43,411 nucleotides of DNA from NCBI GenBank assembly GCA_018334075.1, contig JAGXSC010000071.1:1-43411 (forward strand), read 5' to 3'. The position numbers and the translations under genes were made by a program. The stretch comes from Actinomycetota bacterium. GTDB taxonomy: Bacteria; Actinomycetota; Coriobacteriia; Anaerosomatales; UBA912. Of this stretch, positions 1 to 43,411 are shown piece after piece. Within the stretch, counting starts at the first letter, position 1, and each line of letters starts with the position of its first letter. A model generated the notes under the pieces. It worked only from the letters and a program-made list of their open reading frames with translations. It had not been told where the DNA came from and searched no databases.

Positions 1-261
1 TAGCAGAAACTCAGCGGGATTCATGTTGACAGACATGTGACACGAAACGCAGGAGACGTTTGCGTGGGTGGATCTTTCCCAAGCCATAACGCTATCTACC
101 TGAACGGCGTGACAGATATCAGCGCAAAACCAGTTGGTGGAGGTGACCATGAGCGCGAAAAGGATAAAACCTGCCAGGAAGAAGGCCGCTGTCGCTGTCC
201 AGATGATATAGCGTGGCCGTCTCTTCGGATCCTTGAATCCGGCAAGTGATATTTTTTGCAT
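1..261 (-). CDS. NapC/NrfH-like membrane-anchored multihaem cytochrome c, 3' part cut by window edge
   Basis: The first 87 codons are visible; the frame is open to base 1. The ATG at 261 follows a GAGGGG ribosome site. The protein has a short basic N-terminus, one membrane segment (about residues 18-38) and then haem sites: FCADICH, a C-x3-CH form, and CVSCH, a normal C-x2-CH, about 25 residues later. A single N-terminal membrane anchor followed at once by closely spaced haem sites is the NapC/NrfH arrangement. Such proteins take electrons from menaquinol and pass them to a periplasmic or surface reductase; this role is inferred from family. The first haem motif is atypical. The rest of the gene lies left of the window, so haem number and partner enzyme are unknown. 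Confidence 0.7.
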   Translation of the reverse strand, partial: MQKISLAGFKDPKRRPRYIIWTATAAFFLAGFILFALMVTSTNWFCADICHAVQVDSVMAWERSTHANVSCVSCHMSVNMNPAEFLL

Positions 262-329
262 ACAAGCCCCTCTTCAATTGACAACATCGCCGCTGGCAAG
301 TGAAATATCGCACAAAACTACTGACTCAC

Positions 330-358
330 ACGATAACCTATGCTAGTAGCGCATTCAA
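330..358 (-). promoter_or_regulatory. possible promoter for the NapC-like gene
   Basis: On the minus strand TTGAAT (353-358) and TATCGT (330-335) are 17 bases apart, each matching four of six consensus bases. Transcription would start near 323 and give a leader of about 60 bases. This is a pattern match only. Confidence 0.3.
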
Positions 359-430
359 TAACTTGTCCGCAAAATCTCCACAAATCGAAAATACACTTGC
401 GGTGGCCGTAGTCCTTCGCCCTCAGGCACT

Positions 431-468
431 CAGTGTGCCGTCGTGCTAGGCAGTGTGCCGTCGTGCTA
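431..468. repeat. 20-bp tandem duplication across the chemoreceptor stop codon
   Basis: The 18-mer cagtgtgccgtcgtgcta occurs at 431-448 and again at 451-468 with gg between, a 20-base period. The chemoreceptor reading frame ends inside the first copy. Because 20 is not a multiple of three, removing one copy would open the frame for about 38 more codons. Confidence 0.9.
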
Positions 469-1627
469 ACTTGATCAACAACGAATCGGCTACCCTATTC
501 AGGTCCTCGATAGCAGTAGATATTTGGCGCGACGTCTCGGCGGCCTGTTGGCTTACCTGAGCGACCTCTCGCATCGACAATACAACTTGATCTGATGCGG
601 TACGTTGCTGCTGAGTCGCGATCGAAATCTGCTTGGCGGCATCGGTGGTACCCTCGGCCCGACGCACAATTCGATCCAGGCATTCAGCGGTGCGCTGAGC
701 CAGCATTTTACCCTCGTCGACCTTGTGGGTTGTCCGCTCCGTTGACATGACTAGCTGAGAGGACGAGGTCTGGATCTCATGAACCACGCGACCGATCTCC
801 TGCGTCGAATCCGTGACCGAATCGGCGAGCTTGCGTATCTCTTCGGCCACGACCGCGAATCCCTTGCCCGCCTCTCCCGCCCTTGCCGCCTCGATAGCAG
901 CATTCAGCGCAAGGATTTTCGTCTGCTCGGCGATATCATCGATGATAACTAGTACGCGGCCGATCTCCTGGCTGCGCTCTCCAAGAACCAATATTTTGTC
1001 TGACACCTGTTGGGTGCTGATTCGTATTTCCTCGATGCCTTCCGCAGTGTCCAGAACCGAACGCATGCTATCTTCCACGGTCGCCAGCGTGCTCTCAGCC
1101 GCTGTGGCGACTGTGGAAGAGTTCTCCGCAATCTGCTTTGAAGTTTGCGCAAGCTCTTCTACGGTAGCCGAAGTTTGACTGACCGCTGCTGCCTGCTCTG
1201 CGGCGCCGGATGCCTGTTGCTCGGTAGCCGCAAGAATTTGTGCCGTCAACGCTCGTATATCCGTGTTTGCCGAAAGCGACTGATCTAGCAGATCATCGAC
1301 TTTGGTAAATAGCTTCAGGGCCTCTTGCTGAATATCGTCAACGGATCCTCCTGAGATACTGGCATCAAGTGCCCCTCGTGCACCGGCGGTCTCCAGTAGG
1401 CCAGACAAAAGAGATCTGCTTGTACTGACGGTCACGTACGTGCACACCAGCCCTAGCACTAGCCCTGCCGCTATACACAAAGCCCAAAAAGCCACGTGGA
1501 GCATATCGCTTTTGGGGGTGACGAGTAGGGATGCGACGAGCGAAAAAATCACTCCGATGGCGGTACCGGCAAGCAGCATTTGAATTAGAAGTCGGCGCCC
1601 CGTAACTGAACTTATGATAGCTCGCAA
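446..1627 (-). CDS. methyl-accepting chemotaxis protein without a large external sensor domain
   Basis: Chemoreceptor of 393 residues. Two membrane segments (about 13-36 and 44-67) are joined by a loop of only about eight residues, so there is no outside ligand-binding domain. A cytoplasmic coiled coil follows from about 120. The conserved hairpin tip that contacts CheA and CheW lies near 230-268 and includes [20 protein letters not shown]. No clear HAMP domain is visible between the second membrane segment and the signalling helices. The TTG start at 1627 is supported by GGAG six bases upstream. It lies about 13 kb from the che operon and is probably transcribed alone. It likely senses a membrane-linked or internal signal such as redox state (inference). 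Its C-terminus is set by a 20-bp tandem duplication. Confidence 0.9.
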
Positions 1628-1706
1628 GGTGATCTCCTGTCCTTATTGCCTAAGTAGGCTAATCTTACCAATTGACGCTCGGGCATGGTTAGAGTGCGTG
1701 ACTATA

Positions 1707-1735
1707 TTGTATAACCATACCCTGTAGGGTATACT
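1707..1735 (+). promoter_or_regulatory. promoter with CsoR/CstR-like operator upstream of the small selenoprotein gene
   Basis: ATACCC-TGTA-GGGTAT (1717-1732) is a perfect inverted repeat with 6-base arms and a 4-base centre. It resembles operators of the CsoR/CstR/RcnR repressor family, which sense copper, persulfide or other metals. It lies in the spacer of a candidate promoter: TTGTAT (1707-1712), 17 bases, TATACT (1730-1735). A repressor bound there would block polymerase. No CsoR-family gene is in the window, so the regulator is inferred from the operator alone. Confidence 0.5.
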
Positions 1736-1800
1736 GCTGCCGTGTTCAACCCTGGCCTTATCCAACGTTAGTTACCTGCCGCTTAGTAGAGGGAGCCGCC

Positions 1801-2142
1801 ATGTCTCAAGGATTACCGGTGACCGTCGAGGTGTTTGATCGGCCTTCTGGCAATGCCTGCGCTCAGCTCGGTTGAGGTCCTTCATGGTCTCCGGAGGAGA
1901 TCGTCTCCATTATCGCCCAGGAACTAAAAAGTCGCTTCGGCAGTGCTGCCCAAATCATCTACCGCGACCTGTCTGACACAAACGTGGCAAAGTCACACGT
2001 AAAAGCTGCCGAGGAGATCGAGGTAAAAGGGCTTTTCTTTCCAGTAACATTCATCAACGGATCTCCATTAAATGACGGCTCGGTGTCGTACCCCTTAATC
2101 CTCAAAACCGTTACAGGCATGCTAAACAACCTAAGCGATTGA
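1801..2142 (+). CDS. small thioredoxin-fold selenoprotein (in-frame UGA at codon 25)
   Basis: Reading through TGA at 1873-1875 gives a 113-residue protein starting at the ATG at 1801 (AGAGGGAG ribosome site) and ending at TGA 2140-2142. The site reads NACAQLG-U-GPSW, a C-x4-U-G-P motif with the same spacing as the CSTGVCGP site of ArsD-like proteins. After it come a helix (SPEEIVSIIAQELKSRFG), a strand (AQIIYRDLSD) and LFFPVTFING, with a proline where thioredoxin folds carry cis-Pro. This suggests a thiol/selenol oxidoreductase or metal/sulfur-binding protein. The part after the UGA keeps a sensible protein pattern for 88 codons. A SECIS-like hairpin lies just after the UGA, and a second selenoprotein (FdhA) in the window shows that the cell decodes Sec. 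The exact family is not recognised. Gene callers that stop at UGA would miss it. Confidence 0.8.
1884..1904 (+). promoter_or_regulatory. bacterial SECIS-like hairpin for the small selenoprotein
   Basis: Eight bases after the UGA, ATGGTCTC (1884-1891) pairs with GAGATCGT (1897-1904) to make 8 pairs, two of them G-U, around the 5-base loop CGGAG (1892-1896). Bacterial SECIS elements are short stems in this position with a GG-containing tip bound by SelB. The FdhA hairpin has the same 8-bp stem and 5-base loop. Confidence 0.65.
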
Positions 2143-2165
2143 ATGCGCGAACCCCTTTTTCCCAT

Positions 2166-2468
2166 TCAGCGCCGTAATTCGCCTCTCACCTTTTCAAGGA
2201 ACAAACCCACGAGGCCTTCCTCCATAAACTTATCCCAGGACGATACCTCGTCTGCCGCAATGCGTGATCTATCATACTCCTTACGCTTTTCCGGATTACC
2301 GAGAACTGCATACGCCTGATTTATGCGCTGCATTTGCCTGTTCGCCTCGTCAGCATCGATCCCGTTGACCCGATCAGGATGATACTTCAAAGACAAGGCT
2401 TTGTACGCCTTACTGATGACCTCAGGCTCGGCCGCCGGATCAACCTGCAATACCTTGTAGTAGCTCAA
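2166..2468 (-). CDS. short J-domain (DnaJ-like) protein
   Basis: A 100-residue protein whose first 65 or so residues are a J domain: YKVLQVDPAAEPEVISKAYK, then KYHPDR with the essential HPD triad, then NQAYAVLGNPEKRKEYD. J domains stimulate ATP hydrolysis by DnaK-type chaperones. It has none of the Gly/Phe, zinc-finger or C-terminal substrate domains of full DnaJ, so it is a specialised co-chaperone. The TTG start at 2468 has GGATG upstream. It lies 22 bases downstream of the PBP gene on the same strand and is probably co-transcribed. It converges on the selenoprotein gene, with 23 bases between the two stops. Confidence 0.9.
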   Translation of the reverse strand: MSYYKVLQVDPAAEPEVISKAYKALSLKYHPDRVNGIDADEANRQMQRINQAYAVLGNPEKRKEYDRSRIAADEVSSWDKFMEEGLVGLFLEKVRGELRR

Positions 2469-2490
2469 TCTAGCATCCTGTCATCTACGC

Positions 2491-4527
2491 CTAGTGCACC
2501 GTACATACGCCACTCGGTACATCCTCGGCCTTCAAATAGATTTCTTGAGGATCCGGACAACCAGCCACCGCGATTCTAGCGGACTGAGGACATATGGTCA
2601 CTGGTTGCAATGCGGCTGCCGCCTCGGTGGCTGGCACACTTTCGCCCCCCTCCGAAGTTGCGACGCCACTACCTTGTGCTGGAGCTATAGGTTTTTCGTG
2701 AACGAGAATAGCTCGAGAGACGAAGCGGTTCCATATCTGAGCAGGAAGGCTGCCACCGCTTACTGGCGCACCCCTGACATTGGTCATGTCAATCTGGCCC
2801 TCTCTGTGCCCAACCCAAACGCCACACACAATATTGTCGGTATAACCGACAAACCAGGCATCGCGATAGGACTGGGTTGTTCCGGTCTTACCGGCGACCC
2901 AAACGCCTGGAATATTCGCCGCCGCCCCCGTTCCGGCCTCTACGGTACCCCGCAGCATAGAGGAGGTCAGTCGCGCCACAGATTCTTCTACAGCGCGCTC
3001 CGGAGAGGCCGTCGGCTCCCAAATCAGGTTCCCCTCGCTGTCGGTAACCTTTGAGACCACAACTACAGGCATCCTGGTTCCGCCGTTGGCAAAGGTTCCA
3101 TACGCCGAGGTCATCTCAAGCGGAGAAACCCCAATCTCCAACCCGCCGAGCGCAATAGCGGGATTAGCCTCCAAAGGGCTGGTAATCCCGGTGCGCCGCG
3201 CCATATCTACGACACTCTCTGCGCCCATGCTCATGATCAACCGAGCGTATACCGCATTTATCGACCAGTTGGTCGCGGCCCGGAAGCTAACGCGAGGGGC
3301 GGTAGCCTCATTTTCGTAGTTGTTGACGACCCATGTTCCGTCGGTCACCTGAACCGTATATGGGGTGGCATCAAATATCTGATCGGGGTTAACTCCCCGC
3401 TCCAATGCCTCGGCAAGTACGAATGTTTTGAACGCCGAACCCGGCTGACGGCGACCCTGCGTGGCGAGGTTGAACTGGTTTTGCGCGAAATCGCGGCCGC
3501 CCACCATGGCCAGCACCCGCCCGGTGCTGTGATCGATTGCGACAATCGCGTATTCCGGATCACTGACCCCTCCGAGCAAACTCTGCGCGGCGGTTTCCGC
3601 TTCTCGTTGGAGCGAAGGCTCAAGCGTAGTATGCACGCGAAGCCCACCTGTAAAAACTTGGTCTTTCCCAATCTCATCTATGAGTGTCCGTTTCACGTGC
3701 TCGACAAAGTACGGGGCAACACTCGGGGCATTCACCTGTGGCGCAAGTGTGATCGGCTCTCCACTAGCAGTGCTTTTCGCCTCCGACGAGATATATCCAA
3801 GCCGCTCCATGCTCGACAGAACCCGATTGCGCTGTTTTAGGGCGGCTTCCGGCTCGTTGATCGGCGAGTACCGCGCCGGTGAATCTATAAGTCCTGCGAG
3901 AACAGCTGACTGAGCGAGCGTCAGCTCCGATGCCGGGACGCCAAAAAAGCGACGTGCCGCCGCTTCGACTCCGTAGGCGCCGTGGCCGAAGTATACGGTG
4001 TTCAGGTACATGGCAAGCACATCTGACTTCTCTACCCGAACCGATAACTCATACGCAAGCATCACCTCTTGTGCTTTCCGCACGAGGGTGCGCCTCTCCT
4101 CAGGAAAGAGCATCTTCACTACCTGCTGGGTGATCGTACTGCCTACGATATCCTGCGCGCTGTCATCCGCCGAAGATCCTCCCAGTCCAATCGACGAGAG
4201 GATAACGTCGATGCTTACTCCATGATGCTCGAAAAAATATGGATCCTGAGTGGCTACGACCGAATCGCGAAGCGACTCAGTCATCGACTCGAGCGGCACT
4301 ACCGTCCGATCCTCGCCGGCATGCCACCTTGCAAGCACCGAGCCGTCAGCCGCATATACGACAGAGGTCTGGGCTGTCCTGAATACCTCGGGGCCATCCG
4401 CAAAATCAGGCAATGTTGTGGACAGCTGATACAGATATACCCCCGACGCGGCAAGGAAGAGGGCCACTGCGACAACTACCGCAAATACGACTTTAAGCAC
4501 AATCTCCATGCGCCTGGAGGCGGTCAC
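2491..4527 (-). CDS. class A penicillin-binding protein (PBP1A-type)
   Basis: A 678-residue bifunctional peptidoglycan synthase. The N-terminus is cytoplasmic with one membrane anchor (about 9-33). The glycosyltransferase domain (about 50-230) has QDPYFFEHHG, GSTITQQVVKML and RKAQEVMLAYEL. The transpeptidase domain (about 320-600) has GSAFKTF with the SxxK serine, SIN and KTGTT. The short tail carries four cysteines (CPQSARIAVAGC, then SGVC). The GTG start at 4527 follows GGAGGG. In the usual ED-x2-F-x2-H-x-G motif the first Glu, taken as the catalytic base of the glycosyltransferase, is Gln94 (codon CAG). Strand-polymerising activity may therefore be weak or absent, while the transpeptidase motifs look complete. 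It may be co-transcribed with the J-domain gene. Confidence 0.93.
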   Translation of the reverse strand: MTASRRMEIVLKVVFAVVVAVALFLAASGVYLYQLSTTLPDFADGPEVFRTAQTSVVYAADGSVLARWHAGEDRTVVPLESMTESLRDSVVATQDPYFFEHHGVSIDVILSSIGLGGSSADDSAQDIVGSTITQQVVKMLFPEERRTLVRKAQEVMLAYELSVRVEKSDVLAMYLNTVYFGHGAYGVEAAARRFFGVPASELTLAQSAVLAGLIDSPARYSPINEPEAALKQRNRVLSSMERLGYISSEAKSTASGEPITLAPQVNAPSVAPYFVEHVKRTLIDEIGKDQVFTGGLRVHTTLEPSLQREAETAAQSLLGGVSDPEYAIVAIDHSTGRVLAMVGGRDFAQNQFNLATQGRRQPGSAFKTFVLAEALERGVNPDQIFDATPYTVQVTDGTWVVNNYENEATAPRVSFRAATNWSINAVYARLIMSMGAESVVDMARRTGITSPLEANPAIALGGLEIGVSPLEMTSAYGTFANGGTRMPVVVVSKVTDSEGNLIWEPTASPERAVEESVARLTSSMLRGTVEAGTGAAANIPGVWVAGKTGTTQSYRDAWFVGYTDNIVCGVWVGHREGQIDMTNVRGAPVSGGSLPAQIWNRFVSRAILVHEKPIAPAQGSGVATSEGGESVPATEAAAALQPVTICPQSARIAVAGCPDPQEIYLKAEDVPSGVCTVH

Positions 4528-4636
4528 TTAATCCCTCCTGCATAGCGGCGAATCGGGTAAACTAAACGCCCGGAAATACTCTCGACCACACGATCTCTTT
4601 CGATACGCTCGATGCCCGAGAAGGATGCCCTGAATT

Positions 4637-5038
4637 ATGTTACCACGGCATGCGCCCAAACGCCTGATTCATATCGCACCCAGAGTGCTCCTCTGGATGC
4701 CGTCGTTTCTTTGGGCCGGGGTAATCTTCTGGCTGTCTTCCATCCCTGGAACCGATCTGCCTCCAACAGGTTTTAGCTCGCTGGCGCATGTCGTCGTTTA
4801 CCTGATCTTGTCGGCCTTGATTTTCATCGCGCTCAGGCCCGGAGCAGATCGTGCCTCTGCGATATGCCTGGCGATACTGTTGGCCTCGGCCTATGGAGTG
4901 ACCGATGAGATTCACCAGTCTTTCGTCCCAAACCGGACACCAGATATTGCCGATTGGGGATTCGACACTATAGGCGCTGCAATTGGAGCCTGGCTAGGCA
5001 GACTCGTGGATGAAAGACTCGCCGCCCGGAAAAAGTAG
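4637..5038 (+). CDS. VanZ-like integral membrane protein
   Basis: A 133-residue membrane protein with about four hydrophobic segments and the VanZ family signature: WAGVIFWLSSIPGTDLP near the start, then HVVVYLILSALIFIAL, and GVTDEIHQSFVPNRTPDIAD with the conserved Asp-Glu-x-His-Gln and Arg residues, followed by DTIGAAIGAWLG. VanZ relatives are linked to glycopeptide tolerance and envelope homeostasis, but their reaction is unknown. It is divergent from the PBP gene, with about 110 bases between the starts, and ends 10 bases from the convergent DUF5667 gene. Confidence 0.88.
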   Translation: MLPRHAPKRLIHIAPRVLLWMPSFLWAGVIFWLSSIPGTDLPPTGFSSLAHVVVYLILSALIFIALRPGADRASAICLAILLASAYGVTDEIHQSFVPNRTPDIADWGFDTIGAAIGAWLGRLVDERLAARKK

Positions 5039-5048
5039 CTGCCGTGCG

Positions 5049-5693
5049 TTAATCTTCGGGATAGCCGTTTCGGTGCCCTCGGTTGGAGCCAGAGGGCTCC
5101 CGACGCTCGATCTCGCTCTTTTCCTCGATCTCCTCGTCCCCGTCGCGATACTGGCCGGATGCGGGCTCATCGTGGTCCTCAGTAGGCGCAGCTTCATCGT
5201 AGTAGTCCTCGCCATAGCCCCTGGGTTTGTCGGAAGCCCCTTCAGCCTCTTCCGAAGCCGGCTTACCGGGAACGTTAGCGGGATCTTTTGACTCGTCGGG
5301 CTTTTCGCTCGCACCAGATTCTTCCTCGCGCTCCATCGGCTTGGGGTCTGGCTCTGGAGCCACTTTTCGTTGTGTGGGCTCATCCGGCAATCTCTCGGCG
5401 GAAGGCAATATCCGGCCGATGCCGACGACGGACTCCTTCACCGGATACAGAAAATCACCAGGCTGCGAACGAGAGACGGCGTAAGCCGTTCCGCCGAGAA
5501 GAGTCATCGCCGCAAGAATCATAGCGGCAAGCTGAACTACCGCCACCCTCCTGTATGCCACAGGTCTGACGCCCGCCCTGTCCAGGCGCGTGACAATGCG
5601 GTGACGCAGCCGCTCACGCACATCCAGTGGCATCTCTTCGGCGGCAAGGCGCACCTTGGCCGAAAGCGCGGGATATCTTTCCCTATATTTCAT
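5049..5693 (-). CDS. DUF5667-type membrane protein, putative regulator of the ECF sigma factor
   Basis: 214 residues. A basic cytoplasmic N-terminus (about 1-48) is followed by one membrane segment (VVQLAAMILAAMTLLGGTAY, about 52-71). Then comes SRSQPGDFLYPVKESV, which matches the start of DUF5667 domains in actinobacteria. The outside tail (about 105-214) is very rich in Glu, Asp, Pro and Ser and looks disordered. Its start overlaps the end of the ECF sigma gene by 11 bases, the usual layout for a sigma factor and its membrane anti-sigma partner. No zinc-binding HxxxCxxC anti-sigma motif is present, so the anti-sigma role rests on context. Confidence 0.75.
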   Translation of the reverse strand: MKYRERYPALSAKVRLAAEEMPLDVRERLRHRIVTRLDRAGVRPVAYRRVAVVQLAAMILAAMTLLGGTAYAVSRSQPGDFLYPVKESVVGIGRILPSAERLPDEPTQRKVAPEPDPKPMEREEESGASEKPDESKDPANVPGKPASEEAEGASDKPRGYGEDYYDEAAPTEDHDEPASGQYRDGDEEIEEKSEIERREPSGSNRGHRNGYPED

Positions 5694-6255
5694 CTTCAGC
5701 TAATTCCTCGATCATGTCAGCCAACCGCTTCATCGCACGATGTTGAAGCGCCTTGACAGAACCCTCTGTTCTTCCCAAAGACCTCGCCGTTGTCCTGACA
5801 TCCATATCCCAGAAAAACCTTGCGACGATCACGGCGGCCTGGTCGTGTGTGAGGTTCAATATGAGAGCTTTGACCATCTCGGCGTCCACCTTCGCAACGA
5901 TCAGTTCGTCCAGAAGGATAGGGTCCTGTATAGGGTAAAATTCAATGTCCTCGACAGGCTCTGGTAATCTTCCGGCTTTCCTGTAGTGGTCGATGATCGT
6001 GTTGTGCGCAATTCGGAATAACCAGGCTCCAAATCCGAATCCCTGCTGCCGATAATCAGACACTGCCTCGAACGCCTTGAGAAACACCGTACCCGTAATG
6101 TCCTCTGCGTCCTGAGGAGAGCTTGTTCGCGCTCTGACAAACGCATACACGCGATCGGCATAGTGATCGAATATCGATCCGAAAGCATCGACATCACCCC
6201 TGATCGCCCTCTTTACCAGCCTATCAATATGCCTTGCTTCTCTCCAGTTGCTCAC
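5683..6255 (-). CDS. ECF-family RNA polymerase sigma factor
   Basis: 190 residues with sigma-70 region 2 (GDVDAFGSIFDHYADRVYAF, then DAEDITGTVFLKAF and GAWLFRIAHNTIIDHYRK) and region 4 (LTHDQAAVIVARFFWDMDV, then ARSLGRTEGSVKALQHRAMK). No region 1 or 3 separates them, which defines the ECF class. GTG start at 6255 with GCGGAG upstream. It would direct polymerase to an envelope-stress or differentiation regulon under control of the overlapping DUF5667 gene. A GTAACC-N16-CGTTAT sequence just upstream suggests it transcribes itself. Confidence 0.93.
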   Translation of the reverse strand: MSNWREARHIDRLVKRAIRGDVDAFGSIFDHYADRVYAFVRARTSSPQDAEDITGTVFLKAFEAVSDYRQQGFGFGAWLFRIAHNTIIDHYRKAGRLPEPVEDIEFYPIQDPILLDELIVAKVDAEMVKALILNLTHDQAAVIVARFFWDMDVRTTARSLGRTEGSVKALQHRAMKRLADMIEELAEDEI

Positions 6256-6274
6256 TAAGTAGGCTCCGCAATAG

Positions 6275-6302
6275 ATAACGTAGCCGCAAGGCAGTTGGTT
6301 AC
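6275..6302 (-). promoter_or_regulatory. putative ECF-type autoregulatory promoter
   Basis: Minus strand: GTAACC (6297-6302), 16 bases, CGTTAT (6275-6280). An AAC-containing -35 and a CGT-containing -10 at this spacing are typical of promoters read by ECF sigma factors. Transcription would start about 12 bases before the sigma gene GTG. The GTAACC box also lies in a loose inverted repeat with TAGCCG/CGGCTA arms. Confidence 0.4.
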
Positions 6303-6327
6303 GGCTAGGCGATGAATAAGTTTGATA

Positions 6328-7434
6328 TCAGTAGACGCCGCTCTCGGCAGCTGAATGGGGATCGATGCCGAGTTGCCTGATCTTGATTTTGAAATCGTGC
6401 GCATTGTGAGCCATCGCTATCGCATCGTCCAAGGTGATAAGGCGCGAAGAGTAGAGCCTTACCAGACTCTGATCGAACGTCTGCATGCCATAGTAATCGC
6501 CTTCATCCATGGCATCTCTGATCATGTAGGTCTTGTCGGGATCCAGGATGTACTCCCTGATGGTGCCGGTTGTCACCATAACCTCAACAGCGGGCACCAA
6601 GCCGCCGTTGATCGAAGGTATCAGCCTCAAAGACACAATACCCTTCAGCGTCGAGGCCAGCATGAAACGGATCTGTTTTTGCTGATATGGAGGGAAGAAG
6701 TCGATTATCCGGTTGATCGTCTCGGTGGCGTCGATGGTGTGCAGGGTCGAAAGAACGAGGTTGCCAATCTCGGCTGCTGTTATCGCTGCAGCGACGGTCT
6801 CGTGGTCGCGCATCTCTCCGATAAGGATCACGTCAGGGTCCTGGCGCACGACATGACGCAAAGCATCGGAGTAGCTATCTGTATCGATCCCGATCTCGCG
6901 CTGATTGACGATGCACTTCTTGTCTTGATGCAAGACCTCGATCGGATCCTCGATGGTCACAATATGACCTTCGCGCGTCGAGTTTATGTGATCTATCATG
7001 GCGGCCAGAGTAGTAGTCTTGCCCGACCCGGCGGTTCCAGTTACAAGCACCAGTCCGCGAGGTTCCTCGGCGAGAGCTCTGACTACACCGGGCAAGCCGA
7101 GTCCCTCGATGCTCTCTCGCTCCGTAGCCACTCGACGCAGAGTCATACCGACGCTGCCTCGCTGGTGAAAAACGTTTACTCGAAAACGCCCGACCCCGGA
7201 AAGTGAGTACGCAAAGTCTATCTCACGATGGTTTTCGAACGATCGCACCTGGCGCTCGTCCATTATTCCCATGGCAAGCAACTGAGTATCCTCGGCTTTC
7301 AGTGCCTGAAAGCGCTCGCGAAGCACCACCAGTCGGCCGTTCTGGCGTATGGCCGGTGGGCTCCCGGCCTTCAGGTGCAGGTCCGAGGAACCGTACTCTG
7401 CCATGATCTTTAGTAATCCGTCGATCTCAGCCAT
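6328..7434 (-). CDS. pilT: PilT-type type IV pilus retraction ATPase
   Basis: 368 residues from the ATG at 7434 (a TTG six bases upstream is an alternative). The N-terminal domain has SDLHLKAGSPP. The secretion ATPase core has Walker A GTAGSGKTTT, an Asp box (HIVTIEDPIEVLH), Walker B DPDVILIGEMRD and a His box (LVLSTLHTIDATETINRII). The retraction motif AIRNLIR of classical PilT is not obvious near the C-terminus, so the protein could be a PilT paralogue. It acts as a cytoplasmic hexamer at the base of type IV pili. No pilin or other pilus gene is nearby. The downstream ECF sigma gene lies 72 bases away, probably under its own promoter. Confidence 0.92.
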   Translation of the reverse strand: MAEIDGLLKIMAEYGSSDLHLKAGSPPAIRQNGRLVVLRERFQALKAEDTQLLAMGIMDERQVRSFENHREIDFAYSLSGVGRFRVNVFHQRGSVGMTLRRVATERESIEGLGLPGVVRALAEEPRGLVLVTGTAGSGKTTTLAAMIDHINSTREGHIVTIEDPIEVLHQDKKCIVNQREIGIDTDSYSDALRHVVRQDPDVILIGEMRDHETVAAAITAAEIGNLVLSTLHTIDATETINRIIDFFPPYQQKQIRFMLASTLKGIVSLRLIPSINGGLVPAVEVMVTTGTIREYILDPDKTYMIRDAMDEGDYYGMQTFDQSLVRLYSSRLITLDDAIAMAHNAHDFKIKIRQLGIDPHSAAESGVY

Positions 7435-7517
7435 GATCAACCATCCCGTTTCCTACGTCTCTTGTGCTACAGGATACAACACAATCAGGACTACGGAACC
7501 TGTGCGTCGAGCGAACT

Positions 7518-8558
7518 TTATGGACGGGATGCTCCAACAAAGTCCCTGCGTGTCAAAGGATCAATGCTGACGACATCTCCGGTGCGCGGAGAGTGAATAT
7601 ACCTTCCCCCGCCAACATAGATTCCGACGTGATGAATCGGATTGCCGAAGAAGACTAAGTCTCCGGGCTGAAGATCATTGCGCGAAACCCGCTCTCCGAC
7701 GCGTATCTGCTGCCTTGAGACGCGTGGCAGGTTGACGCCGACCTGGCGAAAGACAAACTGCGTGAAGCCGCTGCAATCAAATGAGTTCGGGCCTTCCGCC
7801 CCCCATCGATAAGGTGCTCCGAGGTAGCGTTTCGCTATGTTGACAACTTCGCTGCGTGGGGCTCTGGTTGGTGGCGGGAACCTGCGTCCTCCTGGCTCGG
7901 TGGATGACCGCGCCACAGAAGCACGCAAGACGGCCAGTGCGCGGGCCTCCTCTTCACGCTCGAGCGCGGCGATCTCAGCCTCAAGGCCTGTCAGCATTCT
8001 CCTGCGCTCATTTAATTTGGATTCTATAGTCGCCCGGCGCGACTCCATCGTCTGAACTACGGCTTTGGCTTCGGCTTCCTTGGTAACAAGTTCGGCCTCG
8101 TAACGCTGTGCCTTGATTCGTTCTTCCTTGAGCTGGGCGACGTTTCTGGCTTCCTGCCTGTTGATCTCTTTTAGCATCTCCCAGGTTGCAGATAACTCAC
8201 CAAGATCATCGGTGTTCAAAAGCACCTCGACAAAGTTCAGGGGTCCACGGCGATACATCGAATCTGTGCTCTTCGATAATACCGTCTGAAGCTGCTCGAT
8301 TCTGGCATTGGTTTCGGCGAGGGCCTTGCGTGTGCTTTCGATCTTCCGCACAAGGTCACCATGAGCAACCCTGGCCTCATTGTGGTCCTCTGCAGCCAGA
8401 GCAAGTTGCCTGTCAAGCTCATCCAGTTGAGCCTTGACGCGTCTGGCTTCCTCGCGTTTTTCAGATATGTTGGGATTCGCGGCCACTGGAGCCACACTTA
8501 GCAGCAGGACCAGAACAGCGACGGTTGCAACTTTGAAGATCGAAAGAAAAAATTTCAA
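7518..8558 (-). CDS. secreted NlpC/P60 peptidoglycan endopeptidase with N-terminal coiled coil
   Basis: 346 residues from the TTG at 8558, chosen because GGGAGG lies seven bases upstream and the product begins MKFFLSIFKVATVAVLVLLL, a clean signal peptide. A GTG at 8585 in the same frame has no ribosome site. After the signal comes a long coiled coil (about 30-210). The C-terminal NlpC/P60 domain (about 235-345) has FDCSGFTQFVF with the catalytic Cys, and NPIHHVGIYVGGGRYIHSP with the catalytic His. Relatives such as RipA and CwlO cut the D-Glu to diamino-acid bond in the peptide stem and act in cell separation. The coiled coil is typically the regulatory part, bound by FtsX/FtsE or auto-inhibitory. 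Confidence 0.93.
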   Translation of the reverse strand: MKFFLSIFKVATVAVLVLLLSVAPVAANPNISEKREEARRVKAQLDELDRQLALAAEDHNEARVAHGDLVRKIESTRKALAETNARIEQLQTVLSKSTDSMYRRGPLNFVEVLLNTDDLGELSATWEMLKEINRQEARNVAQLKEERIKAQRYEAELVTKEAEAKAVVQTMESRRATIESKLNERRRMLTGLEAEIAALEREEEARALAVLRASVARSSTEPGGRRFPPPTRAPRSEVVNIAKRYLGAPYRWGAEGPNSFDCSGFTQFVFRQVGVNLPRVSRQQIRVGERVSRNDLQPGDLVFFGNPIHHVGIYVGGGRYIHSPRTGDVVSIDPLTRRDFVGASRP

Positions 8559-8610
8559 TGGGATTCCTCCCAGTCGAATATCCACATATTATTCATCGGG
8601 TGTGCCGACG

Positions 8611-8619
8611 ATTATACCA
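8611..8619 (-). promoter_or_regulatory. extended -10 promoter for the NlpC/P60 gene
   Basis: Minus strand TGG-TATAAT, a perfect -10 hexamer (8611-8616) with the TGn extension (8617-8619). No good -35 box is seen, as is common for extended -10 promoters. Transcription would begin near 8604, about 45 bases before the TTG start. The rest of the 150-base gap (8586-8735) shows nothing else clear. A cyclic-di-AMP riboswitch, often found before such genes, would lie upstream of this start and was not recognised. Confidence 0.5.
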
Positions 8620-8735
8620 ACTAGCCACTCGTGCGACCAGTAAAGCATATTTCGGGCCAACCCCTGATGCGGCCGCCTGCGCAAAAGTGGCGTAAATCCA
8701 CTATACCCCGTGCTCCAGGGCCTACTTCGCCCGGG

Positions 8736-9245
8736 TCACTTCGTGTCGATGTCAACGCGATCAAAAGGCGTCAAGGCAGCCTTGCCATGCCAAAGATGTC
8801 GTAGCGCCATAAGCTCCCTGACGGTCTCCGGGCCAAAAATTCCATCAACATTGTGACCGCAACTGCGCTGAAACTCCCTTACGGCCCTATCTGCGTGTGC
8901 ACCAAATATGCCATCGTTTTGTCCTGCAGAAAACCCCAGCACATTCAGCGCTTCCTGAAGCGTCTTGACATCTGATCCGTGGAAGTGTGGCAGTCGAAGA
9001 TAGAGCATCCTGTCACCCAACGTAAAAGTCGAATCCACCAAGGCAGCCCACGTCTTGTGGTCGACCACTCCGTCATCCTGAAGGCTGTGCTCGGCCTGAA
9101 ACGAACGAATGGCCTCCATCGTCTTGCCGAGAAAGACTCCGTCGACGCCCGTTCTGCCCAGGTCGTAGCCGAGCGAAAGCAGGCGTCTTTGTACGTCTTC
9201 GACAGCGGGGCCCCTCGCCCCGGGTAGTATCGGCTTCACGCTCAA
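8736..9245 (-). CDS. protein of two peptidoglycan-binding (PG_binding_1) domains, no signal peptide
   Basis: 169 residues with two copies of the three-helix PG_binding_1 fold, about 8-72 (VEDVQRRLLSLGYD, TMEAIRSFQAEHSLQDDG) and 84-152 (VKTLQEALNVLGFS, AVREFQRSCGHNVDGIFGPE). No signal peptide or membrane segment is visible and no enzyme domain is attached. The TTG start overlaps the diguanylate cyclase stop by four bases; a GTG two codons later is an alternative. It is the last gene of the chemotaxis operon. Cytoplasmic PG_binding proteins exist (for example the actinobacterial regulator CwlM), so a regulatory role is possible, but the function is unknown. Confidence 0.85.
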   Translation of the reverse strand: MSVKPILPGARGPAVEDVQRRLLSLGYDLGRTGVDGVFLGKTMEAIRSFQAEHSLQDDGVVDHKTWAALVDSTFTLGDRMLYLRLPHFHGSDVKTLQEALNVLGFSAGQNDGIFGAHADRAVREFQRSCGHNVDGIFGPETVRELMALRHLWHGKAALTPFDRVDIDTK

Positions 9246-10756
9246 CCTGCCACCCTGACGCGGTTCTTCCCCTCGCGCTTGGCCACATACATCGCCTTGT
9301 CGGCCTCATCAACGAGGGTAGATGCCTTGCTGGCATGAGCCGGATATGCCGCCACGCCCGCCGAAACGCTCTGGTGTACCGGCGGAATCCCCTCTCCGAC
9401 GACGAACTGCGTCTCCTCTACTTCTTTCCTGATCCTCTCGGCCACTGCCAAAGCGCCTTCAGCGTCAGTTTCGGGCAGCAGAACTACGAACTCCTCACCA
9501 CCGTATCGAGCCGCTATGTCCATCTCCCGCAAGTTGTTGCGAATCGCGGCACTCACCGTTTGAAGAACCCTGTCTCCCCTAGGATGCCCATACGTATCGT
9601 TGAATGATTTGAAGTTGTCGATATCCAGCATTATCAGAGCCAGTGTGTGGCCGAAGCGCTCAGCGCGGCCGAACTCCTCCTCAAGACGCTGGTGGAAGTG
9701 GCCGTGGTTATAAAGCTCTGTCAGCCGGTCGGTGACGGACAGGCGCTCCAGCTCATCATGGAGTAGGGCGTTGTGAACCGAGATCGAAGATTGGCTGCCT
9801 ATCACGCGTAGCCTTTCTGCCTCAGTAGCGCTCATCTCCCTGTGGAAAGCAGACCCGATCACCAGCACACCTAGCACCTGGTCCCCGACTCCTAGGGAAA
9901 CCGCCGCCTGCGACCTTACACTTCCGGGCTCCACCAGCCAGCCTGCCGACTCTGAATTGTAGGGCACATCGGATTCGTAGACGCTTCCCTCTCGAAATGC
10001 CTTGCCCAGTATCGTTTCTCTTGTCGAGATCACAGGCCTGAAGTGATCCTCGGATCTTCCCTGAGAAGCGGCGAGTCTTAGCGTCCAGTCATCTTTCGAT
10101 AGCAAGTACACACACGATATCTCGGCACCGAGAATTCCATTGGCGCCATCTACAATCAGGGAACAGACGTCGTCGATGCCGCTAAACAGTGTCAGCGCTT
10201 TAAAGAACTCATGCGTGAAGAATATCTCGGCGAGCCGCCATTCGAGCTCCTCGTTGGCTCGCTCAAGCTTTTCCTGGTTTATCTGCAAGTTGCGTTCGTG
10301 GCTCCTGATCTTGTCGTAGGCGATCTGCAACTCCACGAACAGCTTCTCTTGCTCCTCTCCGCGCTTCTTTGCCACCAGAAGATCCCATATCAGGTTGGTT
10401 CCTGTGGCTCCGATCAGCTCGGTGCCCGAGGGTCGCTGAGAGCGCAAGGCGTTGTATATCTCGGGATCGCCGGAGATGTCGATGATCAAACCTAGAGACG
10501 GCAACTGATATATCTCAGTGAAGTCTCGTGTCGTGTAAACCCCAATATCTTCGGCAAGGCGTATGGCGGGCGCAACGGAATTGCCGCAGCTTACCGCCAG
10601 AACATCGATATTATCCACCTCACTGAGCAGTCGCAAAATCGAGGCAGCACGAAGATTGCCGCCGACAATAGCGACCCCGAGCCTTTCTGCGCCGGTGTCG
10701 CTTGCCGAGGCAAACGATGAAGGCAGGTTGCCCTCTATGCGTGTGTCATGAATCAT
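9242..10756 (-). CDS. diguanylate cyclase with N-terminal Rossmann-like and GAF domains
   Basis: 504 residues. N-terminal region (about 27-130) looks like a nucleotide-binding Rossmann fold: LGVAIVGGNLRAASILRLL, later LGLIIDISGDPEIYNAL. A coiled coil (about 130-175) and a GAF-like sensor (about 180-330) follow. The GGDEF domain (about 340-502) has ARYGGEEFVVLLPE, with the product-inhibition I-site REMD five residues before it. It should make cyclic di-GMP from two GTP and be feedback-inhibited. No membrane segment, so it is cytoplasmic. The ATG overlaps the cheD stop by four bases, tying cyclic di-GMP synthesis to the chemotaxis operon. The ligand of the Rossmann-like part is unknown; a dinucleotide such as NAD(H) would fit. 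Confidence 0.9.
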   Translation of the reverse strand: MIHDTRIEGNLPSSFASASDTGAERLGVAIVGGNLRAASILRLLSEVDNIDVLAVSCGNSVAPAIRLAEDIGVYTTRDFTEIYQLPSLGLIIDISGDPEIYNALRSQRPSGTELIGATGTNLIWDLLVAKKRGEEQEKLFVELQIAYDKIRSHERNLQINQEKLERANEELEWRLAEIFFTHEFFKALTLFSGIDDVCSLIVDGANGILGAEISCVYLLSKDDWTLRLAASQGRSEDHFRPVISTRETILGKAFREGSVYESDVPYNSESAGWLVEPGSVRSQAAVSLGVGDQVLGVLVIGSAFHREMSATEAERLRVIGSQSSISVHNALLHDELERLSVTDRLTELYNHGHFHQRLEEEFGRAERFGHTLALIMLDIDNFKSFNDTYGHPRGDRVLQTVSAAIRNNLREMDIAARYGGEEFVVLLPETDAEGALAVAERIRKEVEETQFVVGEGIPPVHQSVSAGVAAYPAHASKASTLVDEADKAMYVAKREGKNRVRVAG

Positions 10757-11271
10757 AGCCTCTTCACACCATAAAGATAACTTCGCACTAACAGTACTCC
10801 GGTGTCCAGATGTAACTCTACAGTTCGAGCGTGACGCTCGCCTATATCTTCGGCAAGTAGGGGTATTTTCAACAGTGCCAGCTGTTTTTTTACTTCTTCA
10901 ACGTTGCGCTCACCGACACTGGCCAAAATACCATCGGCCTGAAACATCGCTGCGCCACCGGCAATTTTGGCTACCAAGCGCCGGCGAGGGGATCCGGCGT
11001 TCCTGAGGTCCTCCGCCATCTTACCGATAGCATAGATTGCATACCTTGCAGAGTTGCCTGGCAGTGCTACTCGTGGCGGAGCTGGTAGCATCACATGGGC
11101 CATCGCTCCATGCTTGAGTGTAGGGTCCCAAAGTGTCACAGCCACACAGGATCCCAGCGCAGGAGTCATCAGGTAATCAGGATGACGTGCATACGCCAGC
11201 TCGCCAAGGCCAACCTCGACTCTGACTGGAGCCTCAGCAGCATCGAGAGATCCATCGGGAAGCATCGACAT
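10753..11271 (-). CDS. cheD: CheD chemoreceptor glutamine deamidase
   Basis: 172 residues from the ATG at 11271, seven bases after GGGAG; a GTG one codon upstream overlaps the cheC stop and is an alternative. It carries the CheD active site: Cys in TPALGSCVAVTLWD, His in HGAMAHVMLP, and the AKIAGGAAMF segment. CheD deamidates specific receptor glutamines and in Bacillus and Thermotoga binds CheC. It follows cheC directly and is translationally coupled to it. Confidence 0.95.
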   Translation of the reverse strand: MSMLPDGSLDAAEAPVRVEVGLGELAYARHPDYLMTPALGSCVAVTLWDPTLKHGAMAHVMLPAPPRVALPGNSARYAIYAIGKMAEDLRNAGSPRRRLVAKIAGGAAMFQADGILASVGERNVEEVKKQLALLKIPLLAEDIGERHARTVELHLDTGVLLVRSYLYGVKRL

Positions 11272-11882
11272 CACTTTACTCCCAGTCGCCCAAGAATCAC
11301 CTCAAGCCCCGCGGAGTCCGGAAGGAAGAAGGGTGCGCCATCGACCGAAGTCCCCTCGTCGCTGAATCTGGTGCGCACCAGAATTGCCTGGTCGGAGCTC
11401 AGACTCGCCTCGAGGGCCGCAACCTGCAAGATGGCACCAGCCATGTCCAGGGCAAACATCGGGCTGGACGGAAGTATATCCATGTCCGTAAGACGGGCAA
11501 TCGAGGCAATGTAAGCGGCAATCAGTACTGATGCGGTGTGGGTTACCTGCCTTTCTTCCTCGTGCCCAAAGGTCCTGGCGGTGCCTATGGTGCGACCACG
11601 CATCAGATCGACCAGCGCCAGTGAAGACTCCCTGTCAACCATAAACAATATGTTGCCCGAGATGTCCCCAAGAATTCTCGCGTAAACGGCGCCGACCAGC
11701 CTTTCCGGTCCACCAAACACTTGAGGAACCTCAGTACACGGAACGATTTCAAGGGACGGAACGGAGATGTCGATCTGCTTGCCTGTCAACTGTGATAACG
11801 CTGTTGCGGCATGTCCTGCCCCTATGCTTCCGATCTCTCGAATAGCGTCGAGTTGCAGCTCCGTCAGCTTTGAAATCTCCAT
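11271..11882 (-). CDS. cheC: CheC-family protein with altered phosphatase residues
   Basis: 203 residues with the two-fold repeated CheC fold: AIREIGSIGAGHAATALSQL near the start and ASVLIAAYIASIARL with DILPSSP in the second half. CheC dephosphorylates CheY-P using two E-x2-N sites and also binds CheD. Here the first site is E16-I-G-S19 and the second is H115-T-A-S118. Both Asn, and the second Glu, are replaced. Phosphatase activity may be lost or weak while CheD binding is kept (inference). The ATG overlaps the cheA TAA by one base. No CheZ, CheX or FliY is in the window, so signal termination may be elsewhere. Confidence 0.93.
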   Translation of the reverse strand: MEISKLTELQLDAIREIGSIGAGHAATALSQLTGKQIDISVPSLEIVPCTEVPQVFGGPERLVGAVYARILGDISGNILFMVDRESSLALVDLMRGRTIGTARTFGHEEERQVTHTASVLIAAYIASIARLTDMDILPSSPMFALDMAGAILQVAALEASLSSDQAILVRTRFSDEGTSVDGAPFFLPDSAGLEVILGRLGVK

Positions 11883-13816
11883 TAGTGGCCCTCTCCATGC
11901 AAGAACATCGTCCTTGGGTCCAATATCAATGCAACACTTCCATCCCCAAGCACCGTAGCCCCACTGACACCCCTCACACTCCGAAACACCTGCGCTAGTG
12001 GCTTCACAACGGCCTCGATCCGCCCCCCAAGCCCTCCAACCACAAGTCCACGCTTTATCCCATCGGCATAGTGAACAAGCACCACGTGCTCCCCTGCTTC
12101 CACCTTGCCCCCGCGTGAAGAAAGTCCGAGCAATTCATCGAGACGCGACACCGGAATTACAGACCCGTCCCTACCGATCAGCACCGGCGCACCATCGATC
12201 GTGTCCAGCCGCACTCCGTCGGGTCTCATGACTTCATCTACATGACTGATCGGCAACGCAAACACCTGATTGTGAGCTATCACTAGAAGCGCCTGTATAA
12301 TCGCGAGTGTCAGGGGAAGCGAGAGCTCGACGGTTGTGCCCACTCCCAATGCAGATCTAACCGACATCGAGCCGCCAAGATACTCGATCTTGCCCTTTAC
12401 GGCATCCATGCCAACTCCCCTACCCGACACTTTTGTGGCCTTCTTGGCGGTTGAAAACCCGGGCACGCATGTCAGCAGCAAGATGTTTTCATCGGTGTAC
12501 TCATCGTATTCCTCATGGTTGACCAGCCCCAGGTCACATGCCTTCTTCCACACTCGCCCTGCGTCAATTCCGCCACCATCATCACTTACGCATATCTTGA
12601 CAGTATCCCTTTCGCGCTTGGCCACAAGGGATATAGAGCCTTTTGCGGGTTTGGAGGCGGTCCTACGCTCCTCGGGCGACTCGATCCCATGATCGATGCT
12701 GTTGCGCAAAAGGTGGACGATTGGGTCTCCGATCTCATCAAGCACGGTACGATCAAGTTCGATATCGAGCCCCTCCATACGAAATGCTACCTCTTTACCC
12801 AGATCCCGCGCCAAATCACGAACCATCCTTGGAAACCGGTTGAATATGTTGTCGACAGGCACCATACGAGTGTCCAGCACTTCATATTGCAGCTCAGATG
12901 AGATTCGCTGGAGCTCCTCGGTGGCCTCAGCGAGCTCTTTGCTCCCTAGCGATTTTGCAATGGCCTCAAGGCGAGAGCGAAAGATAATCAACTCCCCGAC
13001 GAGATCGACCATCGAGTCAAGATGACCGATTGAGATTCGCACGGTCTGAGTCTCCGAGAGCTTCGGTATCTCGGTGCGACGGCCCAAGGCTTTCGGGCTC
13101 CCGGGGTCTGCTTGCCCTTCAGTTTCCTCGGTAGGCGCGACAGCATGCGCCGTAACCTGGGCCTTTTCCACCTCCGTGACCTCTTCGATCACCCTGATGA
13201 TTTCGGCGGAGGGGCTGCTCGTTTCCAGGATAACGGTAAAATCCTGGTCGAAACGCTCGTCTTCGAGATCTCGAACCGAGGGTACGGTATCGACTATCGT
13301 CCCCATGTAAGAAAGCCGCTTCATAACCATGTAAGAGCGCACGGCCTTCAGTACGCACTCCTTGTCGAGCGTAACAACTACGGAGTAGAGGTGTACGTCC
13401 TCCCCGGAAGTGTTCGAATCCTCGACTTGAATCTCGCGCGTCGCCATCTCAGTTATCCGCTGCATGATCTCCTGGGCAGCGCTATAATCCGTACCACCCT
13501 GCGATTCCTCGTCGATCAGTCCTCTGACGACATCAACGGCCTCCAGCATCAGGTCGACAAGCTCTGAGTCAACTGGCCGAGTCCGCTTTCGAACGCCATC
13601 CATGAGCCCTTCCATCCTGTGGGTGAGCTCAGCGGTCATCTCGTAACCCATAGCGGCCGACATCCCCTTCAGGCTGTGGGCTCCTCGGAAGATTACCTCC
13701 ACCGGCTCAATATCCTTGGGAGACTCCTCAAGCGTGAGCAATCCGCCTGTGATCGCTTGAAGATAGTCGGCGCTCTCAGATAGGAAAAGATCGCGATATG
13801 CATCCATGTCACTCAC
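11882..13816 (-). CDS. cheA: CheA chemotaxis sensor histidine kinase
   Basis: 644 residues with the standard five-domain order. P1 (about 1-105) has the phosphorylated His47 in RGAHSLKGMSAAMG. The P2-like CheY/CheB docking domain (about 140-230) has the typical VVVTLDKECVLKAVRSYMV. P3 dimerisation helices follow (about 260-320). The P4 ATP-binding domain has LLRNSIDHGIESPEER (N box) and VSDDGGGID plus GRGVGMDAVK (G boxes). The P5 CheW-like regulatory domain is C-terminal (about 510-640). It phosphorylates CheY and CheB in response to receptors. GTG start, overlapping the cheB stop by four bases. Confidence 0.97.
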   Translation of the reverse strand: MSDMDAYRDLFLSESADYLQAITGGLLTLEESPKDIEPVEVIFRGAHSLKGMSAAMGYEMTAELTHRMEGLMDGVRKRTRPVDSELVDLMLEAVDVVRGLIDEESQGGTDYSAAQEIMQRITEMATREIQVEDSNTSGEDVHLYSVVVTLDKECVLKAVRSYMVMKRLSYMGTIVDTVPSVRDLEDERFDQDFTVILETSSPSAEIIRVIEEVTEVEKAQVTAHAVAPTEETEGQADPGSPKALGRRTEIPKLSETQTVRISIGHLDSMVDLVGELIIFRSRLEAIAKSLGSKELAEATEELQRISSELQYEVLDTRMVPVDNIFNRFPRMVRDLARDLGKEVAFRMEGLDIELDRTVLDEIGDPIVHLLRNSIDHGIESPEERRTASKPAKGSISLVAKRERDTVKICVSDDGGGIDAGRVWKKACDLGLVNHEEYDEYTDENILLLTCVPGFSTAKKATKVSGRGVGMDAVKGKIEYLGGSMSVRSALGVGTTVELSLPLTLAIIQALLVIAHNQVFALPISHVDEVMRPDGVRLDTIDGAPVLIGRDGSVIPVSRLDELLGLSSRGGKVEAGEHVVLVHYADGIKRGLVVGGLGGRIEAVVKPLAQVFRSVRGVSGATVLGDGSVALILDPRTMFLHGEGH

Positions 13817-14916
13817 GATGCACCTCTTGCCTTGATTGATTTTCGGATTTCAACAGCAACCTGCTCCAGCGGGACCACATACCTGGCCGCGCCCGAACGC
13901 ACAGCGGCGCCTGGCATGCCCCAAACCACGGAGGTCTCCTCATCTTGCACGATAGTCGTACCGCCCGCGTCTCTTACCTCCAGCATTCCTTGAGCACCGT
14001 CGTGTCCCATGCCTGTCAATACCACCCCGATCGAGCGTTCTTTGAACTCACGCGCCACACTTGCGAAGAGAGGATCGGCCGCAGGCTTCACTCCATGCTG
14101 CGAAGGGCCGTCATTTAGCTGGATCCGAACTCCGTCGCCCGACTTCTCCACGCTCATGTGCGCGCCATAAGGCGCTATGTACGCTCGGCCCGCAAGGACA
14201 GGCATTCCGTCCACGGCTTCGGAAACCGGAATGCCGCTAACATTGGAAAGGCGTCGGGCTAGCGAAGCAGAAAATCCCACCGGCAGATGCTGAACCATCA
14301 AATAAGCAGCAGGAATCGAAGGTGCCAGACCCGATAGCACCTTTTCGAGAGCGTTCGGCCCTCCCGTCGAAGCGGCAATCGCAACCAGCGCGGAGAGTTG
14401 GGGCGGGCCTGATACCCTTTCTTCACCATTCCTCCTCGGTAGAGAGCCCGCCTTGGCCCATTGGGAATCCTTGCCCTCAGGGCGGGATACTGTTGCCGCG
14501 ACCTTTGCTGGATCTATCCGATAGGCGACACGAATCTTCTTCAATAGGTACTCTGACAGCTCATTCATCGTACTGGCGATACCTTTTTTGGGCTTACAGA
14601 CGAAATCTACAGCCCCTGATGACAGCGCCTGGTATGTTGAGTCTGAATCGCTAAGTGAGCTAAGCATTATAACCCGCGCATCACATTGTCTCGTCAAGAC
14701 GGGCAGGGCCTCCAGGCCGCTTAACTCAGGCATCTCAATGTCCAGCGTAATTACATCGGGCTGTCTCTCCATCGCAAGTTCGATCGCCTCTACGCCTGTT
14801 TTCGCGGTACCGACGATTTCAATGCGCGGATCTATCGACAGCGCCCGCGTGAGAATCTGCCGCGTCAACGCAGAATCATCTACAACCAGGACCTTGATTT
14901 TGACCGGTTCTCGCAT
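13813..14916 (-). CDS. cheB: CheB receptor methylesterase
   Basis: 367 residues. The N-terminal receiver domain has VLVVDDSALTR and phospho-acceptor Asp59 in VITLDIEMPELSG. The C-terminal methylesterase domain has ASTGGPNAL with the catalytic Ser, VQHLPVGFSASLARRL with the catalytic His, and LTGMGHDGAQGM with the catalytic Asp. It removes methyl groups added by CheR and deamidates receptor Gln when phosphorylated by CheA. It lies four bases after cheY and overlaps cheA. Confidence 0.97.
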   Translation of the reverse strand: MREPVKIKVLVVDDSALTRQILTRALSIDPRIEIVGTAKTGVEAIELAMERQPDVITLDIEMPELSGLEALPVLTRQCDARVIMLSSLSDSDSTYQALSSGAVDFVCKPKKGIASTMNELSEYLLKKIRVAYRIDPAKVAATVSRPEGKDSQWAKAGSLPRRNGEERVSGPPQLSALVAIAASTGGPNALEKVLSGLAPSIPAAYLMVQHLPVGFSASLARRLSNVSGIPVSEAVDGMPVLAGRAYIAPYGAHMSVEKSGDGVRIQLNDGPSQHGVKPAADPLFASVAREFKERSIGVVLTGMGHDGAQGMLEVRDAGGTTIVQDEETSVVWGMPGAAVRSGAARYVVPLEQVAVEIRKSIKARGAS

Positions 14917-14920
14917 CCAA

Positions 14921-15292
14921 TCACGGTATCCGTAGCGCCAGGCACTTGTTGACGGTCTCCAATACCTTCGCCGGCTGAAAAGGTTTTACCAAAAAATCCA
15001 TCGCGCCGGACTCGAGTGCCTCCACAATCATTTTCTGCTGACCCATCGCGCTAACCATCAGTATGCGTGCGCGCGAATCACTCTCTCGAATAGCCCTCAG
15101 AGCTTCCAGTCCACTCATCTCCGGCATCGTGATGTCCATGGTAACCAGGTCGGGCCTGACTTCCCCGTACTTTTCCACCGCGTCGCGACCGTTAACCGCC
15201 TCATGGATAACAAATCCCTCCCCCGACAGAATGTCGCGGATCATCATTCTCATGAAAGCAGCGTCGTCAACTACGAGAACGGTCTTGGACAT
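14921..15292 (-). CDS. cheY: CheY response regulator
   Basis: 123 residues from the ATG at 15292, which has GGAAGGTG six bases upstream. An in-frame ORF reaching 15340 would add 16 residues unlike CheY. It is a single receiver domain: VLVVDDAAFMR (acid pocket), phospho-acceptor Asp53 in VTMDITMPEMSG, VSAMGQ with the switch residue, and DFLVKPFQP with the conserved Lys. There is no output domain. The target is normally the flagellar switch or, in twitching cells, a pilus motor. The start overlaps the cheW end by 26 bases. Confidence 0.96.
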   Translation of the reverse strand: MSKTVLVVDDAAFMRMMIRDILSGEGFVIHEAVNGRDAVEKYGEVRPDLVTMDITMPEMSGLEALRAIRESDSRARILMVSAMGQQKMIVEALESGAMDFLVKPFQPAKVLETVNKCLALRIP

Positions 15293-15782
15293 CGAATTCA
15301 CCTTCCAACGCAACGGTCTCGCCCAAATGCACGTATTCAACTCTCGGTACAGCGCGATCCAGGTTCATCAATATAACTAACGCTCCATCTCGATTCGCCA
15401 CTCCATCGAACACTTCCAGGCCCTCGGCGCCCAATACTGCCGCCGGAGCCGCCTGGATCTGATCCCCGCGAATCTCGGTGACCTCATTGGCGGAATCTAC
15501 CGCAAGCCCCATCAATCCCGCGTCGCCTTCAACTACAATGATCCTCGAGCCCGAGCCAGGCCTGAACCTCTCACGGCCCAACCGGCGGGCGACGTCGACT
15601 ATCGGGATCACCTTGCCACGCAAATTCAACACTCCCATAATTGACTCATCGCTTTTAGGTACCGGCGTCGGCTGATCGAAATGGACGATGCTTTGCACCT
15701 TGCCGATCTCTAGGCCGTACTCCTCGGCGCCAAGCCGAAATATTACGTATGTCCCATCGGTATGTTCTGTCGCGCTCGACAT
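15267..15782 (-). CDS. cheW: CheW coupling protein
   Basis: 171 residues from the ATG at 15782; a GTG at 15791 adds three residues and overlaps the MCP stop. It is a single CheW domain: YVIFRLGAEEYGLEIGKVQSI, NLRGKVIPIVDVARRLG with the receptor-contact segment, and GLAVDSANEVTEI. It joins receptors to CheA. It lies between an MCP gene and cheY. Confidence 0.95.
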   Translation of the reverse strand: MSSATEHTDGTYVIFRLGAEEYGLEIGKVQSIVHFDQPTPVPKSDESIMGVLNLRGKVIPIVDVARRLGRERFRPGSGSRIIVVEGDAGLMGLAVDSANEVTEIRGDQIQAAPAAVLGAEGLEVFDGVANRDGALVILMNLDRAVPRVEYVHLGETVALEGEFDVQDRSRS

Positions 15783-15790
15783 ATATATCA

Positions 15791-17104
15791 CTAGACCTTG
15801 AACTGTTTTACTGCCTCATGAAGCCTGGCAGCCATATCGGAAAGCTCCTGCGCAGCCGAGGCTATCTCCTCCATGCAGGCAGTCTGCTGCTCTGTGGCAG
15901 CGGCGGTTTCTTCCGCGGCAGCGGCATTCTGCTCGACGATAGCGGCGATATCATGCATCGAAGTATCCACCGCCGTGGTGCTGGAGACCTGATCCGACAT
16001 CGCTTTTGCAATCTGCTCGGCCAAAATCGCGGTGCGGGACACTACGTCGGTGATCTGCCGAAGCGCTTCGGCAGAACGTCCCACGACCTCGCTGCCGCTT
16101 TCCACCTCACGCGTGCCAAGCTCCATATACTTTACCGCGCGCGCGGTCTCTTCCTGCACTTCCTTGATAAGCTCACCAATCTGCTCGGCGGCCTTGCCCG
16201 AGCCCTCGGCCAACTTCCGAACCTCATCCGCAACGACCGAGAAGCCGCGACCTGATTCACCAGCCCGTGCAGCCTCAATCGCGGCATTTAGCGAGAGCAG
16301 ATTGGTTTGATCCGCTATCGAAGTTATCACGTCTACGATCGTGCCTATCTCGCTGCCGCGCTTACCGAGAATTTCGACTGACTCAGCCAGGATCTCAATG
16401 GCCTGCTGGACCTCACCTATCTTGACAATAGCCTCTTCGGTAGCCCTCTGCCCTGTAACGGAGACCCTCGCGGCCTCCTCACTCATCGCCGCCACCTCCT
16501 GAGCCTGGCGCGCAACAACATCTGTGGTCCTGCTGATAGTCTCCATGGAGTGGGTGGTTTCTTCGATCTTGTGGGACTGAAGCTCCGCGCCATGGGCGAT
16601 CTGCTGTACGGACGAAGATATCTCCATAGTCGAAGACGATATCTCCTCTGAGGATGCAGAAAGCTCATTGGATGCGGAGGAAACCGCCTCGGCGGATACG
16701 TAAACCTTGCCCGCGATGTCAGCCAGTGACTCAATCAGGTGGTTGCACTCTTCTGCGAGCAGTCCGATTTCATCTTTGCGCACAACTTCGACTCGTTGAC
16801 GGAGATCGCCCTTTCCTACTTCGACCATCACGCCACCGAGATCCCGCAACGGGGATAAAATACGCGACTTAAACTGCCATCGCCAAAGATACGTCCCCGG
16901 GACAGAAAGTATCATCATAAATATCGACCCAGCGACTATGATCGGAAGCATCTCCGAAAGGGTAAGCCCAAGCCACCACCAGGCGAATATAGCTGACAAG
17001 ATCAGCCCCGTCAGAACTGGAGGGCCGATAGTTGCCCATGTAAGCATGGTAAATGCTAGCGAAAGGCCCCCCTTGACTACGCTACTCCTGTGCTCTGCTG
17101 GCAT
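15791..17104 (-). CDS. methyl-accepting chemotaxis protein with HAMP domain, no external sensor
   Basis: 437 residues. Hydrophobic segments (about 15-48 and 52-74) lie next to each other with almost no outside loop. A HAMP domain (about 76-130: [20 protein letters not shown], then [17 protein letters not shown]) and a full signalling domain follow, with the tip at about [20 protein letters not shown]. It is the only receptor inside the che operon, so probably its dedicated input. With no outside domain it likely senses a membrane or cytoplasmic cue. ATG preceded by GAGGAGG. Confidence 0.94.
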
Positions 17105-17165
17105 AAGCGTTGAACCTCCTCAATCCGAAAATTTCACACTCGCTCCCCTTTGAGCGCACACAAAA

Positions 17166-18008
17166 TCAAAAGTTACTTGGCTTGCGATAGATCCTCTCTT
17201 TGCCATTGACGAGAAGAAACTCGCTTGTCATTGATGCGCTCATCTTCTCACTTCTCCCAAGGACAAGATACCCCCCTCGCGAGAGAGCTGACCAGAAACT
17301 CTTCAGGACTTTCTCCTGCTGCTCCTTATCGAAGTATATAAATACATTGCGACAGAAGATAACATCGACCATGCTGACTGGCTTGTCGGTGAAAAGATTC
17401 ATCTGACGAAACTTCACGTGCTTTTTCACTTCAGGGTTGATCTGAAATCTATCACCGTCCACTTGCAGATATTTTACCTGAAGGCGCTTGGGAATGTGCG
17501 ACAGTTTGGCAGTGGCGTACGTCGCCTGCTTGGCAGTCGCAAGGGCATTGGGATCCAGGTCCGTCCCGAATATAGTGAAGTTCAGGTTGGCGTCTTTATT
17601 GCGTAGGGCCTCCATAAACGACATTGCCAACGAGTAGGGCTCTTCTCCTGTGGCGCAACCAGCAGACCAAACACGCACTATCCTATTTCGCGACCTGATC
17701 TTATCCTCAATAAGCGAGGGCAATATTTTTGTGTTGAAGGCTTCATAAACCACCGGGTCGCGAAAGAAATCCGTGACATTTATGGTAAGGGTATCCATGA
17801 GCTTCGCATACTCATCCGGATGGCTGGTCAGATGGCTCGCGTACTGCCTGTATGAGTGCAAGCGCAGCATCCGCATTCGCGCGGTTATGCGCCGCTCTAC
17901 GTATGCTCGCCGATATGGCTGGAGGTCTATGCCCCCATCTTTGTTGATCTTCTTGAGCAGTTGGTCGATGTTGCCTCGATAGACCTGCTCGGCTCGCAAT
18001 CGCTCCAC
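17166..18008 (-). CDS. cheR: CheR receptor methyltransferase
   Basis: 280 residues. An N-terminal helical CheR domain (about 1-80) is followed by an S-adenosylmethionine methyltransferase domain: VWSAGCATGEEPYSLAM (SAM loop), FTIFGTDLDPNAL, and FCRNVFIYFDKEQQEKVL, all CheR signatures. It methylates receptor glutamates, opposing CheB. First gene of the operon; GTG start with GAGGAGG four bases upstream. Confidence 0.97.
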   Translation of the reverse strand: MERLRAEQVYRGNIDQLLKKINKDGGIDLQPYRRAYVERRITARMRMLRLHSYRQYASHLTSHPDEYAKLMDTLTINVTDFFRDPVVYEAFNTKILPSLIEDKIRSRNRIVRVWSAGCATGEEPYSLAMSFMEALRNKDANLNFTIFGTDLDPNALATAKQATYATAKLSHIPKRLQVKYLQVDGDRFQINPEVKKHVKFRQMNLFTDKPVSMVDVIFCRNVFIYFDKEQQEKVLKSFWSALSRGGYLVLGRSEKMSASMTSEFLLVNGKERIYRKPSNF

Positions 18009-18021
18009 AAAGCCTCCTCTT

Positions 18022-18060
18022 GCGACATTCTTTGTATTGCATAGTAAAATAATCCAACAA
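18022..18060. promoter_or_regulatory. divergent promoter region between cheR and the L,D-transpeptidase gene
   Basis: The 69-base gap separates divergent genes. Plus strand: GCGACA (18022-18027), 17 bases, TAAAAT (18045-18050), toward the transpeptidase. Minus strand: TTGTTG (18055-18060), 18 bases, TACAAA (18031-18036), toward cheR. The two overlap, so only one could be used at a time on a molecule. Sigma-A-type matches only. Confidence 0.4.
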
Positions 18061-18077
18061 ACTGAAAGGAACGCAGT

Positions 18078-19115
18078 ATGAGCGCTGATAATCCTGCATT
18101 GCGCCTGTTGGCTGTCGTGCTGTCAGTTCTTTTGCTCGGGATGTCGGCCAGCGTGGCACTGGCTATTGCCGAAGACTATACCAGTCAGCGGGTAGTGCCG
18201 GAAAACACCTGGCTTTTCGATGGAACACCAATATCGGGGCTGACCAGAGAACAGGCCAGCCAGGCCATAGCGCAACGAATGGGACCCGCAGGCAGGCCGA
18301 TAACCATACACAGTCCGAAGGGGGCCTACAGAGCGAGCCTCACTGACGTCGTCAACACCGATATCGAGGCGATGCTTGACGCAGCGTGGGATCCGACGCT
18401 CTCAAAAACGCTGGCCGAGCGATTGCTGGTCGGCGCTACCGGCGATCATCCCGCAAACACTATTCTGCCAGTCCTCGAGGTAGATGAAGCTAGACTTGAA
18501 GGGGATGTACGAAGAGCTGCGGCGCGCATAGATACCCCACCCGTGAACGCAGCTATCTTCATTGAGAATGGCAAGATAGTTAAGCGCAACGCCGAGAGCG
18601 GGCTTGAGGTCGACGTCGCCGAAAGCGTCGAAAATATCTCCCGGATTTTACTGACAGGCGTAAAGAGGGCGCCTTTGGTTGTCGATACGGTAACTCCCAA
18701 AATCGAGGATTCGGATCTCGGCGATACGATCGTTGTCAGATTATCCGAGCGAAGGCTCTACCTCTATGACGGCATGGAGCTCGAGGAGACCTACCGGGTA
18801 GCCATCGGAGCCCCGGGGCACTCCACTCCTCGCGGAACATGGGAAATCACCCGCAAGCGGCACATGCCGACCTGGAGAAACCCCGGAAGCGAGTGGGCCC
18901 GTGAAATGCCCGCGGTAATCCCCCCGGGAGCGAACAACCCGCTGGGCACCCGAGCGCTTGACCTAAGCGCTAACTTAATACGTATCCATGGGACGACAAA
19001 AAATTACTCGATAGGAACAGCGGCAAGTCGCGGATGCCTCAGAATGCACCGTTGGGACGTCGAAGACCTTTTCGAGCGAGTCGAGGTCGGTACCCCGGTC
19101 CTCATCGTGCGTTAG
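18078..19115 (+). CDS. secreted or membrane-anchored L,D-transpeptidase (YkuD)
   Basis: 345 residues. N-terminal hydrophobic segment (about 8-32) is a signal peptide or anchor. A middle region (about 45-205) resembles the PG4-type domain found before YkuD domains. The C-terminal YkuD domain (about 218-344) has the catalytic signature RIHGTT followed by SRGCLRM, with His and Cys in the HG-x-SxGCxR(M/L) pattern. These enzymes make 3-3 cross-links in peptidoglycan or attach proteins to it. ATG with AAAGGAA upstream. Divergent from the che operon and convergent with the 14-haem cytochrome gene. Confidence 0.94.
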   Translation: MSADNPALRLLAVVLSVLLLGMSASVALAIAEDYTSQRVVPENTWLFDGTPISGLTREQASQAIAQRMGPAGRPITIHSPKGAYRASLTDVVNTDIEAMLDAAWDPTLSKTLAERLLVGATGDHPANTILPVLEVDEARLEGDVRRAAARIDTPPVNAAIFIENGKIVKRNAESGLEVDVAESVENISRILLTGVKRAPLVVDTVTPKIEDSDLGDTIVVRLSERRLYLYDGMELEETYRVAIGAPGHSTPRGTWEITRKRHMPTWRNPGSEWAREMPAVIPPGANNPLGTRALDLSANLIRIHGTTKNYSIGTAASRGCLRMHRWDVEDLFERVEVGTPVLIVR

Positions 19116-19160
19116 TCGATACGCTGTGCGCATTGCGCCGCCCGAAACCCATTGCGAAGA

Positions 19161-22100
19161 TCAGCGAGAGTAGCTTCTGATCCCGCCAGCATGGCACTGG
19201 GTCGAACACGTGCCGCCCGCGGGCGAATCGCTCCAACCCAGCCCGTGCCGAATCAGATGCTCATTCACGCGCGATCCGTGCGACACATGACAGCTGGCGC
19301 ATGAAAGCCCGGCGTCATTGACGTGCAACCTGTGCAATCTCGGCTCGACCAGAGTCGCGCCACGGAAGTTGCTCGTCGACTCCGGCAACAGATCCTCGGC
19401 GCCCGTGAAATACACGGTGTACCTATGGCAGCTATAGCACAACTTGGTCTCCTCGGCGGAAGGAACGCCCAGATACGGCCTGCCGAGCAACGGCGCGGTG
19501 CTACTGTAATGCGGGCCGGCAGGCTGGGCAGGATCGCTGTTTCCATGACAATCCACACAGTGCAGAACTGAGGAAGTCGTCCACGCGGGAGTGGCAGGCA
19601 CAAAGGAGCCTGTAGTGTTTTCGGCGCGGGAAGTGCCGGCCGCGATCGGGTGAAACGACGGATTGTGGATGTTGAATTGCATCGCAACATCATCGGGGCC
19701 GCCGGGGGCGCGGTTCCATCCGGAGTGGCACTCGAAGCAGACTTCGTGCTCGTAGGCGACACCTTGGCGTTGCGTGTAAGTTATCGTCGAGGTCGAGGTA
19801 AACTCGGTCCTCACACCCCAGACCCCCTTCAGGCGTCCGTAGACTTCAGGCGCTACAGCGGCAGCCGGAGACGGGGTGCTTGTCGCCTCATGCGCGCTGT
19901 GGCAATCCGCACACTCGACATGCAGTTCAAAAGGAGCGGTCTCGGTCGATACGTGCGCGGTGACAAGCGCGGCAGGATCACGGGATACCGACACCGGGTG
20001 TCTCGAAGCACCCAAGCCGCCCAGGTCGACAAGCGCGATCGCCGGAGTGTTTCCGGCCTTCTCCGCTCCCCCGCCACTGTATGTCTCGGGAGGCGTCAAG
20101 CCAGTGCCGGCGGCATTGATGCCAAACACCTGAACCGAAGGTGGAACCTGGTTGTCCGTCCTCGCAAGTCCCCAGGAACCGGCATTGCCAACCACCAGTT
20201 CGAGGCGTCCATCCGGTGCCGAGTCAACATCGCCATGCGCCAGCGCGGCCGACCCGAAATGAAGCCCTGTGTCGTATGCGAGCGGTGGGCTAGTCAGGCC
20301 AGAGGTGGCATGCCTCTCAAACACGTTGATCGAGCTCATGCCTGCGTTGTTGCGCAAGGCCAAAACGGTCTCGGTGCCGGCAACTGCCGGAAGTACGTCA
20401 GCAATGAGGGTGTCCCACCCGCGGGCATCCGGGGCGCCAGAGTGTGGGTACGAACCCACCAAGCCTGTAGATGGACTGAATACCGAAACGCCGTAGGTCG
20501 CCTCCAGTGAGTTCGCGATCGCTATCTCGTTTCCGGGCGTGGCCGCGCTGGCATCTCCGATGCTCGGGCCTCTCGGACCGCCAAGTACGCCATCGGCAGC
20601 GACGTAATGACGCACCGGCAGGGTACCCAGTGTTCCGGGGGACAAGATCGATTCGGTGAAAACGCTTAGCGATGGCCCACTTAGTGCAGTGATAACGATG
20701 TCGTCCCTATCGGCGCGAGTTAGGCGTCCGACAGTAAGCCCGGACGCATTATCGTCCAGGGCAATACCGCCTACGACCTCCTGCAAGGTGTCAGTCGCGG
20801 CGTCCCAGCGATAAACCCAAAGCGAGCTGTTCGCCGTGGCCTCGGCGGAACGTGAAACGACGAGTACTTCCGGCCTGCCCGAGCCGTCGAGCAGCACATC
20901 ACCGATCGCTACAAGTGTAGGAGTGGTTGTTATCGAATATGTCGAGACGATCACCCCGGCAAGCGGATCCGGTGTTGCGACAGCCAGCCGTCTAGCGACG
21001 GAGTCGGCGACGATGAGCTGATTGATCCCCAATCCCCTGATGTCGCCGGCGGCCATGTCCGCAGCCACACCTGGAAGGTCATACTCCCGCGGGCCGACCA
21101 GATCGAATGGCAATGGACCTGTAGTCTCCTGCGAGTAAAGCGCCAGCCGGTCAAAGACCTCCGGGTTTCGTCCCGCGTTATATGCGACGGCCACCTCCAA
21201 TTTGGGGCTGGCGGCCACGGGGAACTTGAATTGAGCCAGATCAGCCGCCGCGGCGGCCACAGGAGAACCACTCGAATGGCATGAATCGCAAAGGGCTCGC
21301 CCAGGGGCTTCGAGAAGCCTGGGAACGGTTTGCCCTGTCGAAAGCGGACGGCCCATCGGCGCGTGACAGCTCTGGCATTCACCGACGGTACGACTGGAGT
21401 CCGCGGACGGCCACTCACCTGCGATCGTTATCGTCGCCGGTGACATTGCATGGCCGGAGAATTCATACCGGGCACGCCCAGGATAGGTAGCCTGGCCGCC
21501 GGCATGACAGACGAAGCAAAGGGTGCGGTTGTTCTCCGAGATCGTCTGGGTCGCGGGCGCCGCGGGTGGAAGAAGGGTGGTCCTGATGAGGGGTGCGATC
21601 TCCGAGCCATGGGAAGCGTGGCAGTTCGAGCAGGTCACACCGGTACCCGAGGCCGGAGCGGTCATCTCGGCGGAATGTGCCGTCCTTCGCCAGACCTCGA
21701 TTCCGCTCCACCGGCTTCCGGGGCGAATGACGTGGCAGGCGGCGCAAAACTCGTCGCCCGCGTTTATCGTGGCCGTGCTGCCTTCACTGGCGACCACGCT
21801 CAACAAGGCCGGGAAAGGATCGCCCGCCGCCGTGCGCTCGCTACCGTGACTGTCATGACATGAGCTGCACCTTTTTGGCGAAGGCCCGAAGTCAGACGGA
21901 GACGGCGCGATCGAGTGCGCAGAGGAAGAAATGAACGCCGACTGGACGTCGACCTCCGACCCAAGGGCATCTAACCCGTGGCACGAAAAGCAGAGTTGTG
22001 TGTCTGCCGCGCCTGTGTATGCGCCGACTATTAGTGCAGTTCTAGTGGTATCCCAGGGGCGAGCGGGTACAGTTCTCGTAATGTCACTGGCCGCCGTATG

Positions 22101-22289
22101 GGCTCGGTGGCAAATCGCACAAGCGTCAGTCTCCAATTCGGTGGGCACGTGAGGAGGCAGCATGCTTGCCTCGGCCAATCCTGGGCCAACGAGGAGCATG
22201 GATAATAAGACGCCGGCGAAGAGGCCGGCGGCCAAAATGCTTTGTACTTCTACCTTACCCCAACGCACGACCGGACACCGTCGCATCAT
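19161..22289 (-). CDS. large secreted cytochrome c, 14 haem motifs flanking a beta-propeller-like domain
   Basis: About 1042 residues from the ATG at 22289 (AGGA eight bases upstream; a GTG two codons earlier is possible). Signal peptide at about 14-42. The N-terminal block (to about residue 340) has eight CxxCH motifs, including CAICH, CFSCH, CSSCH, CAACH, CSNCH, CFVCH, CQSCH and CDSCH. The middle (about 350-790) has no haem sites and carries FG-GAP/VCBS-like repeats such as GDVLLDGSGRPEVLVVSRS. The C-terminal block has CADCH, CFECH, CVDCH, CYSCH and CASCH plus a final C-x3-CH (CSTQCH). Doubled CxxCH-x-HGS patterns suit a surface electron conduit. It is the last gene of the formate dehydrogenase cluster. 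Electron partner unknown. Confidence 0.9.
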   Translation of the reverse strand: MMRRCPVVRWGKVEVQSILAAGLFAGVLLSMLLVGPGLAEASMLPPHVPTELETDACAICHRAHTAASDITRTVPARPWDTTRTALIVGAYTGAADTQLCFSCHGLDALGSEVDVQSAFISSSAHSIAPSPSDFGPSPKRCSSCHDSHGSERTAAGDPFPALLSVVASEGSTATINAGDEFCAACHVIRPGSRWSGIEVWRRTAHSAEMTAPASGTGVTCSNCHASHGSEIAPLIRTTLLPPAAPATQTISENNRTLCFVCHAGGQATYPGRARYEFSGHAMSPATITIAGEWPSADSSRTVGECQSCHAPMGRPLSTGQTVPRLLEAPGRALCDSCHSSGSPVAAAAADLAQFKFPVAASPKLEVAVAYNAGRNPEVFDRLALYSQETTGPLPFDLVGPREYDLPGVAADMAAGDIRGLGINQLIVADSVARRLAVATPDPLAGVIVSTYSITTTPTLVAIGDVLLDGSGRPEVLVVSRSAEATANSSLWVYRWDAATDTLQEVVGGIALDDNASGLTVGRLTRADRDDIVITALSGPSLSVFTESILSPGTLGTLPVRHYVAADGVLGGPRGPSIGDASAATPGNEIAIANSLEATYGVSVFSPSTGLVGSYPHSGAPDARGWDTLIADVLPAVAGTETVLALRNNAGMSSINVFERHATSGLTSPPLAYDTGLHFGSAALAHGDVDSAPDGRLELVVGNAGSWGLARTDNQVPPSVQVFGINAAGTGLTPPETYSGGGAEKAGNTPAIALVDLGGLGASRHPVSVSRDPAALVTAHVSTETAPFELHVECADCHSAHEATSTPSPAAAVAPEVYGRLKGVWGVRTEFTSTSTITYTQRQGVAYEHEVCFECHSGWNRAPGGPDDVAMQFNIHNPSFHPIAAGTSRAENTTGSFVPATPAWTTSSVLHCVDCHGNSDPAQPAGPHYSSTAPLLGRPYLGVPSAEETKLCYSCHRYTVYFTGAEDLLPESTSNFRGATLVEPRLHRLHVNDAGLSCASCHVSHGSRVNEHLIRHGLGWSDSPAGGTCSTQCHAGGIRSYSR

Positions 22290-22349
22290 CCGCACCGTCC
22301 TGTTGTGATCAATCGCGCTAAAAGCACCGGTTTACAGGTTATGATTCTA

Positions 22350-24422
22350 TCACGGCGAGGCGGCACTGACAGCCTGCTCGCGAACATGTTCTGTAAGAAC
22401 CATTTCTCCTCCTATAAGCCGGATCTCTTTGATTTTGCCGACATTGCGGTGAAGCACTGTGCGGGCATCTTCGTGCAGTACGGAGCTTTCGGTCAGAAGC
22501 AACACCGATCCCGTATGACCCTGCAGGACACCACCTGCGAGCGCGTCCGGAAAATCACGGCCAGTCGCTAGCGCCACTCTAGAGATGGAAAGTCCCTCAC
22601 CCAAAGAGTGCTCCGCTATTGCTCGAGCTGTGGCAAACCGATCATCTCCCCCCAAGCGACCTGCGACCTCAATGTTCGCGCCATTGATTCGCGATTCGGT
22701 CACTCCGCTCACGACGCCTGTTCCTCCGAGAAGATAGACTCTGCGCACACCGGCTTTTTTCATCTCTAAAATCGTGGTCGAGGAAATTCCGGTGTTTGGG
22801 GCCAGGTATATCGGAACTCCCCGCGCCGCCGCCAGAGGCGCCGCGGCAAGCGCGTCAGGGAAGTTTAGTCCCGTCGCGACGAATGCAGTGCCATCCCAAG
22901 GCGTACTCCGTGGGGGCGAAACCGTTGCCGAGGCGATCTGATGCGTAGTCTCATATCGATTCACCCCACCCAAGCGCCGGACATTATCCCATCCTAGCAG
23001 TCTTATTAGCGTATCTCTCACGCTATCGGAAACCGCGCCCGAACCCCCTACGATGATCGCCCTGTCAGCTTTAAGCTGCCCGATATACGTAGCGACCTCT
23101 ACCGGCAAAGAAGCCGGTTCGGTGAGCAAAAGCGGCGCGTCCAGCGCGCCGGCCAGCCCGGAGGCCGCGAGCGCATCGGGCCAGTTCCTGCCGGATGCGA
23201 TGATCACCGTCCTTCGCCCGTCGGGCCCCGGGTTCATCTCGGATGAACCAAAAGTCACCTTCGCCGCCTCTATTGCTGTCAGAAAACGGTCTCGCCCAGA
23301 CACTCTTAGAGGCAAAGGCGGCTGCGGCGCAGGTGGGGCGCTCCAGGTCAATCCCCCGTCACTTGTCCGAAAAATATGACCGCTATTTCCAACCGCCACA
23401 GCGGTATTACTGTCGATCGCGTATACATCTTCGAAGTTCACATGAGCAAGCAAAGGCTGTGTCGTCGTCCAGCTCAGCCCGGCGTCCGGCGTCCTTAGAA
23501 TGACCCCGCCGGATCCCACTGCAAAGCCGCTCGTACCACCACGGACGATAGAGACTGCCCTGAGGTCCGAGAAGGTCCCCGACCCGGACGGCTCCCATGT
23601 GGCACCTCCGTCTACAGTACGCCGAATCCTGCCCTGAGCACCGACGGCGACTCCGCGGCTCTCATCACTAAAAGACAAGTCGTAGAAGGGCAGGGATCCT
23701 CCCGCGAAACTTTGTTCGGACCAGTTCCCGCCATCAAACCGCCAAACCACAGCCCTGTGAGGTTCCCGCAGGAAATCGATACCAACGGCCCACACCCGGC
23801 TCGGAGTGACAGCATCGATACCGTAAAAGACTCCAAGCCCATCTTTCGGAAACGGATCAGCGTCCGGTGGTGGATCGTAAGAGCCAGCCAGCAACACGGC
23901 CGGCCCCCAATCGCCATGGCCGTTTCGGCTTTCCCAAACCGCCGGCTGTATTTCTTGCGCTCCTCCAACGGCCATGATTGTCGATGTCCCGGCTACCGCG
24001 AGGTCATATATCGTTTCCGCCACATAAAACCCGCCGGCCAGATCGGTCGAAACCGGGTTCCAGGATTCGCCGGAATTGGTCGTCGCAAAAACCGCGCCGG
24101 CGAAAGTCACCGCCCAGCCCGCAGACGCATCACGAAATCCTATGCCGGTAATGTTATGGTCTGGGGCTTGATGAACCAATCGCCAGCTCAAGCCGCCATC
24201 GACCGTTTTCAATATCGTGCCCGATTCGCCCGCCGCAAACCCTGTCGTGGGATCCACGAACGTCACGGTGTTCAGTTTGGCATCTACTGTACCGGAATCC
24301 ACCGTCCATACCGCGCGGGCATAATCCGGTGGCGTCGCAAATACGCAAGCGGCGAAAACAATCGCCAGCACAAGCAATGGTGTCGCTAAATATCTCCTGA
24401 AGTTATGAGTGAGTCCTGGCAT
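22350..24422 (-). CDS. surface protein: YCF48/BNR-type propeller plus three cell-wall-binding repeats (CWB2)
   Basis: 690 residues from the ATG at 24422 (GGAGAAG eight bases upstream); an in-frame ATG at 24488 would overlap the previous gene. A signal peptide (LATPLLVLAIVFAACVFA) comes first. Residues about 40-365 form a beta-propeller with repeats like FVDPTTGFAAGESGTILKTV and TVDGGATWEPSG, the YCF48/photosynthesis-system-II-assembly or BNR type. The C-terminal 320 residues hold three CWB2 repeats (RVSGRDRF, RRLGGVNRYETT, RLGGDDRFATA, each with a W/FPDALA motif), which bind anionic wall polymers. It should sit in the wall outside the membrane. Its position between a lipoprotein and a 14-haem cytochrome suggests a scaffold for surface cytochromes (inference). 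Confidence 0.9.
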   Translation of the reverse strand: MPGLTHNFRRYLATPLLVLAIVFAACVFATPPDYARAVWTVDSGTVDAKLNTVTFVDPTTGFAAGESGTILKTVDGGLSWRLVHQAPDHNITGIGFRDASAGWAVTFAGAVFATTNSGESWNPVSTDLAGGFYVAETIYDLAVAGTSTIMAVGGAQEIQPAVWESRNGHGDWGPAVLLAGSYDPPPDADPFPKDGLGVFYGIDAVTPSRVWAVGIDFLREPHRAVVWRFDGGNWSEQSFAGGSLPFYDLSFSDESRGVAVGAQGRIRRTVDGGATWEPSGSGTFSDLRAVSIVRGGTSGFAVGSGGVILRTPDAGLSWTTTQPLLAHVNFEDVYAIDSNTAVAVGNSGHIFRTSDGGLTWSAPPAPQPPLPLRVSGRDRFLTAIEAAKVTFGSSEMNPGPDGRRTVIIASGRNWPDALAASGLAGALDAPLLLTEPASLPVEVATYIGQLKADRAIIVGGSGAVSDSVRDTLIRLLGWDNVRRLGGVNRYETTHQIASATVSPPRSTPWDGTAFVATGLNFPDALAAAPLAAARGVPIYLAPNTGISSTTILEMKKAGVRRVYLLGGTGVVSGVTESRINGANIEVAGRLGGDDRFATARAIAEHSLGEGLSISRVALATGRDFPDALAGGVLQGHTGSVLLLTESSVLHEDARTVLHRNVGKIKEIRLIGGEMVLTEHVREQAVSAASP

Positions 24423-24465
24423 CAATGCTCTTCTCCAGCGGTGGCGGCTTTCATCGGCAAACAGC

Positions 24466-25371
24466 TCACGGGGAAACGGCCTCGGCAAGCGAGATCAGTT
24501 GCGACTTGAGGGCGGTCCCATCGGCAGTCACACTCGTACCTTCAAGCGTGATAAGCAGGTCTCCCTGAACGAAAGAGACGATCGCATGCGATCCGTTCGC
24601 GCCAAAATACGCAGGATCGCCTTCGACTCTGAAAAGTTCGCCGCCCGTCGGATAGCTGGATCTCATCGAGGTTTCCATTCTTTTTCGCGCCGAGGCCGAA
24701 TCGTAGAACTTCTCCACCACTATGACCAACGCCCGAAACGAGTCCTGGGAGGTCGGCATATAGTGACGAGTGAGCACGAAAGCGTCCACGAGGAGTTGTT
24801 GCCCATTGAATCCCGGCAAAGTGTCCGGAACATAGGGAACAAGCCCGCCGAGAAAACCGGTCTGCCCGGGCGCGTTCGCATCCTCTCCAGGCTCCTGTGT
24901 CGCCGGAGGCGTCGCATCCGGCGCCGCAACCGGCGGTGGCGTAGCAGGTGTCCTGCCCGGAGAGCCTCCTGGCCTTACGGCTGTATCCGCCTGGGGAGTA
25001 TTGCCTGCTTCAACGTCAGCCAACTGCTGGGGGGCTCTACGATAGTTCGGGTCCAAGGCGACGATTTCCGCCAGCTTTTTCCTCGCGCCCTCAAGATCAC
25101 CAGCCCTAATCGACTTCTGGGCCTCGTCATACAAAGCGAAAAGTTTCCGGTGAAGATCGCAGGTCTCGACGCGAGTGGTTACCTTGTACTGCTCGACCTC
25201 ATCGGCAGGCACCTCTTTTTCCACGGTGGTGTCCGAGAGGATCTCGCCTTCGGTGCACAATACGATCTCACCGCTCAAGACAGTGACAGTCGGCTGATCC
25301 CTGCAACCTGCAAGATTCAGTACCGAGAATGCGAACATCAAGGCAAGCAGAAGCAGTGTGCCGCGCTTCAT
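24466..25371 (-). CDS. lipoprotein with a TPR-like helix pair, formate dehydrogenase cluster
   Basis: 301 residues. The signal peptide ends in the lipobox LNLAGC, so Cys23 is probably lipidated and the protein sits on the outer face of the membrane. A region at about 88-125 (AQKSIRAGDLEGARKKLAEI, LDPNYRRAPQQLADVEAG) looks like a tetratricopeptide pair. A Pro/Ala/Thr-rich linker (about 125-170) and an unrecognised C-terminal domain (about 180-300, GELFRVEGDPAYFG, ISLAEAVSP) follow. ATG with AAAGGAGG upstream. Function unknown; co-location suggests assembly or tethering of the cytochromes. Confidence 0.8.
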   Translation of the reverse strand: MKRGTLLLLALMFAFSVLNLAGCRDQPTVTVLSGEIVLCTEGEILSDTTVEKEVPADEVEQYKVTTRVETCDLHRKLFALYDEAQKSIRAGDLEGARKKLAEIVALDPNYRRAPQQLADVEAGNTPQADTAVRPGGSPGRTPATPPPVAAPDATPPATQEPGEDANAPGQTGFLGGLVPYVPDTLPGFNGQQLLVDAFVLTRHYMPTSQDSFRALVIVVEKFYDSASARKRMETSMRSSYPTGGELFRVEGDPAYFGANGSHAIVSFVQGDLLITLEGTSVTADGTALKSQLISLAEAVSP

Positions 25372-25426
25372 CCATGCCTCCTTTCGATCAGTTCGCGTCC
25401 TGAGTTACGTCACGGGAGCCTTGCCA

Positions 25427-25455
25427 AGGGGCCGGGTGAATACTCCCCGGCCCCT
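25427..25455. other. strong GC-rich inverted repeat between cytochrome and lipoprotein genes
   Basis: aggggccggg (25427-25436) and cccggcccct (25446-25455) form ten perfect pairs around a 9-base loop, in the 129-base gap between the 6-haem cytochrome stop and the lipoprotein start. There is no T-run on the minus-strand downstream side, so a classic intrinsic terminator is unlikely. It may stabilise the upstream mRNA end, cause partial termination, or set different expression for the fdh part and the surface-protein part. Confidence 0.55.
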
Positions 25456-25500
25456 CGAAAAGAATCGAACTCTTTCTTGCCTTTTATATAAATCCTTTAC

Positions 25501-26718
25501 TTACTTGTTATGGCACGACTGGCAAACACCTCGGTTATCAAGACGCAACAACGAGTTGCCGCCGCTGGGAGGAACACCGCCTGTGCCGCTGTTCGGCTGC
25601 GGATCCCGTGAGTCGGCCACGTTCGCAAAGCCGGTCATAACCGCCGAGGACCCATGGGCCACGTGACACGTAAGACAGCTCATCCAGTCCGTAGCCTCGT
25701 TAGTGGCGGCATTGGCAGGATCGTGCGACAGCGCCAACCCTGGAGCGTTGACATTTATCGGTCTCGGCCCAAGGTATCCGGCCAAATCGACATTTATAGG
25801 ATGCCGATGTCTGACCGCATAACCAAAGCCATCATTTGAGTTATAGCCCCTCAGGGCATCAGCAATCAGCGTCTCTGCGCCTCCCTCGCCCGGGGTCAAG
25901 CTTGTGTCAAACACCGCTCCAACAGGTTGCGTGTACTGCACATGGCACGCGGCGCACCATCCACTGATCCCTCTATCGGGATCATTGGCGGGAGGCTTCG
26001 CGTGCAACGGGCGTGTGTAGCTAGGCTGGTAGTTCGCCATCTGTGAGGCGCCCGGCTCATGGAGGAGCCAGCCCATCGCAGGATATCCAGGCTCAGCCGA
26101 AACCACCCATGGCGTTGGCATGGGGTTCTCGGCACTAAATCCTGGAGCGGTATCATCGTAGCCACCTACAACACGACCGTTGACGACATCTTTAAGGAGC
26201 CGGTAGTTGGAGCTTCCGTGCACATCATGGCAGGAGGTACAGCTCATCACTATCTGGGGCTCTCCGTCGCTCAAGCCGCCGAGCAAATCGGCATCGGTCG
26301 AGCCTCCATAGGCGAACCAGGAAGCTCCCGTGTACATATGCGACGTCGGAAAGATCGCGGCGTCAAAACCTCCAGCGTTAAGGCGTCCACCCATAGTGTT
26401 TCCTGGGAGTGTGCCCTCGTAGATACCCTCCTCGACATTGGTGTCAGCTCCGAGCCCAACCGCATCGTGGCAGGTGTAGCAGAACTGATACACCTCGTTG
26501 GCGGTGGACATCAGTAACGCGCTGCCCTGTGTGCCGTCGGTTCTGGTCCATGTGATGCTGCTTGCGGCGGTATGCGCACGATGGCATCCGGCGCATGAGT
26601 CCGTGTCCATCGAATAGCCGCCGTGAGGGCCGAAATTGCCCATGGCAACGCCTGGGGTGAACGCAAACGAGAGCACCACTGCGAACACAACAAGAACAGC
26701 AATGTTTATCCTGCGCAT
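25501..26718 (-). CDS. secreted 6-haem cytochrome c
   Basis: 405 residues with an N-terminal signal peptide (IAVLVVFAVVLSFAFTPG) and six CxxCH motifs: CAGCHRAHTA, CYTCH, CTSCHDVHGS, CAACH, CLTCHVAHGS and CQSCHNK near the C-terminus. CxxCH-x2-H(G/T) is the doubled-CXXCH pattern in which a nearby His can be the second haem ligand. The ATG overlaps the fdhB stop by 13 bases, so the two are translationally coupled. It is the best candidate for the direct electron acceptor of the formate dehydrogenase, in place of a cytochrome b subunit (inference). Confidence 0.92.
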   Translation of the reverse strand: MRRINIAVLVVFAVVLSFAFTPGVAMGNFGPHGGYSMDTDSCAGCHRAHTAASSITWTRTDGTQGSALLMSTANEVYQFCYTCHDAVGLGADTNVEEGIYEGTLPGNTMGGRLNAGGFDAAIFPTSHMYTGASWFAYGGSTDADLLGGLSDGEPQIVMSCTSCHDVHGSSNYRLLKDVVNGRVVGGYDDTAPGFSAENPMPTPWVVSAEPGYPAMGWLLHEPGASQMANYQPSYTRPLHAKPPANDPDRGISGWCAACHVQYTQPVGAVFDTSLTPGEGGAETLIADALRGYNSNDGFGYAVRHRHPINVDLAGYLGPRPINVNAPGLALSHDPANAATNEATDWMSCLTCHVAHGSSAVMTGFANVADSRDPQPNSGTGGVPPSGGNSLLRLDNRGVCQSCHNK

Positions 26719-27590
26719 TTATTGCTCACCCCTTCCTCCTTATCCGTGGCCTCTTCAGCCAATTTGATCCTGCGGGCAATCGCAGCAAACACTCCTCCGG
26801 CGATAAGCGTCGGAATGGCCGTTGCTTGTGCCACAGAGCTTGCCAGCACGCTTGACATCAGGGAACCAACCTGTCCCTGATCCAATGGGTTGGCTCTGGG
26901 TGCGGCTAAAACATACTTCTTGCTAGCCCACATAACGCTACCATTTCCCTGGAAGGACAGATAGCCGCCGGTGCGAATCCACTGGCGTATGTTCGCCCTC
27001 GTGTCCCAGAGCATGGCTTTCGCAGGACAGGTGTACACGCAGGTCGGCTCATGTGCGGTTTCCGGCGCGGGTGGAGAGCTCAGGTGGGTGTGATTGTTAT
27101 TCGCCGGCAGAGGATTCCCGTAGGTGGAAATCAGCTGCGCCGAAGAGCCCGCCCTGCCGTGACAAAGCGTGCACTTCCAAGCCTTTGGGGCTCCCGGGAA
27201 CAGATCACTACCGATGCCCACTCTTGGATAGCCGCCATGCGGACAGTCAACCACGCACTGACGAGTGCATCGTACACCCGCAGCATTCGTCGCCCCAGGC
27301 CTGCACTTCACCGGATCGATTGAGACCGCTCCGTTAGGTTGCTTGACCAGCGCGACAAAGGGGCACCTCTTCACGCAGGGAGGATCGGGGCAGTGCCAGC
27401 AACTGAACCTTATGAAGGGCCCCATATCGAGCCGTCTTTGGGAATTGATGACTATCCTTTGATCGGGAGCCACCCTATGCACTCCGGGGTTCAGCGCCAT
27501 CATCTTCCATGTACGTTTACACCCGACAGTGCAGCCGTTGCAACGCATACACTTATCGACATCTTGGAACACAGACATTACATTAGCCAC
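26706..27590 (-). CDS. fdhB: formate dehydrogenase iron-sulfur (beta) subunit with C-terminal membrane helix
   Basis: 294 residues with four ferredoxin-type cysteine clusters: C14-MRCNGCTVGC, CWHCPDPPCVKRC, CRPG with CTRQCVVDC, and CTLC with CVYTCPAKAM. This is the order in DMSO-reductase-family beta subunits such as FdnH and HybA. A hydrophobic segment near the C-terminus (SSVAQATAIPTLIAGGVFAA) is probably a membrane anchor. It carries electrons from the molybdenum subunit. It follows fdhA by 15 bases; GTG start with AAAGGAGG. The CTLCH sequence is a cluster ligand site, not a haem site. No gamma (cytochrome b) subunit gene follows. Confidence 0.93.
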   Translation of the reverse strand: MANVMSVFQDVDKCMRCNGCTVGCKRTWKMMALNPGVHRVAPDQRIVINSQRRLDMGPFIRFSCWHCPDPPCVKRCPFVALVKQPNGAVSIDPVKCRPGATNAAGVRCTRQCVVDCPHGGYPRVGIGSDLFPGAPKAWKCTLCHGRAGSSAQLISTYGNPLPANNNHTHLSSPPAPETAHEPTCVYTCPAKAMLWDTRANIRQWIRTGGYLSFQGNGSVMWASKKYVLAAPRANPLDQGQVGSLMSSVLASSVAQATAIPTLIAGGVFAAIARRIKLAEEATDKEEGVSNKCAG

Positions 27591-27605
27591 CGCTCATCAC
27601 CTCCT

Positions 27606-30600
27606 TTAGGCTCTCTCAATCCTGCAAAGACAAGCTTTGTACTCAGGAATGATAGTGTTTGCGTCAAACGCGTCGATACACAGGTCGTTCGCTCTGGAGC
27701 CCACGGACAGGCCCTTGTTGCCCCAGTGGAACGGAATCGCAACGACCCCTTGTCCAACCCTCTGGTTGTTCTGAAGGCCGACGCCCACTTTCGCGCGAAA
27801 TCCTCGCGCAAAGGTACTACCGGGGGTTGCAGCTGCCTGGTCCGTTGTCGAGTTGCTCCTCGGGGTGATGATGTTGACCCAGTCTCCCTCCTTGATGCCA
27901 TACTTGGCAGCATCCAGAGAGTTGATCTCGACCCAAGGATCCGGCTCAAGCTCAACATTGAACGAGTTGTTACGGGTCATCGGGCCGCCTTGGAAGTGCT
28001 CGACTGAACGCATCGTAGTCAGGACCAACGGATAATCGGCTGGATCGACTCCTCCTCTACCCGCAAGGGGGGTGTCCGCGCGCACAAGATCCCACTGCGC
28101 AGTACTGCGCGTATTGCGACCCCATGCTGCCAGCAGATCCGGCCGAGGAGACTCGTAGGGTTCTGTATGACCCGGGAATCTTCCAGACAGAGCCACTCCG
28201 CCCTGGAAATGAGGGCTTGCCGTGTCTGTATAAGGCTGACCTGCGATCGCAAGATCAGGTCTGTCCGACAGGCGATGATAGTACCTAAACCAACGGGAGT
28301 AGTTGAGGTCCCTGCCAGAGCGCGGCGTCGCGGTGACAAAGATTCGCTGTACCGAATCGGGCCCCATGAACCAGTCAATGACGTCCCCTGGCACCTCACC
28401 GTTGTTGTAAAGAACCCGTCTGTTTACCAGCCATGCGTAACCCCAGGCAGGAAAGGCGAGTGTTCCATTGGGATCGACCAGCGAGCGGCTCTTCGCGCGG
28501 TTATCAACCGGCCAGTTGCCCTGACCAACATGACGATTGGTCGTGCGATCTGTGTGGTACGCGCCGGTATACAACCATGCGGTACCTACAGCCGGCGTGC
28601 ACATCTCCCGGAAGATTTGCTCGGTGATCCACTCGGAACCGTAGACAAGACCGGTGCTCGGCGAGGTGTCCGCGCCTCTCCATATCTCGGCGGTGCCGCT
28701 TACGGCTTCGAAATCGACACCTGCGCCCGGAGTCCATCCGTAGCGGTCACCATAGAGTGTCTGAAACGCACTGGTAAATGATCTGCCCTGAGCGGTCCAC
28801 ACATCTGTGATGTGAGAGAAGGCACCCGCTCCTTCGAAAGCGTGCGCGAGGCGGATCAACAGCTCCATGTCAGATCTGCTGTTGCCCTTAGGTTTCGTAG
28901 CCCTCTCGCGCCACTGAAGTATCCGGCCCGAGTTCGCCGAGCTGCCCGCCTCTTCCGTGTAGGCGCAGGCGGGAATCAGGTATGTGACCCCGTCGGGCTT
29001 ACGCGGTGTCGCGGCAGTCTCGTTTTCAAGCAGGTCTACGACGACCAGGGTATCAAGCTGGTAGAAGCCATCACGGATGTTTTTGAGATTAGCCTCGGTG
29101 ACCGCCAGATTCATGCCCCAAACCATCATCGCCGTGATCTGACTGGCAGCGGCTTTCTGGAACATCACTATGTGATTGTCACCGTTTGTCTTTGGCCACA
29201 GGTCGTAAAGCGCGTTGGTCAACGTCCGATTGGCAATCGGCGTCGTCATCCAAGCTCTGTCGCCGAAGAAGTTGTACGTCATGTTAAGAAATCCGCGCTG
29301 CTGAAGGCTGAGTGCGGCAGTGTTGTAAGCGTCATCATACGAACCGTTCATGTTGGTTCTGACGCCTGTGCCATTTACCGGTACACCCCAAAGACCTCCG
29401 TCCATGTACTTGCCGAACGCATTGGGATCCGCGGTAGACATAACTGTGGGATTTCCGGAGTAAAACGGAATCAGGTTGAACAGATTACCGTTATCTGTGG
29501 AGCCCTGGACATTATGGATGCCACGAAGGGCGTTGATGCCGCCGCCTGCCCGCCCCATGTTGCCCATCAAGGACTGCAGGACGGAAAACGCCCTTACGTT
29601 CTGCGCACCCTTGGTGTGCTGGGTCAGGCCCATCGCGTAAAGCATCGTCGTTGCCTTGTATCCGGAAACCCTAGGATCCTGTGAGCCCGGTCCAAACCCA
29701 CCCGGAGAGGAGTGTCGACTGTTTTCGATGTACGCATCGATAACATACGCGATGTCATCTGTAGTACATCCACAGATATCCGCAACTACTTCGGGAGTGT
29801 AGGGCGACAGATGGGCTTTCAGCCGGTTGTAAACCGTATTGGGATCGGCAAGCACGTTGCTCGCCCGCCTCGGAAAGTTGGAGATCACCGTGTTAGCGGG
29901 CTCGGTGCCTGTCACAGGAAGGCCGGTCGCGGCAACGATCGGTTCCCGATCATAATCGGTTCCATCGGCGCGCAATATGAAGCGCGCGTCAGTGTGACGG
30001 GAACATCCCGGAACCGCCGAAGGCGTGCTGGCCGAGGTGGCATCGCCATCTGTGAAGAACATCCCTGCGCCGGCAGGCCCCCAATTGGCAGGCGCCGACC
30101 AGTTCAGGTATTCGAAGAACTTGACCCTAACCGGATCGGTTGCCGGCCGAGCCTCTAGTTTGAGGATAACCCCAAGCGACACCGCATTGACAAAGGCGAT
30201 ATCCGTGCCTGGTCGTATCCTTATGAACCTATCTGCCTGAGTCGCTGTCCTTGTCTTTCGAGGATCAATGACCACAAGCTTGCCGCCCCTGGATCGAGCC
30301 CTCTCGATATGGGCCATGGACATGGGGTGGTTTTCAGCGGGATTCCCGCCCATTACAACGATAAGCGACGCATTGCCGATGTCGTTCCAAGTGTTCGACA
30401 TCGCACCTCGTCCGTATGCGGCGGCCAGACCGGCCACCGTGGAGGAGTGTCAAAGTCGCGCTTGGTGCTCGACGTTCGAAGTTCCGAATTGAGCGATCAA
30501 ACGTCGATACGAATAGTTCTGCTCGTTGTTCAGGTGGGAGGAGCCGAAAAACGCCACGCTCTTGCTGTTATGGCCGTTTGCGGGGTTTACCGGTCCTCTG

Positions 30601-31085
30601 GCCGTGACCATTCTCTGGGCAATCTCGTTGAGCGCCTGATCCAGAGGTATCTTGTCCCAGTCTGCATTACCGGTGCGCTTGTAAGCGATTCCGTTGGCAT
30701 AAGCAGGCGCCGAGTCGTATGCGAACTTGGGGTTCTCGGGGTGCGGACCCGGGAACGCCCCGAGCCTTCTAGGGTTAGTAACCAGCTGATAGGATCCCGC
30801 GCCCTTGGAGCACAGGCCGCCAGCATTCATTGGTGACTTGAAGTCGCCATAAACGTCAAGAACGTTACCTGCCGAGTCAACATCCACCAGCTGTCCGCAA
30901 CTCGCGGAACAGTAAGGGCATGTGGTGTGGTAGGTTTCGGCCACAGCAGCGGCGGTCGCAGCTGACGGATTGACCGCTATTTCCGCTCCTGCGGCGGCAG
31001 CAGCCGCAGCAAAGGCACCTGTTTTCAGAAAATCTCGACGGCTAATTCCCTTTTCGGGAACTTTTCCTTCACCATTAGTACTCAT
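27606..31085 (-). CDS. fdhA: selenocysteine-containing periplasmic formate dehydrogenase, catalytic (alpha) subunit
   Basis: 1159 residues when the TGA at 30450-30452 is read as selenocysteine (residue 212). The site reads VEHQARL-U-HSSTVAGLAAA, the conserved Sec region of formate dehydrogenases. The N-terminus has a twin-arginine signal (SRRDFLK, Arg16-Arg17), so the folded enzyme is exported. A [4Fe-4S] site follows (CPYCSASC, then C92 in LCSKG). The rest is the molybdopterin oxidoreductase fold, with a C-terminal dinucleotide-binding domain (about 1020-1155). It oxidises formate to CO2 at a bis-MGD molybdenum or tungsten centre. ATG with GGGAGGG upstream. A UGA-blind caller would split it into two ORFs; no frameshift is needed. 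Confidence 0.95.
30419..30439 (-). promoter_or_regulatory. bacterial SECIS hairpin of fdhA
   Basis: Ten bases after the UGA on the minus strand, CGGTGGCC (30439-30432) pairs with GGCCGCCG (30426-30419) in 8 pairs, one G-U, around the loop GGTCT (30431-30427). The position and GG at the loop match known fdh SECIS elements that recruit SelB. Confidence 0.8.
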
Positions 31086-31181
31086 GCGGTCATCCCTCCC
31101 TCGTTTTGTTACTTGTCATCTTAATACCTACCCTTCTCGCTGAAATATTGTCTAAACCGAAGAAAGTAATTGGTGTAGGGC

Positions 31182-31274
31182 TTACGTCACCTCCAATCGC
31201 TCTGGGGAGGCGATCCGAATGCCAAAGACCGGCCACGGCTTCAGCGCTTCGCTGATGGCGTGACCGGTCTTCAT
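31182..31274 (-). CDS. possible 30-codon leader peptide upstream of fdhA
   Basis: From the ATG at 31274 a 30-residue ORF ends with TAA at 31182-31184. The peptide contains ISEALKPWPVFGIRIASPER. A GGGAGAG ribosome site lies nine bases upstream; another in-frame ATG at 31283 is too close to it. The codons overlap both hairpins of the leader, so translation would affect folding. I do not recognise the peptide. It may instead be a chance ORF in a structured RNA leader. Confidence 0.35.
   Translation of the reverse strand: MKTGHAISEALKPWPVFGIRIASPERLEVT
31188..31212 (-). promoter_or_regulatory. leader hairpin hiding a GGAGG sequence
   Basis: On the minus strand CGCCTCC and GGAGGTG can form seven pairs around an 11-base loop. 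An alternative pairing, ATCGC with GCGAT, uses the same bases and excludes the first. Mutually exclusive pairings about 100 bases before fdhA are what a riboswitch or attenuator would show. No known class is matched; a Moco riboswitch would be the natural candidate. Confidence 0.35.
31226..31270 (-). promoter_or_regulatory. long perfect hairpin in the fdhA leader
   Basis: AGACCGGTCACG and CGTGGCCGGTCT form a 12-pair stem with one G-U. Inside it TCAGCG and CGCTGA add six pairs closed by AAG. The 45 bases are followed by only TTT, so a simple terminator is not convincing. The stem is too regular to be chance. It begins a few bases after the possible leader-peptide start. Confidence 0.6.
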
Positions 31275-31323
31275 ATTCTTCATCTCTCCCTTACCCAAGG
31301 AAACACTGCTTAAGCGATGCCGC

Positions 31324-31348
31324 AAAAATTCCGAGCTACCGGGCCCGG
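31324..31348 (-). terminator. probable intrinsic terminator after the NHL-repeat gene
   Basis: Minus strand: CCGGGC pairs with GCTCGG (six pairs, one G-U) around CCGGTA, followed by AATTTTT (31330-31324). It lies about 55 bases after the stop of the NHL-repeat gene. It separates the 7-/20-haem operon from the fdh operon, or acts as an attenuator for readthrough into fdhA. Confidence 0.5.
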
Positions 31349-31349
31349 T

Positions 31350-31386
31350 GTTACAAGCAAAAGGATGCTTGTAACGATGGTTACAA
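31350..31386 (-). promoter_or_regulatory. Crp/Fnr-type palindrome with a third half-site, upstream of fdhA
   Basis: TTGTAAC-GATG-GTTACAA (31369-31386) is a perfect palindrome with TGTAA-N6-TTACA geometry, the spacing bound by Crp/Fnr-family regulators. A third half-site, gttacaagc (31350-31358), pairs with gcttgtaac (31367-31375), giving an overlapping inverted repeat with a 10-base... centre of eight bases (31359-31366). Three ordered half-sites in 37 bases suggest cooperative or alternative binding. The regulator is not in the window. Confidence 0.55.
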
Positions 31387-31401
31387 TCTCACCTAAATAC
31401 C

Positions 31402-32937
31402 TTACTCTCCTCTGCTGCCCTTGTCAACACCTTTCAGGAAGCGCCTCGAGTACTCCTCGGCGTCAAACACTTCGATCCCGAGCCTCCTGCCCCAAGCCGT
31501 CAACCGCGCGTCTTCGGTGCAGAGCCTCTTTGTACGCTTGGCCAGTGCTAACAGGGCCGCGTCGTCATAGGATATACCTTGCGTCTTGACGAGATGAGCG
31601 GCATCAGAGTCTGAGTAAGCGGCTCTCTTTACCAGGCGAGCGATATCCACTCCACCGATAACCCTGCCGATAAGCGCCGTATGAAGTTGGGCTGTTATGA
31701 TCCACCGTATGCGACCGCGCCGCATGACTTCGATTTTGCCCGCCGAAGCAAGCGCCTCGATAAAGTCGACATTCACAACAAACCTGCGGCGGCGCAAGAG
31801 CAATAGGAGCGGCAGCAGCAGAAGTGGCAGCAGCCACCAGGCTCTGCTCCAATCTACTCCCGGGGGCGCCGGAATCACTATATCGGCTTGCGCCCACTCC
31901 CACACCTGAACCTGGTGATTCTCCCTGTCGGTAACGTAGATTCTCCCCGTCGCATCCAGGTCGATGGCATTCGGGAAAGCGAACTGGCCAGGACCGATTC
32001 CGCGCCCGCCAAAACTTGTGATCTTTTCACCTTGAAGCGTGTATATGTCTACTGAATGCGCCAGTGCGTCCACGACGTACAGGTGACCCTCTTCGTCGAT
32101 GGCAAGACCCCTTGGTATTCCAGCCGTCTGAATGATGCGCTCAAAGTTGCCTTGGGCATCAAAGACCTGGACTCGCCTGTTGTTGCTGTCGCTCACAAAC
32201 AAAGTGCCGTCATCGCTGACCGCAATATGATTCGGGAAGAAAAAGCTCCCTGGCAAATCCGTCATTCGCTCGGCGGTTCCGGTTCTTCCAAATCGGCGGA
32301 CCTCTGCCCCTTGTGCGTCGAAAACGAGCACCCTGTGCATGTCGGTTATGCCGACATCAGTTGCGTATAAGTTGCCTTGCTCGTCAAATGTGGTGCCCAG
32401 CGGACTCCAGAGCTGATCTTCCTCTCCATTCAATGATATTTCGCGAAGATATTGGCCTTCGGCTGTGAACACATAGATCGAGCGCAGCCGCCTGTCGGAA
32501 ACGTATATGTTGCCGTCCGGCCCCGCCGAGATGTGCTGAGGATTCCCCAGGCTTGTGTTGTCTCCATCCGCTATCGCGGAAAACGAGAACCTGTAATTTC
32601 CGTTCAGCGAGTAGACCCTGATCACTCGAGCTTCAGTGTCCGTGACATAAACGCTGTTGCCAAGAACCGCCACACCAACCGGTCGCGTCAGGGCATCGGG
32701 TCCTGCGGGTCCTGCAATCGAAAATACGTATTCCGGGGGAGCCACCTGTTCCTCGGCGGTTATGCCTATTCGTGGTATCGGCAGCCGCCTGTGAACTAGG
32801 TAGTAATAGGTCGCGAAAAGAACGATTGCTATCAGAATCAAAAGCATTGCAAGTAGCGCTATCTTGCGGGTCAGCGAAGGCTCGCCTCCCGGTTCAGGCC
32901 AATCCCTTCGATTCGCCTCCGTCGTGGAATCGCTCAC
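31402..32937 (-). CDS. NHL-repeat membrane protein with a C-terminal PIN-like domain
   Basis: 511 residues. A short cytoplasmic N-terminus and a membrane segment (about 25-47) precede an outside six-bladed NHL propeller (about 70-355), with repeats such as RPVGVAVLGNSVYVTDTEAR and FPNHIAVSDDGTLFVSDSNN. A second membrane segment (about 362-381, WWLLPLLLLPLLLLL) and RRRR lead into a cytoplasmic domain (386-505). That domain ends in DDAALLALAKRTKRLCTEDA, followed by GIEVF, which resembles the acidic C-terminal half of PIN nucleases. The first PIN Asp is uncertain (VVNVDFIEAL). GTG start with AAAGGAG. Last gene of the 7-/20-haem cytochrome operon. Confidence 0.85.
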   Translation of the reverse strand: MSDSTTEANRRDWPEPGGEPSLTRKIALLAMLLILIAIVLFATYYYLVHRRLPIPRIGITAEEQVAPPEYVFSIAGPAGPDALTRPVGVAVLGNSVYVTDTEARVIRVYSLNGNYRFSFSAIADGDNTSLGNPQHISAGPDGNIYVSDRRLRSIYVFTAEGQYLREISLNGEEDQLWSPLGTTFDEQGNLYATDVGITDMHRVLVFDAQGAEVRRFGRTGTAERMTDLPGSFFFPNHIAVSDDGTLFVSDSNNRRVQVFDAQGNFERIIQTAGIPRGLAIDEEGHLYVVDALAHSVDIYTLQGEKITSFGGRGIGPGQFAFPNAIDLDATGRIYVTDRENHQVQVWEWAQADIVIPAPPGVDWSRAWWLLPLLLLPLLLLLRRRRFVVNVDFIEALASAGKIEVMRRGRIRWIITAQLHTALIGRVIGGVDIARLVKRAAYSDSDAAHLVKTQGISYDDAALLALAKRTKRLCTEDARLTAWGRRLGIEVFDAEEYSRRFLKGVDKGSRGE

Positions 32938-32984
32938 AGATGCTCTCCTTTATAGAATCGGTGTTCCTGCAACCTCTTGTTTTT

Positions 32985-33998
32985 CTACGGAGCCGGCGCT
33001 CCGAGCCGTTCAACAGCTGCGGCGGCATCGGTATCCCTGGGCGCCAGATCCAATACACGCTGCCAAGCAGCTAAAGCGGCCGGTTTGTCACCCGCTGTCT
33101 CGTAGAGCGACGCGACAGCCCTGGCCGCGTCGACGCTTTCCGGGTCGACAGCCGCGGCGATCCGCGCCTCAACCAGAGCGGCGCTGGCATCGGTCGACGC
33201 CAAGGCCGACGACCGCTCAAGCCGCTCCTCCGCGCTCCCGAATTGCGCGAGAGCCTCGGCAGGCTCGGTGCGCTCCGGCGGAGCGTTTTCCACCGCTACC
33301 CTAAAGCGCTCGGCGGCACCGGCCTCGTCTCCCTGCTCGAGAAGTATCTTTCCGTACTCGTAATTCGCGTCCGGCCTCATGGGATCGAAGCGCAACGCAT
33401 ACTCAATATTCTCGCGGTACTTGACTAAGGAGTCCGTCTCGCGATACGCAATGCCGAGAAGAAAATACGTGTCGGCGACATCTCGGCGGATCCTAAGAGC
33501 CTCCCGTAAGTAGGAGATCGCTTCCTCGTACTCCCGCACCTCCATCAAAGTGGCGCCCAGGTGCCGATACGCTTTCTCGAGGCGCTGGTCGACAACGTCG
33601 AAGCGACCGTCGGTGAGCACTTCGATGACCTTTCGCCAGTACCCTTCGGCCGTGCGCCATTCGCCCTGCTCCATTGCGATGGTAGCCATCCCGGAAAGCG
33701 CGTGGGGGTTTTCTTCCTCCGCCGAGAGGACCTCCTGATACTGCCCGGCGGCGTCGCGGAACCTTCCTGAGGCCATGAACGCGTCCGCGAGACGCAATCG
33801 CGCATTCACGTTTTCGGGATTCTCGCGGACAATCCGCTCCAGATTCGCTATAGCCCTGGCCGCGGGCGTGGCGGCCCGATCCTGAAGAGCCGTGGATATC
33901 ATCACGTAGGCAAGAGCGATCAGGGACAGAACCAGCACCCCGGCTGTTGCCCTGATCGCCCAGTTAATCCAATGACCTCCATGTTTACGCTGAACCAC
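32985..33998 (-). CDS. membrane-anchored TPR protein of the cytochrome operon
   Basis: 337 residues from a GTG at 33998 with AAAGGAG about ten bases upstream. The frame stays open to 34151, but that would overlap the 20-haem gene by about 100 bases and add non-family sequence. An N-terminal membrane anchor (about 16-42) is followed by about six tetratricopeptide repeats (for example NARLRLADAFMASGRFRDAA, ADTYFLLGIAYRETDSL) outside the membrane. TPR proteins with this layout, like NrfG and CcmH-type proteins, help cytochrome c maturation, which fits the neighbours (inference). Confidence 0.88.
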   Translation of the reverse strand: MVQRKHGGHWINWAIRATAGVLVLSLIALAYVMISTALQDRAATPAARAIANLERIVRENPENVNARLRLADAFMASGRFRDAAGQYQEVLSAEEENPHALSGMATIAMEQGEWRTAEGYWRKVIEVLTDGRFDVVDQRLEKAYRHLGATLMEVREYEEAISYLREALRIRRDVADTYFLLGIAYRETDSLVKYRENIEYALRFDPMRPDANYEYGKILLEQGDEAGAAERFRVAVENAPPERTEPAEALAQFGSAEERLERSSALASTDASAALVEARIAAAVDPESVDAARAVASLYETAGDKPAALAAWQRVLDLAPRDTDAAAAVERLGAPAP

Positions 33999-34048
33999 TA
34001 CCGTGCTTCTCCTTTCGGCCAATACCAGATCGTTTGAGCATTTTGGCT

Positions 34049-35632
34049 TCACAACCTCAAATCGTCGTGACACCGCCTGCAAAGCTCGGATCCCGGATAT
34101 GGCGCAATCAAAATATTGTCTATGCCCAGATTGCCGTGACACTCGTAACACAGCCGCAAGTCATGGGCTTGTGCTGGTGCCGCCGGGCTTGGACCTGGGC
34201 GCGTTTCGAACCCAACGTGGCAGTCGTCGCAAACGTAAGGCCGCCCGACCCTCTCGGCAACATTGAAATGCACGGCGTGCTCGGCGAGGCGCGGGTTGCG
34301 AATATCTGTCGCCGGCTCAGTCTTCATCTCCTCGTGGCACTGAACGCAGTTGGCGGGCAACAGCTCGACATCAGCGACAGCGGCGTGGTGACACTCCTGG
34401 CAGGAGGAGCGATCTGCGTGGCATACGTTGCAATCATCTACAAGCTGAGCGCCGTTCGCGGCGTGCAGCGAAAGCCACCCCTGCGGATGGGGCATCGAGG
34501 TCAAGTGGCACTCGGTGCACGAGCGACTAGTGTGACACACCGAACACGCTCCACGCTGGCCGAGAAACTCATCGCCGTGTTCTGGAATCCACTCCCTGGC
34601 TAAGTGCGCTTCAGGTACCACCGGCTCGCTCAAGGTACCGTCGGCCATCTCGAAGCCGCCGACATGGCATTCGGCGCAAAAAGCCGAAGTGTGACACATC
34701 GTACACGACTTCATTTGCTCCGTGGCTTGTTGAGTGTGCTCTCCCGTCACGAACTCCAGCGTGTGATCCTTTGGCACGAGATCGAATGCGGGAGGATGAC
34801 AAGCGCCGCATTGCACGGTGGCCACTTCGCCTTGCGCGCTGTGCACAAGGCTATGGCACCGGTAACACGAAAGCATGTCGGGAACCACGGTAGCATCCGC
34901 CTGATGCGGAAAAACCTCATGGCATGCCGCGCAATCGAAATCACGTTGCAAGTGGGGATCGTGCGGGAAGATCAATCTCTCGTCACGGGTCTCGGCTATG
35001 GTCGTATGGCAATATGCGCACTGACCGATCGATACCGGCTGGGCAGTGTCCACATATACTGGGGGCTGCTGAGGCTCTATCGGAATATAGCGCAGGTATA
35101 TCCTGGGCATCGGACCAACATCGGGCGCCTGCTCCAAGTGGCAAGTATCGCAATCCGCGACCGCTTCATGGCATATCATGCAATCGTTGACACCCGTCTG
35201 CTGTGCGACTCTGGCGTGTGGCTCTTCTTCCCAGGCGGCGACGTGGCTTCTCGGCCGAAAAGTATGTTCGGCGGTATGGCAGGTCTCGCAATCCCCTGAG
35301 GCCAACACCTCCTGCGGGCCATGGAACATCCCGTGGCAACTGAAGCAGGTGCGCATCACTGGACGGTATGTCAGGTCCGCCTCGTGCGCTGGGCGCAGAT
35401 GGCAAGCCTCGCACGCCGAGGGCGGATGCTCCACGTGAGAAAAGGTGAGTCCCTTGACATCAGTACGGTCGATCTCCAGATGACAGGGCGCGCAATCTGC
35501 GACACTCGAGGGTAGCCTGGAGATGTTCACGACCGAACTGTCGAGAGTGTCGCCTGTAGCGGGCAGCCCCAAGAGCGCCACGGCAAAAATTCCCGCGGCC
35601 AGCAAGCTGATCGCCAAGCTGCGCACTCTCAC
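34049..35632 (-). CDS. secreted 20-haem cytochrome c
   Basis: 527 residues with a signal peptide (SLAISLLAAGIFAVALLGLP) and 20 CxxCH motifs by direct count, from CAPCH near residue 47 to CRRCH at the C-terminus, one per about 24 residues. Several come in pairs a few residues apart (CTMCH/CAECH, CSVCH/CTECH, CNVCH/CQECH). There is no other domain and no membrane anchor after the signal. The haem density is that of a molecular wire. GTG start with AGGAGG. It lies 18 bases after the 7-haem cytochrome gene. Confidence 0.95.
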   Translation of the reverse strand: MRVRSLAISLLAAGIFAVALLGLPATGDTLDSSVVNISRLPSSVADCAPCHLEIDRTDVKGLTFSHVEHPPSACEACHLRPAHEADLTYRPVMRTCFSCHGMFHGPQEVLASGDCETCHTAEHTFRPRSHVAAWEEEPHARVAQQTGVNDCMICHEAVADCDTCHLEQAPDVGPMPRIYLRYIPIEPQQPPVYVDTAQPVSIGQCAYCHTTIAETRDERLIFPHDPHLQRDFDCAACHEVFPHQADATVVPDMLSCYRCHSLVHSAQGEVATVQCGACHPPAFDLVPKDHTLEFVTGEHTQQATEQMKSCTMCHTSAFCAECHVGGFEMADGTLSEPVVPEAHLAREWIPEHGDEFLGQRGACSVCHTSRSCTECHLTSMPHPQGWLSLHAANGAQLVDDCNVCHADRSSCQECHHAAVADVELLPANCVQCHEEMKTEPATDIRNPRLAEHAVHFNVAERVGRPYVCDDCHVGFETRPGPSPAAPAQAHDLRLCYECHGNLGIDNILIAPYPGSELCRRCHDDLRL

Positions 35633-35650
35633 CCGAAGACCTCCTGGCTT

Positions 35651-36610
35651 TTACCGGCCGAACAATCCGCCGATAGTCTCACGCATCCATTGCATCATTC
35701 TGGAGAGAAATATCTGCTCGGATATCTCCTCGCGGCCATGGATAAACCTCGCGTAATCGACGTATGCCTCATTGGCGTCCGGGTGGCAAGTCGCGCATGT
35801 CTCCACGAGCCGCCTCTCGTTGACCATCGAGTTCCTGTCTTCGGCGGGTAGGATTTCATGGAAACCGTGACAGTCCCAGCATGCGGGAGCGTCGGTAGCT
35901 CCCCTCTTGTACGCGGCTCCGTGATAGTAGTCATTGTAAGAGTCCCAATAATCCTGATGACAGCGTCCGCAAATCTCCCAGCCCCTGGCGTGCAGTGCGG
36001 CGCGACCCTGAGGGTCATCGGTAAGAAACTCGATCTCGTGGCTGCCATGGCAATCACCACACAACGGACGAGGCTCAGCCTCTTCGGCGGGCGCGGCGGT
36101 CGGCGTTACCTCAAGGCGATGGGCCCCCCTTCCGACCGCGATTGCTTGCTCCCGATGACAGTTCCCGCATGCAGACTTCGCTACGCTACTCCAGTCGGTG
36201 CCAAGCTGCTCATGCGGGGCGCTGAACGCGAAATCCAGATGACACCCGGTACATTGAATAAGTCCATGCGCCGACTGGGAGAACCTGTCCGGATCGACAA
36301 AGTAACTGATGACGCGGCCATCCCTTACACGGGTGAGGTCTTCATCTTCATGGCAGACCATGCACCCGGCCTTTGCCGCCGTGGGTAGTGTGAAGTCGAC
36401 ATCGTAGCCCTCGATTGTTACCGTGGGCACGGCTGAGGCCACAGGCTGCGCCTGCTGATTTGCCGCAGCGATAGCCGTCGAGGCAGCAACCATTTGTGCC
36501 CCAGAAAGAACAACAGCAACCAAAACGGCGCGCACGAACATAACAGAGCGTGGTCGTGATCTCCGTTTAATGCCGCCATAAACCCTTAACCCTTGACCCC
36601 TTGCATTCAT
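35651..36610 (-). CDS. secreted 7-haem cytochrome c
   Basis: 319 residues. Extended N-terminus, then signal peptide or anchor (FVRAVLVAVVLSGAQMVAAS, about 25-44). Seven CxxCH motifs: CMVCH, CTGCH, CGNCH, CGDCHGSHEI, CGRCH, CWDCHGFHEI and CATCH. The C-terminus has an amphipathic helix (ISEQIFLSRMMQWMRETIGG). The CGDCHGSHEI and CWDCHGFHEI forms resemble NapC-linked and octahaem cytochromes. The ATG at 36610 has AAGGA upstream; the Met right before the signal has none. First gene of the operon, so probably the entry point for electrons (inference). Confidence 0.92.
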   Translation of the reverse strand: MNARGQGLRVYGGIKRRSRPRSVMFVRAVLVAVVLSGAQMVAASTAIAAANQQAQPVASAVPTVTIEGYDVDFTLPTAAKAGCMVCHEDEDLTRVRDGRVISYFVDPDRFSQSAHGLIQCTGCHLDFAFSAPHEQLGTDWSSVAKSACGNCHREQAIAVGRGAHRLEVTPTAAPAEEAEPRPLCGDCHGSHEIEFLTDDPQGRAALHARGWEICGRCHQDYWDSYNDYYHGAAYKRGATDAPACWDCHGFHEILPAEDRNSMVNERRLVETCATCHPDANEAYVDYARFIHGREEISEQIFLSRMMQWMRETIGGLFGR

Positions 36611-36704
36611 CTACGTCGTCCTTAATCACTGTGGACGGTAAACGCTCTCGGCCAAAAACTCTGGCCTGCAGTGATACACACATACACTTGCGCCGGTTCC
36701 CTGT

Positions 36705-36734
36705 AGCATAGGCAAGTCAATGGCATGCCGTCAA
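36705..36734 (-). promoter_or_regulatory. promoter of the 7-/20-haem cytochrome operon
   Basis: Minus strand TTGACG (36729-36734), 18 bases, TATGCT (36705-36710), with a start near 36698 and a leader of about 88 bases. Leader bases near 36650-36666 can form GGCCA/TGGCC. No regulator palindrome was seen in the 146-base gap (36611-36756). Confidence 0.45.
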
Positions 36735-36756
36735 TACGCCAGATCAGAACCGAAGA

Positions 36757-37902
36757 TCATCGCAGCGCTGTCTCGAAGCTTTTCACCAGATAATCAACGT
36801 CCTCGGCTCCGATACCCACGCCGATGGAAAAACGCAAGGCTCCGGTCTCAAAGGTGCCGATGGTGCGATGGGCCCATGGGCTGCAATGTAGCCCCGGGCG
36901 ACAAGCGATATCCGCCTTGCGATCGAGCCTAAACGCGATCCGCTCGGCGTCAATGGCCTCGTGGATCACGCTGACCACCGGTACTCTCTCGACGCCTGGA
37001 GCAGGTCCCAGCACTCGCACTCCAGGTATCGCGCCGAGCGCCTCGATAAGCCTAAAGGTCAACTCAAGCTCCACCTTTCGCAATGCCTGGCCCTCGGCAA
37101 GCAGAAAGCGTGCTCCCGCCCCCAGGCCAAGAATCCCCGGCGTGTTCAGCGTGCCAGCCTCATATCGATCGGGACGCTGAGCGGGCATAGCTTCGTCTTC
37201 CGAGGAAAGCCCTCCCGTACCGCCCTCGACCAGGGGATCCGGATCGGTTGCCGGCCCAAGGTACATGAGCCCTATTCCCTGCGGACCCAAAAGCCCCTTG
37301 TGGCCGGAGAGCAAATAGGCGTCCGCGCGAAGCGCCGTCAGATCCACGTGAAGGTGTCCTCCCGCCTGAGAGCCATCGACGATCATCAGCGCACCATGCT
37401 CATGGGCGATGTCGGTAAGGTCTCCCACAGACTGAATGACACCTGTGACGTTTGAGGCATGCTGGCAAACCACCGCGCGCGTCGGCGCCGCGGCCACGGC
37501 CTTTTCCACATCATCCGGATCCACAAATCCAGTGGAGTCAGCTTGAACAACCTCGACCTCTACTCCAAATTTAGCCAAAGAGGCCAGTGGGCGAACGACC
37601 GCGTTGTGCTCCATCGAGCCGACGACCACTCGATCACCTGGCTTTAGCAGGCCTTTCATAACAAGGTTGCAGCCATAGGTGCACGATGGGACGAAGATCA
37701 GGTTTTCCGCCGAGGCGACCCCCAGAAGCTCTGCGCAAGAGCGCCTAGCCTCGAACACCGCCCGCGAAGTACGCAAAGAGAGCGCGTGGGCTCCCCTGTT
37801 TGGGTTACCGCCGAGTTCACGCATGGCGAAATTGACGGCCTCGATTACTGCTTCGGGCTTGGGCCAGGAGGATGCGGCGTGATCGAAGTAGCGCAACTCC
37901 AT
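36757..37902 (-). CDS. NifS/Csd-like class V aminotransferase (cysteine desulfurase family)
   Basis: 381 residues, PLP-dependent. YFDHAASSWPKP at the start and GNPNRGAHAL mark the CsdA-like branch. MIVDGSQAGG supplies the Asp that holds the PLP ring. LLSGHKGLLGPQG has the PLP lysine. GLHCSPWAHRTIGT holds the cysteine that would carry persulfide. It should remove sulfur (or selenium) from cysteine or selenocysteine. It is the last gene of the Moco operon, 7 bases after moaB, so it is a good candidate to hand sulfur to FdhD or a MOSC protein (inference). Confidence 0.9.
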   Translation of the reverse strand: MELRYFDHAASSWPKPEAVIEAVNFAMRELGGNPNRGAHALSLRTSRAVFEARRSCAELLGVASAENLIFVPSCTYGCNLVMKGLLKPGDRVVVGSMEHNAVVRPLASLAKFGVEVEVVQADSTGFVDPDDVEKAVAAAPTRAVVCQHASNVTGVIQSVGDLTDIAHEHGALMIVDGSQAGGHLHVDLTALRADAYLLSGHKGLLGPQGIGLMYLGPATDPDPLVEGGTGGLSSEDEAMPAQRPDRYEAGTLNTPGILGLGAGARFLLAEGQALRKVELELTFRLIEALGAIPGVRVLGPAPGVERVPVVSVIHEAIDAERIAFRLDRKADIACRPGLHCSPWAHRTIGTFETGALRFSIGVGIGAEDVDYLVKSFETALR

Positions 37903-37909
37903 CTTCCCC

Positions 37910-38398
37910 CTAGTGTCCCTCGCCTGCGATCATTTCCAGCGCGTGTTCGAGTTGATCGGCGATAAAACCAAAAGACTCGACAGCGCCTTTCTGGCTGCCC
38001 GGCAAATTGATTACCAGCGTAGACCCGCGCAATGCCGCCACCCCGCGGGATAGCATAGCCCTGCGGGTGATCTCCATCGACTGGCGCCGTATGGTCTCGG
38101 CGATTCCAGGAACCTGCCGGTCGCAGATGTCCAAGGTCGCCTCCGGAGTGAGATCGCGCGCGGAAAGCCCCGTACCACCCGTAGTCAATACGACATCGGC
38201 GTGGTCGGAATCGGCCATCTCGGCGATCGCCTCGGCGATTACACCCCGATCGTCCGGAACGATCCTGTAAGCCACGACCTGAAGGCCCAGCCGTTCGGCT
38301 TCGGCCGCGAGCGCCGGTCCGGCCGTATCGGCCAAGCTCCCGGCAGAGCGGGAGTCCGAGCACGTCAATATCGCTACCCGTATCGGCCTCATCGTCAT
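37910..38398 (-). CDS. moaB: MoaB/MogA-family molybdopterin adenylyltransferase
   Basis: 162 residues: VAILTCSDSRSAGSLADTAGPAL, VLTTGGTGLSARDLTPEA and TLVINLPGSQKGAVESF, the MPT-binding loops of the MogA/MoaB family. It adenylates molybdopterin before metal insertion by MoeA. Stop of the MOSC gene and this ATG are adjacent (TAGATG). Confidence 0.95.
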   Translation of the reverse strand: MTMRPIRVAILTCSDSRSAGSLADTAGPALAAEAERLGLQVVAYRIVPDDRGVIAEAIAEMADSDHADVVLTTGGTGLSARDLTPEATLDICDRQVPGIAETIRRQSMEITRRAMLSRGVAALRGSTLVINLPGSQKGAVESFGFIADQLEHALEMIAGEGH

Positions 38399-38869
38399 CT
38401 ACCCGATTTCCTTCGCGATTTCCTCCGCGGGCGAGATCACGCGTATGCTGTCGCCGACCCTGATCTCTCCCCCCACCTTTACGGCCGCAAAAACCCCCTC
38501 CTTTGGCATCACGCAATCACCTGCCTGATAGTAGATGGCGCATCGATCGTGACACTCCTTGCCTATCTGGGTGATCTCTACTCGCGCGGTCTGGCCTATG
38601 CCGAGCTCCGTGCCGACAGGCAGGCTCATCAGATCCAGGCCGACGGTGGTGATGTTCTCGGCGAAGTCACCCGGGCCGACATCGAGTCCCAGGGCCGACA
38701 TCTTGTCGATGGACTCCTGCGCAAGCAGCGATATCTGCCGATGCCAATCGGCGGCATGCGCGTCCTTCGCAAGACCTAGCCCCACGATCAGCTCACCGGT
38801 CACTCCAGGCATCTTGCGTATTCCCTTGCGATCGGAGATGTTGATTGAGGTGACCACCCCAGATAGCAT
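38399..38869 (-). CDS. MOSC-domain protein
   Basis: 156 residues: VTSINISDRKGIRKMP, GDFAENITTVGLDLMSLPVG and ECHDRCAIYYQAGDCVMPKEGVFAAV. This is the MOSC beta-barrel with its conserved cysteine region. Single-domain MOSC proteins next to moa genes are thought to carry sulfur or bind Moco. The ATG overlaps the moaC stop. Confidence 0.92.
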   Translation of the reverse strand: MLSGVVTSINISDRKGIRKMPGVTGELIVGLGLAKDAHAADWHRQISLLAQESIDKMSALGLDVGPGDFAENITTVGLDLMSLPVGTELGIGQTARVEITQIGKECHDRCAIYYQAGDCVMPKEGVFAAVKVGGEIRVGDSIRVISPAEEIAKEIG

Positions 38870-39366
38870 CAGAGATCCTCCTCACGATTCCATGGGCCCG
38901 AGACGCCGCCCTCCTTGGACAACAACATCACGTCGGAGAGCACCATGCCTTTCTCTATCGACTTGCACATATCGTATAGCGTCAATCCGGCAACAGCCGC
39001 CGCGGTAAGCGCTTCCATCTCCACGCCGGTTTTTGCGTCGGTAGCCGCCTGAGCCCGAATGGAAATTCCGGTGCGAGACCCCGTAACCGGCTCGAGCGTC
39101 ACCGAAGCGTGGGTCAGTGAGAGCGGGTGACACATCGGTATCAGTTCGCTCGCTTTCTTGGCAGCCATAATGCCGGCTATCCGAGCGGCGGCAAGAACAT
39201 CGCCTTTGGGGATGTTCCCGCTTATCACAGCCTCAAGCGTGGCGGGACTCATTTCGAGAAAAGCGCCCGCGACAGCCACCCTGCGCGTCACCGTCTTGGC
39301 GGCGACATCCACCATTCTAGCCGCGCCGGTATCATCGATGTGTGTAAGCCCCGAGTCACCAAACAT
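38869..39366 (-). CDS. moaC: MoaC, cyclic pyranopterin monophosphate synthase
   Basis: 165 residues with the MoaC core: LTHIDDTGAARMVDVAAKTV, AGIMAAKKASELIPMCHPL and TGVEMEALTAAAVAGLTLYDMCK. It converts the MoaA product to cyclic pyranopterin monophosphate. Starts three bases after moaA. Confidence 0.97.
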   Translation of the reverse strand: MFGDSGLTHIDDTGAARMVDVAAKTVTRRVAVAGAFLEMSPATLEAVISGNIPKGDVLAAARIAGIMAAKKASELIPMCHPLSLTHASVTLEPVTGSRTGISIRAQAATDAKTGVEMEALTAAAVAGLTLYDMCKSIEKGMVLSDVMLLSKEGGVSGPWNREEDL

Positions 39367-39369
39367 CTT

Positions 39370-40401
39370 CTATCCTCCAATTTGCGACATACGCCGAGCG
39401 GTGCCGATGCGGCTGCCATGACTTTCGGGTTTGAAGCTCAACGCGGAGCGCACAAGATCGCGAACGTCCTCGTCTGTTCCGCCACGAAGGGCAAACCGCA
39501 CGTCAATCTCATCATCGGAGAACAGGCAGCCGCGCAACTTGCCGTCAGCGGTCAGACGCAAGCGGTTGCACTCCCCGCAAAAATGATGCGACAGCGGGCT
39601 TATCACCCCGATGGTACCCTCACTTTCCGGCAAGCGATAGTAGCGCGCGGGGCCCCAGCCGCCGGGCGCGGCGTCCCGGGCGACCGGCTCAAGCGCGCCG
39701 TACCCGGCCTTTTCGGCGGTATCGGTGAGCGTGGCCAGGATCTCCTCGGCGCTGACATGATCCGCCCGGGTCCAGTGAAACCCGCACTCGTCCGCGGTGC
39801 CGGGCTCGCCCTCCTCCGCGTCATCTCCAATGGGCATGTATTCGATGAAGCGCACGTGCAAGGCGCGCTCTATCGTCATTCGCGCAAAGCCGAGAAGGTC
39901 TTGCTCCAGCGAGCGAACCACAACGGCGTTGAGCTTGACCGGCGAAAAGCCGGCGTCAAACGCGGCGTCGATTCCAGCGAGCGCGACGGCCACTTCGCCA
40001 CCGCGAGTCATGCGCTTGTAGGTTTCTGGGTCAAGCGAGTCTATCGAGATGTTGACTCTCGAAAGCCCGGCCTTGCGAAGATCCGACGCGAATTTTGGCA
40101 GCAATATGCCGTTGGTGGTAAGGGCGATGGACTCGAGCCCGGTGATCTCGCGCAACCGTCGTACATGGTCGACCACGCCTGTCCTCACCAGTGGCTCGCC
40201 ACCTGTGAGCCGTATCTTGTTTATGCCTTCGGCAACCGCTATCGCGGCGAAACGCTCGATCTCCTCGAACGAAAGAATCTCCTCGCGGGCCTTGAAAGAC
40301 ACTCCCTGCGGCGGCATGCAGTAAACACACCGCAGGTTACAGCGGTCGGTAAGGGATATCCGCAGATAATCTATGATGCGGCCGCTCGAATCAATCCCCA
40401 T
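39370..40401 (-). CDS. moaA: MoaA, GTP 3',8-cyclase (radical SAM)
   Basis: 343 residues from the ATG at 40401 (AAGGGTG upstream); an in-frame start at 40446 adds 15 non-family residues. The radical SAM cluster is CNLRCVYC, and the second [4Fe-4S] site CGECNRLRLTADGKLRGC near the C-terminus binds GTP. The protein ends in Gly-Gly, as required in MoaA. First step of Moco synthesis. The start overlaps mobB by 11 bases. Confidence 0.97.
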   Translation of the reverse strand: MGIDSSGRIIDYLRISLTDRCNLRCVYCMPPQGVSFKAREEILSFEEIERFAAIAVAEGINKIRLTGGEPLVRTGVVDHVRRLREITGLESIALTTNGILLPKFASDLRKAGLSRVNISIDSLDPETYKRMTRGGEVAVALAGIDAAFDAGFSPVKLNAVVVRSLEQDLLGFARMTIERALHVRFIEYMPIGDDAEEGEPGTADECGFHWTRADHVSAEEILATLTDTAEKAGYGALEPVARDAAPGGWGPARYYRLPESEGTIGVISPLSHHFCGECNRLRLTADGKLRGCLFSDDEIDVRFALRGGTDEDVRDLVRSALSFKPESHGSRIGTARRMSQIGG

Positions 40402-40924
40402 GGCGCACCCTTCGGGATGTGGAGGCGAGAAAGTGCGTCTCCACAAGATCGGCCAGACCGCCGGCGTCGTCGAGCCCGAAGCGAGGGCACTCGCCGCTGT
40501 CCAAATCAGGATTATCCGTCACGAGCGCGAAACGCTCCTCCGGCTGCAAAACAGCTTCCGTGCTGCGGGCGCGGCGCGAAACCTCGATTCGAACCGGTCC
40601 TGAGCGAAGATAGCCTTCGGTGATTAGGATGTCGACATCTCCGGCTGCCTCGATAAGCTCGGCAAGTGAACGCTCCCTCTCGACACGACTGATTACCGCG
40701 AACTGCGATGGCGAGGAGACCATGGTGACAGCGGCGCCGGCGCGGGCGTGACGCCACGAGTCCTTACCCGGAACGTCGATATCGACTTCGTGTTTATGGT
40801 GCTTGACCGTCGCCACCCTGTAGCCACGACAAACCAGCTCGCGAACAAGGCGCTCTAACACGCTCGTCTTGCCCGAATCACTCTTGCCGACGATCGAGAT
40901 GACCGGAACGCGGGTCAGAAGCAT
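40391..40924 (-). CDS. mobB: MobB, molybdopterin-guanine dinucleotide synthesis GTPase
   Basis: 177 residues with P-loop GKSDSGKTSVLERL, then ATVKHHKHEVDIDVPGKDSW, the MobB signature, and DILITEGY. MobB helps MobA make the bis-MGD form needed by formate dehydrogenase. Overlaps the 71-residue gene by 10 bases and moaA by 11. Confidence 0.95.
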   Translation of the reverse strand: MLLTRVPVISIVGKSDSGKTSVLERLVRELVCRGYRVATVKHHKHEVDIDVPGKDSWRHARAGAAVTMVSSPSQFAVISRVERERSLAELIEAAGDVDILITEGYLRSGPVRIEVSRRARSTEAVLQPEERFALVTDNPDLDSGECPRFGLDDAGGLADLVETHFLASTSRRVRHGD

Positions 40925-41130
40925 CCGAGATCGCAGCTTTTCACGCGAACGCCGGCGGCATCAGCCGCGGCTCCGGCGACTTTGTAGGGCACACCCGTGT
41001 CCTCGGCGAACTTGCGCAACACAGGGCAGGTGATCCGGCCTTCACGCGCCTTTGTCCTGACGGCCTCGATCATCTCGGGCGTCACCTGTCCGGTGATACG
41101 CGGGTCAACATCCTTTTGCGAACCGCTCAT
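40915..41130 (-). CDS. conserved-looking 71-residue protein with C-terminal Cys-x3-Cys, Moco operon
   Basis: 71 residues: a polar start, TPEMIEAVRTKAREGRITCP, a helical middle (LRKFAEDTGVPYKVAGAAAD) and the end SCDLGCF. The middle looks like a small helix-turn-helix, and the fixed Cys residues (ITCP and CDLGC) could bind metal or sulfur. It overlaps moeA by four bases and mobB by ten, so it is surely translated with them. Similar short proteins ending in a CxLGCF-type tail occur, from memory, near mob/moa genes of anaerobes. No function is known to me. Confidence 0.8.
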   Translation of the reverse strand: MSGSQKDVDPRITGQVTPEMIEAVRTKAREGRITCPVLRKFAEDTGVPYKVAGAAADAAGVRVKSCDLGCF

Positions 41131-42386
41131 AGTGCAACTCCTTCCTCAACATCCAGCCGCAAACACTCGACCTGAGTGCCCGCGGGAAACGAACTTTCGC
41201 CTTGCTCAAGCACGATAAAACAGTTACCCCGGTGCGCGGCGGTAAGTAACGCCGAGGACTGGCTCCCTGAAAGCTCTACCGAAAGGCCGGCCCCGTCTTG
41301 CGCGGCGGCAAGCCGTCCACGCAAGTAATAACGTCTGCCGGGCTTTTTGCGCACATCGTGCAGCAGGGTAGCGGTGACCTTTGGCCGATCCAGCTCGGCA
41401 AGCCCCTGCATTTTGCGAAGCGCGGGGCGCACGAATATCTCGAATCCGACAAAGGAACTCGTAGGATTTCCAGGAAGGCCGAAAACAGGCACGCCATTTA
41501 CGCTCCCCATCGTCTGAGGCGCACCAGGACGCATTGCGACCTGGTGAAACTCCAGGCGGCCTATCTTCTCAAGGGCAGGCTTTATGAAGTCAAACTCCCC
41601 GACACTCACCCCGCCGGAAGTGATGATGTAGTCAGCCTCGGCGGCGGCTTGCGCGAATGCGGCGCTAGTGGCCGAAAGGTCGTCAGGAACGATACCGTAG
41701 CGCAACGCGATTCCACCGGCGGCCTGAACTTGCGCCGCAAGTGAGTAGCTGTTGGAGTTGCGAATCTTGCCGGGGCCGGGCTTCTGGTCGATCTCGACAA
41801 GCTCATCTCCTGTCGAGAGAACCGCCACACGCGGGGCGCGGATGACCGCGATTGACGCGTGCCCTGTCGCGGCGAGCAGCCCAACGGTGGCCGGGCCTAT
41901 GCGCTCACCGGCGGCGGCAACGACATCTCCGCAGGAGACCTCCTCGCCGCGGCGGCGTATGTGCTCGCCGGCTTCAGGAGCATGCGAGAACGCGACTTTC
42001 GAATGAACCCCGCCGTCGCCTGAGAGCTTCTCGGTAAGCTCGACCATCACAACCGCGTCAGCGCCTGAAGGAACGGGGGCTCCTGTCATGATCCGCGCGG
42101 CTTGCCCTGGCCCGACCCGACCGTCCCACCAGGTGCCGGCGGGAATGTCAGCGATGACATCGAGTGCCATGGGCTGTTCGGATGAGGCAAGCGCAAGATC
42201 GGCAGCGCGCACCGCAAACCCGTCCATCGCCGAGTTGTCAAAGGGCGCGACATCGATATCGCTCAAAGCGTCTTCGGCAAGCACTCGGCCCAGCGACTCG
42301 GAGAGCGAAATCCGCTCGCTGTCGAGAACCCGCACCATCGAGAGCACGTGCTGCCGTGCCTGCTCAACGCTTATCGGACCCGTCAC
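41127..42386 (-). CDS. moeA: MoeA molybdopterin molybdotransferase
   Basis: 419 residues: DVAPFDNSAMDGFAVRAAD, RIMTGAPVPSGADAVVMVE, VAVLSTGDELVE, ITSGGVSVGEFDF and PVFGLPGNPTSSFVGFEIFV, all MoeA motifs. It inserts molybdate into adenylated molybdopterin. GTG start overlapping the fdhD stop by four bases. Confidence 0.97.
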   Translation of the reverse strand: MTGPISVEQARQHVLSMVRVLDSERISLSESLGRVLAEDALSDIDVAPFDNSAMDGFAVRAADLALASSEQPMALDVIADIPAGTWWDGRVGPGQAARIMTGAPVPSGADAVVMVELTEKLSGDGGVHSKVAFSHAPEAGEHIRRRGEEVSCGDVVAAAGERIGPATVGLLAATGHASIAVIRAPRVAVLSTGDELVEIDQKPGPGKIRNSNSYSLAAQVQAAGGIALRYGIVPDDLSATSAAFAQAAAEADYIITSGGVSVGEFDFIKPALEKIGRLEFHQVAMRPGAPQTMGSVNGVPVFGLPGNPTSSFVGFEIFVRPALRKMQGLAELDRPKVTATLLHDVRKKPGRRYYLRGRLAAAQDGAGLSVELSGSQSSALLTAAHRGNCFIVLEQGESSFPAGTQVECLRLDVEEGVAL

Positions 42387-43411
42387 GGCTTCACCCCTTC
42401 TCCTTCGCCGAGCGCACGGCCGCGCTCGCTTTCGGTCTGCGCGTTTTTCTCGGCGGATATGCGATGCGGATGCGTGTAGACCACAAGTTTACCGCCACGG
42501 GCGTACCCGACAAGCGTAATGCCGAGCTCTATGGCGATTTCGGCGGCAAGGTCGGTCACCGCGGTTCGCGACACGACGATCGGCACCCGCGATTTTGCCG
42601 CCTTGACCGCCATCTCATACGAGATGCGGCCCGTGGTGAGCAACACGGCGTCTGCGACCTCAACCCGATCGAGCCACGCACGGCCCAACAGCTTGTCAAG
42701 CGCGTTATGCCGGCCGACGTCCTCGCGCACGTACCGCACACGACCGCCGACGCCAAGCGCGCACGCATGCATCCCGCCGGTGTCGCGGTACGCCGCGGCC
42801 TCGTGCGCCATCCGGCCCATCAGCTCGTAAAGTTCCTCGCTCGACACGCAAGCGGCCGAGTCGATCTTCGCCAGGTTTCGCGCGTGACCCACGCTCGAAA
42901 AGGTCACGCCCTTGCCGCACCCGCTCGTGACATATCGCGTCTTGTACACCATGTCATCAGGGACTTCCTCGGCGGTGGACAGGTAGACAAGCCCACGCTT
43001 GGCGTCGACATCGATGCCCGCAAGCGCATCCCGGTCCTGAATGAGTCCTTCGGCGAGGAGAAACCCTGCCGCCATCTCTTCAAGGTCTTTCGGAGTGGCC
43101 TGCACCGTGGCTACCTCGACGTCGTTCATGTAGATCGTGACGGGGCGCTCCGAAGGCATGCCGCGGGCACGGCGCGTACCCACCTCCACAACACGCACGC
43201 AGGCACGTTCAGGCGCATCTCCAACCGACGGCCCGAATGACGCACCGGAGCGTGCCTCGGCGAGATCGTAGGCGGTGTTTATGTTTTGCAAGCTCGACAG
43301 TTGCGGATCGATTCCGCGCAACTCCTCGACATCCACCTCGGCGACACGAAGACCGGGGAGTATCGCCACAAGCCGACGGCGGCCGCTGGCTAGCGCGGCA
43401 CGAGCGGCGGG
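42383..43411 (-). CDS. fdhD: MobA-FdhD fusion: FdhD sulfurtransferase with a MobA-like N-terminal part, cut by window edge
   Basis: 342 residues are visible; the frame is open at the right edge. The last 14 codons and the start of the usual ORF read RRRLVAILPGLRVAEVDVEE, then DPQLSSLQNINTAYDL, matching the C-terminal end of MobA (molybdenum cofactor guanylyltransferase). After a linker, from about visible residue 85 (RPVTIYMNDVEVATVQATPK), comes FdhD: TSGCGKGVTFSS with its cysteine, DVGRHNALDKLLG and ISYEMAVKAAKS. FdhD moves sulfur from a desulfurase to Moco for formate dehydrogenase. The active loop has one Cys (GCGKG), not the CxxC of E. coli FdhD. Whether the MobA part is a whole domain cannot be seen. 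Confidence 0.9.
   Translation of the reverse strand, partial: PAARAALASGRRRLVAILPGLRVAEVDVEELRGIDPQLSSLQNINTAYDLAEARSGASFGPSVGDAPERACVRVVEVGTRRARGMPSERPVTIYMNDVEVATVQATPKDLEEMAAGFLLAEGLIQDRDALAGIDVDAKRGLVYLSTAEEVPDDMVYKTRYVTSGCGKGVTFSSVGHARNLAKIDSAACVSSEELYELMGRMAHEAAAYRDTGGMHACALGVGGRVRYVREDVGRHNALDKLLGRAWLDRVEVADAVLLTTGRISYEMAVKAAKSRVPIVVSRTAVTDLAAEIAIELGITLVGYARGGKLVVYTHPHRISAEKNAQTESERGRALGEGEGVKP

Follow-up and report, generated by a model that had tools for sequence, protein, structure and literature searches.

A formate dehydrogenase cassette with an OmcS-like cytochrome in the Anaerosomatales and its possible role in extracellular electron exchange

Where would electrons go when formate is oxidised outside a Gram-positive cell, by an enzyme whose locus encodes four multihaem cytochromes and no cytochrome b? 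The question is raised by contig JAGXSC010000071.1 of an Actinomycetota bacterium of the order Anaerosomatales (assembly GCA_018334075.1), of which a stretch of 43,411 nucleotides, hereafter the window, was analysed. An earlier note on this DNA had proposed a conduit leading from formate to the cell surface. The gene content, its conservation in related genomes and its likeness to known systems are examined here in turn.

Gene content of the locus

All the genes lie on the minus strand and their transcription order is molybdenum cofactor genes and fdhD, H7, H20, TPR, NHL, FdhA, FdhB, H6, lipoprotein, CWB2 propeller and 14-haem cytochrome. The genes upstream of H7 (36757..43369) encode a cysteine desulfurase or selenocysteine lyase-like protein, mog, MOSC, moaC, moaA, mobB, moeA and fdhD; they serve molybdenum cofactor and formate dehydrogenase maturation and their order is kept upstream of the formate dehydrogenase cassettes of several relatives. 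H7 (35651..36610) is a secreted 7-haem cytochrome recognized from its open reading frame and Pfam, which in relatives sits between a cytochrome b gene and a 12-haem gene. It is followed by H20 (34049..35632), a secreted 20-haem polymer cytochrome of the c7 type. The closest solved structure to H20 is the c7-type dodecahaem GSU1996 (PDB 3OV0, E = 7.5e-8), which shares its c7-type repeats but has 12 haems instead of 20 and lacks the TPR/NHL gene context. The TPR protein (32985..34151; open reading frame and Pfam) is probably membrane-anchored at its N-terminus, and the NHL propeller protein (31402..32937; PF01436, 4.6e-31) has transmembrane segments at residues 26-44 and 363-381 and a presumed cytoplasmic tail.

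The catalytic subunit FdhA (27606..31085, 1159 aa) carries Molybdopterin (7e-38), Fe4S4 and TAT domains. The earlier note had called it a Tat-exported selenoenzyme, and this reading is borne out: its only in-frame TGA (30450-30452) is overlapped by a SECIS-like element (30397..30455; RF01989 SECIS_3, 42.4 bits against a gathering score of 63, E = 1.8e-6), the TGA stands at the same position in all 34 relatives that were read, always in the frame EHQAR[ILV]-TGA-HSSTVAGL, and the source genome encodes a tRNA-Sec above threshold (73.9 bits). FdhA is the sole copy of such a formate dehydrogenase in that genome. FdhB (26706..27590), the beta subunit, carries several [4Fe-4S] clusters and is anchored by a transmembrane segment at its C-terminus (residues 253-271); its single CxxCH (CTLCH) was rejected as a haem site, as it belongs to a [4Fe-4S] ferredoxin motif. 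The exported Sec/Mo catalytic subunit and the anchored iron-sulfur subunit are shared with FDH-N (FdnGHI) and with the classical FdhAB-gamma of the order. Yet the di-haem b gamma subunit has no counterpart in the window, and a search of the genome for the FdnI-type gamma family of the order gave no match; FdhAB is not classed as FDH-N because this subunit is missing, and FdhA scores 439 bits against the NCBIfam FDH-N alpha model, under the equivalog cut-off of 814.

The FdhB gene overlaps by 13 nt that of H6 (25501..26718), a hexahaem cytochrome with a clear signal peptide, six CxxCH motifs and six further invariant histidines. Next come a lipoprotein (24466..25371) with the lipobox LAGC and a coiled or TPR-like segment, which matches no Pfam or NCBIfam family but has homologues in the formate dehydrogenase cassettes of relatives, and, overlapping it by 23 nt, a protein (22350..24488) combining a BNR/YCF48 propeller (PF14870, 9.6e-25) with three wall-binding CW_binding_2 stretches (PF04122, 1.4e-50). 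The last gene (19161..22295) encodes a secreted 14-haem cytochrome with 13 CxxCH, an invariant CxxxCH and a central propeller-like (FG-GAP-like) region. Paired_CXXCH and Cytochrome_C7 are also among the Pfam families of the locus. Every gene that the earlier note had listed in this cluster is present, and its count of 47 haem sites is correct (7, 20, 6 and 14), with the 14-haem gene lying just beyond the interval 22350-36610 that it gave. No CxxCH occurs in any other main open reading frame of the window, and a plasmid megablast gave no match. Finally, no porin is encoded in the cassette, here or in relatives, so that the outer-membrane beta-barrel which embeds a cytochrome in the MtrCAB/PCC conduits is without counterpart.

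Conservation of the cassette and its two enzymes

H6 was searched for in 400 genomes of the class. The 48 positive genomes all belong to the order of the window (Anaerosomatales/OPB41), and 46 of them were retained, two having been matched through a 14-haem-type protein only. The gene-neighbour search in Coriobacteriia that the earlier note had suggested reveals a fixed order kept across this order of bacteria: H20, TPR, NHL, enzyme, H6, often an extra gene, lipoprotein, often an NHL protein, CWB2 propeller and 14-haem cytochrome. A scan of genome contigs pointed to one named relative, UBA7524. Among the 59 copies of H6 in relatives, 33 are directly behind FdhB, five were scored behind FdhA, where the FdhB frame is masked by an ORF-calling artefact, and 17 are behind the large subunit of a hydrogenase. 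Seven loci looked like FdhB-H6 gene fusions, but the supposed N-terminal extension bears no similarity to FdhB and results from reading the GC-rich FdhB gene out of frame, so that no fusion was accepted.

In this sister cassette the enzyme is a [NiFe] hydrogenase exported by the Tat route; its small subunit is devoid of a C-terminal transmembrane anchor and comes closest to the cytochrome-linked periplasmic NiFeSe enzymes. The H6 tree is split once by enzyme, into a formate dehydrogenase clade (42 sequences) and a hydrogenase clade (18 sequences; support 100/100), and therefore each H6 evolved with its own enzyme. To judge from the gene orders and this tree, the cassette exists in two ancient versions, its enzyme slot being filled either by FdhAB or by the [NiFe] hydrogenase. 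Both may occur together: one relative has them in tandem on a single contig (L080), and the source genome has a hydrogenase cassette on another contig (C33), whose H6 is 46% identical to that of the formate dehydrogenase cassette. The C33 cassette is 95-100% identical in DNA to that of another genome (G002) over 8 kb. Mis-binning was considered and rejected, as the identity of the collinear downstream flank falls to ~70% right after the H6 gene; recombination or transfer appears to be the better reading of this pattern.

The front end of the cassette is more variable. In 14 of the 17 formate dehydrogenase cassettes whose upstream stretch was read, H7 is flanked by a cytochrome b gene and a 12-haem gene; both are lacking at the cassette start in the window and in its near relatives G003 and G071. 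From this distribution, their absence is a secondary loss in the clade of the window, the succession of cytochrome b, 7-haem and 12-haem genes being the ancestral type, and the source genome has kept such a front end on C33. The missing cytochrome b of the earlier note is thus real at the locus, but it is a derived state, since the cassettes of most relatives start with a cytochrome b gene. These genes matter because a circuit from formate to the outside needs a membrane branch, which is absent from the locus: with formate and acceptor both outside, the circuit itself separates no charge and conserves no energy, and therefore a membrane branch is expected for growth.

Members of the order without H6 often carry another formate dehydrogenase, ~30-40% identical and followed by a classical gamma subunit, as in G020. 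The gamma family was found in 21 of 69 genomes of the order, namely in 12 of the 23 genomes that lack H6 and in nine of the 46 that carry it; a strict mutual exclusion between H6 and FdhAB-gamma is rejected by these nine genomes. The true FdhAB-gamma genes of the order are unlinked to H6.

Relationship of H6 to OmcS

A profile of the H6 family (37 sequences) was compared to the PDB with hmmsearch. The first match is OmcS (6ef8; E = 9e-15 over 345 positions), the filament cytochrome of Geobacter sulfurreducens (PDB 6EF8/6NEF), and the next one is OmcE (E = 2e-4). The family profile is required for this retrieval, as a single-sequence phmmer search of the PDB with H6 gave no match. Control profiles made from the H20 and 14-haem families, though equally rich in CxxCH, did not retrieve OmcS, and therefore the haem motifs alone do not account for the match. 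An hhalign comparison of H6 with the solved OmcS sequence gave a probability of 98.7%, with haems 1-5 in register, the OmcS fragment stopping before haem 6. The two proteins are of similar length and have six c-type haems with the same motif order and 12 conserved histidines; they share three CxxCHxxH motifs (haems 1, 3 and 5) as well as GxSxWCxxCH and CLxCHxAH blocks. They differ in that their aligned identity is 25%, the host of H6 is Gram-positive with a single membrane, each H6 is associated one-to-one with a formate dehydrogenase or hydrogenase gene, and a polymer of H6 is putative. On the strength of the profile comparisons, H6 is a homologue of this Geobacter filament subunit.

The conserved histidines tell a similar story. 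The six CxxCH of H6 are accompanied by exactly six further invariant histidines in 37 of 37 sequences (H32, H49, H127, H167, H306 and H355), including the equivalent of the +3 histidine of the first motif (H49). In OmcS there are 12 histidine ligands, 11 from the subunit itself and one from its neighbour (PMC6584659). The twelve conserved histidines of H6 are consistent with a bis-His ligation of its six haems, a fit rather than a proof. H6 may polymerise, and electrons may flow outward through it. An AlphaFold model of the H6 monomer was set aside (two-row alignment, pLDDT 27.6).

Electron routes and their significance

The physiology of the first two isolates of the order, Parvivirga hydrogeniphila and Anaerosoma tenue, both with a Gram-positive wall, fits this picture (PMC9686372). 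With Fe(III), P. hydrogeniphila can grow on formate, at a doubling time of 3 h, or on H2, and it reduces ferrihydrite and forms pili-like appendages; A. tenue consumes formate together with sulfur compounds and does not reduce Fe(III); quinones were not detected in the isolates (PMC9686372). A cluster of 15 genes of P. hydrogeniphila (MCL4079376-90), noted for its cytochromes and molybdopterin oxidoreductase, has its formate dehydrogenase at positions 7-8 (MCL4079382-3; PMC9686372). By gene count and by the position of this enzyme it agrees with the layout of the relative G008: cytochrome b, H7, H12, H20, TPR, NHL, FdhA, FdhB, H6, membrane protein, lipoprotein, NHL, CWB2 and 14-haem.

We regard it as fairly probable that, in this bacterium with its single membrane, the locus is the formate dehydrogenase version of an order-specific cassette that joins an enzyme to an OmcS-like cytochrome and serves to exchange electrons with the cell exterior. 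The helix of FdhB would tether FdhAB to the outside of the membrane, where the enzyme would oxidise formate, and the iron-sulfur clusters of FdhB would pass the electrons to the co-translated H6, a direct step that is suggested because the two genes adjoin and overlap, H6 diverged together with its enzyme and the hydrogenase has no anchor. H6 would then relay the electrons through the wall, possibly as an OmcS-like polymer. H20 and H7, joined by H12 and cytochrome b in most relatives, would form a second branch, linking the menaquinone pool with the outlet that H6 serves. The lipoprotein, the NHL and TPR proteins and the CWB2 propeller may constitute an assembly scaffold fixed to membrane and wall, and the 14-haem protein a surface reductase or relay, and the electrons would end up on Fe(III) minerals, on an electrode or in another cell. 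The part of the earlier proposal that links formate oxidation to surface cytochromes is well supported, because of the order-wide conservation, the position of H6 behind FdhB, its homology with OmcS and the growth on formate and Fe(III) of a cultured relative that has a cluster of this layout. Its single linear wire from formate is however improbable, and the route is probably a system with two inputs, one on the enzyme side and one on the membrane side, that share a surface outlet. It is possible, if somewhat doubtful, that the Anaerosomatales build OmcS-type filaments charged directly by an extracellular formate dehydrogenase or [NiFe] hydrogenase, with one enzyme per filament type, and that recombination passes the cassette from one genus to another.

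Other scenarios may explain the same genes. One is an ordinary quinone-linked formate respiration, in which FdhAB would reduce a cytochrome b encoded elsewhere and the cytochromes would carry electrons from the quinone pool on to Fe(III). Such a route would conserve energy, FdhB retains a C-terminal helix of a type that packs against gamma subunits, the cassettes of most relatives have a cytochrome b, and the source genome has the genes for making menaquinone through the futalosine route. The earlier note had itself named a gamma subunit encoded elsewhere and co-expressed with fdhAB as a finding that would go against its proposal; beside the cytochrome b of C33, the candidate is an orphan pair on contig C55, made up of a Tat-FeS protein and an FdnI-like cytochrome b that scores 69.6 bits against the FDH gamma family, below the cut-off of 115.85. 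Nevertheless, the cytochrome b of the cassette is nearer to the hydrogenase type (79 bits versus 25.6 bits) and adjoins the 7-haem gene, not fdhAB, while H6 nearly always adjoins FdhB or the hydrogenase large subunit, even where the hydrogenase has no membrane anchor, and the true FdhAB-gamma is a separate entity in the order. We thus consider this scenario rather unlikely.

Sec-dependent formate dehydrogenases and hydrogenases are reversible, and the direction of the electrons cannot be read from a sequence. Electrons from a mineral, a cathode or a partner cell could accordingly enter through H6 and reach the formate dehydrogenase, which would reduce CO2 to formate and so supply the reductive glycine pathway; the sister cassette would produce H2. 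A homologous formate dehydrogenase has indeed been assigned to CO2 reduction in this pathway (PMC9686372). Yet a Tat-exported enzyme would require the re-import of formate, and the cultured relatives use formate and H2 as donors with external acceptors (PMC9686372), which makes an inward flow improbable. The least likely scenario, and a very unlikely one, sees H6 and its companion cytochromes as stores of electrons or short-range relays confined to the wall zone, akin to capacitors, without an outlet to distant acceptors. Many electrons could be stored in 47 haems, there is no outer membrane to cross and the physiological role of OmcS filaments is disputed (PMC11077965); but the cassette has conserved both its secreted 14-haem cytochrome and the propeller with its wall anchor, and the relative with this layout reduces ferrihydrite (PMC9686372).

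The exported enzyme coupled to an OmcS-like cytochrome, which we still favour, finds parallels in other systems. In the periplasm of Desulfovibrio, FdhAB/FdhABC3 and NiFe(Se) hydrogenases donate electrons to a multihaem cytochrome c, the soluble tetrahaem c3. The enzymes of the cassette would likewise hand their electrons to a multihaem cytochrome instead of a gamma subunit, but their partner is an OmcS-like hexahaem protein with a wall-anchored conduit rather than a soluble periplasmic one. Multihaem cytochromes also cross a Gram-positive wall in the extracellular electron transfer of Thermincola and Carboxydothermus (OcwA, OmhA, SmhA-C; PMC6703420, PMC7829351), which are set apart by their description, as the text of PMC7829351 mentions no OmcS homologue or formate dehydrogenase. 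Our searches of the openly accessible literature gave no report of OmcS homologues tied to formate dehydrogenase or hydrogenase in Gram-positive bacteria, nor, in PMC9686372, of the OmcS homology, the hydrogenase sister cassette or the order-wide conservation.

The cassette consequently belongs to multihaem extracellular electron transfer, which is already known, and its most novel feature is the OmcS homologue paired with an enzyme. It suggests a plug-in system, fed by formate or hydrogen, that moves electrons to the cell exterior, and it touches on two open questions, namely how electrons pass a thick Gram-positive wall and which source charges cytochrome filaments. The same conduit combined with two diverged OmcS homologues, one for formate dehydrogenase and one for hydrogenase, amounts to a natural part-swap in dozens of species that belong to a widespread subsurface lineage, whose cultured members make direct tests of a putative H6 filament and of its charging by FdhAB or the hydrogenase possible. 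If a catalyst does feed a protein wire directly, the system would be of bioelectrochemical interest for drawing current from formate or H2, or for running this conversion backwards.

Variable genes within the cassettes

In most other formate dehydrogenase (FDH) cassettes, a membrane protein with 12-14 transmembrane helices is encoded between the 6-haem OmcS homologue (H6) and the lipoprotein (loci L056:10358-11899, L067:7909-9414 and L106:8226-9692), but it is missing in the clade of the window. The same slot is occupied in the hydrogenase cassettes by an unrelated soluble protein of 438-483 aa. The C-terminal third of the NHL propeller protein (window 31402-32937) contains a second transmembrane helix and a tail resembling a PIN-type domain, and the hydrogenase cassette shows the same design. 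In one related genome, G104 (locus L078), H6 is followed by a second FdhA, which suggests that the FDH part of this cassette was tandemly duplicated.

Other redox genes of the window's genome

Further cytochrome clusters (L017 1-7271 and L018, contig C34) include a 32-haem protein of 1752 aa and a 14-haem protein. TPR-NHL-6/7-haem sets recur in them, alongside ResB/ResC-like genes and proteins that fuse NHL to CWB2. Two contig ends, C30 (L019 1-1625) and C1 (L020 3-470), carry almost identical 6-haem genes, possibly a tandem duplication split by the assembly; one of them lies next to a Tat-exported molybdopterin enzyme that is accompanied by its FeS subunit and by a protein resembling a chaperone. 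Contig C55 encodes an orphan pair made up of a Tat-exported FeS protein and an FdnI-like cytochrome b (L005:3308-4986); a NikR-like regulator adjoins this pair and no catalytic subunit does.

Possible exchange of the hydrogenase cassette

From the end of H20 (the 20-haem cytochrome) through H6, the hydrogenase cassette on contig C33 of the window's genome (L016/L006) shares 95-100% DNA identity with that of G002, a genome from another genus (contig C122, L092 1-8051). The FDH cassettes of these two genera are 71-74% identical, and the identity between both hydrogenase contigs falls to ~70% immediately past the H6 gene. The conduit-enzyme-H6 block thus looks to have been recently transferred or recombined.
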